From Macrocystis pyrifera (Eukaryota > Sar > Phaeophyceae > Laminariales > Laminariaceae): a stretch of 64,000 bases of DNA. Under the pieces are notes generated by a model. It made no database searches. It saw nothing but the letters and a program-made list of their open reading frames with translations, and was not told the DNA's origin. The stretch is from positions 14,086,678-14,150,677 of the forward strand of contig JASSKH010000011.1 of assembly GCA_031763025.1 (NCBI GenBank), read 5' to 3'. The translations under genes were made by a program, and so were the position numbers. Shown one piece after another: positions 1-64,000 of the stretch (its first letter is position 1; the number at the start of each line of letters is the position of its first letter).

Positions 1-1276
1 CGCAGCCTTGCCGCAGCCCGTGGGTTACATTGAACCAGTCCGAGTGTTCACCGTCATCCGCACGCAAGCGAGCCCGCATGCCTTCGTGAAAATTGCGAAT
101 GATTGTGAGCATCTTGGTTGGTACACCAAGGCGTGTGAGTACCTCCCACAACAGTTCTCGGTCGACAGAGTCGTACGCTTTCTGCAAGTCGATGAAGCAC
201 ATGTACAGGGGGATTTTCTTCTGCCGCCCGAGCTGCTGCAACCGGCGCACGACAAACAGCATATCGACTGTTGACCGTGCGGGGCGGAAGCCGCACTGTT
301 CTTCAGGGAGTATATGATCGGTCTCGCAGTAGCTGCTTAGACGGGACGCAACGATTTTCAGCAACACCTTGCCTGCGTGAGCAACAAGCGAAATACCTCT
401 GTAGTTGTTGCAATCAGTTCTGTCCTTCTTTTTGTGAAGGGTTTTTCTGATCGCATCTTTCCATTGCTGGGGGACTTCTCCCGTTACCCAAACGTTAACA
501 AGGATACTGTGAAAATACTGCACGAAAGCGGGGTGGTCAAGTTTCAGTACTTCGACCGGGAGACCATCTGGTCCAACGGCTTTCCAGTTTGACATACCCT
601 TCACTGCTTCCATCATCTCGTCAATGGATGGTTCATTTCCAAGGGATAGTTTCAGCGGTCGTGGTGGTACTAGGTCGATGATCGTGGGGTCAAGTTTCAG
701 CGATTTCGTGTTCAATAGTTTGTGGTAGTGCCCCGCCCATCTTTCACGAATTCGCGCTTGATCCCGCAACAGCGTGCCATCCTCGTCCATGATAAACTGT
801 TCACTCCTCGCTTTCGTACCTTGCAACCCTACCGTACTCTTCAGGTGCTTGTAGAACCCTCGTTGATCGGAACTCGCGAGGAATTTCTTGGTTTCAGCGA
901 GGTACTCTTCAAAATACGCATTGACTCCTGCGGCAACCACTTCCTGCAGATTCGCACAGGCGGATCTCAACTTCTTCCACGCTGTACTATCTCGGGGGTA
1001 GACACGCAAGAGCTGTCTCGCATCCACCCTCGCTGTCAATGCTACGTTGAAAGCGGCCACCGTTTCGGGGGTCTCACACCAACCGTTTCGGTGGTGGCGA
1101 CGTGGTGGAGGTGGCACCTCTTTCTCAACAGCATTCATGACAGTTGTGGTGAAAAACTCAACCATGCCAGACGTGTTACGAGGCTGGGTAGGTTGGTTAA
1201 GAGTGGAAACGACCCTCTCGACTATACTGCAGCATATATAGTGGTCGAGGAATACATGGGTTTGATGCGGGGCCAT
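1..1276 (-). CDS. LINE (non-LTR retrotransposon) reverse transcriptase, partial
   Basis: Reading the minus strand from a Met codon at 1276 there is one open frame to the left edge, about 425 residues, with no break. It carries a linker ([18 protein letters not shown], about 430-480), then RT palm motifs: [30 protein letters not shown], the motif A block [17 protein letters not shown] (about 100-200) and [12 protein letters not shown] at the edge. The YxDD box must lie beyond base 1. The enzyme copies its RNA into nicked target DNA (target-primed reverse transcription). No endonuclease domain is seen upstream: the frame closes near 1318, so this is a 5'-truncated or split copy. The motifs match the copy at 34.6-36.3 kb, so both are called family A. 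The clade cannot be assigned by eye. The open frame suggests a young copy. Confidence 0.93.
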
Positions 1277-2564
1277 ATATTCTCGTTGACAACTAGCTGT
1301 TTGTTTGCAGTAGCATTTGAGAACTTAACTATACCAAAGAGGAGTTTGCAAGCAGTGCATACGCAGGCCTAATCGCTCAAATGCACGTCCATCCTTCTGT
1401 ATGCCTGGTCAATGCCGCGGAGGCGACGTTTGATTTCACCCAGGAGGAATAGCTGGATGACCCGAGCTGCGGTGACCCCATGGGACCGAACGGAGAGGCA
1501 GCCGCGGCGGAGGCAACGGCAGTAGTGTTCGGGGCATCGGGGTGATTCTTACTGAAATGTGGTTGCCTGTGAAGCTGGATGAATATTTTCATTGCTTGTA
1601 TTTTGGAATTGTTTTTCTGGTTGATTTGGATTCCGCGAGAGTTATTGGAGTTTTTGAGTAGTTTTAATGTCAAATAAAACTCAAGTGGAGGAATGTATGC
1701 TATCTCGCATTACCGTCGCGATCTGTGTATCAATGGCGGGAGTAGGGGATAAGGGGAGACTCTTGTCCGTGGGAACGGGGTTCCTCGCGATCTCTGGCAT
1801 TTAATTTCTTGGCTTAATTTTATTTTTGATGAGTAGTACTACTGTGATATTTTATATGATTTGCATTAATTCCTCATGAAATAGAGGGAGGTTTTTTGGC
1901 GAGACTAAAGAGAGACTATGAAGCGCCTGGGGGCTTGTGCGGTCCACATGAAATGTTTTCTGATTTGGAAGGTTTGGGTAGTATTTCGGAAATTGAGAGT
2001 TTGATTTTTTTGGTTGTTGAAAATTTGTGCTTTTGTTCAAAGTCAGTACTGACTGAGTGGTCTAGCAGGTAGTGGTATATAATTCCCTACGTAGGGTGGG
2101 TCGGGATTTGAAGTCTCTCCGAATTGGTAAGTTGATCTTTTCGAGCGTGCGCGCTGGAGACAATACGAATGATTATGATAGTGTGCCTGTAGACACCAGT
2201 AGCGTTTGGCGAGGAGAGGGCCCCGGAGATCACTGTACGAAGTTGACGAGATTCAACTGAATATCTTCGGACCAATTCCGCTGAAATTTCGTTTTACCTG
2301 ACTGAATTCGAAAAGAATGCCGTTTTACCTGGCATTGGATTTCGAGAGTTTTATGTGTTTGCAACAGAGAGGCTGGGGATTTGAGCATTTGAATACTGAT
2401 TTGAGGATTTGAGTGTTGATTCAAGAATTTGATTTTTGAGTTACAGATTGGATTTTTGACTTTCTGAGTTTGATTCGGCTTGATTTTTTTTTGAGATATA
2501 TCAGCCCTGCGATGTCGTACATTTTCATGTATAGAGCTGAGGGGAAAATTGATCATGCACAATA
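1277..2564. other. Intergenic, no supported gene
   Basis: A minus-strand open frame at 1377-1673 (98 codons) is Asn/Ser/Ala-rich and was not recognised. Bases 1690-1805 are a dispersed repeat that recurs inverted at about 56,790-56,912. At 2050-2125 there is a weak tRNA-like head (A-box-like TAGCAGGTAGTGG, B-box-like GGGATTTGAAGTC, with the palindrome CCCTACGTAGGG between). It may be a decayed SINE head; confidence in that is low. Confidence 0.4.
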
Positions 2565-2918
2565 GCAGGGGGGATATTAGTATGGTCGTGTATATTGAGT
2601 AGGGGGGATGTTGATTGTACTCAAGAAACACGACATATGGGATCCATGATAGATTGGGGAGTTCCAAGCTGGAAAGGGATTCCGGCTGTAGGGTATTGGG
2701 ATATCGGGGTAATGTGTGCCCACCAATGCCACTCGTCAGGTGCAGGGGGGATATTAGTATGGTCGTGTATATTGAGTAGGGGGGATGTTGATTGTACTCA
2801 AGAAACACGACATATGGGATCCATGATAGATTGGGGAGTTCCAAGCTGGAAAGGGATTCCGGCTGTAGGGTATTGGGATATCGGGGTAATGTGTGCCCAC
2901 CAATGCCACTCGTCAGGT
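2565..2918. repeat. 177-bp tandem duplication, two copies
   Basis: Copy 1 is 2565-2741 and copy 2 is 2742-2918. By eye they are identical, which points to a recent duplication. The period is 59 codons, so overlapping frames stay open through both copies, giving long but probably meaningless ORFs on both strands. The unit is not found elsewhere in the window. Confidence 0.92.
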
Positions 2919-3059
2919 GCAACCCTACACTGCATGTGATGCGAGTCAACTCTACAGCGAGGATGTAATATAAGAGGAGTTCCATGTTGCATGTCTGGAG
3001 TCAGCCACGCGTTCCCGTGCTAGCTGCGCCTATACCTTTAGGGATCAATCAACATCTTC

Positions 3060-6000
3060 CCTAGTAACTATAAGTTTCTTCGGATAAGGGGTGGGGTCTC
3101 CGAGGTTCTTTTCATTACGCTGCGATCGTGTTTGATTCGGGAATATGTTTGGTCGTTGGAAGACATGCATGCATTCGTCAGTGAACGAACATTCACGTGA
3201 TATGCGATGAGGCATGCATTCAAGCACGGCGAGCGATAGCAGACGAGCGACGAGTGTCCTTGCATGCGAGTCAAGACAAAAATATAACCCGACTTCATGT
3301 ACGGGTTGACCGTAACGTCGAGTTCCAATGTCAACCCCACCCAGCACTCAGAGCGGTGAAGTCAGGGGGCCGCAGCACTACGATTGGAGAAATTTTAATA
3401 CTTCGGCCGTCTTCCAAACTCATTCAGCGCGTGTTGCCGCGCAACAGAACTATTAACTCCTTGCGAATGAATATAGATGGTGACAGGGGACCAGGTTGCT
3501 CTGGATGATTCGATGAGAATCGTGGTTTGGGGAGAAGTGGGGTCTCTGAGGTTCCTTTCATTAGAATTTTTTTTTCATTGAATGCCATGCATGGATTCGT
3601 CAGGGAGCGAGCATTTGTGTGATATGGGATGTGTCATGCATACAAGCGCAGCGAACGATAGACGTATATACGAGCGACGAGTGTGCTTGCGTGCGATTCA
3701 AGGCAACATATAATCTTAATTCGTCTACGGGCAGACTACAGCGTCGAGTTCCAATAGCGACCCGATCCCAGCGGTTGCTGTGCAAGAGACCATTTCCTTG
3801 CGAACGATTTGAGGTGTTGATGAGGAGCGACGTTGGTCCGGTTGATTCAATGCGTAACTTGGGTTCGGCAACGTTTGGGCCTCTGACGTTCTTTTTATTA
3901 CATTCCCCTCGTGTCTGGATTCGAGAACACGTTTGGTCATCCAAAGGCATGCATGCATTCGTCGGTGAACGAGCATTCATGTAAGTCGCGATGAGGAATG
4001 CATACACTTACAGCAAGCGATGGAGGTAAAGACGATTGACGAGATTGCTTGCATGCATGTGGCTGACGACAAAATTGTCTCTGAGTTCGTCTACGGGTAG
4101 AGAATATCGTCGAGTTCCTGTGGCGACCCCAACTCGGCTGTTGCTGGGAAAGAGAATTATTTCCTGGCGAAAGGATGGAGATATTGACTGGGAACCATGT
4201 TGACGGAGAACGACGTGAATCCGGTTGACTCAATGAGAAACGTTGTTGCGGGTGGGGTGGGGTCTCCGAGGTTCGTTTGATTACGTTCCGCTCATGTGTT
4301 AATTCGAGTATATATTTTGGTCGTTGAAAGGCATGCATGCATTCGTCGGTGAACGAGGATTCATGTGATACGCAATGAGGCATGCATGCAAGTACAGCAA
4401 GCGATGGACGCGTAGAGGATTGACGAGTGTGCTTGCATGCGGCTGACGACAAAATTGTGTCTGAGTTCGTCTACGGGTAGAGAATATCGTCGAGGTCCTG
4501 TGGCGACTCGACCTCTGCTGTTGCAGCGAACGAGAACCATTTCATGGCGAATGGATGGAGATTTTGATGGGAACCATGTTGACGGGGAACGACGTGACTC
4601 CGGTTGACTCCATGAGAATCGCTGTTTCGGGAGGGGTGGGGTCTTCGAGGTTTCTTCCAATACATTTCGCTTGTGTGTGAATTCGAGTATATATTTTGGT
4701 CGTTGAAAGGCATGCATGCATTCGTCGGTGAACGAGGATTCATGTGATAGGCGATGTGGCATGTATACAAGCACAGCGAGCGATAGACGTATAGGCGAGC
4801 GACGAGTGTACTTGCATGCGATTCAAGTCCAATTGTCGGAATTCATCTACGAGCAGACTACAGCATCGAGTTCCAATGCCGACCCGATCCCAGCGGTTGT
4901 TGTGCAAGAGAACAACTCCTTGCGAATGATTCGAGGTATTGCGATGAGCCACGTTGCTCCGGTTGACTCAATACGAAACGTGGGTTCGGCAACGGTGGGG
5001 CCTCCGACGTTCGTTTCATTACATTCCCCTCGTGATTGAAGACGATACTATCTTTGCACATCCAAAGGCAAGCATACATTCGTCGGTAAACGAGGATTCA
5101 TGTGATACGCGATGAGGCATGCGTACACGTGCAGCAAACGGTGGACGTGTAAACAATTGACGAGTGTGCTTGCATGCCGCTGACGCCCGAATTGTGTCTG
5201 AGTTCGGCTACGGGTAGAGAATATCGTCGAGGTCCTGTGTCGACCCGGCCTCGGCTGTTGCTGCGAACGAGAACCATTTCCTGGCTAATGGATGGAGATG
5301 TTGACGGGGGACCATGTTGACGGGGAACGGCGTGGCTCCGGTAGACTCAATGAGGAACATCGTATTGGGAGGGTTGGGGCCTCTGAGGTTCCCTTCATTA
5401 CATTCCGCTCGTGTGTGAATTCGAGGATATACTTTGGTCGTCGAAAGGCATGCTTGAATTCGTCGGTGAACGAGCATTCATGTGATATGCGACGTGGCAT
5501 GCATACAAGCACAGCTAGCGATAGGCGTATAGGCGAGCGACGAGTGGGCTTGCATACCATTCCAAACCAATAATCGGATATCGTTTACGAGCAGACTACA
5601 GCGTCGAGTTCCTCTGGCGACCCGGTCCCAGCGGTTGCTGTGCAGGTGAACAATTCGAGCGATTCGAGGTGTTGACGAGGAGCCACGTTACTCAGGTTGA
5701 TTTAATACGAAACGAGGGTTCGGCAACGGTGGGGCTTCCGACGTTCACTTTAGTACATTCCCCTAGTGTTTGAACTCGAGACTAGTTTAGGACATGCATA
5801 GACATGCATGCGTTCGTCGGTGAACGAGCATTCATGTTAGTCGCGATGAGGAATGCATACACGTACAGCAAGCGATGGAGGTATAGACGATTGACGAAAT
5901 TGCTTGCGTGCGGCTGAGGACAAAATTGTCTCTGAGTTCGTCTACGGGTAGAGAATGTCGTCAAGTTCCGACCCCACCTCGGCTGTTGCTGGGAAAGAGA

Positions 6001-8062
6001 ACCATTTCGTGGCGAATTTATGCTGTTATTGATGGGGCACCATGTTCACTAGAAACGACGTGAATCCGGTTGACTCAATGAAAAGCGCTGTTTCGGGAGG
6101 GGTGGGATCTCCAAGGTTCCTTTCATTACATTCCGCTCGCGTGCTAATTCGAGTATGTATTTTGGTCGTTGAAGGCATGGATACATTCGTCGGTGAACGA
6201 GGATTCATGTGATACGCAATGAGGCATGCATACAAGTACAGCAAGCGATGGACGTGTAGAAGATTGACGAGTGTGTTTGCATGCGGCTGACGACAAAATT
6301 GTGTCTGAGTTCGTCTACGGGTAGAGAATATCGTCGAAGTCCTGTGGCGACCCGACCTCGGCTGTTGCAGCGAAAGAGAACTATTGCCTGGCGAATAAAT
6401 GGAGATGCTGACTGGGAACCATGTTGACGGAGAACGACGTGGCTCCGATTGACTCGATGAAAAACGATGTTTCGGGAAGGGTGGGATCTCCGAGGTTCCT
6501 TTCATTGCATTCTGCTCGTGCGAGAATTCAAGAATATGTTTGGTCGTTGAAAAGCATACATGCATTCGTCAGTGAATGAGCATTCATGTGATATGCGATG
6601 TGGCCTGCATACAAGATAGGGGTATTGGCGAGCGACGAGTGTGCTTGCATGCGATTCAAGACAACGTATCATCTGAATTCGTCCACGAGCAAACTACAGT
6701 GTCGAGTTCCAATGGCGACCCGATCCCAGCGGTCGCTGTGCAAGAGAACAATTCCTTACGAATGACTTGAGGTGTTGACGAGGAGCACGTTGCTCCGGGT
6801 GATTGAACAAGGAACGTGGGTTCGGCAACGGTGCGGTCTCTGAGGTTATTTTCATTACATTCCACTCGTGAATGAATTCGAGAATATGTTGAATCATCCA
6901 AAGGCATGCATGCATTCGTTGGTGATCGAGGCTTCACGTGACGGCATGCATACCAGCACAGCAAGCGATGGACGTATAGAAAAGTGACGAGTGTGCCTGC
7001 ATGCGATTCACGACCAAATTGTGTCTGAGGTCGTCTACGGGTCAAGAATAACGTCGACGTCCGGGTGCGACCCGACCTCGGCTGTTGCTGCGAAAGAGAA
7101 ACAATTACTGGCGAACTGATGGAGATCTTGACGGGAAACCATGTTGACGGGGAACGATGTTGCTCCGGTTGATTCAATGACAAACGTTGGTTCGGGAGGG
7201 GTGGGGTCTCTGAGGTTCCTTTCATTACATTCCGCTGGCGTTTGAATTAGACAATATGATTGGTCGTTGAAAGGCGTGGATGCATTCTTTGGTGAACGAG
7301 CATTCATGTGCTATGCGATGAGGCATGCATACGAGCACAACGAGCGATAGCCGAACAGACGAGCGACGAGTGTGCTTGCAGGCGTATCGAGACCAAATAT
7401 AACCTAAATTCGTCTACCGGCGGGCCATAACGTCTAGATCCATTTGCGACCCAACCCACCACCCAGAATATGTTTTGCCGTCGAAAGGCATGCATGCATT
7501 CGTTGGTGAACGAACGTTCGTGTGATATGCGTCGAGGCATGCATACAAGCACAGGAAGCGACGGACGTATAGAGGATTGACGAGTGTGCTTGCATGCGAT
7601 TCACGATCAAATTGTGTCTGAGATCGTCTACGGGTCAAGAATAACGTCGAGGTCCTGGTGCGACCCGACCTCGGCTGTTGCTGCGAAAGAGAAACAATCA
7701 CTGGCGAACTGATGGAGATCTTGACGGGAAACCATGTTCACGGAAAACGATGTTGCTCCGGTTGATTCAATGACAAACGTTGTATCGGGAGGGGTGGGGT
7801 CTCTGAAGTTCCGTTCATTACAATCCGCCGGCGTTTGAATTAGACAATATGATTGGTCGTTGAAAGGCATGGATGCATTCTTTCGTGAACGAGCATTCAT
7901 GTGCTATGCGATGAGGCATGTATACAAGGACAGCGAGCGATAGCCGAACAGACGAGCGACGAGTGTGCTTGCAGGCGAATCGAGAGATAAATATAACCTG
8001 AATTCGTCTACCGGCGGGCCATAACGTCTACTCTAGTTCCATGGGCGACCCGACCCAGCACT
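3060..8062. repeat. Satellite array, ~355-385 bp monomers, higher-order organised
   Basis: About 13-14 diverged monomers follow one another. An anchor motif (ATTCGTCGGTGAACGA and variants) starts near 3171, 3593, 3955, 4339, 4719, 5078, 5457, 5812, 6185, 6562, 6916, 7272, 7497 and 7877, so spacing is mostly 354-384 bp, with one short unit of 225 bp. Three monomer types differ in the segment after CGTCTACGGG: A (GCAGACTACAGCGTCGAG), B (TAGAGAATATCGTCGAGG) and C (CGGGCCATAACGTC). Their order is C-A-B-B-A-B-A-B-B-A-B-C-B-C. The five-monomer set ABBAB occurs twice, about 1.85 kb apart. Many short frames are open on both strands but shift from monomer to monomer, so I read this as non-coding satellite. 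A degraded piece of the same sequence appears at about 11,090-11,155. Confidence 0.93.
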
Positions 8063-9119
8063 GCATTTTAGTCGAGGTTGAGGATAAAATGTATATATGT
8101 GTGTATATGAGTCTCAGCCACGTTCACGCCCCCTGCTATGTATATATCCTCACCTGGTCATATTGTGTTTATAAAATGTTGTAAAAAGGGAAAGAAAACA
8201 GAGGAGATGTGTACGAGCTGGATTGGCCAGAACCAAATATGGATGGTGGACGGGTTTCCGACGCAGTTATTACGAACTTCGACCTGCAAGTTTGGCACGT
8301 GATTTCCACCTGCAAGTTTGGCACGTGATTTCTATGAGCGTTTCCAATGCATTCTCTATTGCAGAATTTTAATAATATTCTTTTTTCCGAGTTATAGATA
8401 GATATTAATGAATACGGAAATATTTGTTTTATGATCAGTCAATTTTTTTTTTTTTTTTTTAAATCTGCATTTGGGAACGTATTCAAACTACTCATACGAG
8501 TACGAGGTTAGTGTCGGCTTGATCGGGAACCGATTTTGATACGAATTTTGTGTTGAAAAGTTGGTGTTTTCGAGTTTTTCGCCGATATCTCTTTGAGATC
8601 GAGTCGAGTTATAAACATGTCTCATTTTATGTATATATATATTTTTGCACGTGCAGGGTTGTGTCAGGGTTGTTAGTGCTTCCAAATTTCAAGTCCTAAT
8701 TCGCAGTGATTCACGAGATAAGACGTGTCAATGGCATATAGATTTTTTACCCGATCCAGCCTGTACGAATATTTAACAAAAATATAATTCAAATTAAAAA
8801 TATGTACAAGTATTACCTTCTACCTGGTGCTCATTTATTTATCGTTTGGTTTCTCTAGTGTTTTGGAAAGTAGTGAAATTATTATTTCTTGAAACTCAGT
8901 GTTGTTGTAAATCAACTAAACGAACACATATCAGATTGATAAGCGTCCAATAAGGTGATTGGAGAATTTTGAGCCAGCCTACCAGCATTTGATGTTTGTT
9001 CGTCTGTCCTGCATGGCCCTGCTGTGGACGCAATACGGCTATTCTCTGGTAGTTCGAAGACGGCACTTCAAGTACCGTCGTAAGTGCCGTCGTAAAATTA
9101 CGAGACGATTCTAGCGCTG
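8063..9119. other. Intergenic with small repeats, no supported gene
   Basis: A 26-bp unit (ACCTGCAAGTTTGGCACGTG...) is repeated twice at 8282-8333. A poly-T tract lies at 8443-8460. The dispersed repeat at 8480-8760 is listed separately. Nothing else was recognised. Confidence 0.5.
8480..8760 (+). repeat. Dispersed repeat R1, copy 1
   Basis: This stretch matches the reverse strand of about 41,900-42,250. Shared landmarks are CGCCGATATCTC, GAGTCGAGTTATAAACATGTC, TTTTTGCACGTGCA and CAAGTCCTAATTCGCAGTG. The two copies are diverged but collinear. No coding frame or terminal repeats are evident. It could be a piece of a transposon that is otherwise absent here. Confidence 0.7.
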
Positions 9120-10645
9120 GTCCTCTGTGATTTTCAGTTTCTTTCTTTATCTTCCTTTCTTTGATTGATAAACCATATTGAAGGAGTCGTGTGGCGTGGG
9201 TGGATGACGAGCCTGCTTTGCTTGTTTCGTATTGTCTGACTTCGACGGACCGAGCATAGTTGACGAACGCAGGACGGAAGCGGCAGACAGGGTGGCAAGG
9301 TACCAGACGGACTAGCAGGGAGAACCTGGCTATGCTACTCGTACCACAAACTGCTGCCGCTACCTGGAGGATGCTTTTGTGCTCTGTTTCGTTTGCCCGT
9401 TATTTTCCCTTGGTTTATAGTTTTACTCTGTTTACGACCAGTATTGTGCTGCTTTTCTTCTTTTTCTTTTTTTTTTTTTCCACCTCGTTTTTTCACGCGC
9501 CTGCCACATCCCCTGTGGGGGGGGCACGACAGTGTTTTTTTATTTCATCTTGTTCCTTTTTCTCATATAGACGTATGCCAATGGAAACGCGAAGTCCGAA
9601 AGTTTTTTTTCACAATTATCGCTTTAAAAAAACAGCCGGAAATATCTTCGTGCTGCCGCTGTGGGAAAAAAGGGAAAAAAATGTTTGATTTTTTCTTTTT
9701 TTTTTACAACGGCGGCAGGCGGCGCAATTTGTTTTCTCTCGTTGCTAATTTTCAGCACGTTGAAAAATATCAGCTCGTGCGACGACAGATGCTCGATCTC
9801 GATAGAGACTCAGCCCAAGGCCAAAACCCGCTTGGTGTCGGGCAAGGCCAACGAGTATAGATGACGACATCGAAGATAGAAAGTGAATACATGCTCTAGG
9901 GGGCGAGAGCTTGCCGGCGGTGTCCTGCGGTATCCTCCCAAACCTGAAAAAAAGCCTGTTTTTGGCCATTCGAGACGGATCGAGAAATTTTGTCTTCTGT
10001 TTTGTACACACCAGCGGCTATTTGTTTTTTTATCGTACGCCTGGCCAGCGCTCGCCGCACGTCATTGGCCATTGTGTGAAGACGGTGACGCAAGGGTGGG
10101 TCGGAGCCCCTATAACGAGCGCACTCCGTTCAGAATTCATGACACAATCGTTGGTTTTGTCGATCGATGCCTGTCGAGGACTCGGAATCTCGCCGCTTCG
10201 AACCAAAGATCAGCATTTCTCAGGCCGATCTTGGCTCAACATCGGCCCCAGATTTGCTTTTTTCGGGCTTTTCCAAAAGTTGGGACACTTTTTTTTTTTC
10301 TGAACGTCCCGATAGGAAGCGTGTTCTAAATTGTTTTGGCGGGTATCTTTGGAATTCAAACTTTTTATTGATACTTCGCTTTCCCATTGGCATAGGTCTT
10401 ATCTTCTTTGTTTTTTTTCCTCTTTGCGTCGTTTCGTTTCTCTATTTTATTGAATGTGCATGTCGTGCTTGTCGTATCCAGTATTATAATGACATGGCAT
10501 TGCATTGCCCAATGTACTTCTTGCATAGGTGGCAACGTAGTATCTCTGTGGAGTAGCCTTGTGACGACAGAACTTGGACCTCTTCTAAGATTGAAGAATC
10601 GGCACTGAGACCGGTTGTGCTGGACGAGAAAGAACGGAACAACAC
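9120..10645 (+). mobile_element. LINE family A 3' end, split by a MITE
   Basis: Bases 9120-9573 and 10,395-10,645 together match the 3' UTR of the LINE at 33.85-34.6 kb. Landmarks in order are GGAGTCGTGTGGCGTGGGTG, GGCAAGGTACCAGACGGAC, AAACTGCTGCCGCTACCTGG, a pyrimidine-rich tract, GGCAACGTAGTATCTCTGTG and the end motif GAAGAATCGGCAC...AGAAAGAACGG. It is a 5'-truncated, non-coding copy, as is usual after incomplete target-primed reverse transcription. An 817-bp element with terminal inverted repeats sits inside it. Confidence 0.82.
9576..10392. mobile_element. MITE with terminal inverted repeats and TA target duplication
   Basis: The left end TGCCAATGGAAACGCGAAGT is mirrored at the right end, whose reverse complement is TGCCAATGGGAAAGCGAAGT: 18 of 20 match. 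Each end is flanked by TA (9574-9575 and 10,393-10,394), the duplication typical of Tc1/mariner-type elements. The element interrupts a LINE 3' UTR, so it inserted after the LINE did. The interior has open frames of 130-150 codons but no recognisable transposase motif, so it is probably a non-autonomous derivative. A TA-flanked element of another superfamily is possible. Confidence 0.78.
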
Positions 10646-11155
10646 ACACGGCAATTTCGAGCAGACCAATACTCTACTAATAATCATATCCGGTAATCTT
10701 AAAGCGGTAGTGGCTTGGTAGCGTACGTTGCAGCAGTAAAAAAAAATTGTTGTGCATGTGGACGTTCGTCTGCGCACGTGCGTATGTATGCATATGGACG
10801 AAGCAGCGCGACGTCATGGACTAGGGTTGGTATGCGTTGTTTGCATGTGGACGAAGCGTTGGTGTGCGTGTGTGCGCGTGCATGTATGTGGATGAAACGT
10901 TGGTATGCATCATGAGTTTAACTTGGAAAACGACATTATTGCACAACGAGTGGTATCAATCTCTGCGACAGGTTCAAATTATTGTTTGTGAGCGTGCATA
11001 TTATTTGAGATACGTACATTATTTTCAATAATGCGATGGAGCGTGTGAAGTACCATTGAAAACCGAACGTTTATCTCAAGTACACATCAGTAGACGCCGG
11101 TAAACGAGCATGCGACCGAAGGAAGAAGCGGTCATGCAAGTACAGCAAGCGACAC
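10646..11155. other. Degenerate short repeats, no gene
   Basis: At about 10,745-10,910 a motif like GCATGTGGACGAAGCGTTGG recurs about four times at irregular 40-60 bp spacing. Bases 11,090-11,155 resemble a degraded fragment of the 370-bp satellite monomer (GTAAACGAGCATGC, CAAGTACAGCAAGCGA), ending directly at the tRNA-like sequence. Confidence 0.55.
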
Positions 11156-11229
11156 TCCCTTGTAGTCCAATGGTTATAGGATATACGATTTGCACTCATT
11201 AGACCCGCGTTCAATTCCCGGCAGGGGAG
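11156..11229 (+). tRNA. tRNA-Glu-like sequence with UGC anticodon, probable pseudogene
   Basis: The 74 nt fold as a cloverleaf. The acceptor TCCCTTG pairs with CAGGGGA (one G-U pair) and the discriminator is G. The D arm is GTCC/GGAT with a 10-nt loop. The T loop is TTCAATT on stem CCGCG/CCCGG with one mismatch. Body and acceptor look like eukaryotic tRNA-Glu, but the anticodon loop reads TTTGCAC (UGC, Ala-type rather than UUC), and the anticodon stem TACGA/TCATT pairs at only about three of five positions. No CCA is encoded. The A and B boxes look intact. I read it as a decaying tRNA gene or a SINE-type relic. Confidence 0.6.
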
Positions 11230-11302
11230 CCATGTTACGGGAAGCGACCCTATGCGCATCACGATTTTGTACACCTACCTGTGTATTGTCCTATTATTGT
11301 GT

Positions 11303-11476
11303 GAGACGTCGTTTCAAGTATGCATTTCATTCTACGGTCTGACGTGTGTGGGTTCCGGGAGTTCATGGCTAATCGGAGGGGTAGGTCATGAGACGTCGTT
11401 TCAAGTATGCATTTCATTCTACGGTCTGACGTGTGTGGGTTCCGGGAGTTCATGGCTAATCGGTGGGGTAGGTCAG
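11303..11476. repeat. 87-bp tandem duplication
   Basis: Copies are 11,303-11,389 and 11,390-11,476, with a single visible difference (GGAGGGG versus GGTGGGG). The period is 29 codons, so a spurious 83-codon frame stays open through both. It is recent and local. Confidence 0.9.
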
Positions 11477-11639
11477 GCAGGTGACTCGCGAGCGTGCAGA
11501 TAACATTCCAAGCATTCAGGACGAGCGTTCCGTGCGTTCAGAGCAAGCGTTTCGTCCCAGGGATTCATCACATCCTCTCAGTTTTGTTTAAGTCCGTTCT
11601 TTCTAGTGATAGACATACCCTAGCCCCCTCTTGTCTTTT

Positions 11640-12045
11640 TTCGCGGCATGCCGTGGCATGCCATGGCACCACCTGCGGCAAAACCTTCCACGGCATCTTC
11701 CACGGTATACGACGGAACCTTCCACGGACCTCCACGGCATACCATGGGAGTCTATAACCCTAACCCTAATCCTATCCCTAATCCTAACCCAAACCCCAGC
11801 TCCAACCCTAACCTAGATGCCGTGGACATTGGGGTGCCATCGGGGTTGCCATGACATGCCGTGGGGTTGCCATGGAGTGCTGTGGCGGTAGCCGCGGGGG
11901 TTGCCATGGTACTACCCATGGCATGTCATGACAACCCCCACGGCGTGCCACGGAATCTTATGCCACACCATATATGGGATGCCATAGTGATGCCATGGTA
12001 TGCCATGGCCGGTACCCTGGCAATGCCGCGGCATGCCCACGACAA
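11640..12045. repeat. Degenerate CCATGG/CCACGG palindromic repeats around an interstitial telomeric tract
   Basis: GCCATGGCATGCC-type and CCACGG-type words recur throughout. In the middle, 11,755-11,816, lie about ten imperfect CCCTAA units (TAACCCTAACCCTAATCC and variants such as CCTATCCC). The flanking words run as CCACGG to the left and mostly CCGTGG/CCATGG to the right, so the tract sits between roughly inverted arms. No coding content is supported. Confidence 0.8.
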
Positions 12046-12049
12046 TTAG

Positions 12050-12229
12050 TAGTGTAGAACCCTGCTCCGAGCGCACGCACGTTTAATCGATCCCCCTCTT
12101 CTATGCTATCCTTCAGAGGTACTACAAACAAATCCGGGTTTACAAATACAACATGGTGAAATGCCCTGTGCTCGCCGTGACACCATTGTGCTGCGTGTGG
12201 CTATTGTCCAGGGTGTGGTTCCATTCGCA
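12050..12229. other. Short unremarkable spacer
   Basis: No gene, repeat or regulatory element was recognised here. Confidence 0.4.
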
Positions 12230-12640
12230 CATATATACATGCATCATTCTGGATATTCGGACATATAATTTTTTTTTCACCTACTCCTGTATACATACAT
12301 ACATGCACGTATGTGTCTTCTCGACAAATCAAGATGCGTTGGGAGTGGTCTCTATTTTTTTTCTATTCGCATACGAATATACCAGGTACATTTTTTTTTT
12401 TTTGGGTCAACATTTCGGGGTAATTTCGATTTTTTTACCATTTTTTTTCTAAATATAGCCATGGCTCATTTTTTTTTTTTCAAGACGGGTCTTAGATCCC
12501 TCTCAGCCTCGCGGTTCTGAAGCACTTTGTTTCACGTATCAATTATTGAAAATGACGGAGAAAAAACCGGTACGCCCTGTGGAAAAAACGTCCTGTGCCG
12601 GGACCATATGATATTTATTCTACTGGCCAACGTTCTAAAG
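12230..12640 (+). repeat. Dispersed repeat R2, copy 1
   Basis: This stretch is collinear with the reverse strand of about 36,690-37,070. Shared landmarks are CACCTACTCCTGTATACATAC, GCGTTGGG, CAACATTTCGGGG, CAAGAC, CTTTGTTTCACGT and a GGAGAAAAAA block. Several T-runs interrupt it. No terminal repeats or protein were recognised. Confidence 0.75.
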
Positions 12641-12769
12641 GGTATCAAATCACCCCCTGCTCGTACACCCCCACGAGTAGAGTACTATGCACGGTAGATG
12701 GTGTTCTTCCTCACTTAGTACTATTAATACTACTGTTGTGTCAACCCTTTCCAGCCTGTTTTCCTAGTT

Positions 12770-14500
12770 CAACCAACTGCACATGGCAGATAGGGTAGCC
12801 AGGTACCGGGCAGACTAAGAAGTAGAACATGCCTATACTACTGACTCGTACCACCAACTGGTGCAGCTGGTTCGAACGTGGTCTTCCTTCGTCTTCCTGT
12901 TGTTTTTGTTTATTTTTGTTTCATTTTATTGTCTTCTTTGCGGTGACCCTATGTGATTTTCATTTCTCTTCCTTTCTCCGATTGATAAGCCTTATTGAAG
13001 GAGTCGTGTGGCGTGGGTGGATGACGAGCCTGCTCTGCTCGTTTCGTACTGTGTGACGCCGAGGGGCCGGGCATAGTTGACGAACGCTGGACGATGGTGG
13101 CAGACAGGGTAGCAAGGTACCAGGCGGGCCAGCAGGGAGACCCTGGCTGTGCTACTCGTACCATAAACTGCTGCCGCTACCTGGAGCATGCCTTGTGCTT
13201 TGTTTGGTTTGACTGTTATTTTTACCTTGGTTCTTAGTCTTACTCTGTTGACGACTAGTGGTGTTTTCTTCTTTTTTTTTTCTTTTTTTTTTTCCAGCTC
13301 GTTCTTTTCAAGTGTCTGCCACGTCCCCTACGCGGGGGGACGATGGTTTGTTGCTATACTGAAGTATATACATGTACCAGGTATATTTTAGTTTCTTTTT
13401 TTTTTGTTTCTTTTCTCTTTCGAATTGTCTTTGTTTTTGTTTTTGTTTTTTCTCTTTGTTTCGTTTTTCTTTCTCTAGGTCATGGAATGTGTATGTCGTG
13501 CCTGTCGTACGCAGTATGATGACATGTGTGTGTTCTTCACTTTAAACCGTTCTTCTACTCGTCGACATCCAGCAAGCCCAGTGTCCGTGTTGATTCTTCA
13601 CCCTAGAAAGATACGAGCTCTGTGGTCACAGACTACGACACAGATATAACACACCGTAATGCATTAATAGCCTACGTAATACCATGCCTTCGCACTAGGT
13701 GCGGCCGACACAACATACATACATACGCCAGCAACCAAAATACACCATAAAGAAAGAGAAGCAACGAAAAAACCAAACCGAAAAAGAACAAGAAAAAGAA
13801 ACAGAAAAGGAGAAGAATCTCAAATAAACATATAAAATGGGAAGCCAAAGCTCAGACACATACATACTTACCCCGAGCATGAGCCAAAAGGGACGTGCAA
13901 GGGGAAAGATACGAGAAGGAAAAAGGGGACTATGCATCCCGGTGAACACTTAACTAAGTAAAAAGAGCAATAGTGAGTCGGCCAAAATACGCTCGTCACC
14001 CACCCACTATGTAGTACTTCTTTCATAAGGATAAGAAGGGAAAACAATCAAAATGCATACCGAACGGCCGCAGCAGTTGGCGGTACGAGTAGCAAAGAAA
14101 CGTCCAACCTATTAGTCGGCCTGGTACCTTGCTACCCTATCTGCGGTCTCTCTGCTACTCTCTTCTACCGCGGTTTCCCTTCTACTCCTCCTGTTCGCCC
14201 CCCTGCCCCCATATACTTGTACGGTGTTCCCTCTACCCCTCCTGCTGTTACCCCTCCCCCCATTCCCTCTAACACTACCTGCAGCGGATGCACGGCGCTG
14301 TCTACTCAGCTTTGCCTCAGCCTCGTGCCACCTGCCCATGAACATGGTATTGCATTACATACGTGGCAACGTAGTATCTCTGTGGCGTAGCTTTGTGACC
14401 ACAAAACTTGTATCTCTCTAGGTTTGAAGAATCGGCATGGACACTGGTTGTGCTGGATGTCGACGCGTAGAAAGAACGGTTTAATGTGAAGAAAACAACA
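12770..14500 (+). mobile_element. LINE family A 3' end, split by an inverted LINE copy
   Basis: Bases 12,770-13,523 cover the end of the LINE ORF and most of the 3' UTR. Bases 14,346-14,500 resume in register (GCATTACATACGTGGCAACG) and run to the end motif GAAGAATCGGCATGGACACT, GTCGACGCGTAGAAAGAACG, followed by AAAACAACAACAAC. The same join is uninterrupted in the copy at 24.2 kb, which proves an insertion. The copy is 5'-truncated and non-coding. Confidence 0.85.
13528..14345 (-). mobile_element. LINE family A 3' end inserted in another LINE
   Basis: Read on the minus strand it begins inside the C-terminal part of the LINE ORF (residues like MFMGRWHEAEAKLSRQRRAS, then Gly/Arg-rich sequence) and runs through the 3' UTR to the conserved tail near 13,535-13,650 (on the plus strand TTAAACCGTTCTTCTACTCG, GTCGACATCCAGC). 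It is cut at its 5' end and lies antisense inside the plus-strand LINE end. A short possible target duplication (ACATG) is seen at both junctions. Confidence 0.82.
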
Positions 14501-15050
14501 ACAACCCGTCATCAACTCTTCTATGAAATTCGTGCCCATCCCCTTTGACGAAGCATGTCAACGATTCAACACCTCTCCACAAACCCCGGATTTCCTCCGT
14601 TCCGAAGTCCGTTCGATCTTCTTCATCAATCAGTGGATTTGAGGCGTCACGTTTATGCGCCCACCAACCAAATTTATTTGTGGTTATTCGCGGCAAAAAA
14701 ATCCGTCGAAAGCACGTCAATACCTAATTATCCGACATCACTCACTCTGCCGGTAATAATGGTCCTAGGTAACCACAGCGTGTGTCAGCCACTTCTCCAA
14801 TAAGTGGGACACTCCCCTCTATTTTCTTTCGACCGTCGTCCACAAGGCCTCCGGTGACCAAACAACTTCGACCACAAGAGGCACCGGTGGAGTACATTGT
14901 GTGAGTGATCTAAACAGGGTCTTAGGCACCCCAGTATATTTTGCTGCAGGTTGTAAGTCCTTCGGCCCATAGTCACAAGGCGTGTCGATTGCTTCACTTC
15001 TTGCGCGCTCAGTTTGGGTACGACTCACAAGTACAAAGGTAGCCACCTGG
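14501..15050 (-). pseudogene. Unrecognised coding-like fragments
   Basis: Two minus-strand frames look protein-like. One, at 14,819-15,046 (75 codons), contains DLQPAAKYTGVPKTLFRSL, which resembles the helix-turn-helix found at the N-terminus of Pipsqueak/pogo-type transposases. The other, at 14,481-14,720, contains NPLIDEEDRTDFGTEEIRGL and CFVKGDGHEFHRR. Bases around 56,400-56,430 hold a related VKGD motif on the minus strand. The frames are not continuous with one another. A decayed DNA transposon is one possibility; host gene remnants are another. The identification is weak. Confidence 0.35.
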
Positions 15051-15330
15051 TTGGGTCCGTTTAGCGACGTTGTGGCGAAACTGCAACCTTAGCACGTTGC
15101 GGTGACAGGGCGAAACGTATACCGCGACACTTGCGCAACGTATCAAATGCACCTCTTTCGTGAGACGTCCTGCGCTGAAATTTGCATAGGGTGTAGGGTG
15201 TGACGTTGTCATCAGGTTTGTGGATTGTGGATTGTGGATGTTCTTATCGCGTTTGCTTGGAATATGTTTTTCTCCAACCCGTCTAACATATTGCGATCAA
15301 GTGCACGTACATGATGTGCTATAAATAGTC
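15051..15330. other. No supported feature
   Basis: Only a short direct repeat (GTGGATTGTGGATTGTGGATG) at about 15,220 is visible. No gene was recognised. Confidence 0.4.
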
Positions 15331-15715
15331 ATGGCTGGTGATGAGGAGCGACCTTAGTACCTGCAGTAGAAATAGCCATCCATGCGATGCATCATGCTGC
15401 GCCAGTACGGACTATTTCCACCAGCCATGCCATATCATGACAGAGAGTAGTATGCTAAACTATCAAGCACGAGCATCTGCGTACGTACGTACGCTGTCCT
15501 AAGTGTCCGTCGTGTTTAGTTTCATCCAGGAGTCGTCGTCAGCAGCAGCAGCAGCAGACGTGGCGGCGGCAACAACGGCAGCAACAATAGCAGCAGCAGC
15601 AGCAGCAGCAGTAGGGCACGCGAGGCCAGGGCCAGCGTCGATATACGCTCGGCTTGTCGGTCTAACCCTTGAACCATTTGTACTGCACACGTGCTCGATT
15701 TTTTCATAGGTTTTT
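15331..15715 (+). repeat. CAG-cored dispersed repeat (family R3), copy
   Basis: A head segment (GAGGAGCGACCTTAGTACCTGC) is followed by an interrupted CAG tract at 15,540-15,613. The conserved right part reads AGGGCACGCGAGGCCAGGGC, GTCGATATACGCTCGGCTTG, then ACCCTTGAACCATTTGTA and CACGTGCTCGATT. Related copies lie at about 28.93-29.69, 41.33-41.67, 44.87-45.78 and 47.56-47.86 kb. No protein is supported: poly-Ala, poly-Leu and poly-Ser frames merely follow the triplet repeat. On the minus strand the word GGTTCAAGGGT resembles a B box, so a Pol III origin is conceivable. Confidence 0.75.
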
Positions 15716-16125
15716 AGTTTAAATTAGGTTTACCTATCCACTTTTCGGCAAACATCAGTCACATTCTGAAAACAAGTACCTGGTACAAACACAAAACACA
15801 CTCCTTGAGCTCCGCCATTGGCCAGGCTGACTTCGTAACTGATTTGGGCTCGAAAAAGCCATGGTCTATACACACACATACCTGATTTTTTCTACTCTGT
15901 CTAGCTTCCAACTGATTTTGGCTAACTTTGAACCAATCAGAGAAGCCATACGTACACTGTGTTTTCTCTCCGTATGCGTCTGCCCTCCCTCGTTTGAAAT
16001 TCTTCTGTGTTGACGTATAAACTCTGTACTCGTACGTGCGTCGCACGTAGAAGTACGTATGTATATACAAGGGTGCGGCCCGCGCTAAGACCCGCAGGCA
16101 ACCTATTAAATTGATCTTTTTGTTG
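15716..16125. other. Intergenic, no supported gene
   Basis: A minus-strand 133-codon frame (15,759-16,160) is Lys/Arg/Tyr-rich with no recognisable motif and overlaps the SINE tail, so I do not call it. Confidence 0.4.
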
Positions 16126-16450
16126 TTTTTTTTTTCAATCATTTTTACTCCCCAGCCCACTCGGAGGAGGTTTTACCCTCGACGATCTTCTGGACAAGCC
16201 GTGGTCACAGGTGTGACGTCCCTTCTCCCCCCCGGTGCGTGCCTTTATTTTTGTCGCGCATAGGGTTCAGCATTCCCACTGCTCGTCGATTTTCATCGAA
16301 TGTAGCCACAACTCACACTTTCGCGCTTTCCGCTTATCAATTTTTTTATGCAAGAAAAAGTCCCTATGAGCATGCACTCGGTGGGACTTGAACCCACGAA
16401 ATTGATGTTGACAGGCACGCGGACCACCTACCAAGCCACCAGGGACGCCG
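16126..16450 (-). mobile_element. tRNA-derived SINE, copy 1
   Basis: Read on the minus strand: a tRNA-like head (GGCTTGGTAGGTGG, an A box), then GTGGGTTCAAGTCCCACCG, a perfect B box, then a ~200-bp unrelated body (GTGGGAATGCTGAACCC, CACGGCTTGTCCAGAAGATC), and finally AGTAAAAATGATTG plus an A-tail (T-run on the plus strand at 16,126-16,135). This is the layout of a Pol III-transcribed SINE moved by LINE machinery. Five other copies are in the window. Confidence 0.9.
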
Positions 16451-16454
16451 ACTA

Positions 16455-16570
16455 TGGTCCCCCGTTATTTTTATATATATATGCAAGGCTTTCCTTCGGA
16501 GTGGGTATTCCGTCGTTTCTTGTACAAATACATTTAGTTTGGTTGGCTTTGGGCTATATAGATACAACTA
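16455..16570. repeat. Sequence shared in direct and inverted form with about 20.0 kb
   Basis: GCAAGGCTTTCCTTCGGAGT and GGTATTCCGTCGTTTCTTGT at 16,481-16,521 recur reverse-complemented at about 20,063-20,105. The following ACATTTAGTTTGGTTGGCTT (16,528 on) recurs in the same orientation at about 20,007-20,035. Each place sits beside a SINE. The mixed orientation suggests a local inversion or repeated SINE-flank duplication. Confidence 0.75.
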
Positions 16571-16819
16571 TAATTACGATTTTTGAGGTCGTTGTCACTT
16601 GCTAGCTCTTCGCAGACAGACCGACTGATAGACAGCTCTTCGCGAACAGCCCTTCTTCTTTGAAACAGCCGAACAGCCGAACAACCTTTCTTCTTACTTC
16701 TTCGCCAAACAGCCAAACAACCTTTTCTTCTTTCTTCCTCCGCAAACTGCCAACCAATAGACAGCTCTTCGCACGGCGCCTAAAAAAAGAGGCGTCTCGC
16801 CTTCGACGAACGGCAGAGA

Positions 16820-17419
16820 TAGGTGCAGCTGTCGGCGGCCAAGCTGCTGCTGTCGGTGGCGAACCTGCTGGTGCTGCAACCCCCGCCTCTCCCTTCTCCA
16901 CGCCCCCTAAGCTCACCTCCCCCTCGTCGAGAGGCGCGTGGTCCTGGCCCTCTGGCAAGAGAGCGGCAACGACAAAGACCGACCTGGTGCCGGCTGTTGT
17001 TTGCGACCAGTGCACGGACCAGCACTTACTTGGTCAAGAACTCCGCGCCTGGTGGCAAAAACGTGGCCTTCGCCACCAGCAAGGATCTCATGTGCGTGGT
17101 GGCGGGATCATCCTGACAGGGCAACCGACTGCGAGTTCTGTGCTCGCCCGATCAAGGAAGGGACTGTCTCGTACTCCCTCGAGACTGCTGACAGTGGTGA
17201 GTGTCTTACGTCTATTGTGCATGCTGTATGTTGCCAGTACGTTTTTTTGGGGTTTTCAATTGCCTTTTTGCATACAATCCTACGTCAAAGCGTTTATTTA
17301 TTTCGTCGGCTCCTCTTACACACAGTGCACGCGAACGCGCACATGCACAACTGTTTGCGGGACGTGAACGAAGGTACGGAGGATTCAGCTGTCGCCGTCA
17401 CCGCTGCACCGAACGACGT
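16820..17419 (+). CDS. Putative exons encoding a CX2C...HX2C zinc finger
   Basis: A plus-strand frame to about 17,196 ends with CEFCARPIKEGTVSYSLETA just before a strong donor (GTGAGTG at 17,198). A second short block, 17,322-17,419, preceded by CACACAG, encodes NAHMHNCLRDVNEGTEDSA and ends at another GTGAGT. Together they supply two CxxC cysteines and an HxxC pair, as in PARP-like or LIM-like zinc-binding modules. GC-rich coding-like sequence extends upstream to about 16,800, but frames change and the start is not resolved. A third exon-like block with a similar finger lies at 19.38 kb. The gene model is an inference: the splice words and cysteines are visible, but function, start and continuity are not. 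No family name is assigned. Confidence 0.45.
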
Positions 17420-17808
17420 GAGTGCTGCTGCTACTGTGGTGCATTTTCGGTGCATGCACACGATTTCTGTGTGTACATGTTTTTTTGGTGACCCCACGTA
17501 CTCATTTTTTGCTCGTTTTCGGCTGCCGCTGCTGCTGCTGCTGCTGTCAGCGCCACGCCGTGAGTGCTGCTGCTGCTGTGCACCTGCTTCTCCTGTGCAC
17601 TCGCTGCTGCTGTAGTGCTGCTGCGTTGTTGCCGTGCTGTGCACTTGCTGCTCCTGTGCAATTGCTGCTGCTGTATGTAGTGCTGCTGCGTTGTTCCGCG
17701 TGCATCATGCTGGAAGCGTACATATTTTCGGATCGTCAATTCCGTAGGTTTTGCGATGGCGGCATACCAGGGTACATGTTTTTTTCCTTCCTTACTTTCA
17801 TATCGTTG

Positions 17809-17852
<44 letters not shown>

Positions 17853-19260
17853 ACGCTGCTGCTGCTGCTGCCAACGCTGCGGCGATTCGTTGCAGATTCT
17901 GTTGCTGCTAATGCTGTGGCTGCTTCTGCTGCTGCTGCTGCTAATGCTGCCGCAATATCCACTGAATGTTCGTACGTATGTACTCGGATTACTGTCTTTC
18001 TTGGTCGTTTTTGTACTCAAATGGTTCCTTTTGATACGTGAAAATTTTTTTTGTCGTTTTGCTCCTGCATTTTGCGTACGTACTGCAATTTCTCGTTTTT
18101 GGCTTGGTTATTTTCATATATATCGTTGCTATGCTGCTGCTGTGGTGCTGCTGCGTTGTTGCCGTACATCATGCTGCACTTGTGTGTGTACATATTTCGG
18201 TATTGTCAATGAAATTCCGTAGGTTTTGCGATTGCGGCATATGTGAGATGGGTGTATCTCAGGTTCGACCTGGGTCTGCAGCAAGCTTCTCTTTCGGTAA
18301 GGTGTAGCGTGGAGGACACGCCAGGTATAGGTGAGGCTCGGCACGGTCAGCCGAGCAGAAGTGATCATGAAGCATGACGCAAGTCATCTCACATGACAGT
18401 CATCAGCAATTACTTGGTGATGGAGGCTGGTAATTCCCAGCCTCAACTATCGTCAGATCTACGTAGATCTGCGGCCACTTTTAGTACAAGAGTCAATATC
18501 CACGATAACGGATGAACCACTGACTGTAGAGTAACGACCTGAGCAGGTACATACTTTTTTTCTTCCTTATTTTCATATCGTTGCTCAGCTGCTGCTGCCA
18601 ACGCGGATTATTGTTTTTATTGGCCATTTTTCTACCCAAATGGTTTTTTTGATACAAAAAAAATATATTTTGGTCGTTTTGCTCCTGCATTTTGCGTACA
18701 TACTACTTTTTCTCGTATTTCGTGTTGTTGCTATGCTGCTGCTGCGTTGTTGCCGTACAGCATGCGGAGGTGGGTCTATAGTGAGGTACCAAAATACTTT
18801 TCGGACGGCCTCGGGGTACATACTTTTTTTCTCCCTTCTTTTCATGTCGTTGCTATGCTGCTGCTGCCAACGCTGTGGCGATCCGTTGCTGCTTCTGCTG
18901 CTGCTCTGCTTTTAGTGCTGCCGCAATATTCACTGGATGTTTGTATGTACTCGGATAATTGTGTTTCCTGGTCGTTTTGTGGCGCTGCTGCGTTGTTGCC
19001 GTACATCATGCTGGACATGATTTGTGTGTCTATTACACTTGAACTTGTGCGTGTGTACATATTTCTGTGTCGTCAATGATTTTTTTGTGGTGCTGCTGCG
19101 TTGTTGCCGTACATCATGCTGGACGTGATTTGTGTGTGTACTACTGTACTACACTTGTGTGTCTACATATTTCTGTATCGTCAATGAAATTACGTACTTG
19201 CTGCTTCTGCTGCTGCTGCTGCCGTCGTATAGCAAGCGATTACGTGCTGCTGTTGTGCCG
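17420..19260. repeat. CTG-rich repeat region, probable intron
   Basis: A run of about 13 uninterrupted CTG units lies at 17,812-17,850, with many shorter runs elsewhere. On a larger scale, blocks recur: GCTGCTGCGTTGTTGCCGTA at about 17.62, 18.15, 18.74, 18.99 and 19.09 kb, each usually followed by CATCATGCTG and then TGTGTGTACATATTTC, and the block CATATCGTTGCTATGCTGCTG. These are diverged tandem units of roughly 100-450 bp. Long Leu/Cys/Ala-rich frames here are artefacts of the triplet. The region lies between two zinc-finger exon candidates, so it may be a single large intron. A discrete foreign insertion sits at 18,241-18,544. Confidence 0.75.
18241..18544 (+). ncRNA. Hairpin-rich 304-bp insertion, candidate structured RNA or small element
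   Basis: The flanks GTAGGTTTTGCGATTGCGGC and AGGTACATAC are contiguous in a paralogous block 460 bp upstream (17,745-17,785), so this is an insertion with a visible empty site. Inside, complementary segments nest: TGTGAGATG (18,242) pairs with CATCTCACA (18,387) and closes a domain holding CTCAGGT-TCG-ACCTGGG, GCGTG/CACGC and GCTCGGC/GCCGAGC hairpins. Further hairpins follow: GAGGCTGG/CCCAGCCTC, the palindrome CAGATCTACGTAGATCTG, and AGTCA...ATCC/GGAT...TGACT. It matches no family that I recognise. GTTCGACCT is near a B box but no clear A box is seen. Confidence 0.6.
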
Positions 19261-19286
19261 CTGTAGAGTAGTACAAATAATGAACT

Positions 19287-19306
19287 CCCCCCCCCCCCCC
19301 CCCCCC
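19287..19306 (+). repeat. Poly-C tract, 20 bases
   Basis: An uninterrupted run of 20 C residues, followed by C-rich sequence, ends the CTG-rich region just before the next coding-like block. It is a likely i-motif/G4 former and a sequencing or assembly hazard. Confidence 0.95.
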
Positions 19307-19359
19307 TCCTTCCCCCTCCCCCGCCATTCCCTGCACGCCACTCCCGCCCCGCGCACCCT

Positions 19360-19881
19360 ATATGTTTACTTCGACCAGGTCCGTGGCAAGTGCTACAACT
19401 GCCGCCTGACGGACTCCACCATCAAAGACGGAGACACCATCATCAAGCGCAAAAAGACTCCCTTCCATTTCGCCTGCTCCAGGGCTTCGCGGAATTCCGA
19501 AGCAGTACACCAAGCAGATTGTCGCCATCTAGGACGAACGAAAGGAAACAAATTGTTTCCCACATTTCCCAAAATCACGATTATTTCTTCCTACACATAT
19601 CCAACGGGTTCAACAGCGAACAGATCCACATTCTGGGCCTCCCGCCTCGTTACTACAGCATCCTGGAAGACTATTTACATGTATATATCATGTCTCATCC
19701 AAACTCCTATGCTGGCTACATCGAAATCGCGGCCGCCCAGCAACTATACAACATTTCCATAACCGTTGTCGTTGCCGGCACTGCTGCTTTCTCTCCTGTC
19801 CCAAACCTTCCTTTAAACAACAGCCTGTATGTTGTATATCATCCACATGCCAAGCACTGCTCCACTCTCTCCCCACACTGA
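19360..19881 (+). CDS. Zinc-finger exon and OTU-like cysteine protease C-terminal part
   Basis: After a possible acceptor (TTCGACCAG, 19,379) one frame reads GKCYNCRLTDSTIKDGDTII then TPFHFACSRA, another CX2C...HX2C finger. From about 19,535 a different frame runs to a stop at 19,879-19,881. It contains RKQIVSHISQNHDYFFLHI, then YAGYIEIAAAQQLYNISITV and a final HCSTL. This matches the layout of the OTU deubiquitinase-like fold: a helix pair, the G-x-x-E-I/L strand-helix and the C-terminal HYxSL catalytic His. The catalytic DGxC segment was not found, so the N-terminal half lies in another exon or is lost. The frame change could be an intron or a break. The role, ubiquitin or Ub-like cleavage, follows only if the domain is whole. 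Confidence 0.45.
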   Translation: MCLLRPGPWQVLQLPPDGLHHQRRRHHHQAQKDSLPFRLLQGFAEFRSSTPSRLSPSRTNERKQIVSHISQNHDYFFLHISNGFNSEQIHILGLPPRYYSILEDYLHVYIMSHPNSYAGYIEIAAAQQLYNISITVVVAGTAAFSPVPNLPLNNSLYVVYHPHAKHCSTLSPH

Positions 19882-20120
19882 TGAAATATGTTATTCTTAT
19901 TATTATTAGACGAATGTCATTCTTACTCTTGCGTCACCCGATCTTACGTTTCACAATACATTCATAAATAAACGCTATCATTACATCCTTCACCGTTTCT
20001 TACACAAACACATTTAGTTTGGTTGGCTTTGGGCTATGTCGCCAATTAATTGCAGTTATATGTACACGAAACGACGGAATACCCACTCCGAAGGAAAGCC
20101 TTGTATATATATATATATAT
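19882..20120. other. 3' flank of the OTU-like frame
   Basis: Contains AATAAA-like words (CATAAATAAACGC near 19,965), possibly a polyadenylation region, then the sequence shared with 16.5 kb. No gene. Confidence 0.35.
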
Positions 20121-20443
20121 TTTTTTTTTTTCATCACTTTTACTTTCCAGCCCACTCGTAGGAGGTTTTACCCTCGACGATCTTCTGGGCAAGCCGTGGT
20201 CACAGGTGTGTCGTCCCTTCTCCCCCCCGGTACGTGCGTTTAGTTTTTATCGCGCATAGGGTTCAGCATTCCCACTGCTCGTCGATTTTCATCGAATGTA
20301 CAGCTATCTCAAGCTCTCGCGCTTTCCGCTAGTCAATTTTACGCAAGAAAAAGTCCCTACGAGCATGCACTCGGTGAGACTCGAACTCACGAAATTGATC
20401 TTGATAGGCTCGGGGACCACCTACCAAGCCACCTAAGACCCCC
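20121..20443 (-). mobile_element. tRNA-derived SINE, copy 2
   Basis: Same layout as the copy at 16.1 kb. The T-run at 20,121-20,131 marks the 3' tail. The head ends near 20,443 (GGTGGCTTGGTAGG on the minus strand). The B box is slightly altered (GAGTTCGAGTCTCACCG). It lies tail-first next to a TA microsatellite. Confidence 0.88.
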
Positions 20444-20480
20444 GTAATAGTTGTTTTATGTTTATATTCATTTTCTGGTC

Positions 20481-20814
20481 CCTTTTTTATTTATTTATTT
20501 TTTTCATCACTTCTACCTTCCAGCCCACTCGTAGGAGGTTTTACCCTCGACGATCTTCTGGACAAGCCGTGGTCACAGGTGTCGTCCCTTCTCCCCCCCG
20601 GTACGTGCCCTTATTTTTTGTCGCGCATAGGGTTCAGCATTCCCACTGCTCGTCGATTTCCATCGAATATAGCCAACTCACGCTTTCGCGCTTTCCGCTG
20701 ATCAATTTTTATGCAAGAAAAAGTCCCTACGAGCATGCACTCCGTGAGATTTGAACCCACGAAATTGATCTTGACAGGCACGCGGACCACCTACCAAGCC
20801 ACCGGGGACGCCGG
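20481..20814 (-). mobile_element. tRNA-derived SINE, copy 3
   Basis: Directly follows copy 2 in the same orientation, 38 bp apart, with a T-rich tail at 20,481-20,504 and the head ending in CCGGCGTCCCCGGTGGCTTG (minus strand). The B box reads GTGGGTTCAAATCTCAC. The two form a head-to-tail tandem of independent insertions or a duplication. Confidence 0.9.
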
Positions 20815-21026
20815 TTAGGACTACAACAGAGGGTGCGACTGAGGTCCTTTTTATTGCCGGTACCAGCAATACCAGTGTCTATTGACCGTTGTGCGCAGAG
20901 ATGAATTTCGTTTTTTTTTACCAATCACAACGAAGAAAATTGACAGCAGCCGTCATCATTTTTTTTCATTAGAGACCAAAGCCCAAAAGCATGGAGCCTC
21001 CCGAAAGAACTATTAGAAAATAGCAG

Positions 21027-21640
21027 TCATGTGTAAGCCAGGGTCAGCAGCAGCAGCAACAGGCAGCGCAGCAGCGGGAGAAAGAGGGGATGGAAGGTGG
21101 CGATGCAGCGCGATCCGTTGCCGTTCTCGCGGAAGAAATCGTATTTGCGTTCCGCATTGGGTGCTTCTTGCATGTCCTCCACCTGGCCGTCAACGTGGGG
21201 ATGGAGAACGTATTCTTTATGGATCCCTTGGGTTCGGGTTCTTGGCATGAAAGGTCGAAGCAACACCTCGTCGAGCTGCACGCCGGCGCCCGCGTACAGA
21301 ACTTTCATGATAATGGGGCCGACGTGCTTGAGCGGGGTCCCGATCTCAATGATGTCCTGACATAGACGCGCCGACGTCATACCGTACGCGCGTCTCTTGC
21401 CTTTTCCCCCGCCCCCCTACTCGTCGTCCTCCCCCGCAGTCTGGCCATACGGGCGCAGATTGTCTAAAATCCTATTCTCGAAAATCTGTCCCCTGTCTTG
21501 CTGCTGGGGCGGCCTTGTCTGGACAGGGACAGGCGTGCGCCTGCTGCCGGTCCCACCGGCCTTAGCTGCTGCAGCTGCTTCCGAGGCCTCGATCGTTTTG
21601 CGTTGGCGTCTATTCTGTTGTCGTCAAAACCAGGAGGGTC
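21027..21640 (-). CDS. Unrecognised coding-like pieces, minus strand
   Basis: Two blocks look protein-coding. At 21,430-21,640 a frame contains EASEAAAAAKAGGTGSRRTP, then QQDRGQIFENRILDNLRPYG and an acidic end. At 21,027-21,380 a 117-codon frame opens with MTSARLCQDIIEIGTPLKHV and contains VQLDEVLLRPFMPRTRTQGI and KEYVLHPHVDGQVEDMQEA, with balanced amino-acid usage until a Leu-rich tail made by a CAG repeat. No family is recognised. Both lie on the strand of the coiled-coil frames at 22.1-22.8 kb, so all may be exons of one gene or a decayed element. Confidence 0.35.
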
Positions 21641-21734
21641 GAGGCATGACAAACACGGCATTGGCAACAACAAAGTGGCAGCTATTAATAATAAGTACTC
21701 CGTATTGGTTGTATATCAACTTTGTTTTTGTGAT

Positions 21735-21945
21735 GCCTCAAATAACAAGTAATACAAATATACGTTAATCACAACCACAAAAATCAGTAAAAAAACAAGT
21801 GATATAAATAACTATTACGTTAATCGCAACAACAAAAATAAGTGGAAAAACAAGTGACGAAAAAAAATACCGGTATACTATTACGTTAATCACAACAAAA
21901 ATCAGTAAAAGAACAAGTGATTATAAATAATACCTGGTATACTAA
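21735..21945 (+). repeat. AT-rich minisatellite, ~55-66 bp unit
   Basis: TACGTTAATCACAAC recurs at 21,761, 21,816 and 21,882, each followed by CAAAAATCAGTAAAAAAACA and AAGTGATATAAATAA-type sequence. About three and a half diverged units. Confidence 0.75.
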
Positions 21946-21999
21946 TAATTAAATAGTGTTTCCTGCAGCAGATGCATCATGTTAAAAGAAAATATAGCA

Positions 22000-22784
22000 C
22001 AACGCCAAATTCGGTCGAGGCTACCCCAAGCCGAGGATGCTATGAACAACAAAACGACTGCTTGCGCTGCTGCTCACCTCTTCCTCGAATTGGCGTTGTT
22101 CACTAGCTGCTGCCTCCGAGTTTTAGCGTTCTCCACCTCCCTTTCCATCTGCTTGAGCTTGAGCTTCTCGAAGCCGAGCCGCTCTCGAAGGCGCATCCCG
22201 GGCTGACTCCTGCTGCGCCAAAAACTGACCTCTAAAACTGTAAAAAATCACCGACACGAGCTGGTTCCTCCCTACGATGACACCACCGGTGACCAACGAC
22301 AGGCGATCCATCTCCGAAAGCCTCGCCACCCTCGCCACCTCTGCCCGCCTCCGCCCCTCCTCCGCTGCCTGCACGCGTTCCTGCCTCCGCGTGCAGCCGC
22401 TGTTGACGCTCCGTGGACAATGTTTCTGCTGTGTCAAGTCGCAGCCGCTCCTCGATTTCCATTGTCTTTTTTTCGGTCCTCGGCTAGACTCTCGGCCGAT
22501 TGGCGAGCTGCGCTCTCAGCAGCATGTTTGGCGACAGCCTCGTCGCGTGCGCGGGCAGCACCGTCATGGCGTCGCTCGAACGCACGATAGTCGCGGCGCT
22601 CCGCTATGTTCTTTGCGCGCTTCTCTTTTCCCGCTTCTCCGTTTTCCCCGTGCGGGCAAAAACCTCCTAGTTTATTTTTCAAGGCCCGCTGATATTTCTT
22701 CTTATTTTTATTGTGTCGTATCGTGTTTCTCAGTGTACGATGCATATAAAAAACTACCACTCTGACCCGAAATATAGGGACCAT
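22000..22784 (-). CDS. Coiled-coil protein pieces, possible exons
   Basis: Minus-strand frames at 22,434-22,784 and 22,123-22,460 are rich in Ala, Arg, Glu and Gln with heptad-like spacing: RRDYRAFERRHDGAARARDE, KHAAESAARQSAESLAEDRK, EIEERLRLDTAETLSTERQQ and, nearer the end, GFEKLKLKQMEREVENAKTR. The segment between contains EMDRLSLVTGGVIVGRNQLV. Frame changes occur near possible splice words, for example a TTTTACAG and a GAAGAGGTGAGC at about 22,070. It would form a long helical rod. Function is unknown. It may be one gene with the blocks at 21.0-21.6 kb, or a decayed copy. Confidence 0.4.
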
Positions 22785-22920
22785 TGAAATATAATTATTT
22801 CATACAAACGATCCTTATATTTTGGATCAGAAAAGTACTCTTTTTTGACGGGGTGATATTTCTTAATCAGACATACGATTAGGGTGATTTTTGTTCGTCC
22901 GTGTGCGGCATACTACGAAC

Positions 22921-23252
22921 TTTTTTTTTTTTTTTTTTAATCATCACTTTTACTTTCCAGCCCACTCGTAGGAGGTTTTACCCTCGACGATCTTCTGGAC
23001 AGGCCGTGGTCACAGGTGTCGTCCCTTCTCCCCCCGGTACGTGCCTTTAGTTTTTATCGCGCATAGGGTTCAGCATTCCCACTGCTCGTCGATTTTCATC
23101 GAATGTAGCCAACTCACGCTTTCGCGCTTTCCGCTTATCAATTTTTTATGCAAGAAAAAGTCCCTATGCGCATGTGCACTCGGTGGACTTGAACCCACGA
23201 AATTGGTCTTGACAGGCACGCGGACCACCTACCAAGCCACCGGGGACGCCGG
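22921..23252 (-). mobile_element. tRNA-derived SINE, copy 4
   Basis: A T-run of 18 at 22,921-22,938 is the tail. The body is nearly identical to copies 1-3, and the head ends in CCGGCGTCCCCGGTGGCTTG on the minus strand with a perfect B box (GTGGGTTCAAGTCCACC). The long clean tail suggests a young copy. Confidence 0.92.
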
Positions 23253-23597
23253 CTCTTACCTGACCACGTTTCTGTAGCCTCGATTTTTTATATCAGTCGA
23301 CGCGCTCTGCTGCCAGGTAAATAATGCCGAAATATGCTTAAAATGACACCTATTAGCTGTTTTTAAGACAGCATCAAACGGAAAAACATTCCGGTTGCTA
23401 AATATGTCTTTTTTATACGTCTGGGCACACTATGGACAGCCAATTCGTGACGTATCAGGAGATAAACGCGATGCAAGGATGACCTTCCGGTATACTATAT
23501 TCAAGTTATTATGGAGCGCAATGACAGTTCAGAATTGTTCTTTTTGTCCAGTCTGTTGGTGGTGACTTTTGGGGAAATATTCGTCGAAATTCACATG
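23253..23597. other. No supported feature
   Basis: Mixed sequence between a SINE head and a LINE 3' end. Nothing was recognised. Confidence 0.4.
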
Positions 23598-24360
23598 TGT
23601 TGTCTTCTTTGCGGTGACCCTATGTGATTTTCATTTCTCTTCCTTTCTCCGATTGATAAGCCTTATTGAAGGAGTCGTGTGGCGTGGGTGGATGACGAGC
23701 CTGCTCTGCTTGTTTCGTACTGTCTGACGCCGAGGGGCGAGGGGCCGGGCATAGTTGACGAACGCTGGACGATGGTGGCAGACAGGGTGGCAAGGTACCA
23801 GGCGGCCCAGCAGGGAGACCCTGGCTGTGCTACTCGTACCATAAACTGCTGCCGCTACCTGGAGCATGCCTTGTGCTTTGTTTGGTTTGGCTGTTATTTT
23901 TACCTTGGTTCTTAGTCTTACTCTGTTGACGACTAGTGGTGTTTTCTTATTTTTCTTTTTTTTTCCAGCTCGTTCTTTTCAAGTGTCTGCCACGTCACCT
24001 ACGTGGGGGTACGATGGTTTGTTGCGATACTGAAGTATATACATATACCAGGTATATTTTAGTTTCTTTTTTTTTGGTTCTTTTCTCTTTCGAATTGTCT
24101 TTGTTTTTGTTTTTGTTTTTTCTCTTTGTTTCGTTTTTCTTTCTCTAGGTCATGGAATATGTATGTCGTGCCTGTCGTATGCAGTATGATGACATGACAT
24201 TGCATTACATACGTGGCAACGTAGTATCTCTGTGGCGTAGCTTTGTGACCACAGAACTTGTATCTCTCTAGGTTTGAAGAATCGGCACGGACACTGGTTG
24301 TGCTGGATGTCGACGCGTAGAAAGAACGGTTTAATGAGAAGAAAACAACAACAACAACGA
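23598..24360 (+). mobile_element. LINE family A 3' end, uninterrupted copy
   Basis: The cleanest 3'-UTR copy. It begins GTCTTCTTTGCGGTGACCCT, passes GGAGTCGTGTGGCGTGGGTG, GACAGGGTGGCAAGGTACCA, a pyrimidine-rich stretch and GGCAACGTAGTATCTCTGTG, and ends GATGTCGACGCGTAGAAAGA, then AAAACAACAACAACAACG. It is very similar to 12.9-13.5 kb apart from a CGAGGGG duplication. It has no coding part: it is 5'-truncated. Confidence 0.88.
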
Positions 24361-24569
24361 CATGCCACTTTTTTTTGGTCGGTACGGACCTCAGCAGGCG
24401 CACAGCTAACAGTATTACTACAGCAGTAATAATAATACATTCGTCCACACCTTGCTTTTCTGAACGTATAAATTAACATGATACCTGGTATATATTAGTA
24501 CAGATGTTACTTGTATGTTTTAGCCCAAATCAAAGCGTTTGGGTGCGCTTGCGTGTGGCGTGCGTTCAT

Positions 24570-25400
24570 ACCTCAACATTTCACAGCTACGAGGTACTCC
24601 GAATTCTTGGGAGTATCGAGAAAATGCTGCTGCTATTACTGCTGTAGGTACTTCGTACACTCGCAGTATTTTGGGGGTTTTGTACTCGAGATACTGCGAG
24701 TACTCGCAGTATATTTCGGTGTAGATACTACTGCGTATACTTTATTCGGGCTCGAACTAAATTAAATGCGGGGTTCGCTACTGCTGCCGGTATGGATACC
24801 GCCTGTTGTTCTTCAAGTATCTCGGGATTCTGTACCGCGGCTACTACAAGTACATCAGTACTAGTCTAGCAGCATCTCGTCCGTTGGTAGTGTTCGTACT
24901 GTGCTGCTTCTGCGAGACTCAGTACTCGCAGCGATGAAATACCCTCAATTCGCCCAGTATACTTCGAGTATGAATGAAGTATGAAGTATACTTCAACCGT
25001 CTGTGCAACGTGTCGACAAGTCTCAGGCCCAGCGTTCGGCACAAAAAATACCCAGATAGTCCCACACGAGTGAGAGTTGGAGCAAACTACGTTCGCTGGA
25101 GACAACTTAAGCACTTGAAGCAGTCTGGCAGTATTTCGATATATTGATGTACTGTGCGAATGAATGCTCTCAGTATCTCGAGGTTCTGTACTGCGCATAT
25201 TGCCTTTTCCCCGCAAGTATTTATTTCGTGTTTCGATACTACTTCGGGTACATACTTTCCTGTGTTCTCGGGGTTCGGTACTACTGCTGACACTCTCATT
25301 ACTCTCAGTATTTGGGCCTTCTCAGTACTCGTAATATTTTTGCTGCCAGTACTCCAATTCTCTCAGTACTCGGACTACGATTGGTTCTCGAGCATTTACC
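24570..25400 (+). repeat. Degenerate CAGTACTCG-type repeats
   Basis: Words such as TCTCAGTACTCG, CTCGCAGTATTT, GGTTCTGTACTGC and CGGTACTACTGC recur more than fifteen times at irregular 20-40 bp spacing, mixed with palindromic TACTCGAGATA and AGTATACTTC motifs. This looks like an old minisatellite that has drifted. No coding content is supported. Confidence 0.6.
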
Positions 25401-26479
25401 TGTGAAACCTTGATGTTACCCTGTGCACCGAGAAACATTTTTTTTTGGGGGAACTTATATATTGTAGCACCAGTATGTATGTATGGGATGTACCTTACGC
25501 AGCCAGTCACGAGGTTTATTAGGCTCACTCATATCGGAGTAATTTTTCTCCATAATTTCACGTTTTGTTTTATCGCTAAATTTCAATCTTCCAGATTCTC
25601 CTTATTTTTTTTCTAGATATATACGTGAAATTAAACAACTATATTTTTTTTCGCTTGTGGAGAATTTCACTAATAGTCACAGAACGACTCCGTATCTTGA
25701 TTCTTATCTCCAATTACTTCCGAACTTTGTAAATTCTGCGGAAAATAATGCCGATACAAGAATGAGCCTTAAAAAATCATACCCTGGACAGTTATATTAT
25801 TTCGGTAACAATACTGTTGTAGTTTATTACGAGGTGTGGGGGGATCTATAGCCTCATTTCTTTTGTTTCGAATAGCCGCATCTTCGACCACCTTTTTCCT
25901 GGCCGTTTGGGATGAACTTTGTCATGACCCTCCGACCATCTTGTGGTCTGCATATACGACTATTCAGGGTGGGCTAATGTGATATGAGTAGAGCACTCAT
26001 GGGCTATAGATATAGATAATACGATGCAGTCTTGTAGTCTCACGAATACGAGAATAATCCAAAGAATGGATTAACCCGGCGGATATTCCGTTAGTTGAGA
26101 GTAACGTTCTCTTAGGAATGTTCCCTAGGGCAGAAAACCCCTTAGACGAGAGTAATGTTCCTTAGCGCAGATAGGACCACGAAGTGAGATATTCTTATAC
26201 TAGCAGAAGAACGATTGGTAGCCATAGGAAAGTTCTGTAGGCGTACATCAGATAAGAGGAATTTAGGAGAGCTTGTGGCGTGGGGTGGGACGAGTATATC
26301 TGGGCGTCGAGTCCCGCCCCCCTACCTCTCACTTCTCTACCAGAGCACCTCCTCAGCTCTCGCCATCAACAAGAAGATCTAAATCAGAAGAAGCGAAGCA
26401 CTGCTTTCCAGCTGCCAGAACAACCTGCGTCCCTTGCCACTACCCTTACCACTACCCTAGAGCCGTCCCCGCATCACAC
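25401..26479. other. AT-rich intergenic, no supported gene
   Basis: Only small internal duplications are visible, e.g. GAGAGTAACGTTC / GAGAGTAATGTTC at about 26,097-26,160. No domain is seen in the frame at 26,273-26,599. Confidence 0.4.
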
Positions 26480-28460
26480 CTACAATTGATTCAGGAAGAT
26501 GTGTGTTACTTGGATTTGTCTTGCCAAATGTTTTCGGCGACTGTCTATTTATTGAAGTTGTCCCATACATGGTCAATTGATCTCTGCGATTGCCTATAGA
26601 TTGAAATTGTCCAGGCAATTGATTTCGAATACCATCTACTAGTTGGAATTGTGTCAGCAATATATTTCGAGTGCTGTCTATTAATTGGAATTGCCCGAAC
26701 AATTGGTGCGGAGACTGCTAATTAATTGGAATTATTCAGCAAATTGATTTCGGGTGCCGACACAACAATTTGAATTTTCCAAATAATTGATTTCGGGTGT
26801 TGTCCACTCAACTTCAGGCAATTGATATCGCGAGCTGTCACTTAATTGGATTTGTCTGAACATTTGAATGAGGCTGGTGCTTATTAACTGAAATTGCCCG
26901 CACAATTGATTTCGGGTGGTGTCAACTAAATGAAATTGTCTCAACGGACTTTGGCGATTGGAAAGTAGTTGGAAGTGTCCTCACAAAATTTTCAGCTGTC
27001 GCGCAAGAAATCAACCGCTCGATGAAGGTCGTGGCCGTGTACCTACAATAGTTATTGTATCATGATAGATACTCCCCGTTGAATTGATTCTACTCGTAAT
27101 CTAGCACAATAAAGACCTTGAAAATGATTGCGTATAATAGAGGGAAGTTCCCGATACTGGCGAAGAGGCAATACTAGCATGGTGGTACTGTTGTGTGCTA
27201 CCCCAATCAGATGTAACTCTACAAGTAGCTGCCAGCTTTGCAATAATACCAGATCACTCCTAAACTCGATAGTCATGACAATTCGTATTGGTAGATTGTT
27301 TCCGAAACGCGATGTAAATCGCCTCAAATCAATTGTTCAAGAAATTTCAAAGACAGCATCTTTCGCCAGCACAACTTCAATCGATGGGCAGTCCCTGCCA
27401 GCTTTTTCTTCTAGAAAATTCCAATTATTGAAAGGCACAAACCGTCAATTGTTCAGACATTTCCAATTTATAGACAGTCTCTGAAATCAATTCTCTGGGC
27501 AACTTCAATTCACAGACAGTTTCCGAAATTATTTGTTCGGACAATTCCAATTGTTTGACAGTACTCGATATCGATTGTACGAATAAACCAATTAATAGAC
27601 AGCAGTATCCAAGATGAACTATACAAACAATTTCAATTGCTAGACAGTCTTATGGCATCACTTGCCCGGACTACTCCTATTAAAAGACAACTTCGTGACT
27701 CTGCTGTAGGGGCAATAGTCTTTCAAAAGGTCTATTGTCCAATGCATAAGCAGCAAAGGGCGGGACACCTCAACTGTACAAAGCTTAGTATTTTTTGTCC
27801 GCATGCAGGAAGTTTTCATACCGCCTAGCGCATGTGCTCAGATGTAAAACATTTAAAAAAGGTTTCACGAAACAAAATAATCCGTACCTGGTATATGCAC
27901 TGTTATTTGAAATATACTGGCAGTCGATTTACGAAACTACCCACCAATAGCATTGGCTGAAGTAGTTTGGGAGTTTTTGTATTACTTTTTAGTCGAAATT
28001 GTCGGGATAATTGATATTGTATACTGTCTATGAATCGGAATTGTCCAGATAATTGATTTAGAATGCAGTCTGCTAAATGAAATTGGCCGAACAATTGATT
28101 TGGGAAACTGTCTTTTAATTGTAGTTGTCCGGACTATTACTTTCGGCGTTAGTCTACTAATTGAATTTGTCCGGACAACTATTGTAGTTGTCCGGACTCA
28201 TACTTTCGGCGTTAGTCTACTAATTGAATTTGTCCGGACAACTATTTCGGGGCGGCGACAATCAACTGGAATTGTCGTGACAATGATTGAGTAGACAACT
28301 GTCAATTAGTATTGGTCGGGCAACTTATTAATGAGAAGGTCCATTAATAGGAATTGTCCGGACCATTGATTACGGAGATTGCCTATAAAGCGAAATAGTA
28401 TGGACAACCGGGCCATAAAGGGGTCACTTAATATAATATTGTCTGGATACTAGAGCTCGA
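26480..28460. repeat. Palindrome-pair minisatellite, subfamily I (42-43 bp unit)
   Basis: Units of 41-43 bp, anchored for example at 26,606, 26,648, 26,690 and 26,731, each hold two short palindromes: ATTGTCCGGACAAT and a CTATTAATTG-type word, separated by TGATTTCGGGTG. Blocks at about 26,480-27,000 and 27,990-28,460 have one orientation; the block at 27,330-27,690 is inverted (GACAGTCTCCGAAAT follows the second palindrome). Bases 27,000-27,330 and 27,700-27,990 are non-repeat interruptions. A recent ~66-bp duplication is seen at 28,118-28,250. Frames here are short and shift; non-coding. Confidence 0.85.
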
Positions 28461-28539
28461 CGCCTTCCAATTAACTGAAATTAGGGACCACAATGGACGG
28501 TCAATTTGAATAGAAAGCTATTAATAGACTATTGGACTG

Positions 28540-28690
28540 TTTTCTATTGTCCGCGATGTTATTTTAATTGCACTGTTTTCTGCTTGTTTGTATTTTTATC
28601 GAGATATTCTTATCGATACCTGTCCTGCGACCACGGACCGCATTGTACTGTGGCGATGAGTTATTGTGAGAACAACGTCAACAGTCATAT
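28540..28690 (+). mobile_element. LINE family B 3'-end fragment
   Basis: CTGTCCTGCGACCACGGACC, GCATTGTACTGTGGCGATGA and GTGAGAACAACG match the 3' UTR seen at 54.18-54.24 and 54.56-54.62 kb. The conserved end motif is missing, so both ends are cut. Confidence 0.65.
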
Positions 28691-28929
28691 AAGGACCGCC
28701 GTACACAGCATCCAACCCAAAGCTAGTACGGCAACGCAGCCGCACAGATCACCCCCGTAACCAGCCAGCAGGCGAACGACAACACCAGCCCCGACGTTCT
28801 CGGGCCATTGTTTCCCTGTGTGCAAGCCGAAGCGGATGGTTATAGTTTCAGGGAAATTCAGGATGATACCCTCCATACCAAGGTCGGGAGTTCGTTTGAA
28901 AATGAACAATCTGCACCTGACATGTTTAG

Positions 28930-29690
28930 TCGAACAGAAAGAGCTTCAAGTTGCAGCACCACCATTACTTGATGAACGCTATCTACAGCAGAACTTCTAC
29001 GCAGCAAACATCAGCATCATCAGCACCTGCCACAGTAGTAGCAGGACACACGCGGCCAGGGTCATCGTCGCTGTACGCTCGGCTTGTCATTGTTGCCCTT
29101 GCACCTTGCGAACTCGAACTTCGTCATAATTTGAAGACGATAATTCTGCACCTGACATGATTTGTCGAACAAAGAGTGCTTCTCGGTGCAGGTGCCACAA
29201 CTACTACTACTGATATTCGACATGTCCAGCAGAGCTTCTCCAGCAGCAAATCCGCAGAAGCAGTAGCGGTAGGACACACGAGGCCAAGGTCAGCGTCGCC
29301 GTTCGCTCGGCCCGTGTCAGTATAACCATTGAACCCTTTGCACACGTGCTCGATGTTCTTGTGTCTTTCCTGGTTCCGCACTCATAGTTTGAAGACGTAT
29401 ATTCTACAACCTGATATGTGTCGAACAGAGCTTCTCGGAGCAGGGGCCACCACTACTACAGCTGTACGACATCCACAGCAGATCTTCCCCTGAATGTCCG
29501 TCCCCTCATCAGTAGGAAGGTGGGCCTGACAATATCACCTGCAGCATATCTTGGGGACATGGCCCGAACGTTGCTGCGGACAGATTGGCACAGTCTGCCC
29601 ACGAGTACTGGTAGAGTTGGGTTTCGTGAGGTGGAACTAAAACAACAACAAAAATCACGTACGATATTTTACGGTGTTTGATTCTGTTTT
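28930..29690 (+). repeat. CAG-cored dispersed repeat R3, three tandem copies
   Basis: Three diverged units start near 28,905, 29,135 and 29,390. Each carries ATTCTGCACCTGACATG-type sequence, CAGAGCTTCTC, a degenerate AGCAGCAG core, then AGGACACACGAGGCCA and GCTCGGCTTGTCA, and CCCTTTGCACACGTGCTCGA. Period is about 230-250 bp. The third unit differs on its right, ending CGTTGCTGCGGACAG and GTTTCGTGAGGTGGAACTAA, like the copy at 45.45-45.56 kb. No gene. Confidence 0.75.
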
Positions 29691-30090
29691 TTAAACAATG
29701 GCCCACCCATATTGTGGTTACAAACGTTGCCGCACCTAGCTCGACGAGCTCTGAGCGACTTACCACGGCACCAGCGCGCGAAGGTTTCGTTTGTGTGTGT
29801 GCGTGCACCGAGCCTGCCGGGACTGATATTGGTGACGTGTGCGTTGAGCATGGTCGACAAATGTGACCGAACAAAATGTTGACTCACGATGACTGAGACA
29901 CACAAGCAGAGAAACTCAAAACGAGGCACCCTTCCCTCGTATGTGAGCCTTTCGGAAGAGGCTATTTTTTCTTTGGAAAACCAAGAAAAAATAGTCGCTC
30001 TTCGCGCTCGCACACCTAATTATTAGCCTCGAGAGTTGTTGTGTGTGGGGACAAACCCTGGACGATGGGCAACAGCCCCTGCAATAGCAA
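29691..30090. other. No supported feature
   Basis: Frames on both strands lack recognisable motifs. Confidence 0.35.
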
Positions 30091-30094
30091 CATT

Positions 30095-31400
30095 ATTTGG
30101 TGCAATGGACGGGTCTATTGTCGTCGGCAAAGGCTATCGATTGGCAAGTTTTTCGATCAATTGTCGTCGGTAGTGTCTATCAATAGTTTACGAACCCAAC
30201 ATATTGTTCATGCAAGAGAGTACTCTGTGCTGAAGTACCTGGGTTGAAATCTATTGTCACCGACAATGGCTATCAACGGATAGCTTGCAGAATCTACTGC
30301 GGTCCACAGTGACTATCGATGAACACATTTCGTGATCTATTGTGGCCGGCAATGGTTTTCGATAGATGTGTTTCTTGATCTCTTGTGACCGGTAATGGCT
30401 ATCGATAGATACGTTTCTGAGTATTGTGACCAGCAAGGGCTATCGGTATATACATTTCTGGTGTGTTGTGGTCAGCAATCCCTATCGATGGACACCGTTG
30501 CGAATCGATTGTGGTGGACAATGTCTACCGATGGACACCATCACCCGCGTACTTCCACACGTACAATGAAATTTGATTCACTATGCAACGCAATAGTTTG
30601 TGCGGCACCAATGTCATGTTTTCATCTTGCGATCACCACCAGCATGAACTGAGTGCATGGTGTGTCGTGAGGAGCAGCAATGTAGGTGCATGGCATAGCG
30701 TGAAGGAGGGCTCAACGTCGTGTGTTTCAACAAGGCAGTGGGAATCACGAGGGTCAAGTGTGTTGCATTGTCGGCTGTGTTGTTGTAGTTGGTACTCTGT
30801 ATAAATGGTGATTCCCAATCGGATACGCTCTGTACGGATAGGATATATGAGCTTAGGTGTGCATATACCCTGGACAAGAGAAAGGAACTAGAACATTGCC
30901 GCTGGAGTAGACCCGAAAAAGCGTTTACCAATGTATATGTTAACGACAATAGACTGGCAACACTGACTATCGATAGACACTGTTAACCACACGAAGCGGG
31001 CAACGCTGTATTTTGATAGATTATGTCAGGAACAGCAATGGAGACAATATGCCTTTGCCTTAACAATGGGGTCACAAGGTTGTCTATAGATGACCATTGT
31101 CGTGAACAGTAGATGTTGGAGAAGCAACCGTGATACATTTTGTTTGAACAATAGACTAAAACGTTCGCCTATCGATGGCTATTATTGCCGCCTACAAATC
31201 AATAGCCATCGTCACCCACAACAGACTGTCGGGCGTGTTTTCGCTATAGACTATTGCCGAAACCTATTGTATACCGTGGAATGATGCATGTCGATGGCCA
31301 TTCTTGACGACCACCGAAGCTTCTATTGCCGCCAACAATATTATAGGTACGCGATTGTGTCCACCAGCAATGGCGATCGCCATCCACAATAGATTGTTGG
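30095..31400. repeat. Palindrome-pair minisatellite, subfamily II (43 bp unit), blocks 1 and 2
   Basis: From 30,095 to 30,545 units start near 30,117, 30,160, 30,253, 30,296, 30,339, 30,382, 30,423, 30,465 and 30,509. The unit is ATTGTGGCCGGCAAT, then GGCTATCGATAGACAC, then TTTCTCGATCT. A second block at 30,940-31,400 is more diverged and mixes orientations (CTATTGCCGCCAACAA, CAATAGCCATCGTC). Between them, 30,550-30,940, is non-repeat sequence. The unit aligns with subfamily I at 26.5-28.5 kb. Confidence 0.83.
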
Positions 31401-31840
31401 CCGGGCTCCGAAAAAAAAATGAATCTGACTCAACTCATTTCCAGACGGGACGAAACTCGAGTTAAGAAACGGAAATCTGATAATTTTCTTGTCAAGGTGG
31501 TTTTGGTTTTAGTATTCAGATTCTTTTTGAAAGTGCAGTTGATGAAAGACAAGTAAGGGTATTGCCTTGAATATATTTCCGAACATAAAAAACAATCGAT
31601 AAAAATAAAGATGACCAGCATCCGAAGAACTAACTGCTGTTACTTTGTTCAACCAAGTTTGGGCCAAACAAACTCCAGATGAGAAACGCCAAGCTTAGAA
31701 TTTTCAGCATGTTTTGTTTTGAGTTTAACGATCCACTTTTAATTCAAAGTGGAGTTACTACAGATTTACCGAGGTGTGCTCGGATTAAATTGGAAGGGCA
31801 TCTACGCTGCGCTATATTGTCGGAAGGCTATTAATAGCAT
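31401..31840. other. No supported feature
   Basis: AT-rich sequence without a recognisable gene. Confidence 0.35.
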
Positions 31841-31865
31841 GATAATAATAGTAGTAATAATAATG

Positions 31866-31937
<72 letters not shown>

Positions 31938-31939
31938 GT
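31841..31939 (+). repeat. AAT trinucleotide microsatellite
   Basis: About 30 ATA/AAT units with a few interruptions near the ends. It produces meaningless poly-Ile and poly-Tyr frames. Confidence 0.95.
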
Positions 31940-32179
31940 AAAAATTATAATAATAGACTACTGCTGTACCAGCGCTACACAAGTTGATGACTGATACCAA
32001 TATCTTGGTGCGCGAGTTTCTATAAATAGTGTAACTAGTGACATCTAATTATACAATGTCTTCAAATGAGTGTGAGAGCGTACGATATTCAGAACATGAT
32101 AACGTCGGTTCACATTACTACATACATACGGAACATGACATTCCTCGTATATCGTTAGATGAGTGCAAACTATCCCCGA

Positions 32180-32615
32180 GATGGCTATTGATGGATAGGT
32201 TGTACAATCTATTGCGGCCGGCAATTGCCATTGATACCCATCTAGTACAATCTATTGTGGTCGGCAATGGCCGTTGATAGATCTGTCGCAAAATCTATTG
32301 AGGCCGGCAATAGCCATCGATAGACTTCTCGCACAATTTATTGTGGCCACCAATGGCTGTCGATAGACATCTCGCACAATCTATCGTGCCCGGCAACGGC
32401 CATCGATCGACATCTCGCACATTCTACTGTGGACTGCAATGGCCATCGATGGACGAAGTTCACTGCCTATTGTGTTCGACAATGTCTATCGATCGACAAT
32501 ATCACCAGTCTATTGTCGCCGACAATATCTATCTAGAGATACCTTTCACAATTTATTGTCGCAGACAATATACATCGATAGATTCCCCCCCTCGTCTATT
32601 GTCGAAGCAACAGAC
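32180..32615 (+). repeat. Palindrome-pair minisatellite, subfamily II, block 3
   Basis: Ten units of about 43 bp, e.g. anchors at 32,211 and 32,254. The unit ATTGTGGCCGGCAAT, GGCCATCGATAGACAT, CTCGCACAATCT is in the same orientation as block 1. The first palindrome varies (CGCCGAC, GGCCGGC, GTTCGAC) but remains self-complementary in most units. Confidence 0.85.
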
Positions 32616-32880
32616 TATTATTCATTGTCCAGAGTGTGGTGGGTGCATACATCGTGTCCATGTTGTCTTCTCCCAATCTTATTATTAATTGTGTGCTTGC
32701 GTTCCGATAAGGTGTAGTGTTGTTCCAAAACGGCTATATACAAGGGACCGAAAGTGCAGAACTACCTACAGCAAAAGCGCAGCAGTATCACAAGACAAAT
32801 CAAAACCGATGTGACGCACGTGAAGACTACCACAAACCACAACAGGCATCCCTCCATATTATCCACCAAAAAACGACCAC
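32616..32880. other. No supported feature
   Basis: Spacer between the minisatellite and the 270-bp tandem repeat. Nothing was recognised. Confidence 0.35.
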
Positions 32881-33625
32881 CCCCCTCTTGAAGCACTCCC
32901 CAAGAGGCATATACCAAAAACCCTCTGGCCATCAAAATGGCTGGTACTTAACTTTTACGCCATGTTTCGACAAGCGAAGGCCGTGCGGTGTTCCTGGTCT
33001 ACACTGCTATCGGTAGTACCTAGGAGAGAGCCCCTGTCGTCTTGCTCTCTCCTTAGCTCCCCTATCTTCTCCAACCCCTCCCCCCACATACTACTGTTAC
33101 TTCTCGTATCCCTGACCCTACCACTTCCCACCGCAAGGGTCCAGTCCTTCCCACCAAGAACGCCCCAAGAAGCATCTACCAAAAACCTGTTGTTCATCAA
33201 AATAGCTGGTTTATACACGCTTTGCGCTTGTTCCAACGCGCAGAATGTCGTGCGGAGTTTTTGTTCTATGATACACTATCGGCAGTAGAGTTCCTGCCGT
33301 CTCACTCCCTCGGTTAGCTCTTGTACCTCTTTCTCCAACCCTTCGCTCCACGTACTACCGCTGCCTCTTACTTCCGGTACCCCATACCCTGCCACCTCCA
33401 ACCGCAAGGGCCAAGTCCTCTTTCCCAAGCACTCCCGAAGTGGCATGTGCGAATAACCCGCTGTCCATAAAAACGGTGCTATGCGCATGTCGTGCAATGT
33501 ATCTGGTCTTCACTCCAACCCGTCGTGCTTAAGACAGAGGTCATGCCGTCTCGCTCTCTTTGTAGCCTTCCTTCCTCCTCGATTTCTCCCCCCCTCAAAA
33601 GCGATACATTTCTCTTAGCCACCTC
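32880..33625. repeat. ~270-bp tandem repeat, about 2.7 copies
   Basis: The word CATCAAAATGGCTGG and its variants occurs at about 32,929, 33,195 and 33,467, giving periods near 266-272 bp. Each unit then has CCGTGCGGTGTTCCTGGTCT-like sequence, GTCTTGCTCTCTCC, TTCTCCAACCC and CCACCGCAAGGGTCCAGTCC. On the minus strand each unit keeps a frame of 70-90 codons (e.g. WGEGLEK in two units), so a repeat protein cannot be ruled out, but no domain is recognised. Confidence 0.8.
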
Positions 33626-33849
33626 ATCCCTCTTTTCTTCTTGGGTCGCCCTTACAATTAATCATGCCATGATCACATTAAGTACGTACGTACGAGTACA
33701 GAGTTCATCAAGACACGAGAGTTTTATCCGAGGGACCGCAGACGCATAAGAGCAGAAAAAACAGTGTGTATATGGCCTCTCTGATTGGTTCAAAGTTGGA
33801 CAAAATCATTTGTAAGAAAGACAGAGTGTTGTGCGTAGATCTTTACATA
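33626..33849. other. Spacer, no supported feature
   Basis: A CGTACGTACGTA run occurs near 33,680. No gene. Confidence 0.35.
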
Positions 33850-36290
33850 TAACCGTTCTTTCTACCCCTCGACATCCAGCACAACCGGTGTCCTTGCCGA
33901 TTCTTCAATCCTGCGTAGAAAAATACAAGTTATAAGGTCACAAAACTACGCCACAGAGATCCTACGTTGCCACGTATGCAGTAAGCATAGTGGACAATGC
34001 AATCTCATATCATCATACTGGATACAACGGACACGACATCCACTTTCTACGAAACAGAGGAACCAAAGAAAACAAAAAAGCGAAGCTAAAACAAAGGAGA
34101 AAATCGAAATACAACAAGAAAACATAGAAGAGACAAACTGTCGTGCCCCCCCGCAGGGCATGTAGCAGACAATTGAATAAAACGAGCTGGAAAAAACGAA
34201 AAATAATAAAACACCTCTACTTGTAAACAGAGTAAGCCTAAGAACCGAGGGATAATAGCAGGCAAACCAAAGCACAAAACACCCTCCAGGTCGCGGCAGC
34301 ACATTGCGGTACGAGTAGCATAGCCAGGTTCTCCCTGCTAGTCCGTGTGGTACCTTGCTACCGTGTCTGCCGTCTCCGTCCAACGTTCGTCAACTATGCC
34401 CCGCCCCTTGGCATCAGACAATTCGAAAGAAGCACAGCAAGGTCGTCATCCACCCACGCCACACGACTCTAAAAATGCTTATCATTAGAAGAAAGGAAGA
34501 GAAATAAATAAAGCGAAAAATCACGGATAAAGAAACGAAGACAAAGGAAGACCACTTCGAACCAGCTGAACCAGTCGGCGGCACGAGTAGTATAGGCATG
34601 TTCTACTTCCTAGTCGTCCTGGTGCCTTGCTACCCTGTCTGCCATCTGCTTCCTAGTTTCGTCCCCCGCAGTTTCCTTCTACTCTGCCTGTTCCCCACCC
34701 TCCCCGCATTCCGTTGGTCGGGTTTTCTGCTACTCCTCCTGTTTCTCCCCTCCCCCCCATTCCCTTCAACAACACCGACGGCGGACGAGCGGCGCTGGCT
34801 CTTTAGCCTAGCTTCATTCTCGTGCCACCTCACCATGAACCGTTCGGCTGCTTCGGGAATCCTCCAATACCACTTCCCCGCCTTTTTTGCTGCAGCCGAC
34901 CACAGTGCGGTTTCAACTGCCAACACCAAGGGGGCAAAGTTCCGTTTCCCCATTCGGTGGCTCGGAACTCCCTAAGGTCTTCGACTATGCATCTATGCCA
35001 AGTCTTGAACTGTCCGCCAGGTCTGGGGTTCTTCTCACCAGCCATCGTCCCGAACAATACCCGACTGGGTATTTGCTGCATTCTTTGCCGTGCCACTCCC
35101 CCCGCAAAGAAGAGCCACCGTTTACGAATGGTCGTTTCCATGCCCTCGCAACGTGTCATCTAGATCTATTTCCCGTAGGAGAGGGTGGTATGGTCAGTAC
35201 GAAGTCGGCGCTGGAAGCCAATGACTCGCAACAGGACTTGATGGTGAGCCGTGCGAATCTTGGCAAAGCGCTCTGCTCTGACGGTCCACGTCACACACCC
35301 GTACATCGATTTCCCAAACCACCTCGAACTTCAGCTTTCCGACTTTCAGGCTAAGGGGGGAGGTCGTCCTATCAGACATCTCCGGGCCGAACGGTTTGAG
35401 GCATGCTCACATGAGATGGATCCGTCGGTCGATTTCGAGCGAGAGGTCAGCATTTTCGTGGATAATTCCGCCAAGGTGTACAAAAAAACTGGACCGTCTG
35501 CTTATACCTCTGGCCTGCTGCTTCCATGACCAGTGGTGGTGCGAGAGTCGTCTGGTCTGGTGTTTGTAGAAGCATTGTCTCTGTCTTCTTTTCCGACACC
35601 GTGTGGCCTGCTGCTTCGAAGACAGTCACGATGACTGTCATCATTTTTGTGAGTCCTTCAGCCGACTTCGAGACAAGTCCTGCGCCAACGAAGCACAACA
35701 TGCCCCAAACAAGCTTTCGCACGCATGCCAACGGCTCCTGCTCCTCCGTTCCGACTACTCCAGCATCACAGAGTTGGACCAATTCCCTTACGATGGCTTG
35801 GTCTTGGCTGAAGCTTACTGGTACCACGTAAAACGCAGCAGCGAAGAAAACGGTGAATAGTAACGGTAACACACCAGCCTTGCCGCAGCCCCTGACATCA
35901 AACCATTTCGAGAGCTCGCCGTCATCCGTACGCACACGAGCGCGCATGCCATCGTGGAAGTTCTCAGCATCTTGGTTGGTACACCAAAGCGTGTGAGTAC
36001 CTCCCATGAGAGCCTTTGGTCGAATGAGCCGCACATGCGCTTTCTGCAGCTCGATGAAGCACACGTACATGGGATGTTCCTGTGTCGTCCGAGCTCTTGC
36101 AACCCGCGCGCGACGAACAACATATCAATCGTTGATCGAGCGGGGGGAGGCTGAAGCCGCACTCTGTACTCCGGGAGAAAATCCTCGGTCTTGCAGGAGT
36201 TGCCGAGGCGAAAAAGGACAAAGTAAGGATAACTTGGCCTTGTCGAGACAAAATCAGTTTCGATCGATGTCATCCTCGCCAATAGCAGGG
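33850..36290 (-). mobile_element. LINE family A, 5'-truncated copy with RT, C-terminal region and 3' UTR
   Basis: On the minus strand: an RT fingers fragment (PARSTIDMLFVARGLQELG, about 36,100), a motif A region that is out of frame, then a 207-codon frame (35,447-36,070) with MRARVRTDDGELSKWFDV, VWGML and KKTETMLLQTPDQTTLAPP. The expected YADD after VWGML reads CFVG, so the catalytic aspartates are gone and this copy is dead. The C-terminal region follows: RQRMQQIPSRVLFGTMAGE and FKTWHRCIVEDLREFRATE (about 34,920-35,160), then RFMVRWHENEARLKSQRRSS (34,830). The 3' UTR runs from about 34,600 to 33,850 and ends with the family tail. It is the reference for the truncated 3' ends at 9.1, 12.8, 13.5 and 23.6 kb. 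Confidence 0.9.
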
Positions 36291-36690
36291 CTCCTGGCGT
36301 GTGTTTGTACCTGTATTTAGTATTAACTGATTTTGGTCAAAAAGTGGCCAGGTATACGTCATTTAGGCTAAAACTTTGAGATTTTGTTTTATTTTCAGCA
36401 ATAATAGTGTGGATTTGCTTGGGAAGCTAGGCACGTATGTAATCGCACAGCCGTGCTTGGGCAAAGCGTTGTGTGGGCCGGTGGGTCTGCTGGTGGGTCG
36501 ATCCGTGGGTGGGTGTGTACATGGGTGGGTTGGTCAATCGAGTTGTACATGGATGGCTTAATGTTTTCCGCGTGCATGTGGGTATTGCCCCTGATATTCT
36601 ATAAAATATATTTACTGCATATATTTTCCGACTATTAATAGGGGATGCAATCTGATCAAAACCCTCCATTGAAAAATCAATTTTTCATAC
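36291..36690. other. GGGT-rich short repeats, no gene
   Basis: At 36,475-36,545 words like GGTGGGT and GGGTGGG repeat (potential G-quadruplex). Otherwise unremarkable. Confidence 0.45.
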
Positions 36691-37070
36691 GTCTTGTATT
36701 GTGAACTGGAAATGTGGTCCAGGCAGAACGAATTTTCCAAGGGGGCTACCGATTTTTTCTCGTTCATTATTGAGAATTGACACGTGAAACAAAGTTCTCC
36801 AGAATCGCGCGGTCGAGAGGAGTCAAAAACAGGTCTTGACAAAAATCCATGAACAATGGCCCTTTTTCGATTATTTTTACAACAGTTTTCCCCGAAATGT
36901 TGAAAAAAAAAAAAAACGAAAAGTGATCAGAACAGAAACAAAAATAGAGACGACGCCCAACGCACACCTGATATATCGAGAATGTTTGTATGTATACAGG
37001 AGTAGGTGAAGGGCTGTGTGAGACATATATGTATATCCACAGTAAGGAATCTGTCCATACACGATAAAAT
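36690..37070 (-). repeat. Dispersed repeat R2, copy 2
   Basis: Reverse-complement counterpart of 12,230-12,640, collinear over about 380 bp. No terminal structure was found. Confidence 0.75.
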
Positions 37071-37764
37071 ACATGTCATATAAATATGTATCACCAGATA
37101 CATGAAGTTGCTTATGTTTGTCTAGGCCCTTCATTCACTTGGTTATACTGCTCCGCGCCAAGCGAGTCCACGACAAATAGTCGTGGTTAAAACGATGTTA
37201 GCTTTTTTGCATTCCTCTGTTTATTTGCTCTCTGACACCAACCTCAAGATAGAAATCCTCACATGAAATCCAAGCTAACACGTTCCCACACTACATTTAA
37301 TATTACCCAACACTGAATTCAATATAAAAAAATCCGCCGCAACATTTTCGAGAATTAGTCGAAGTATAGATGCCCAAAACTGGACTTAGATTCCAACCAG
37401 ATACGGTCAAAACAGAGCGAGAAAGCCGATGCTACAATACGTTCAAGATAACCAAATTCACGTTTTATTTTTCAGGGGTTTATGAGGATCGAAGCTCTCC
37501 GCACAACAACACAGCACGTCCAAGCAATGAGTGACATATCCTCGAATTACCGCTCATCTCCGCTAAAGCGATCCACGTCGGGTGCCGCAGCTTTTGAAGG
37601 AGCGAATTCTGGCGGTGGTCCTAGAGGTGGCGGTTGAGGAGCACCCCGGGCGGTTGGTTGTGAGGGGACAGCATCAAAAACGTATATCTACGGTGTTGTA
37701 CTCATTTATACATGTAGCATCCGAGCTGCTTTGACCTGAAGCATGGTGGCGGGACTCTTCACAT
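37071..37764. other. Intergenic, no supported gene
   Basis: No frame, repeat or RNA was recognised. Confidence 0.4.
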
Positions 37765-38227
37765 TTGTCAAGGCACCAATTTGCAACTACAAAAATAACT
37801 AGAATCATGAACCTCTGTCCGCTCGCATTATTCGTTGTTCTTCTTATTCGTGATGGAGCGTATGCCCCAAGCTCAGCAAAGCGCTTCCTTCATAATGCTT
37901 TGTCGAGTAGTACCCCCAACCGAGAAGACGAGTGGATCGCCAATACGTTTACTGTTCCATTGTGTTGTAGACCTCCAGGCAACAGGAACGATGCAAATAA
38001 ATTTAAAGCAGGAAGACACAAGGGTACTTGTTGCAGATCATCTTCGTTCTCAGGGTGTCACTGCTTGGATTCGCTGCAGGTACCCGCGCCTCAGATACAT
38101 TCTTGTTGCTGCAGCCTCGATGCCACACCCCCCCCCCCTGCCCCTCTTTGACAATATGTTTTCCTGGCGTCGACTCTTCATGGCGGAAAGTTTGATATTT
38201 ACCACCCATCGACGAACTCTACATTAG
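37765..38227 (+). CDS. Possible small secreted protein, unrecognised
   Basis: A 128-codon frame (37,765-38,151) has an internal Met at 37,807 followed by a good signal-peptide-like stretch, NLCPLALFVVLLIRDGAYA, then SSAKRFLHNALSSST. It later becomes Cys-rich. A second frame (37,835-38,227) has equally natural composition from about 37,970 (QEDTRVLVADHLRSQGVTAW), so an intron or a frameshift may join the two. No family is recognised. It lies 1.2 kb upstream of the glycosyltransferase-like gene on the same strand. Confidence 0.3.
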
Positions 38228-39403
38228 GCTCGGTGGCTACACGCATGTGCTCGTCAGCGCCGGCCGATGCAAAGTATGCCCCTTTCTTGATGTCAGGCAT
38301 TAAGTCAAGCAATATAAAGTATAAAGAATAGACATGTACGTGTGCGATTCGCAACAGTGCCTACATTTGCTTCAGCGAACACGAGTAACGACAGATGTAG
38401 AACCTAAACAGAAACATACGTGGTGCGTTTTCGGAGCTACAGTAGGTCTACTTTCTTAAAGTCTAAGCGTGTGGTGTATTTTTCGGGTAACATTTCCTTG
38501 TCTAGCATCCGCCTTCTACAAGTCACCGTCCGAGGAAAGTGTTGGTCTTCGGTAGCACGCCAGGTTACCTACGAAGCGCGAATAATACGACAGCGACAAC
38601 CGTCTACCTCGAAAGACAACAACACCGCCATCAAAAAAAAAAAAGCCCGGCACTAATGCGGATAGGGTTATCCACAATTGTGCGCACACAGAGACCGTTG
38701 CTGAGTCAAAGGGGATAGGCCGCACTTGGAAACGCACGGTTTCTGAGAGACATACGAGATATCAAGGGGTGCCCGTTCGTTATGGCCATTCGCAATCTTC
38801 TATGTTCTGAGGAATCTGCGTTCGTCCGTCTCGTATATATTCCACAATGGTCGAACAAAAAAAATAATTATGGTTCATAAGTACCGGTTTATAACAGTAT
38901 TGGTATGTCCGTCCAAACGTACCGTTCTTGTAGTTCCTATTATGTTGTATAAACCTTGATGTTTCGTTCTGCCGGCGTTTTTACTGCACCCATGGAGTAT
39001 GCGGCGGTTTGTATCTTCGAACGAGACGACAACAACGGTATGGAGACTGAAGAAAGCGGCCTAGAACAATGAGAAACACGTATGTGTGTCCCCTGTGAAG
39101 GGCGTATCGTGCAGACGGCCTTGCGGCAACTATTTCGGAACGATAATCGTCGGCACATTGACATCCCGGAGCAAGGGACAAAACGAGCAATATGTTTGTT
39201 GTCATCAACGAACGAACCGTCCGCAGGCAGTGTAAATGTGCAGCAATACTAAGACCATGCTGTGTCCGTGCCGTACAATTCATTTCGACTGTAACGCGGG
39301 GCCTAGCTTCGTCAACTTCCTAAACCAGTCGCCAATACTGCAGTTGTAATCGTCATGGTTTTCATCGTCACCTTTTTGCTTTGAACTCCCACGTCTGAGT
39401 GGC
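38228..39403. other. Upstream region of the glycosyltransferase-like gene
   Basis: No gene was recognised. A TATATA word is not clearly placed relative to a start, so no promoter is called. Confidence 0.4.
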
Positions 39404-39577
39404 GTGGGACACCACCGGCAAACCAGGCGCCTAACTCCGTGCATGGGTAACCAGAGTATTCGCTGCTTTGTTTCCCGCCCTATGCCGTATGTAATGACAT
39501 CCCCTGCGTGTGACGAAGCAGCAGGTACAACTGTGGAACCATATGCGAGGTCACAACTACCTCAGCCCTTGCGACGG

Positions 39578-40483
39578 ATGAGGGTAATCTTGGCGATCTT
39601 AGCGGTGGCAGTGGTTAGAACCACAGCTGATCCCTCAGTAGCCCTGGCCCCCTTCGATCACGAATCGTTGGAGGTAAATGATTTCACGTGCGCTGACGCT
39701 ATCAGGCTGATACCACCCAGCGTGGAAACACCTGTGATATTGCAACTATTCAACAACGACTACTTGAAGATGGAGGAGAATTTCTTGTTGATTATGAGAC
39801 AAAATGCGCCTCAACGACTCGGTAGCTTGTACCTTGTGTGCTTCGACAGTGATTCCGTTGCTAGGATGGATGCATTGTTTGGCCTTCCCTGCGCTCTTAT
39901 CAATGGTGTGACGGACAGGCGTCTTCTACTAGCGACGAGGGTAAAGATGATTGGGTGCCTGTTGGAAGGAGGACATGATGTCCTTGTGTCCGACAATGAC
40001 GCCTTGTGGCTAGCTGACCCAGTCCCAGATTTACAAGCGACTGACGGCAATATGCTTTTCCAGCGGGGCAGTTTCCCTAGCTGGTTCAGTGAGCCCGTTA
40101 ACGGATTGACGTTGTGCGACGGGTTCGCGTTGTATAGAGCGGGTGGCCAGGGCATGGACAAGTTTCAAGAACTCATGAGAAACGCGCTGAACGACACCGA
40201 GTCAGATCAAGTGGCCCACAACCAGGCGGCACACGAGCTCGGTCTAACGTGGGACTACAATGCGAAGAACAGCGATATGAGGAATACTGAAAGCACGGCG
40301 CCCGGACTAGGAGTCTTGACGGCCCTCCCCGACCCCTTTGTCGTGACGCTTCTGCCCCATAACAAATACACTCGTAACTGCGACAAGACACCCATATCAT
40401 CAGATACCCTCATTGCCCATTGCTTTCCTCGCAAACGAAGGGTGCGTGCCATGAAAAAATTAAACTTGTGGTTGGCAGACTAG
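39578..40483 (+). CDS. Nucleotide-diphospho-sugar transferase-like protein (GT77 / PF03407 type)
   Basis: The frame is open from 39,404 (359 codons). I prefer the in-frame Met at 39,578 (302 residues) because RVILAILAVAVV directly after it makes a signal peptide or type II anchor; the 58 residues before it are low-complexity. The lumenal domain holds TPVILQLFNNDYLKM, LYLVCFDSDSVARMDALFG, then KMIGCLLEGGHDVLVSDNDA followed by LWLADP. This is the family's buried strand ending in a DxD box (DND) that binds the metal and sugar nucleotide, and the W...DP pair. FQRGSFPSW, LCDGFALYRAG and a late NKYTRNC follow. Length and order fit a short GT77-like enzyme, probably in the Golgi transferring a sugar to protein or polysaccharide. 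Donor and acceptor cannot be told. The single-exon frame is unbroken. It stands alone among repeats. Confidence 0.85.
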   Translation: MRVILAILAVAVVRTTADPSVALAPFDHESLEVNDFTCADAIRLIPPSVETPVILQLFNNDYLKMEENFLLIMRQNAPQRLGSLYLVCFDSDSVARMDALFGLPCALINGVTDRRLLLATRVKMIGCLLEGGHDVLVSDNDALWLADPVPDLQATDGNMLFQRGSFPSWFSEPVNGLTLCDGFALYRAGGQGMDKFQELMRNALNDTESDQVAHNQAAHELGLTWDYNAKNSDMRNTESTAPGLGVLTALPDPFVVTLLPHNKYTRNCDKTPISSDTLIAHCFPRKRRVRAMKKLNLWLAD

Positions 40484-41330
40484 ACAGTGTCGTGAGACTC
40501 GTAGACCTTGGTACCGATGGAGCTTGTCCCCGAGCTAAGTCGGAAACAACTCAACGTGTTCAGCAGGGGTATTCGTGCGAGACGTCGGTGGGGGTTTTCG
40601 TGCGAGTCGCCCGCCTTTTTTTTAGTCATGTGATGGCAATCCGTATTGAATTCCGATATTGCCACTGCTGATGATTTGAAGCAATACCTTTAGCGGGCAC
40701 TGTTATATATTTATCACGCCGGTGTTTTGAGGTGAGAGAGGCGGTGGAGTTGATATGTGTTCGTATACTCCGTTTCAACTGAATGAGGTTACTAAACAAG
40801 TTAAAATAATCCCCTTGAAGAATATTCGATTGGATACGATAAAGGGAAGAATCACTTTTCATTGACGAGTGCCTCTTATCGTTAGTGCGATGTGTTAGAC
40901 CATAGTCAGACAATGCTTTGGTTTCTTTTGTTTTGGCCGGTCAATAGCGGGACGATGGACTGCGCAAAGATACATATCAATATGGCGGTACGGTACTCGT
41001 TGGGCTGTTTGAGAGTTTTTAAGCGCGTGGCAGCGTTGATCGAGTTCGCCTGTTGTTTATTTCTTGCCACCACTCACGATTGTGACCGATGAGCCGTTGC
41101 CTGCGATAGTCGAGTTGTGAGGTTCTTACCTGCTTTGGTTGAGTTTTCAGAGGTTCACGGCGGCATTGACGAAAGTCTACCGTTTTACCTGGTAGCGTAT
41201 ATAGGCACGATTGGGCTGTATTCGATGACCAATATGCATATTGGTCTAGGAATAGCTGAAGTGTATTTGGTTTGTGAGGTACTACTCGTACACATATATG
41301 AGAGGTGATTGTTCAAAGCTTCAAGCATGG
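40484..41330. other. Intergenic, no supported gene
   Basis: Several 60-95 codon frames lack motifs. No repeats were recognised. Confidence 0.4.
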
Positions 41331-41660
41331 ACATGGATCGTCCCTTCCGAGGTGGTCGTGGGTACTAGTGAGTAAGTGTAACGAGGCGCGACCTCCGTAC
41401 CTGCGGTAGTCAATCTGCGATGGAGAAGGCTCGCATCATACTGAGGGTTGTGCGGAACCAACACGACCGAACCACTAATCACACGGAGGTATGAATCCGC
41501 CAAGTTTTGATTCGTTCTTGGAAGATACACAAAATCGTCAGCAGCATCGGCAGCAGACGTGACCACGACAGCAACAATAGCTGCAGTAGTAATAGGGCAC
41601 ACGGGGCCAAGATTGGCGTCACTGTACTCTCGGTTTGTTCTAATCCTTGAACCATTTACA
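41331..41660 (+). repeat. CAG-cored dispersed repeat R3, copy
   Basis: GAGGCGCGACCTCCGTACCT and GCATCATACTGAGG match the head at 15.34 kb. They are followed by a degenerate CAG core and AGGGCACACGGGGCCAAG, CTTGAACCATTTACACACGT. Confidence 0.7.
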
Positions 41661-41870
41661 CACGTGACCGATGATCTGGAGCGTGACGGGTCTTACGCAG
41701 TGAGGAGATAAACAGCACTCGTGATGAAGGTTCAGAAGACTGTCGTGTCGCCTTACGTCGAAGAGCAGTACACAATGGTTCATGTGGGATGTCGGTCGGG
41801 GCCGAAGTCATACGTACATCCAGGACATTAGTAACCCCGAACCTTTCATGCCTTCTACCCTGTACGAGCT
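41661..41870 (+). repeat. Direct repeat D1, left copy
   Basis: GCGTGACGGGTCTTACGCAG, GATGAAGGTT, TCGGTCGGGGCCG and CATCCAGGACAT match 44,345-44,530 in the same orientation. The pair brackets the copia remnant; whether these are its terminal repeats is unproven. Confidence 0.6.
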
Positions 41871-41899
41871 GGGTCAGCCATTAAACGTATAATTAATCA

Positions 41900-42250
41900 T
41901 GGAGTCGTACCGCGTGACCCACTGCGAATCAGGACTTGAAATTTTGAGGCACTGACCCTGACAGATCAGTGAATGTGCAAAACAAGATAAATAAAAATGA
42001 TGACATGTTTATAATTCGACTTGAACTCGACGAGATATCGGCGAAAATTCGAAAACACTCTATTTTTGCACTAATTTCCAGCTACATTCAGTAATAAAAA
42101 AGTCGTTCCCGATCAACGTGAAATTTGATGAGGACGCTACTGGGGGTACAAAACAAGATCGACATCAGCTTAATAGCCCAATTCGTCGCCTATCACGAGA
42201 TATAGCCAAAGTATTATTCCAGACTTGAATCAAGTGTAATGAGAAAAACG
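41900..42250 (-). repeat. Dispersed repeat R1, copy 2
   Basis: Reverse-complement counterpart of 8480-8760. From here to about 42,450 similar words (GATATCTC, GAGATAT) recur, suggesting that the parent repeat has internal subrepeats. Confidence 0.7.
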
Positions 42251-42450
42251 TATTTACCGCGATGCAGCGCTCAATTTTACTATTTTCAATCTCAAAAACT
42301 TCCACCGTATTTGTGACGCCCATCCGAAATTAAAGCGTTCATGGATTTTGCATCGTTCCTTTTATTAGAGGAGGTTCAGTCGGGCTTCTATGTTTTGGGG
42401 TTTATTTTCATCGATATCTCTCGGACAAAAAAATCAAAACTAAAGAATTC

Positions 42451-43200
42451 GGCACGACGCGTCTCGGTTAATGCACGGACAACACTGTGTCGAAATTTCA
42501 TGTCCAACTGCTGCGTAAAATTGGGAGCTGCATGGCCGATCTCCCGAATCGACGGGGTCTTGGCCGACCCAGCTCGTACGTATTCCACGTGCTCTACCGC
42601 ACGTAACAGTTCGATGCTCACAGCTTACAGCTGCTGTACTCCGAGCACACTCAACACCCCCCCCCTGTTCGGTGTACGGGATTAGGAAGCCATTCACTTA
42701 CACACAAAAAAGGGAAAAAAACACGCCGGAAACCTACTGACAACTTCCAAACTGAGTAAAGAAAACCCAAAACAAATCAAACCAAACAGAATAAAATTTA
42801 AATATGATAAAACGTACCATCACAGTCCCTTTATTGAAAACCGCCTTCGGTGAACGCCAATACATCGTCCACAATGCCCGTTAAAACGGCAACTATTCAA
42901 ATTCACAATCTCAGCAACAAAAACATACCCTCAAGAACTGCCAATGTATTTTATTTAACTCAATGACAAGCGTCTATAGTTACATTATTCTCAAAACAGA
43001 TTATATATCCCAAAACAACAAAACATAAAATTTTCCTCGCTAACATCGATGTTGGTGACAACCATCTGTCACGCCATATTACATCTCACTTGCACGTGAA
43101 ACTAATTTGCTTCTTCGCGTAACATGTTCTCTGTTGTCCTAACCCATTCTCCAATCAATAATGACCCCATTCGAATCACCTATCTTCATTTATTTCATTT
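42451..43200. other. AT-rich, no supported gene
   Basis: No gene was recognised. It may belong to the neighbouring retrotransposon remnant. Confidence 0.35.
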
Positions 43201-43215
43201 CGATTAAACGTAAAC

Positions 43216-44220
43216 CTACTCAGCCATTCTATTCAGCTTTTCTCGTATTGAAGACGGGGGCGGGAGGAAACCATCCAAATACACCCCTCTCATCTCTATA
43301 TTAGTAGGCGGTGGCGGGAACAAATCATCAACAAGCACGCTATTCGTCTCTACTCCGATAATCTCTACAGTAGTTATCGGGGGCGGGACGGGGGGGGATT
43401 TCGGGGGGGATACTGAAGTGACTTCAGCTATCTTAACCGGGTATGAGGAAAGCCTGGTAGCACCTACCGAAGAACGTTTGAGATCATGAGGGAAAATGAT
43501 ATTGCCTCTCAAGAGGCGCACTCCAGTCTAGTGTGACGGCATGCTTGACTTGAACTACGTGAAGGGAGAACAGGTTTATAGCAAGGCCGTCCACCACATA
43601 TACTCGCGGACACTGTACGCCCACGCCGGTATCACAGTGCATCTTTAAGTTCAAGATCGCTATGAAACGAGCCTTCTTGACTGTACCATCACCAATCGTG
43701 ACCCGTTCCTGACCGTTGGAGGGCGCCTTGCGATTGAATACGTTTGTGGCGTCTCCTGTCATGTGATCACTAGCACCGCTATCGCACATCTATACATTTC
43801 AATCAGAGAACGTTATATACAGCCGATTGATCAATTAATACATGCTCAAACATGCATTGAAGCACAAAAAATGTTGTTTGTGCCGTTTGCTCTCTACCAT
43901 GACCATCTCGGCCAGGGTTGCGCCACCCCGGCTGCCGCTGCTGTTGACTACCACTGCTCCAGGACGTTTCATGCCGCAGCCGATGTTTCTGTTCTTGCTG
44001 CTGCTGCTCCTACTGCTAACGCTGCTGCCGTGGATACTGCCGCCGGAAAAAAACTGCTGAAGGTGTTGGTACTGCTTCTGTTCGTGGTTCGACCCCCGGT
44101 TCCCCCATCCACTCTTTCGGTACCGTCCCCAGCTCCCATGGTCACCATCCGTCATTGCACGCGCGCCTCTGACGATCTCGCCTCCACGCTCTAGCTTGTA
44201 CGAGAGGCTTGCTCTTCTTC
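43216..44220 (-). mobile_element. Ty1/copia-type LTR retrotransposon remnant (gag end and protease)
   Basis: The minus strand shows a Gag-like Gly/Ser-rich part (about 43,835-44,155) followed by a copia-type aspartic protease region (43,484-43,789) recognised by CDSGASDHMTGD, VTIGDGT and VYVVDGLAINLFSLHVV, and then an unplaced Pro-rich part. Integrase, RT and RNase H are absent from the window. It is an old, broken fragment with at least a few interruptions. Direct repeats at 41.66-41.87 and 44.34-44.53 kb flank it and could be remains of its ends, but this is not shown. Confidence 0.8.
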
Positions 44221-44344
44221 CTTCCGCCGATGCTTACAACGAGCGGGATTCTGTCCGTCCTTGTTTACCGACCTCCAAGTTAGCGATATGAGGATCGCTC
44301 TAACCGCGTCCCCTAGCCCATGGCGTCACGACATACACGCTAGC

Positions 44345-44530
44345 GTGATCGATGCTCTTGGGCGTGACAGGTCTTACGCAGTTACGCGAGGTAGGCAACA
44401 CTCATGTTGAAGGTTGGAAAAACTCGTTTTGTATTATATCGAGTAGAAGTGAACGAGGGTTCACTTCCGACGTCGGTCGGGGCCGCAAAGACGCTTACAC
44501 CCAGAACATGAAAATCCCTCAATCCCCAAA
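44345..44530 (+). repeat. Direct repeat D1, right copy
   Basis: Matches 41,661-41,870 (GGCGTGACAGGTCTTACGCA, GTTGAAGGTT, GTCGGTCGGGGCCGCAAAGA). A weaker match (TGACTTAACGCAGTG) is seen at about 49,060-49,100. Confidence 0.6.
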
Positions 44531-44546
44531 CCGCACATGAGCCACA

Positions 44547-44866
44547 GGCGCGTCCCTGGTGGCTTGGTAGGTGGTCCGCGAAGCGACTAAAATCAATGAG
44601 GTGGGTTGAAGCTTCACCGAGTGTATACTCGTAAGGACGGGCTCCTGCATACAATATGAATTGGCCGAGTGCATGAAAGCGTGACACAGCGACAGTCGAT
44701 TAAAACCCACAGGCGGCGGGAATGCTAAACTCTATACGCGACAAGTTCTGAAGACACGTATCGGGGGGAGGAGGGGCGACACCTGGGACCACGGCTTGCC
44801 CAAGACGAAAATCGCTGAGGGTAATACCACCTACGAAAGAAGCTGGAAAGTAAGAGTGATGATGGA
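44547..44866 (+). mobile_element. tRNA-derived SINE, copy 5 (diverged)
   Basis: The A box TGGCTTGGTAGG lies at 44,560-44,571. The B box is damaged (GTGGGTTGAAGCTTCACCG). The body GGCGGGAATGCTAAACTCTA and GGACCACGGCTTGCCCAAGA ends AAGTAAGAGTGATGATGGAA with no clean A-tail. It is older than copies 1-4 and in the opposite orientation. Confidence 0.85.
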
Positions 44867-44869
44867 AAA

Positions 44870-45780
44870 GCTATTTGCATATACGTATTCCACATGCTCG
44901 ACCACTAGTAACAGCAACGCGACACTCCCCTCTAATAACTGCACTTCGAGCATAGCATACTCAATAGCATGTACTCGATATTGGTGTGTGTTTGCTGATT
45001 CCTCAACGGTAAATTCATCATACTTTGAAGACGAAAACCTGCACCTGGCATGTATCCCACATAGTGAGCTTCTCGTAATAGGTGTCACCACTACTCCTGT
45101 ACGCCATCTACAGCTGAGCTTCTCCAGCAGCAGAACAGTAGCTGCAGCAGAAGCAGCAGCAACCGTAGCAATAGGGCACAAGGGACCAGGGTCAGCGTCG
45201 CTGTACGCTAGGCTTCTCAGTCCAACCCTGGAATCCTTTGTAGACGTGGTCAATTTTGCTGAGTGCATTTTTTTTCTCTAAGTCGATTTTCGGCAAATTT
45301 GAAGACGAAAAATGTACAACATTACCTTTGTCTAAAAGAGAGATCTTCATGGAGTAGGTTCCGTCGCCTCTAGTGGTGTACGATATTTACAACGGAGCTT
45401 TAACCTGCGTCTTCGTCCTGTCATCAGTACAACGGTGTGCCTGGCCATACCAGCTGCGGCATTTTCTTGGGGACACAGCCCGAACGTTGCTGCTGTGGAC
45501 AGGATCATTCTGCTTACGAGTACTTGTAGCGTTGCGTTTCATCAGGCCGAACTAAAACACTCGAACCGTTATGACAGGTGCTACGACTACCACTGCTGTA
45601 CGACATCTATAGCAGATATTCTCTGTTCCTCCGACCCGTAATCAGTTGGTGGGTGGGCCTGGTAGTGCCACCTGTAACATGTCTGGCGGAAGCAGCCCGA
45701 ACGTTCCGGTGCAGAAGCACATCTACCTAGGAGTACTCGTGAGGTGCCGTGAGGTGTCGTGAGGTGCCGTGAGGTGCCGC
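44870..45780 (+). repeat. CAG-cored dispersed repeat R3, tandem copies
   Basis: Units at about 44,870-45,290, 45,300-45,560 and 45,565-45,740 share GAGCTTCTCCAGCAGCAG, AGGGCACAAGGGACCAGGGT, GCTGTACGCTAGGCTTCTCA, GACGTGGTCAATTTTGCTGA, and in the later units CAGCCCGAACGTTGCTGC. At 45,739-45,779 a 10-bp unit (GTGAGGTGCC) is repeated four times. Confidence 0.72.
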
Positions 45781-45859
45781 GCTGCACGTTTCATATGGTT
45801 TGGTGATAGGCCGATATTCTACGGGACGTGTCCAGCCGGCTAAACATGGGCAGCTTATG

Positions 45860-46240
45860 TAGTTCCTCTAGCTCATGTCGGGGGCATATGAGCTACCTGG
45901 TATAGCTCCTGATACCCAACCTGAGCATACGTGTGTAGAGGAGCTCTCCTCCATGACGTAAGCTTTCAACACATGTACAGATGAGCTGCCACCTACCTGG
46001 TAAAGCTCAAGCCGGGAAACATGTGCTGATGAGCAATCACCTACAGGTAAGCTCCTATTGCCCATCTTAGGGGTGGCTGAGCTATGTAACGTAGCTCCTA
46101 TAGCTCACTCTGGCTTGAGACAATGTGCAAATGATCCACCCTCCCACCCGGTATAGCTCAAGCCGGAAATAAATACGCATCTCATGCAGGTCACGTAGCT
46201 CGCCTGTGAGATAGCTCGTTAGAGAGCTAGCCCGAGCTAC
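45860..46240 (+). repeat. AGCTC-rich minisatellite, ~45-50 bp unit
   Basis: About seven diverged units of the type GAGCT-CCACCTACCTGGTA-AGCTC-AAGCCGGG-ACATGTGCTGAT. The words TACCTGGTATAGCTC and TGATGAGC recur. Each unit contains complementary GAGCT and AGCTC, so it can fold on itself. Confidence 0.75.
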
Positions 46241-46414
46241 CGTAAACCGAACGGTCCGAAGTGTGAACCTCTTGCATTCCCCCTCACCACTGTCACTCAT
46301 GTCGTCATCCGAGTCATCAACTGTTGCTTTGGATGAGGAGGAGGAAACTACTTCCTCTATCCTGCAGCGCTTTGCAGTCGGATACCGGCTTTGCACCGCT
46401 GGCGACCATGCCAC
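46230..46414 (-). CDS. Unrecognised acidic/Ser-rich frame
   Basis: On the minus strand AKRCRIEEVVSSSSSKATVD followed by DSDDDMSDSGEGECKRFT has natural-looking low-complexity composition, but the frame then runs into the AGCTC minisatellite. It could be an exon end or a retrotransposon Gag tail. Unresolved. Confidence 0.25.
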
Positions 46415-46900
46415 AGCAGTGTAGGAGATGCTTCGTCAGCGGTTCTACTGATGATTACATTCGTCGGCGATCGTGTCCATCGCATGCTCTCTCTAGGAGC
46501 GAGAGGCGACAGTCTAGATGCGCAGTGTACCGAATTCGTGGCAGTTCCGTGTACCCGGGTACACGAGATACAAACACCCGGTATTCCATGAGTTGGACCG
46601 GGACATGTCTGGATCCGATGGTACCGCGACCCGTACCAGGTCGGGTTATTAGTCAGACCAGATTTAATAATGAAATAGACCAACGCTCCATTTTTCGACT
46701 GGTAGTATAAAAACGAGGCTAGAAAACCTTACGTTAGGCAACAGTTCCATGCCTAGCGTCTCACTAAAACATCCCGCTCGCACTTGCCCCGTATCCGACC
46801 TATCCCTCACCCAGTATGTTCATCTTCATTTCTCGTCTGCCCCTTTCCGCCCGCCGCCATTTCATCGTGATTGCCAATCATGGCTGTAATGGGGACAAGA
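46415..46900. other. No supported gene
   Basis: Overlapping frames on both strands without motifs. Confidence 0.35.
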
Positions 46901-46904
46901 GGAA

Positions 46905-47125
46905 GATGCGGCAATGGGGAGATGCGGAGAGGCAAAGTACAAGACGACATAAACATAGAGCGTGAGTATCGAGTGTGTTCGCCCATCCACCCACCCACCC
47001 ATCCACCGTGTAGGACGCGGAAATGCGGAGATACAGGAAGGCGGAGTGAAATACAACGAAAAAAATGCTATACGTACCAAGCGTGTTACCCCACCCACCC
47101 ATCCACTCATCCACCATTTACTACA
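46905..47125 (+). repeat. ~110-bp tandem duplication
   Basis: Two diverged copies, 46,905-47,013 and 47,014-47,125. Each starts with GATGCGGCAATGGGG or GACGCGGAAATGCGG and ends in a CCCACCCACCCATCCACC tract. Confidence 0.75.
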
Positions 47126-47560
47126 ACAGTAGCACCCTCCACTCGACCAGGTGATAGGCAAGACTCGCTCTTTCAGCGGGTTCGACGAAGCCTGATGTGA
47201 AGGGAGCCCCCGACACCATCGCGATGCTGCGCGTGACTGGGCGGTCCACGGTAAAGCCGACGCCGAGCGACGCCAACCGAAACCAATGTAGTTACGAATC
47301 CGCATTCAATGCAAGGAGATGTACGGCATGAGGTGGTACGCACTGTAGGGGCAGGGGGTTGTGCGGCAACGAGGCTGCACACGGGATGAGCTTCAAGGTG
47401 GGCATCGGGACCGCGCACGGAGGGCGTGGTAAGAGGTAACAGAGGGAGGTGAGAGCGGATTGTGTGGCAACGGGGCTGCACAATGAACGAGCCGATATGT
47501 AGTAAGAGGAAGACGCTACCCCCTATGTCCAGGCCTTCGCTCGAGTTGAACACGTACACA
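47126..47560. other. Small internal duplication, no gene
   Basis: TGTGCGGCAACGAGGCTGCA (47,359) recurs as TGTGTGGCAACGGGGCTGCA (47,461). Confidence 0.5.
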
Positions 47561-47860
47561 TATGTCTCATATTGTGATGTCTCACACACATACAAATCCT
47601 GTTGTACTGGCGGCGGCAGCGGCAACAATAGCAGCAGTATCGGCAGTATCAGCTTCATCAAAAGCAGTAGTAGTAGGGCACATGAGGGCGAAGAGCATCG
47701 TCGCTGTACGCTCGGCTTGTCGGCCTATCCTTTGACCCCTTTGTGTCTGTACTCGAGTTTTGTGTGTGCTTTGTGGTTCAACTCTGATTTCGGCATAACT
47801 TGAAGGCGGAGATTCTACAACTTGAGGAGTAGCCAACCACCGCTGCTGATACCGCACGAC
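47560..47860 (+). repeat. CAG-cored dispersed repeat R3, copy
   Basis: A degenerate AGCAGCAG/CGGCAGC core at 47,600-47,670 is followed by AGGGCACATGAGGGCGAAGA, GTACGCTCGGCTTGTCGGCC and CTTTGACCCCTTTGTG. Confidence 0.7.
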
Positions 47861-47936
47861 ATCTGCGTGCACAGTGCACGCCTGGACTGGCAATATCGCA
47901 TGTAATTGTAGAGCTATACTCGAAATTCGTTATATA

Positions 47937-48645
47937 TATTCACCTATGTTGACATATTCGCAACAAACCTCAACTTACATTTATGGAAAAACCAAAGGTG
48001 CCATGTTCTCGGGGAAAATGATGTGTTCAACTTGAGAAGGGCGGCAAAAATTGACCTCACCAATGGTTCATAGCCCGACGCGGTTCCTAGCGCCTCCGTC
48101 TCTCATGGTAGCGTTTCACAGCCCGTTGTATCCGCGAATGTTCGTACAGGTACATTGAAATACCGGGGTTATTTTTGAAATCGTTAAGGTCTGTCGTGCC
48201 CTTCCCATCACGTTCCACCAAAGCTACACACTCACCAAGATGAACATCTCCAAGTGCACGGGTATTGTTTTGCGCAACGCTAATTTTGAGGTAGGTTTTC
48301 ATACCACCGTCTCGTTTTGTGGATGGCTACAAGACACCCCAAATCAACCACTCGAAGTGAATATCCATGGGAGAACAGTCGAAACTATATTCGGCAACAC
48401 GACGTCAGTCGATGCCTGGTTATTTTGTAGTCATTCGACAACTCAATAGGGTCGTTCCGAATTAGTACGTAATCGAATCGTTTCAATCATAAACTAAAAC
48501 TAAATTCACCAATGTTGACACATGCGCAAGGAAACTCAATCAGGGAATACGGAAAATAAAAAAGGTGACGTATTGTCGAGATGTCGATATGTTCAATCTT
48601 GAGTAGGGCAGAGTATGTTGACCTCACGAATAAATCACAGTACTA
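47937..48645 (+). repeat. ~140-bp direct repeat pair
   Basis: 47,937-48,075 and 48,500-48,645 share ATTCACC-ATGTTGACA, GCGCAA, AAGGTG, GATGTGTTCAA / GATATGTTCAA, TTGAG and TTGACCTCAC, in the same orientation 560 bp apart. Each is followed by coding-like sequence, so a larger duplication that included exons is possible. Confidence 0.65.
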
Positions 48646-50730
48646 ACTTCAACGCCAGCATGAACGTAACACCCGCAATTTAATGATGGACGTACGTATT
48701 ACCCAGGACGCTCTCGAAAATGCACCCCACGTGGTCGCTAGCCCCTTTGTCCCCCATAACACCATGACACCACCCGTTAAACCTACGAATTACGGTCGCC
48801 TGTCTGCGGCCCCCTCAAATGTGAGCGCTTTCTCCAATATGAAGTAAAAAACGAAGACGCGGGAGACACAGACGAAATACCGGCGCGCGCGAACTTCATA
48901 TTCGATGACATTAATTTCGAAAACCCTATCCAGATATGCTGGGGCACCGGGGTGGGTTTAGAGAACGTTAATGTCTCTGTCGTGCACGCACCCGTTGTCT
49001 TGGTCCTTCCCATGGTCCCCGTGTAAGATCTGCTAGCTCTCCTGGTCGGTACGGGTGATGTCGTGATGACTTAACGCAGTGTAGGTAAAGTCTTTGATGT
49101 GACTCTTCTGATCATGGAACCGAATAAATGGTGCCAATAAAACATCATTCGTGACGACGACATAAATGCTAAAGTGTTGGTGGTACTTTAAATTAGGAAC
49201 CAAAATACAAGTTGGTTATCCGTTTCCGGCTCTGTTCACCCGTTGGCACACTCAGCTAAACGATGTGATGCATTTCTTGTTGCTCTATGGACCATATTTC
49301 GAAATCGCACGAGGTCATACCCGATTGTATACTCGACTAGTACAATGGCAATCCATCACATATTGACAAATTTGTTGATATCGTCACAAGCAAAAACGGG
49401 ACAAGCCTCCGGATAATCGATTGGTTGGTAACCAACGGCGGCAACTCGCACGATGTAATGACCGCAAGTAGGGGCCTACCGCAGAGCTAAATGGAGACTA
49501 CAAAAAAGCTCAACACATACAACAAAAACCAATTTGGGCCCATTTGAAAGAAGTTCCATTAGATAAGAATGGTAATTGCGACGAACAAGAAATGAAGTGA
49601 TCATCTACCTTCGTCCAATTAAATTTCTTCGGGTGACCCTGTGACAGCAACCTCAATATATACCTGATGAGGGAGAACAACATAATAGACGATCCCATGA
49701 AAGCATACTTGTCCGAGAACAATAATATAACCCAGTGAGTACCAAGAGTAAATCGTACATCGGTAAGTTTATCATGAACATCGGATTCTAATATAGTGTC
49801 CATTGTTTGGCTAGGCGGGAGCGACAATAAGGTCGGTCAAGGTGTACTGTGGTGTACCTCCTCAGAAAAATCTCTGCTGAGCCGAAAAAAGAAGTTTTAT
49901 ACAATTGCTTCGAAGTTCATGGTGTACGACTAGTGTCGGTTCCCATCATCCGTTTCCAAATCTAGCACAGTTTCAGCGTTGGTCTTTTCAATTCTCGGTC
50001 TGTACTGTTTCTCCTGGTGCTCAGTTCGTTGACTCTATTCGAGGTCTTCTACCAAAGCATCGCAAAAATGTATTCCCTTTATACCGACCTTCATCAGGGC
50101 TATCCCACTAGTGAACGTTTCGTTTAGAACGTCCGACCCGAATATCTCAACGTCTTGCGCCGTGAACGCCTTCGTCATGCATGGGTTTCAGACCGTGGGG
50201 TCGAGATCGAGGTGCCTCGATTAGAAGTTTCCGACATTGACACCGTCCTTGCCTCGAGGGTGACTACCGCAAATGATGTTGATCAGGGGGGTATCATCAT
50301 GGGGACGGTAGGTTCGGGTGGGGTACGCCTCTTGTGTTCATACGTTTCAAGCTCTTGAACCACTAATGCGGGGCTAGACGTACAGGTTAGAAACGCCCTT
50401 ACGATCGACAAAGACAAAGTGGTGCTTCATGCATCGGACCTCACCATCGACGACACCTCGGTATCACTACAGGGGCTTTCCGTCAGGCCTGCGGCCCACC
50501 TCGACCACTTGGGTCTTGCCGTACAGGGTGTGGAATGCAGCGTCCACAGCGGAATAACGTTCGACGACGTCGTCCTCCACGGGCTCTTTCTAGGTTTTTT
50601 GACAGCAAACGTGGTAGTCGGGGTAAATGGGATTCGGGTATGATCGAAGGTGGCTCTCACGAAGCCCGACGGGATCGTGGTTGCTGGTATGGGTCTAAAC
50701 GCGAGAGAACTCAACCTAGTTGAGCCGTGA
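48240..50730 (+). CDS. Unrecognised Val/Asn-rich protein pieces, possibly beta-helix-like
   Basis: Three plus-strand blocks share a style of short hydrophobic strands separated by Asn, Asp or Gly turns: 48,240-48,449 (CTGIVLRNANFEVGFHTTVS), about 48,690-49,025 (VASPFVPHNTMTPPVKPTNYG, then NFIFDDINFENPIQICWGTG and GLENVNVSVVHAP) and 50,375-50,730 (VQVRNALTIDKDKVVLHASD, GITFDDVVLHGLFLGF, PDGIVVAGMGLNARE). The pattern resembles parallel beta-helix proteins. The blocks lie in different frames with non-coding stretches between, so the gene either has introns or is broken in several places. No function is assigned; its origin (host, element or virus-like) is unknown. Confidence 0.35.
49510..49827 (-). 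CDS. Unrecognised 105-codon frame
   Basis: Natural-looking composition (DVHDKLTDVRFTLGTHWVIL, HPKKFNWTKVDDHFISCSS) but no known motif. It could be chance or a transposon fragment. Confidence 0.2.
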   Translation of the reverse strand: MSLPPSQTMDTILESDVHDKLTDVRFTLGTHWVILLFSDKYAFMGSSIMLFSLIRYILRLLSQGHPKKFNWTKVDDHFISCSSQLPFLSNGTSFKWAQIGFCCMC

Positions 50731-51590
50731 ATATAAAAAGAAATGTGGGGTTTTCTCCTAGCCATCCATGGCAACTTACATTTCTAGTTATTCAATATGG
50801 CTTTCTCGACCCACCTGACAAATGTGAAAGGGATGGCCTCTTAGATATTCTCTTCTATCATCAGCTGCCCACATGGACTGGTTCCAGAACAAACTTTTTT
50901 TTGGTAGTATGGTATATCCGTAAAGTAATCGCCACCCTTCAGCCATACTGAATTGTTGGCCACTAAATCAGACAAACCTTAGCTTGACAATAGGTTTAGA
51001 TGACACACTTGTACTCGACACAAAATGATTCCCTGAACATGGCAAGGTGGTGAGGGTATGCTGAAATTCGATCCAGACAGATAAAATACTTCTCAGGACA
51101 CAACACAGAAAGGCAAAACGGTACAATGATATGTTGTACATCTGACGCAACCGAAGTATTTCCCAGTTGAGAATCACACAAACGGGCACGACCGGGGGCA
51201 CTTTTACACCTAAGGTGAAGACGACCACACCGATAAAATTTGATCCAGACTAAAGACATCGCAAAAGTAGCTCCAGGGTTGGCCAGGTATGTAGAGACAC
51301 GAAGACAACAATATTGTAGGAACCAATAATTGGCGAAGGAGGCAAAGGCCCGTGCTACCGCTTTCATAGGCCAAAGCGGATCCCGCCGCCGGTAAAGCAA
51401 ACAGGCCCGTGTATGTGTAAATGTGTATAAAGAGGCGGCCAAATCATCCGTTGTAAGTCGAAAGCGGTGTTGTGTGTTCGCGATCAGGGCGACACGTGCC
51501 AGGCCTATGTACACAAACAACTTGAAGTTCGCCAAGTGACTAAGACAATGGTCGTAACGTTCAGGAAGCAAGTGACAACCAGGGCAAAGG
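50731..51590. other. No supported gene
   Basis: A 191-codon minus-strand frame (50,996-51,571) is the longest here. It has no motif and uneven composition, so I do not call it. Confidence 0.35.
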
Positions 51591-54345
51591 GGGGGTGTGA
51601 AGAACGTAGAAGGCGAGGTGAACCGGACATCAAAGGCCGTAAACAGAGACGAGAGTGCAAGGAATCATCCAGACACCTCACGAAGCTTCTACGAGATCAT
51701 CGTCGGCGTATGGAGGGGAGGGGTCGTGCCTCAGCAATGGAAGGATGCAACGATGAAGGTATCACACAAGAAGAAAGACAATATGTAGTGTGGTATCTAT
51801 CGTGACCTTTCCCTTGTAGCGCATGCCCGCAAAGTACTCCTCAATGTCATCGCGCGCCACCTCAGCGACTACTGCAAACGGGACTGCATCCTGCCAGAGG
51901 AGTTGTGTGGCTTTAGGCCCGACATTTCGACGGTCAACATGATATTCGTGGTGTGCCTCTTGCAAGAATTTGCAAGGAACAAGGACACCCTGCTGTTCAT
52001 GTGCTTGGTTGACCTCATCAACGCCTACGGCCCCGTCGGCCGAACTCTCGTTTGGACTGTTCTGGCTCGCCTTGCCGCCTAGAATGCTCATCGCTATCCT
52101 ATAATTCCACGACGGCATGTTAGCATGCGTACGGCTAGATGATGGGGAGTGCTCAGATATGTTCGACGTGGTGCAGGGTCTTCGGCAAGGGTGTGTTCTC
52201 GCGCCATTGCTGTTCAACATGTTTTTCATAGCGGTGCTGCGTGAAGCGGAGGAACGCTTTGTCGATGATAAAGCCATCACGGACAGCATGGTGGAACACG
52301 AACTAAAGAAGGGAAAAGGGAAAAGGATGAGGGGGAAGGCACGGACCACACAAGCCGGTGGACAGGAGAAGGATAACGAGGCCCAGACATTGTGGGCAAT
52401 GCTGTATGCTGACGATGCGTGCATTGTATCCCGATCACCCTACGGCCTGGAGCGGATGATGACGGTGATCGTGGCTGCACGTGCAGCGTTCTCCCTGACA
52501 GTCTCGGAGGTCACGACGGAGGCAATGTCTCTTCAAACAAAGGATGGGGGAACTTGCCTTGTCACCGCAGCCGGACAAGTGTACAAACAATACTCGAGTT
52601 TATGTTGTTTAGCGAGGATTCCAGCGCAGATTGGACAAGCAGAACTTTCGAGGTAACGCGTCGACTCCAGAGGGCATAAGCGCCCTTCCGAGGGTATAAC
52701 ATGGCAATCTATTAACGCCCGGGTGTGCACCTACGCCTGAAGGTGCAGATGCCGAGGCGATCAAAACATTGTTCTACATATGTGAAAATTGAAAGCCCAA
52801 GCAAAACTGATCACGGCAGGCTACGGGTGGCCTTCCACGAGATGCTCCTCCGATGCATCGGCTGACCAAAACGACAGCGGGAAGACCTCATCTAATCTTT
52901 CGCTAGCGCGCTTCTCAGGACAAATTTCTAGAGTGTTGAGACGACGATACGCAAGCGTAGGCTATTGTTTGCGAGCTCTATGACACGCATGGGAAAGGAG
53001 TGTCTGCGAAAGAGGGAGATGTTACAGGAGATGGTCAAACGTAAGGGCTACTGCGGAGGAGAGGAGTGGGACTGGATGAGGTACCTTGAAAATAATCTCA
53101 AGGTGTCTAGCATCACGCTCGAAGGGTGGCGCGAGGAAGCACAGAACGCCGGCAGCTGGTTCCGACAAGTCGAGGAAGCGGCGGAGGTCTTCATGCGAAA
53201 ATGGCATAAGGACGAAAAGGAGGCATCGGCAGAACGGCACAGGATGGCTGCAACCGCGACTACGACCATTGACATTCACGAACGTGCGCAGAATGGCAGG
53301 GAACAGGGGGGGGGGGGGGGCGAAGGGGGCGAAAGGGGAGGAGGGGGAAATGGGGGAATGGGGGGGAGGGGGTGAGAGGGGGAAGGGCGAAAGGCGGTCT
53401 GCCCAACAGACTGGCGCCTGAGTATGGTCATGATCGTCATGTTGCGGTCCCTTCTTTGGAACCTTAGTAACTAGCAATGTGCCTCCCAGGCAACTTTGCA
53501 TGTCTGTATGCACCAGTGCCTGCCTTTCGTATTATCTTTCCCCCCCACCCCCCTTTTGTCCATTTTTTCCTTTCGTCCCTTTTTTTTTCCTTTTTGTTTT
53601 GCTTTTTCCTTTGTTTCAGTTTGACCCTCTCTGTGTCTCCGTCTGTATCTTCTTTTTTGCTTGTTCCTCTCTGCCTTCGTTTTGGCTTTGCTTCGTTGTC
53701 TTCCATTTGGTTGCTTTTCTGTATTGCTTCTTTTTTTGCTTCCCTGGTGTTCCTTACTAGCAGTGTAAATATGCTTCTTCAGGTTGTTTTCTCTGTTCTG
53801 CACCCGTCGCGTAGTTTGCGAGCCTGCGATCCGCGGAAATCTGCGCATTCTCGTGTGTGCTTCCTTTCTTGCACTCTTGCTGGAAATGAATTATTTTCTC
53901 TCTCAACTCCCTTTCTCGATTTTTGATATTTTCTATAGTTCGATTTTGATTTCGATTTTTCGATGTCGAGGTGTTTCGTTGCATTAAAAACATAAATAAA
54001 ATAGGTAGTATGCGGTCTTCTTGGTTTCTGTGGCGACTTGTGCAGCATGTATCTGATACGTGTGTGCGCGGAGATCACATGTTTTTTCGGCCTTAGGTGT
54101 AGACGTCTTTCAGTTATCATGTGTACTATTCTCTGCTTGTTTGGTTGTCTCCGAGGCATTCTTCCACTCCAAAGCTATTGGAGCCTGTCCTGTGAGCACG
54201 GACTGCTTTGTATTGGTGTGATGAGTTAATGTCAGAACAATTACAACATATATCTAAGACCGAAGAATCGGCACGGACACCGATTGTGCTAGATGTCGAC
54301 GGGTAGAAGGAACGGTGTAATGTGGAGAACACACACACCATGCTT
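51590..54345 (+). mobile_element. LINE family B, RT, C-terminal region and 3' UTR
   Basis: Plus strand: linker [20 protein letters not shown] (about 51,715), a stop, then LSLVAHARKVLLNVIARHLS, CGFRPDISTVNMIFVVCLLQ and motif A FMCLVDLINAYGPVGRTLVW (52,000). After a frame change a 179-codon frame (52,117-52,656) carries DDGECSDMFDVVQGLRQGC, a Lys/Arg-rich insert and LWAMLYADDACIVS with the catalytic YADD intact. The C-terminal region is at 52,965-53,375 (WRYLENN-like, WFRQVEEAAEVFMRKWHKDE, then a Gly run from poly-G). The pyrimidine-rich 3' UTR, 53,460-54,345, ends GAATCGGCACGGACACCGAT, GTCGACGGGTAGAAGGAACG. It is 5'-truncated with at least two breaks, so it is inactive. It differs clearly from family A in RT sequence but not in its last ~80 bp. 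Confidence 0.88.
53307..53385 (+). repeat. G-rich tract, potential G-quadruplex
   Basis: A 12-G run followed by several G5-G6 runs on the plus strand inside the LINE C-terminal frame, where it encodes Gly. A strong quadruplex former. Confidence 0.85.
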
Positions 54346-54389
54346 TTTCTATAACCTTCTATCTACCAACGAATTAGTGTATTTCACTT

Positions 54390-54720
54390 GTGGGTACTAA
54401 GCGGTGTGCGTGCCCACTCGTACAGCGTACGGCATCCATCTGGGGCGGACCGGACTTATTTTGTCAGGTTAGATGTGCTTAATGTCATCATGTATACTTT
54501 TCCTTGCTTTTTTTTTTGTATTTGCCGAATTCTTTTTCTTTTCCCCAGAGTTATTGGAGCCTGTCCTGCGACCACGGACTGCATTGTAATGTGGCGATGA
54601 GTCGATGTGAGGAAAACCGCAACATCTCTCTAGGATTAAAGAATCAACACGAACACTGGTGGTGCTTGATGTCGACGGGTAGAAAGAACGGTTTAATGTG
54701 AAGAACGCACACCATGATTT
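54390..54720 (+). mobile_element. LINE family B 3' end, truncated copy
   Basis: Starts 45 bp after the previous LINE ends: GCGTGCCCACTCGTACAGCG, TTATTGGAGCCTGTCCTGCG, ACCACGGACTGCATTGTAAT and the tail GATGTCGACGGGTAGAAAGA, ending AATGTGAAGAACGCACACCATG. No coding part. Confidence 0.82.
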
Positions 54721-54767
54721 GTTTCTATAACCTCTTACCTACCAAGAAACATATGAAAATATTTAAC

Positions 54768-54995
54768 AATACAAGCTACAGAGGTCAGATCTCGATGTGT
54801 TTTGATAGTTGATAGCATTCGAGATTGATGGAATTTCGCAGATTCAGCAGATACAATGCATACCTTGGTCAGTCATAAAGCGGACTTATTCCATACAATA
54901 TATAATTGACGACGACGTAAAAATCTGACAGAAACCATGCTTTTCGGGTACAGCAGTATAGAGCGAATGTAGTGATTCCAAATTTCGTGGTAGAG
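54768..54995 (+). repeat. Direct repeat D2, left copy
   Basis: AAGCTACAGAGGTCAGATCT, CAGCAGATACAATGCATACC, GCGGACTTATTCCA and GACGACGTAAAAATC match 55,867-56,083 in the same orientation about 1.1 kb away. Coding content is not supported. Confidence 0.75.
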
Positions 54996-55029
54996 GCGGC
55001 AAAAGAAATATTAGTCCATCCCGTCTTCC

Positions 55030-55258
55030 TCTTGAACGAATTGAGCGGTCTTCTCGGTTTCTGTGCCCACTGGTACAGCATAGCGCATGCATCAGATGCG
55101 TACATGCGCGGACATCACTTTTTGTTTCGGAAGTGTCGACGTGCTTCCGTTTTTATGTGTACTATTATCTGCTTGTTATTTTTTACCGAAGTATTATTCC
55201 CCCCCGAAGTTAGTGGAGCCCGTCGCGCGACCACGGGCTGCATTATAGTGTTGTATGG
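55030..55258 (+). mobile_element. LINE family B 3'-UTR fragment
   Basis: GGTCTTCTCGGTTTCTGTGC, GTGTACTATTATCTGCTTG and GGAGCCCGTCGCGCGACCAC match 54.02-54.22 kb. It is cut off on the right exactly where a SINE begins, so the SINE inserted into it or replaced its tail. Confidence 0.72.
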
Positions 55259-55260
55259 TA

Positions 55261-55560
55261 AGCGTCCCCGGTAGCTTTGTAAGTGATCCGCGTGCCTACT
55301 ACGATCAATTTCGTGGGTTCATGTCTCACCAAGTGCATACTCGTGAGCACTTGTTCTTGATTAACAATTGATTAGCCGAGAGCGCGAAAACGTGATTTTT
55401 TTATGAAAAATCGACGAGCAGTGGGAATGCTGAACGCTATGCGTGATCAAAATGTAAGCACATACTGGCGGGGAGAAGGGACGACACCAAACTGCGGCCA
55501 CAGCTTGTCCAAAATAAGATCGCTGAAGGTAGAAAGTGAAAGTGATGAGTAAGAACAAAA
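55261..55560 (+). mobile_element. tRNA-derived SINE, copy 6 (diverged)
   Basis: Head AGCGTCCCCGGTAGCTTTGT with a weakened A box, B-box region GTGGGTTCATGTCTCACC, body CAGTGGGAATGCTGAACGCT, tail GAAAGTGAAAGTGATGAGTA. An old copy. Confidence 0.82.
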
Positions 55561-55583
55561 ACGTATTACGGCGATGACTTAAT

Positions 55584-55657
55584 GCGAGAACAATAATATA
55601 TTAATAGTAACCGTCTGCGTGTGAGAACAATAACATATTAATAGTCACCGTCTGCGT
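55584..55657 (+). repeat. 37-bp tandem duplication
   Basis: GCGAGAACAATAATATATTA... and GTGAGAACAATAACATATTA..., each ending ACCGTCTGCGT. The GTGAGAACAA word also occurs in the LINE B 3' UTR. Confidence 0.85.
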
Positions 55658-55866
55658 ACCTGGGATACATCAAGAGAAAATAAAAAATGTTACAGGAACT
55701 GCTGTAGTACTTATGATAGCCTGATGTAGTTAAGATATCTGGTTCGTTTCGTCAATGCACCAGTACTTGTTATTTATTGGTCAAGTAGAGCAAGATAAAT
55801 GTCACAGAATCAAGCGGTGCGCGTGTCATGCACGATGGCGTAGAATACATATGTAAATATGCATTC

Positions 55867-56083
55867 AAGCTACAGGGGTCAGATCTCGACGTGTGTTGCT
55901 AGCATTCGACGTTGATAAAGTATCAATGATGCAACAGATGCAATGCTGACCTCAGTCAGTTATATAGCGGACGTATTCCACACAACAAGAGTACAACGAC
56001 GACGTAAAGATCCAACAGATATGATGCATGCCACTTACAGTATAAAACCGACCTCATGATTCACAATTCCGTGGCAGAGTCAG
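55867..56083 (+). repeat. Direct repeat D2, right copy
   Basis: Counterpart of 54,768-54,995; diverged by several small indels. Confidence 0.75.
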
Positions 56084-57470
56084 CTATGTCCCTCGATGGG
56101 CTGCTCATGTGGACTCACACTCTAACATTTCATTAATTATTTCGTTCTCAGACAAACTGGGCCAGAAAACCGTCTGAAACTCATTCGTAGGATTGAGCTC
56201 TTTCAGAACATTGCAAAGACTGCCACCGGCATTCCCGTTGTTTCACACAGCCTGCGGAACGTACGCATGAGCCATCGTCTAGTTGTCTCAGCCGGTGATC
56301 TTCTTGTGTAGGGGAACACTGCCGGCCACGGCACGAGCTAAAAGAAGCTAAAGGGGTGGAGAAGGGTTGGGACTGTCTGCTCACATGTCCACAGTCTCCG
56401 GATTCAATTCGCATCATCCCCTTTGACTACATGCCGTGTCCACTTCCGGAAACCCCTCGGATCCTTGGATTACCACCGTAAGATCAGCCCAGCTGGTTTA
56501 GCGGGACAAGGCAAACCACGCCATATATTAAATGGTGGCCCGAAGTATTCTATGCTAACCAATCTGAGGGTACAAAACCTGGCCACTTTTTCTCCTATGG
56601 GAAAAGTCTCCCCCAACATGCACACTGCATGCTCCGCCATACTCACTAACGCGGCGAACGGAACCCTCCCACTACGTCAATCATCCCGTAAGAAAAAGAG
56701 TCCCCGCATGTCAAGTACCGGTACCGCCTAACTCTATTGTGCCTTTATATAGGAGCGATCACAATCGTCGCGCCTCTACGACGACAACCAGGGACAAACT
56801 AAATGCCAGAGATCATAAGAAACCCCATTCATTCAGGAAATAGTGTCTTATATCCCCTACCCCCGCCATATTTACACAGATCGCGACGGTCATGCGAGAT
56901 GACAGGGTCTTGTTTAGCATGATTGCAACATATTAATCACCTGGGGCCTACCAAAACAATGAACTCCTGCAAAATCGTAGGGCAGCCAGTGCCGAGCCAA
57001 GTGGAATGGTTTCATGCCGACAAGTGCCGCTGGCCTAGAGCAATACCGCCAGCGGCATCCTGCTCACCCCCCCTCAATTTAGCCCAAGCGCTTCAACAAT
57101 CGCCAACCCGGAGCAACAGTGTAGGACGCGCCTCGTCCATAAACCTCCCCGAAATCCTGACGTCGAAAGACAGGTGAGTCGGTGTTGCACGTGGGCGTAC
57201 TCGAACAAGGACCCCGGATTAGCTGCTCTATCTTAGGTCGGCTGTTCGAGCAGTGGTGCGAAAGACGGAGAGAGGGAGTGAACGACGCGGGCACGAGCGC
57301 AGGCACCAAAACGCGCACCAATACAACCACAAACATTGCCGAGAGACGGCGAGGGAGAAGGAGAGGTAGAGACAAAGCGAGAGAGGGGTGAAATGAGAGA
57401 TCATGCGCGCAACAGTGCTCCCTATGCCCTACCCTCGCCTTCCCACTCCGAATCCCCTCATTCTTGATGC
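56084..57470. other. Intergenic with a dispersed repeat and decayed coding-like pieces
   Basis: The minus strand near 56,400-56,470 shows RKWTRHVVKGD-like sequence that recalls the frame at 14.5 kb. Bases 56,790-56,912 match 1690-1805 inverted (CGACCATCGCG-type GACCGTCGCGATCTGTGTA core and GATCTCTGGCATTTA). A frame at 56,923-57,177 ends at AAGACAGGTGAGT, a possible donor. No gene is established. Confidence 0.4.
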
Positions 57471-57472
57471 CG

Positions 57473-58430
57473 TTAACTTTTCCCAATTGTTATCGGCGTA
57501 GCGCAGGCGCCAATACGGCGAGTTAAGTCGTAGACCTGCCCGGGCCGCCGCGCGTGTGCACCTTCCGCTCTCGACCGGCTTCGTGACGTTCGTGTCGATC
57601 GCGAACTTTCTTCGCCCTCCTTGCTACTCAGCGCGGGGCGTCTTCTCACCCCCTCGTCTCGGGCTGCCGAGTGGATCCGCTCCCTGCTCGGATTGTACAA
57701 GATCCAGAATGCGTGAAACGTGTCTAACTGCAGCGGAGTGAAGCTGTCCAGTGAATTGGCCTCCGAGACCCAGTCCGACGACTCTCCGTCGAGGTTCTGC
57801 CCCGATACCCCCATCTCGCGACCGTGGTAGCGCTGACCACCCGCTTCCTGTCCGGTAGCGTGTACATTGGTGCTGCTGTGGTCAAGCGCCCTCCGAAACC
57901 TAGGTCCGCTCCCCGCGCCATATGCACAAACTCGTAGACCATGTGGGGTACCGATAGTTGGATGGCCTTATGTAGAATGACTTCAGCGATGCAGTGGAGA
58001 TCGTCCTGGAGTGTGTTGCGCGGCGCTCGATGTGGATGACGACGCTCCGGTCCTCAATCACCAGCTTCATCATCGTGCGTTCCGGCGGCTGCTCAGTATG
58101 CGGTAGCCGTACCCCCATCGTCGGGGGGCCACCCGAGCAACCCCAGTGTACTGCCGTAGTCAACCCATGACCCGTTGGCGATATCGCTGACAACACCTGC
58201 TTCTCTGTACCGCCGCCTCCTCTTGGACGCTGCCCGTACACCCCCGTCAACGGCGAACGCGCCGATGCCGTGCGGAACGAAGAATCCGGAGCCACCCGAG
58301 GTGCCCGCACTGCTCGAGTCACGTCGTTGGGGCCACACAGACGGCGCGGACGCCCGTGCCGATCGTCCAAGTACCACCGCCGGCGTGGCCACCCCTACCG
58401 TGGTAAGCCACGAGTTTGACGACAAGTCTG
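57473..58430 (-). pseudogene. Unrecognised coding-like region spread over frames
   Basis: Minus-strand pieces with natural composition: VGVATPAVVLGRSARASAPS and SGFFVPHGIGAFAVDGGVRA (58,093-58,425), MMKLVIEDRSVVIHIERRAT (about 58,030-58,080), ILHKAIQLSVPHMVYEFVHM and GRLTTAAPMYTLPDRKRVVS (about 57,830-57,990), then SEANSLDSFTPLQLDTFHAF (about 57,680-57,780). They follow one another in order but change frame several times, which suggests a decayed gene or several short exons. The family is not recognised. Confidence 0.4.
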
Positions 58431-58606
58431 TCGTGAAACGCGAGGGTGCCCACCTGTCTGTCAGTCACGCCCCCTTCCCCGTGCCGATCGTCCAAGCACC
58501 ACCGCCGGCCTGGCCACCCCTACGGTGGCAAGCCCCTAGCATGACGGCAAGTCTGCCGTGAAACGCGAGGGTGCCCACCTGTCTGTCAGTCAAGCCCCCT
58601 TCCCCA
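58355..58606 (+). repeat. ~125-bp tandem duplication
   Basis: CGTGCCGATCGTCCAAG starts at 58,355 and again at 58,480. Both copies continue through CACCGCCGG, GGCCACCCCTAC, GTGAAACGCGAGGGTGCCCA and CTGTCTGTCAGTCA. Confidence 0.88.
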
Positions 58607-58639
58607 GATGTCTGAAGGGAGACGGCGCCGTGGTGAGTC

Positions 58640-59850
58640 TGAGGGATACTGTCAACAACGTCTCCAAGCAGCGAGGACGCAGGGGGCAGGCGTGGTCTTT
58701 GCATGCGCGGTTTGTTCGAGCATGTTGCGGTGACGTGCGCCGTGTTCATGAATCTCATGATAAGTTTCTGGGCGGTCGAGTCGATTGAAAGTCAGATGTT
58801 CCATGTCATGAGAAGTCTTGCTGCTGTAGCGTAAATCAGAGTATAGCCGCCGCTCGGCTGTTCCCGGCTGCTTGTTCTTGAACTCGTCAATCTAGGCATA
58901 CTTACCGTCCCTCTTTGTACACCACCTACGCAAGGGAAAGCACGGATGCGCTGTATCGGTTGAAAGTACATACATATGTGGACAGGATGCCGATCATCAT
59001 GATGCCTGGATCAACTACTAATTTCTTGACCCTGTACGCCCACCCCAAACCCGGAATCAATCAGCCCGCATGAGCACAAGAACTTTGAAGCAACAACAAA
59101 CAAAAACAACTAAATACGGCTCCGTACATCTGGAAGGATTACGCATTCTGCAGATGCCGTGTTGAAAAAAGCATACTACAAACATCGCGCGCTAGATAGA
59201 ACATGATTACCGCGCACTGGGAAGTTCCGGCGGGGATGAGGCAATTTTGAAAAGGAAGACCGTGGCTGCCGCTGTTCCAAGCTGTGGCCCCAAAATGGGG
59301 AAGCACAGCGGACACGAATAACACTGCAAACGAGCAATGCTGGGTATTGGTGTAAATGTCTGCAGCGTGTGGGTAAATTGTTGATGTTCGGAGTAGAATA
59401 TCCGTACGTTGTGGCAATTGTTACATGACACTACTAACGGGCAATGCTGGACCCTTTAAAAACAATGGTGCAGCACGCCCGTGCGTGTTTGAATGTTTGC
59501 ACAGCATACCCGTACAGTTTAAGCAGTGCAGTCCTACGTAGCCGCCATTTCGTGCAGTATGCCTGCAAAGGTTGTTCGTTTGGATCGTTCCAGCAACGAC
59601 GGTAACAAGTTGTAGAGGGTTGCGTATATCTTCGCAGGCGTTAGTGCAAACTATGCTGTGTGTTCATGAGGGGAGGTCGAGCACTCCGTTCTTTGCTCCG
59701 AGCTCAGATCCACTCTCTCACCTCCTGTGTCCTATGATACAACGACTAAACAAAATCTCATCAGGCCACTTGGTTGTCAGGGCATCCAGGCTTAGACTCC
59801 ACGAACACGCCAATGACTTGAACGTTTGAGGTCTGGTACCAGAAGCCAAG
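58640..59850. other. No supported gene
   Basis: Only weak duplications are visible, e.g. GAGCAATGCTGG / GGGCAATGCTGG and GTACGTTGTGG / GTACAGTTTAAG at 59.33-59.52 kb. Confidence 0.4.
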
Positions 59851-59851
59851 G

Positions 59852-60455
59852 ATGCCGTCGAAGGGATCGGCTCAAGTGGATTACGATTCGTCGAGTGAAG
59901 TTCTAACGCTGCGACGCGAGTTCAAGTTGGCGTTGACGCAGAGGCATGCATCGATGATGTATGCCATGAGGACCATGATGGCCGAGAGGAACAACGGTCG
60001 ATCGGAGCCAGGCAGCGCCGAAGGCAGCGTTGCGGTAGGAGAAAGTCCGGCAGAGGTAGAAACCACTGCCATAGGGGAAAGCGCACGAGGGGCAGTACCC
60101 ACTGCTGAAGTACGAGAGACTACTCCTGCTGTTGAAGCGGGCATTGGTCCATCGGAGTCCGGCAGCGCTAAGGGTAGCGCTGCTGTAGGGGGGAGCCTCC
60201 AAAGGGGCAGTACTGCAACAGCAAGGTACAGCTCTCAGACCATAAAAAGGACCTGCGTTCGTTAGATCTCTGAGGCCGGCTCACCTGTTGTTTGGGAGTT
60301 CGAGGAAGTGCCTTCAAGCAGCAATGATCGGGTCATGCAGAACGTGGATCGATGCAATGCGATAGATGCAAGCAGTCAGCGTGAACACTCAACGAAGCAC
60401 CACAGACACGATGACGGGCACGACGGGCACGGCAGGGCCCAAGGGGCTGGGGGTC
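59852..60455 (+). CDS. Hypothetical protein with internal Glu/Ser/Gly repeats
   Basis: A 137-codon frame (59,852-60,265) starts MPSKGSAQVDYDSSSEVLTL, has a basic/helical stretch FKLALTQRHASMMYAMRTMM and then two similar segments, SEPGSAEGSVAVGES and SESGSAKGSAAVGGS. In another frame, 60,270-60,455, SPVVWEFEEVPSSSNDRVMQ and a His/Asp/Gly-rich tail look like a continuation, so a small break or intron is likely near 60,250. No family is recognised. Confidence 0.4.
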
Positions 60456-61082
60456 GATAGGACAGGTATCACAGATCACTTGGCTTTGACTTTCTTTCTT
60501 CACTCTTGGTGGTGTTTAGTAAACACCGGTGGTAAGAAGAGCGGCGGTCCTGACCTTCGTCCAGACGTTCTTCAGCGTTCCTCTTCCGTCCATCGCCGTC
60601 GGCCCGATGTTGCAGCGCCCTTCCTCTCCGCGGTGTTGCCCTTGGACGGTGGTAAGAAGAACGGCGGTCCTGACCTTAGTCCAGATGTTCTTCAGCTTTC
60701 CTCTTCCATCCATCGCCGTCCGCCCGATGTTGCAGCGCCCTTCATTTCCGCGGTGTTGCCCTTGGACGGTGGTAAGAAGAACGGCGGTCCTGACCTTCGT
60801 CCAGAAGTTCTTCAGCCTTCATCCCCCGTCTATAGCCGTCGGCCCAATGTTGCAGTTCCTCTTGTTCCCGCGGTGCTGACCTTGGACGGTGTTGAGAAGA
60901 GCGGCGGACCTGACCCTCGTACAGTCTTCACTTGTAACTGCCAGCGCCACATCTGTCTAACACGCTCGGAGCACGTACTCATCGGCGAAAAAACATGTTT
61001 TCTTCCTGGCTCACCTGCATCTGACGTGGGGGTTCCTCTCCAAGGCCTACGTCTGCACTTTCACAATAACCTACACGTTTAA
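60366..61082 (+). CDS. Frame built of a 40-residue repeat, possibly spurious
   Basis: A 238-codon frame. From 60,528 to about 60,940 the DNA repeats with an exact 120-bp period (GGTGGTAAGAAGAGCGG at 60,528, 60,648, 60,768 and, altered, 60,888). The protein unit is GGKKNGGPDLRPDVLQ, a variable Ser/His/Arg part, then PDVAAPFISAVLPLD. Since 120 is a multiple of three, other frames also stay open, so this may be a minisatellite rather than a gene. The sequence before and after has no recognisable domain. A repeat protein is possible because substitutions look mild. Confidence 0.4.
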   Translation: MQAVSVNTQRSTTDTMTGTTGTAGPKGLGVDRTGITDHLALTFFLHSWWCLVNTGGKKSGGPDLRPDVLQRSSSVHRRRPDVAAPFLSAVLPLDGGKKNGGPDLSPDVLQLSSSIHRRPPDVAAPFISAVLPLDGGKKNGGPDLRPEVLQPSSPVYSRRPNVAVPLVPAVLTLDGVEKSGGPDPRTVFTCNCQRHICLTRSEHVLIGEKTCFLPGSPASDVGVPLQGLRLHFHNNLHV

Positions 61083-62110
61083 GCTTTTGGCCAGACATAC
61101 ATTCCACTGAAAGCTACCATCGTCCTACCCTACCACCTAACCTTTAACTGAGACTGCAGATAATTCTGCCAGTCCTGTGTCGTATGGCTATACGTGGCCA
61201 CACTACCGAGACGCTGCGGTGGCTGTCCACTTTGCCCCTCTATATATATCTGCGGGCTTGACTTGTCAAACCTGTTATAACTGTTCACCGATCAGTATTC
61301 CAATATACTCACGTACTTGTTGCATCGATGTGGCAAAACTTCACGTACCTTTCTCACGGTTCAGCGTGCGCAGTGGACTATGTCGATGCTTCCACCATTC
61401 ACGTGCCTTCGCCAGACGTTTCTCACTGTACCTTCCTTCAACAAATGTTTCTACGTAAGTTAGAATCCATCTGCTACTCTGAAGTTCGTCCAGATATCTC
61501 TAGTTTCTAGGTATGGATACCACAATTTGATATATTGACAGAACAAAAGAAACAGCTAAGATATCGAGGATTTCTTCCCAGCTCATCTTTGCCAACTTCC
61601 ACGCTAGTCCTTTGCAAGCTGTGTGTGATACTTCGGTCGCGCGTATCACGCGTTTTATATATTATATAGGCCTTTCTTTTAGTGATGATCTCAAACTTCT
61701 CTGCATTGAGAGTAGGTATTCCTTGCGAATGTGGAGGTCGTTTTATGTATACATCCATCACGGGCTGTAGGAAGTTCATGAGTTCTTTCTACTCCGGGCC
61801 AAAAATATTATTCGAGTGACTTAGGTCGTTTCAAGGTACTGACGTTCACGCCACATCGACTTGCTGGCACTAGCCAAGGTAAATATTTGATTCCGAGTTA
61901 AAAAGTGTTTGAGGGTACTGACGTTTACGCCACCCCCCCAGCACGGACACTGTCCACTCGTGAAACTTGTTCGTGCTAAAATCAATCACGCGTCTTAAAA
62001 CGGCATTCGTGCAGACCTACTTCCAAATCGTACGCCTCGTATGCTTTTTGTGGAAGTAGTTGCAGCAAGGTGGAGACAAACACCCCCCCAGAACAGAAAC
62101 TGCCCACCAC
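61083..62110. other. Intergenic with short duplications
   Basis: GGTACTGACGTTCACGCCAC (61,835) recurs as GGTACTGACGTTTACGCCAC (61,914). No gene was recognised. Confidence 0.4.
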
Positions 62111-62217
62111 CTATTTGTCGCTCCAAGCATAGTGGTCGAGGGTTGTACTGGCATTCCAATCACACCTGTCGATTCGTTCCTTCAACCCTCGACCACTATG
62201 CTTGGAGCGACAAATAG
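62111..62217. ncRNA. Perfect 35-bp inverted repeat, candidate hairpin RNA
   Basis: 62,111-62,145 is exactly reverse-complementary to 62,183-62,217 with a 37-base loop. The arms begin CTATTTGTCGCTCCAAGCAT and end GGTCGAGGGTTG. A transcript from either strand would form a long perfect stem, the shape of a young miRNA or siRNA precursor. A tiny inverted-repeat element is the alternative; no target duplication is obvious. Confidence 0.7.
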
Positions 62218-64000
62218 TATCCTGTTAGGTTGCGCAGATCATACCAAAGGTCGTCACGTTCCATCTCGGTTTAGCGTCTCACAAATGTGTACCTGTGCGT
62301 GGTGTGGCGACTTGCACATGCACTCGTTCCTTCCTACATGTGTGTATCCAATTGTTATGATACCTGGTATACGCCTTCTCATGTACCTCCTGTGCGCGTG
62401 ACGTCGAGTATCTGTATATAAACTGAATCTGTGTGAACAGCCCCAAAGCCTGGGTATTATCACGAAAACGTATAGCAAAACACCGATGGTCTGTATCCCC
62501 CTGATATTGGGTTAAGGAGCCTGGTCGGTCCTAATAGATGCTTGGCTGTATCCAGCTATACCACTCTCTTAGCTGGGGTTTTGTGTCGACTTGCCTCTTA
62601 TTCGACTGTCACTGTTGTTGTGCCATCGTGGCGATCAAAGATAGTCACTTGGAGAGCAGCAGTCAAGCAGCACGAATGAGTATATGCGTCCTGGGGAGGG
62701 TTTTTACTATCGGAAAATGCCAGGTTTTCTCTGCCCAGTTTGGTTTGCATAGTGTATCTCGAATCCACCGCTTAGGATGCATGTATCAGTTCTCGGAGAG
62801 CAGTCGCAATTCCTGCAGGCAAAGCACTCATGATCGGAGCCAACGCTCCGGGGTCCTTTCGACACGATGTAACAAAGACCAGTTTTCACATCAAGGTTTA
62901 TATTCTTTTCTAAAGTTCTAGCCCGCTCTATGCTGGGTGTACATGCCACCCTCACACTCTGCTCTAGTTCATGCACAGACTATTCTTTCTTTGTCTTTTT
63001 GTTTTTAGCTCTATTAATAGGGTGTAAATGTTACAGCATGGACACGTTCATGGTGTCATTCATTTGCGATTGGTAAGGGATGGTACGCACCATATCGAAT
63101 AGCTCGTTAATACCGTTTCTCTCACCTACCGGTACGGCACTATTTCGTACTTGTTTGTTTGCTCCAGTCGCGATGTTTTTTAGTTTTACAGCCTGTTCTG
63201 TGACCACCGGTGGGATTTCAGGAGTTTGAGCTACTATTGTTATTGTGTGAGAACATCACACGAAATGCGTACTACAATAGTATGTATTTGACCACCCCAC
63301 ATTCTTGGAGTTACAGCGTTTACCTGCTGGTCAGATTCGTTCTCGGACAACCCAATCTTCAGATGATACTTACGCAAGGGGTGGACCTAACAACAGGCAG
63401 TGTATTCTTCAAACCAAACCGATCTTGAAACCCCTCTACGCCCACCGACCATGCAGTGTTTCTTCGTACGCGTTTGCTGATTTTTCACACCAGGTACCTC
63501 ATATTTTTTTTCGTTACGTAGGTATGTATGTACGATACAGATATATCATTGATTTCCATCCCATTTGTTATCTTCGCCCTTTTTTCTCTATCCCTCCTAC
63601 GTATAGACATCCGGTGTCACACAGCAAGCTCTTTATTCCTGTCCCCGATGTGGTCTGTGCCTTGGGTTTTATTGCGGAAATACTTCAGTTCTTCGTTGCG
63701 CCTACACTCGTTAGGCGATCTCAGCAGTTGATTCCACACCTTTTTGTTGTATATATTGCGTGAATCCCCGCCTCATCCATCTTGAGATTCGAGCTCCATG
63801 GTTCAACGCTAAAAACAGAAGCGATACTCTAGACCACGCGGGCCTTTAGATGAAAAGAATAGGCCAACCATATCAAAACCAACGAAACTCTTTCATGGCA
63901 CGACCCAGAGCGGGTATACGTATGTATATATAAGGTCGAACCCTAATAAATACCATGGTATCATCTTTGTGTTTCTGTGCGGACATTATTAACGTAATCT
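62218..64000. other. No supported gene to the right edge
   Basis: Frames of 67-152 codons lack motifs. A weak LINE B-like word (GCCTGTTCTGTGACCACCGG, GTGTGAGAACA) occurs at 63,190-63,255. Confidence 0.4.

What the first reader, a model, noticed from the sequence alone, without database searches (positions are those of the whole stretch)
26480..32615. One minisatellite family, two subfamilies: sequence changed but the two palindromes were kept
Seen: arrays at 26.5-28.5 kb and 30.1-32.6 kb look different but share a 42-43 bp period and align in the pattern ATTGT-N5-CAAT, then AT(TA or CG)ATAGACA, then TCTC. In subfamily I the palindromes are ATTGTCCGGACAAT and a CTATTAATTG-type word; in II they are ATTGTGGCCGGCAAT-type and CTATCGATAG. 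Core bases swapped (CCGG versus GGCC, TTAA versus TCGA) while self-complementarity stayed. Inference: something selects dyads spaced half a unit apart, such as a dimeric DNA-binding protein, cruciform-driven amplification or a structured transcript. Blocks also flip orientation.
Basis: partly seen in the sequence, partly recalled or inferred. Interest (0 to 1): 0.78.

Follow-up and report, generated by a model that had tools for sequence, protein, structure and literature searches.

The report
Six flipping arrays of palindromic repeats
A stretch of what looks like nuclear DNA of a eukaryote holds six short arrays of one old 42-43 base repeat, in alternating orientation, whose units kept two palindromic words better than the rest; this fits sites for a DNA-binding protein, perhaps of a mobile element, rather than a folded RNA, but it is not proven.

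Summary
The observation largely holds. Six blocks (26482-32683) of one repeat family alternate in orientation: subfamily I (42 bp) as -,+,-, then subfamily II (43 bp) as +,-,+; nothing else in the window scores above shuffles. The consensuses agree at 29 of 41 aligned columns.

The central inference fails. Paired positions do not covary, and the subfamilies show one compensatory double change where 0.30 is expected (P 0.27). Instead each half-site is conserved by itself: TTGT/ACAA columns 0.87/0.84 against 0.68/0.66 elsewhere, in each of the six blocks, and column conservation agrees between subfamilies (rho 0.51; reached by 0 of 300 and 2 of 300 neutral simulations).

Best reading: an old array of sites for a DNA-binding protein, most likely subterminal repeats of a dead foldback-like DNA transposon. 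No terminal repeats, target duplications or transposase were found, so membership is not shown; a plain old minisatellite is nearly as likely.

The parts
26482..27011 (-). Block A, subfamily I, about 12-13 units of 42 bp
   Evidence: three segments of 61.2, 197.5, 126.7 bits; shuffle maximum 10.9 in 6 shuffles
27257..27716 (+). Block B, subfamily I, about 11 units
   Evidence: four segments of 16.9, 11.2, 180.0, 60.4 bits
27900..28482 (-). Block C, subfamily I, about 14 units; contains a 63-bp (1.5-unit) duplication at 28118-28246
   Evidence: segments of 184.6 and 192.3 bits
28483..30077 (.). Middle stretch between the two clusters; no repeat units above the shuffle maximum, no Pfam hit above cut-off in the ORFs tested; partly a dispersed repeat also at 45.0-45.8 kb
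30078..30539 (+). Block D, subfamily II, about 11 units of 43 bp
   Evidence: segments of 65.5 and 252.8 bits
30889..31397 (-). Block E, subfamily II, about 12 units, the most decayed block
   Evidence: segments of 61.7, 56.8, 39.3, 16.2 bits; one + fragment of 6.4 bits, below the shuffle maximum, lies inside
32173..32683 (+). Block F, subfamily II, about 12 units, the best kept block of II
   Evidence: 414.6 bits

Best explanation
An old tandem family of binding sites for a sequence-specific DNA-binding protein that recognises inverted half-sites. Each unit carries site 1 (TTG-N6-CAA in I, TTG-N7-CAA in II; half-sites kept, core free) and, 14-14.5 bp away, site 2 (ATTAAT in I, ATCGAT in II). 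A period of 42 bp is close to four helical turns, so sites in an array would lie on about one face of the DNA (inference). Blocks of about 11-14 units in alternating orientation on both sides of a 1.6-kb middle stretch look most like the subterminal or terminal inverted arrays of a non-autonomous, foldback-like DNA transposon, the protein then being its transposase. Shown: arrays, orientation, homology, dyads, half-site conservation, no covariation. Inferred: protein binding, mobility, transposase.
For: Half-site columns are kept better than the rest in each of the six blocks (half-sites/rest: A .87/.70, B .84/.68, C .89/.64, D .89/.62, E .76/.64, F .88/.70). The contrast, +0.19 in both subfamilies, is reached by 0 of 600 neutral simulations with shared ancestry, CpG and G+C mutation bias and by 0 of 75 in an earlier set. 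Column conservation agrees between subfamilies: rho 0.51, 0 of 40 circular shifts, 0 of 300 and 2 of 300 simulations, 0 of 75. TTG and CAA are intact in 21 and 22 of 32 units (I) and 22 and 22 of 34 (II), where the rate of the other columns would give about 0.3 of units, and are lost independently, as expected of a protein that reads half-sites rather than of a hairpin. Alternating inverted blocks. [quoted passage not shown]
Against: No terminal inverted repeat with target duplication above the shuffle maximum at any of 11 block-edge pairs, searched within about 100-170 bases of the edges only; no transposase domain in 10 ORFs of the region. Of the mirror-placed spacers only B-C against D-E shows anything, an 11-bp match that 4 of 100 shuffles equal. 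Only 5 of 32 subfamily-I units keep both TTGT and ACAA (7.0 expected if independent), so complete sites are not favoured as such, and I and II differ by one base in half-site spacing. The split into outer and core columns was drawn after I had seen the column frequencies. The weaker dyad-2 contrast of I is reached by 14 and 5 of 300 simulations. Local mutability beyond CpG and G+C content was not modelled.
Confidence: 0.4

Rival explanations
1. An ordinary old minisatellite without function: one unit was amplified, parts were inverted, two subfamilies split, and the units then decayed; the palindromes are inherited from the founder unit.
For: About 27-29% of bases differ from the consensus; units are about as similar between as within blocks (I .577-.610, II .537-.646) and no block is clearly a unit-by-unit copy of another (15 block pairs, lowest permutation p .022), so the radiation is old and roughly star-like; dyads do not covary.
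Against: Star-like neutral decay gives nearly even columns (chi-square mean 51 and 54 in 25 simulations against 137 and 159 observed, none as high), and the unevenness falls on the half-sites in both subfamilies. With much shared ancestry the chi-square alone is not unusual: 8 and 4 of 25 simulations reach it, 10 and 2 of 25 with CpG decay added.
Confidence: 0.35
2. Selection on base-paired structure: cruciform or structured transcript.
For: Folded as RNA against 40 shuffles, blocks C (z -6.6 and -5.6 on the two strands) and F (-4.4, -5.6) are strongly, and D (-3.6, -1.9) and E (-1.0, -3.3) partly, more stable than shuffles; the B-C region as a long hairpin has z -9.2 against 15 shuffles.
Against: Blocks A and B show nothing (z -0.7 to 0.3); extra stability is expected from dyads and inverted blocks whatever their cause; no compensatory excess within or between subfamilies; the perfect dyad of I leaves no loop.
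Confidence: 0.1
3. Decayed coding repeats: 42 bp is 14 codons and one frame of subfamily I reads QLSGQFQLIDSLRN.
For: In that frame substitutions to stop are fewer than expected (13 against 28.4, z -3.55) and synonymous changes somewhat more (106 against 89, z 2.29).
Against: A frame with a stop in its own consensus scores as high on synonymous changes (z 2.73); 43-bp units of II shift frame at every copy; indels and inversions break the frame; stop avoidance is confounded with the conserved CAA and TTG columns.
Confidence: 0.05
4. A host regulatory or chromosomal element (insulator, origin, centromere-like array) bound by a host protein, not a transposon remnant.
For: Same half-site evidence as the best explanation; no transposon ends found. 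TATCGATA-type words recall BED-finger sites of DREF and BEAF-32 (recalled; one search is a listing of papers that hold these words).
Against: Inverted blocks around a middle stretch look like a mobile element; there are no expression or chromatin data either way.
Confidence: 0.1

Closest known systems
Galileo and other foldback-like DNA transposons
   Same: Tandem repeats in inverted orientation around a middle stretch; secondary transposase-binding sites in the repeats (PMC3688188, passages)
   Different: No terminal repeats, target duplications or transposase found here; three alternating blocks per side; far shorter unit; the word palindrom does not occur in that paper's main text
Tetris foldback element of Drosophila virilis
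   Same: Internal tandem repeats in terminal inverted arrays, able to become satellite-like (PMC4079207, passages)
   Different: About 220-bp units and 8-10 bp target duplications; none found here
piggyBac and piggyBat transposon ends
   Same: Subterminal palindromes, in piggyBac bound by one domain from each monomer of the dimer; asymmetric ends (PMC11707139, passages)
   Different: A few sites per end instead of about 66 units; no transposase or target duplication shown here
HINE / Helentron elements with satellite-like central repeats (oyster)
   Same: Short tandem arrays inside a mobile element, with microsatellite and palindrome (PMC7492417, passages)
   Different: Monomers of mostly 140-180 bp; inverted block pairs not described in the passages read
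Ordinary minisatellites
   Same: Divergent tandem units of 42-43 bp
   Different: Conserved half-sites, alternating orientation, two subfamilies side by side

Membership tests
Foldback-like DNA transposon | Inverted pairs of arrays made of tandem repeats | tested here: met
   Six blocks in alternating orientation
Foldback-like DNA transposon | Terminal inverted repeat with flanking target-site duplication | tested here: not met
   11 edge pairs against 12 shuffles each, none above the shuffle maximum; only about 100-170 bases around each edge were searched
Foldback-like DNA transposon | Several copies per genome, mobilised by a transposase | not testable with these tools
   No whole genome held for the window; 10 local ORFs gave no transposase domain
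Minisatellite | Tandem units of some 10-100 bp | tested here: met
Structured RNA or cruciform element | Compensatory changes at paired positions | tested here: not met
Protein-binding array with inverted half-sites | Half-site columns conserved above the rest of the unit in both subfamilies | tested here: met
   the split into half-site and core columns was chosen
Protein-binding array with inverted half-sites | A protein binds the unit | not testable with these tools
   Needs a binding assay
HINE / Helentron | Subterminal inverted repeats and a 3' palindrome in defined places | not tested
   A hairpin at 29955-30003 and an (ATA)n tract at 31842-31955 exist, but no element ends were defined
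piggyBac-like element | TTAA target duplication and piggyBac transposase | not tested
   The edge search was general and no TTAA-specific search was made; 10 local ORFs gave no transposase domain

The most novel reading that the evidence does not exclude
A mobile-element or host array of about 66 units in which two subfamilies, with half-site spacing differing by one base and one on each side of a middle stretch, serve as left and right ends for one or two dimeric proteins, with three alternately oriented blocks per end: an end architecture not described in the passages I read.
Probability: 0.12. Interest if true: 0.65.

Novelty: new member of a known kind. Interest (0 to 1): 0.38.

Why it matters
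It separates two ideas that palindromic satellites invite. Palindromes can persist in diverging repeats without any covariation, because each half-site is kept for itself. If the arrays are transposon ends, they would show how many weak transposase sites survive in an old element and how its left and right ends drift into subfamilies. If they are neutral, they are a warning that palindromes shared between subfamilies are no evidence of structure.

Tried and rejected
Own-genome search: no whole genome is held. Exact-pattern scans for either unit: viral contigs 0 hits in five scans, genome contigs 0 hits in two scans; these collections hold viral contigs and prokaryote genomes, and exact patterns miss diverged units, so absence says little about a eukaryote. 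A first segmentation with too low an entry cost flooded the output, which was cut; one search replaced it.

Spacer homology (seven segments, 49 comparisons, 100 shuffles each): eight comparisons were equalled by at most 5 of 100 shuffles, four of them a segment against its own reverse complement. The strongest match between two spacers (27244-27302 with 27933-27984, inverted, 0 of 100) overlaps degenerate units that assigns to blocks B and C. Block pairs as unit-by-unit copies: 15 tests, lowest p .022 (D-F) and .064 (C-F), not convincing. Coding frame, RNA folding, terminal repeats: see rivals and evidence against. Word counts in the window: TTGT-N4-ACAA 9 against 1.8 expected, 5 of the 9 inside the blocks; TTG-N7-CAA 35 against 25.6 (5 of 100 shuffles as high), 17 of the 35 inside the blocks; YATYGATRG 17 against 4.2, 16 of the 17 inside the blocks of II, both strands counted.

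The host organism is not established. A brown alga is my guess from CAG-rich tracts and the look of the reverse transcriptase fragment, by recall. Papers: five read as passages only, all others seen as listings. Listings of searches for such a repeat in brown algae, foldback elements or palindromic minisatellites showed no title that describes it; that is no proof of absence in print.

Rows dropped: repeat rows of under 30 aligned bases were left out of the statistics (32 of 39 rows kept in I, 34 of 36 in II). The profiles were trained on these arrays, so the scores of the arrays are inflated; the statement that matters is that nothing outside them exceeds 7.4 bits against a shuffle maximum of 10.9. 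Block limits and differ by some tens of bases; those are given.
Full report
What is there. Tandem Repeats Finder reports 42-43 bp arrays at 26600-26693, 27445-27602, 27993-28133, 30249-30489 and 32204-32454. Wraparound alignment recovers the units, and a segmentation with both profiles on both strands gives segments that I grouped into six blocks: A 26482-27011 (I, -), B 27257-27716 (I, +), C 27900-28482 (I, -), D 30078-30539 (II, +), E 30889-31397 (II, -), F 32173-32683 (II, +). Elsewhere in the window the score stays at or below 7.4 bits, while six Markov shuffles reach 10.9. So within these 64 kb the family is confined to this locus. The blocks are alike in size, 460 to 583 bp, about 11 to 14 units.

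Homology of the subfamilies. Consensus I is CAATTGTCCGGACAATTCCAATTAATAGACAGTCTCCGAAAT, consensus II ATTGTGGCCGGCAATGGCTATCGATAGACACCTTGCACAATCT; 29 of 41 aligned columns agree. The score of a slightly earlier version is reached by 0 of 1000 dinucleotide and 1 of 1000 mononucleotide shuffles. CCGG is kept in both; II has two bases inserted before it and one lost after it, which moves it off the centre of the palindrome.

Dyads. Over all centres of the unit, the two with most complementary cells are 9.5 and 23.5 in I (56.9%, 43.9%) and 8.0 and 22.5 in II (61.2%, 53.3%). On MAFFT alignments, G-U counted as a pair, the dyads together pair in 67.0% and 70.8% of cells, against 26-51% when slid by 1-3 columns. 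They lie 14 and 14.5 bp apart, a third of the unit. The dyads are real and shared.

No covariation. With partners shuffled among units the pairing does not fall: z -0.76 and -0.43 (I), 0.81 and -1.10 (II), where z over all 65 and 67 centres has a spread of about 1. The tool count agrees: covariation score 0.155 against 0.149 (181 of 500 shuffles as high) and 0.187 against 0.189 (276 of 500). Two measures lean the other way in I only: percent paired (46 of 500) and pairs with a change on both sides (10 against 7.6, 43 of 500). Between the consensuses one pair, TA to CG in dyad 2, changed on both sides and stayed complementary; random placement of the 12 differences gives 0.30 such pairs, P 0.27 for one or more; one pair of dyad 1 (columns 2 and 17 of I) changed on both sides and lost pairing.

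What is conserved. The half-sites TTGT and ACAA of dyad 1 are kept at 0.87 (I) and 0.84 (II), its core at 0.62 and 0.59, dyad 2 at 0.78 and 0.78, the rest at 0.68 and 0.66. This holds in each block, in A/T and in G/C columns apart (few of the latter: 2 and 3), and pooled over the 16 and 13 units without gap or insert, none of which are from block E. Per unit the half-site excess is 0.19 (n 32) and 0.18 (n 34). Column conservation agrees between subfamilies (rho 0.51; 0 of 40 circular shifts). Neutral simulations run through the same pipeline with shared ancestry, CpG and G+C bias reach that rho in 0 of 300 and 2 of 300 runs and the half-site contrast in 0 of 300 and 0 of 300 for each subfamily; the dyad-2 contrast of I is reached in 14 and 5 of 300, that of II in 0 and 1. 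The first of these two sets matches the observed mean conservation, the second is somewhat more decayed than the real arrays. The division into half-site and core columns was made after seeing the frequencies, so its numbers are somewhat flattering; the agreement between subfamilies does not depend on it. The halves are lost independently: TTG and CAA both intact in 14 of 32 units (14.4 expected) and 17 of 34 (14.2 expected, Fisher p 0.06).

History. Mean identity of units is about the same within and between blocks of a subfamily (I .577-.610, II .537-.646). Neighbouring units are little or no closer than distant ones in A, B and E, somewhat closer in C, D and F. No block is clearly a unit-by-unit copy of another. 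So the blocks were probably made, and inverted, while the units were nearly identical, and most units then diverged one by one. A younger event is visible: a 63-bp duplication in C. In a star-like history even decay is expected, which makes uneven columns meaningful; with heavy shared ancestry it would be less so.

Mechanism. I take the arrays for binding sites of a protein that reads half-sites, most likely as a dimer, and the alternating inverted blocks around a 1.6-kb middle stretch for the remains of a foldback-like DNA transposon. For this speak half-site conservation and geometry; against it speak missing terminal repeats and target duplications, no transposase domain (the weak hits there are all below the curated cut-offs) and no sign of selection for complete sites. 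A plain old minisatellite is the main rival and nearly as likely. Folded RNA or cruciform is less likely: C and F, and in part D and E, fold better than shuffles but A and B do not, and compensatory change is missing. Coding repeats are unlikely.

Novelty. Tandem repeats with transposase-binding sites in inverted arrays are known (Galileo, PMC3688188; tandem repeats in inverted arrays also in Tetris, PMC4079207) and palindromic subterminal sites are known (piggyBac, as told in PMC11707139); all three seen as passages. Ectocarpus, a brown alga, has 7.9% DNA transposons and 3.35% tandem repeats (PMC12477816, passages), but the window's organism is not established. I file the locus as a new member of a known kind, with membership in foldback transposons not shown.

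Noticed in passing
11755-11813: Degenerate (TAACCC)n array, 9.8 copies at 75% match: an interstitial telomere-like tract.
   Followed up: no
3815-7384: Tandem array of a 379-bp unit, 9.6 copies.
   Followed up: no
28895-29644: Dispersed repeat also at 45011-45766 and in part at 47659-47825, about 69-73% identical over the longer stretches.
   Followed up: partly
14342-14505 and 24192-24355: 164-bp copies 97% identical, within a repeat family with further copies near 9-16, 23-24, 33-34 and 54 kb.
   Followed up: no
29955-30003: Imperfect hairpin with T-rich and A-rich arms (score 42; largest of 100 alignments to a shuffled copy 33).
   Followed up: no
31726-31757: Second, weaker hairpin (score 36 against 34).
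   Followed up: no
28118-28246: Young 63-bp duplication, 1.5 repeat units, 96% matches, inside block C.
   Followed up: partly
52105-52656: Reverse transcriptase fragment (RVT_1, E 5.8e-9); an ORF at 35447-36124 (-) reads similarly by eye but has no Pfam hit.
   Followed up: partly
39350-40480: ORF with a nucleotide-diphospho-sugar transferase domain (PF03407, E 2e-8).
   Followed up: no
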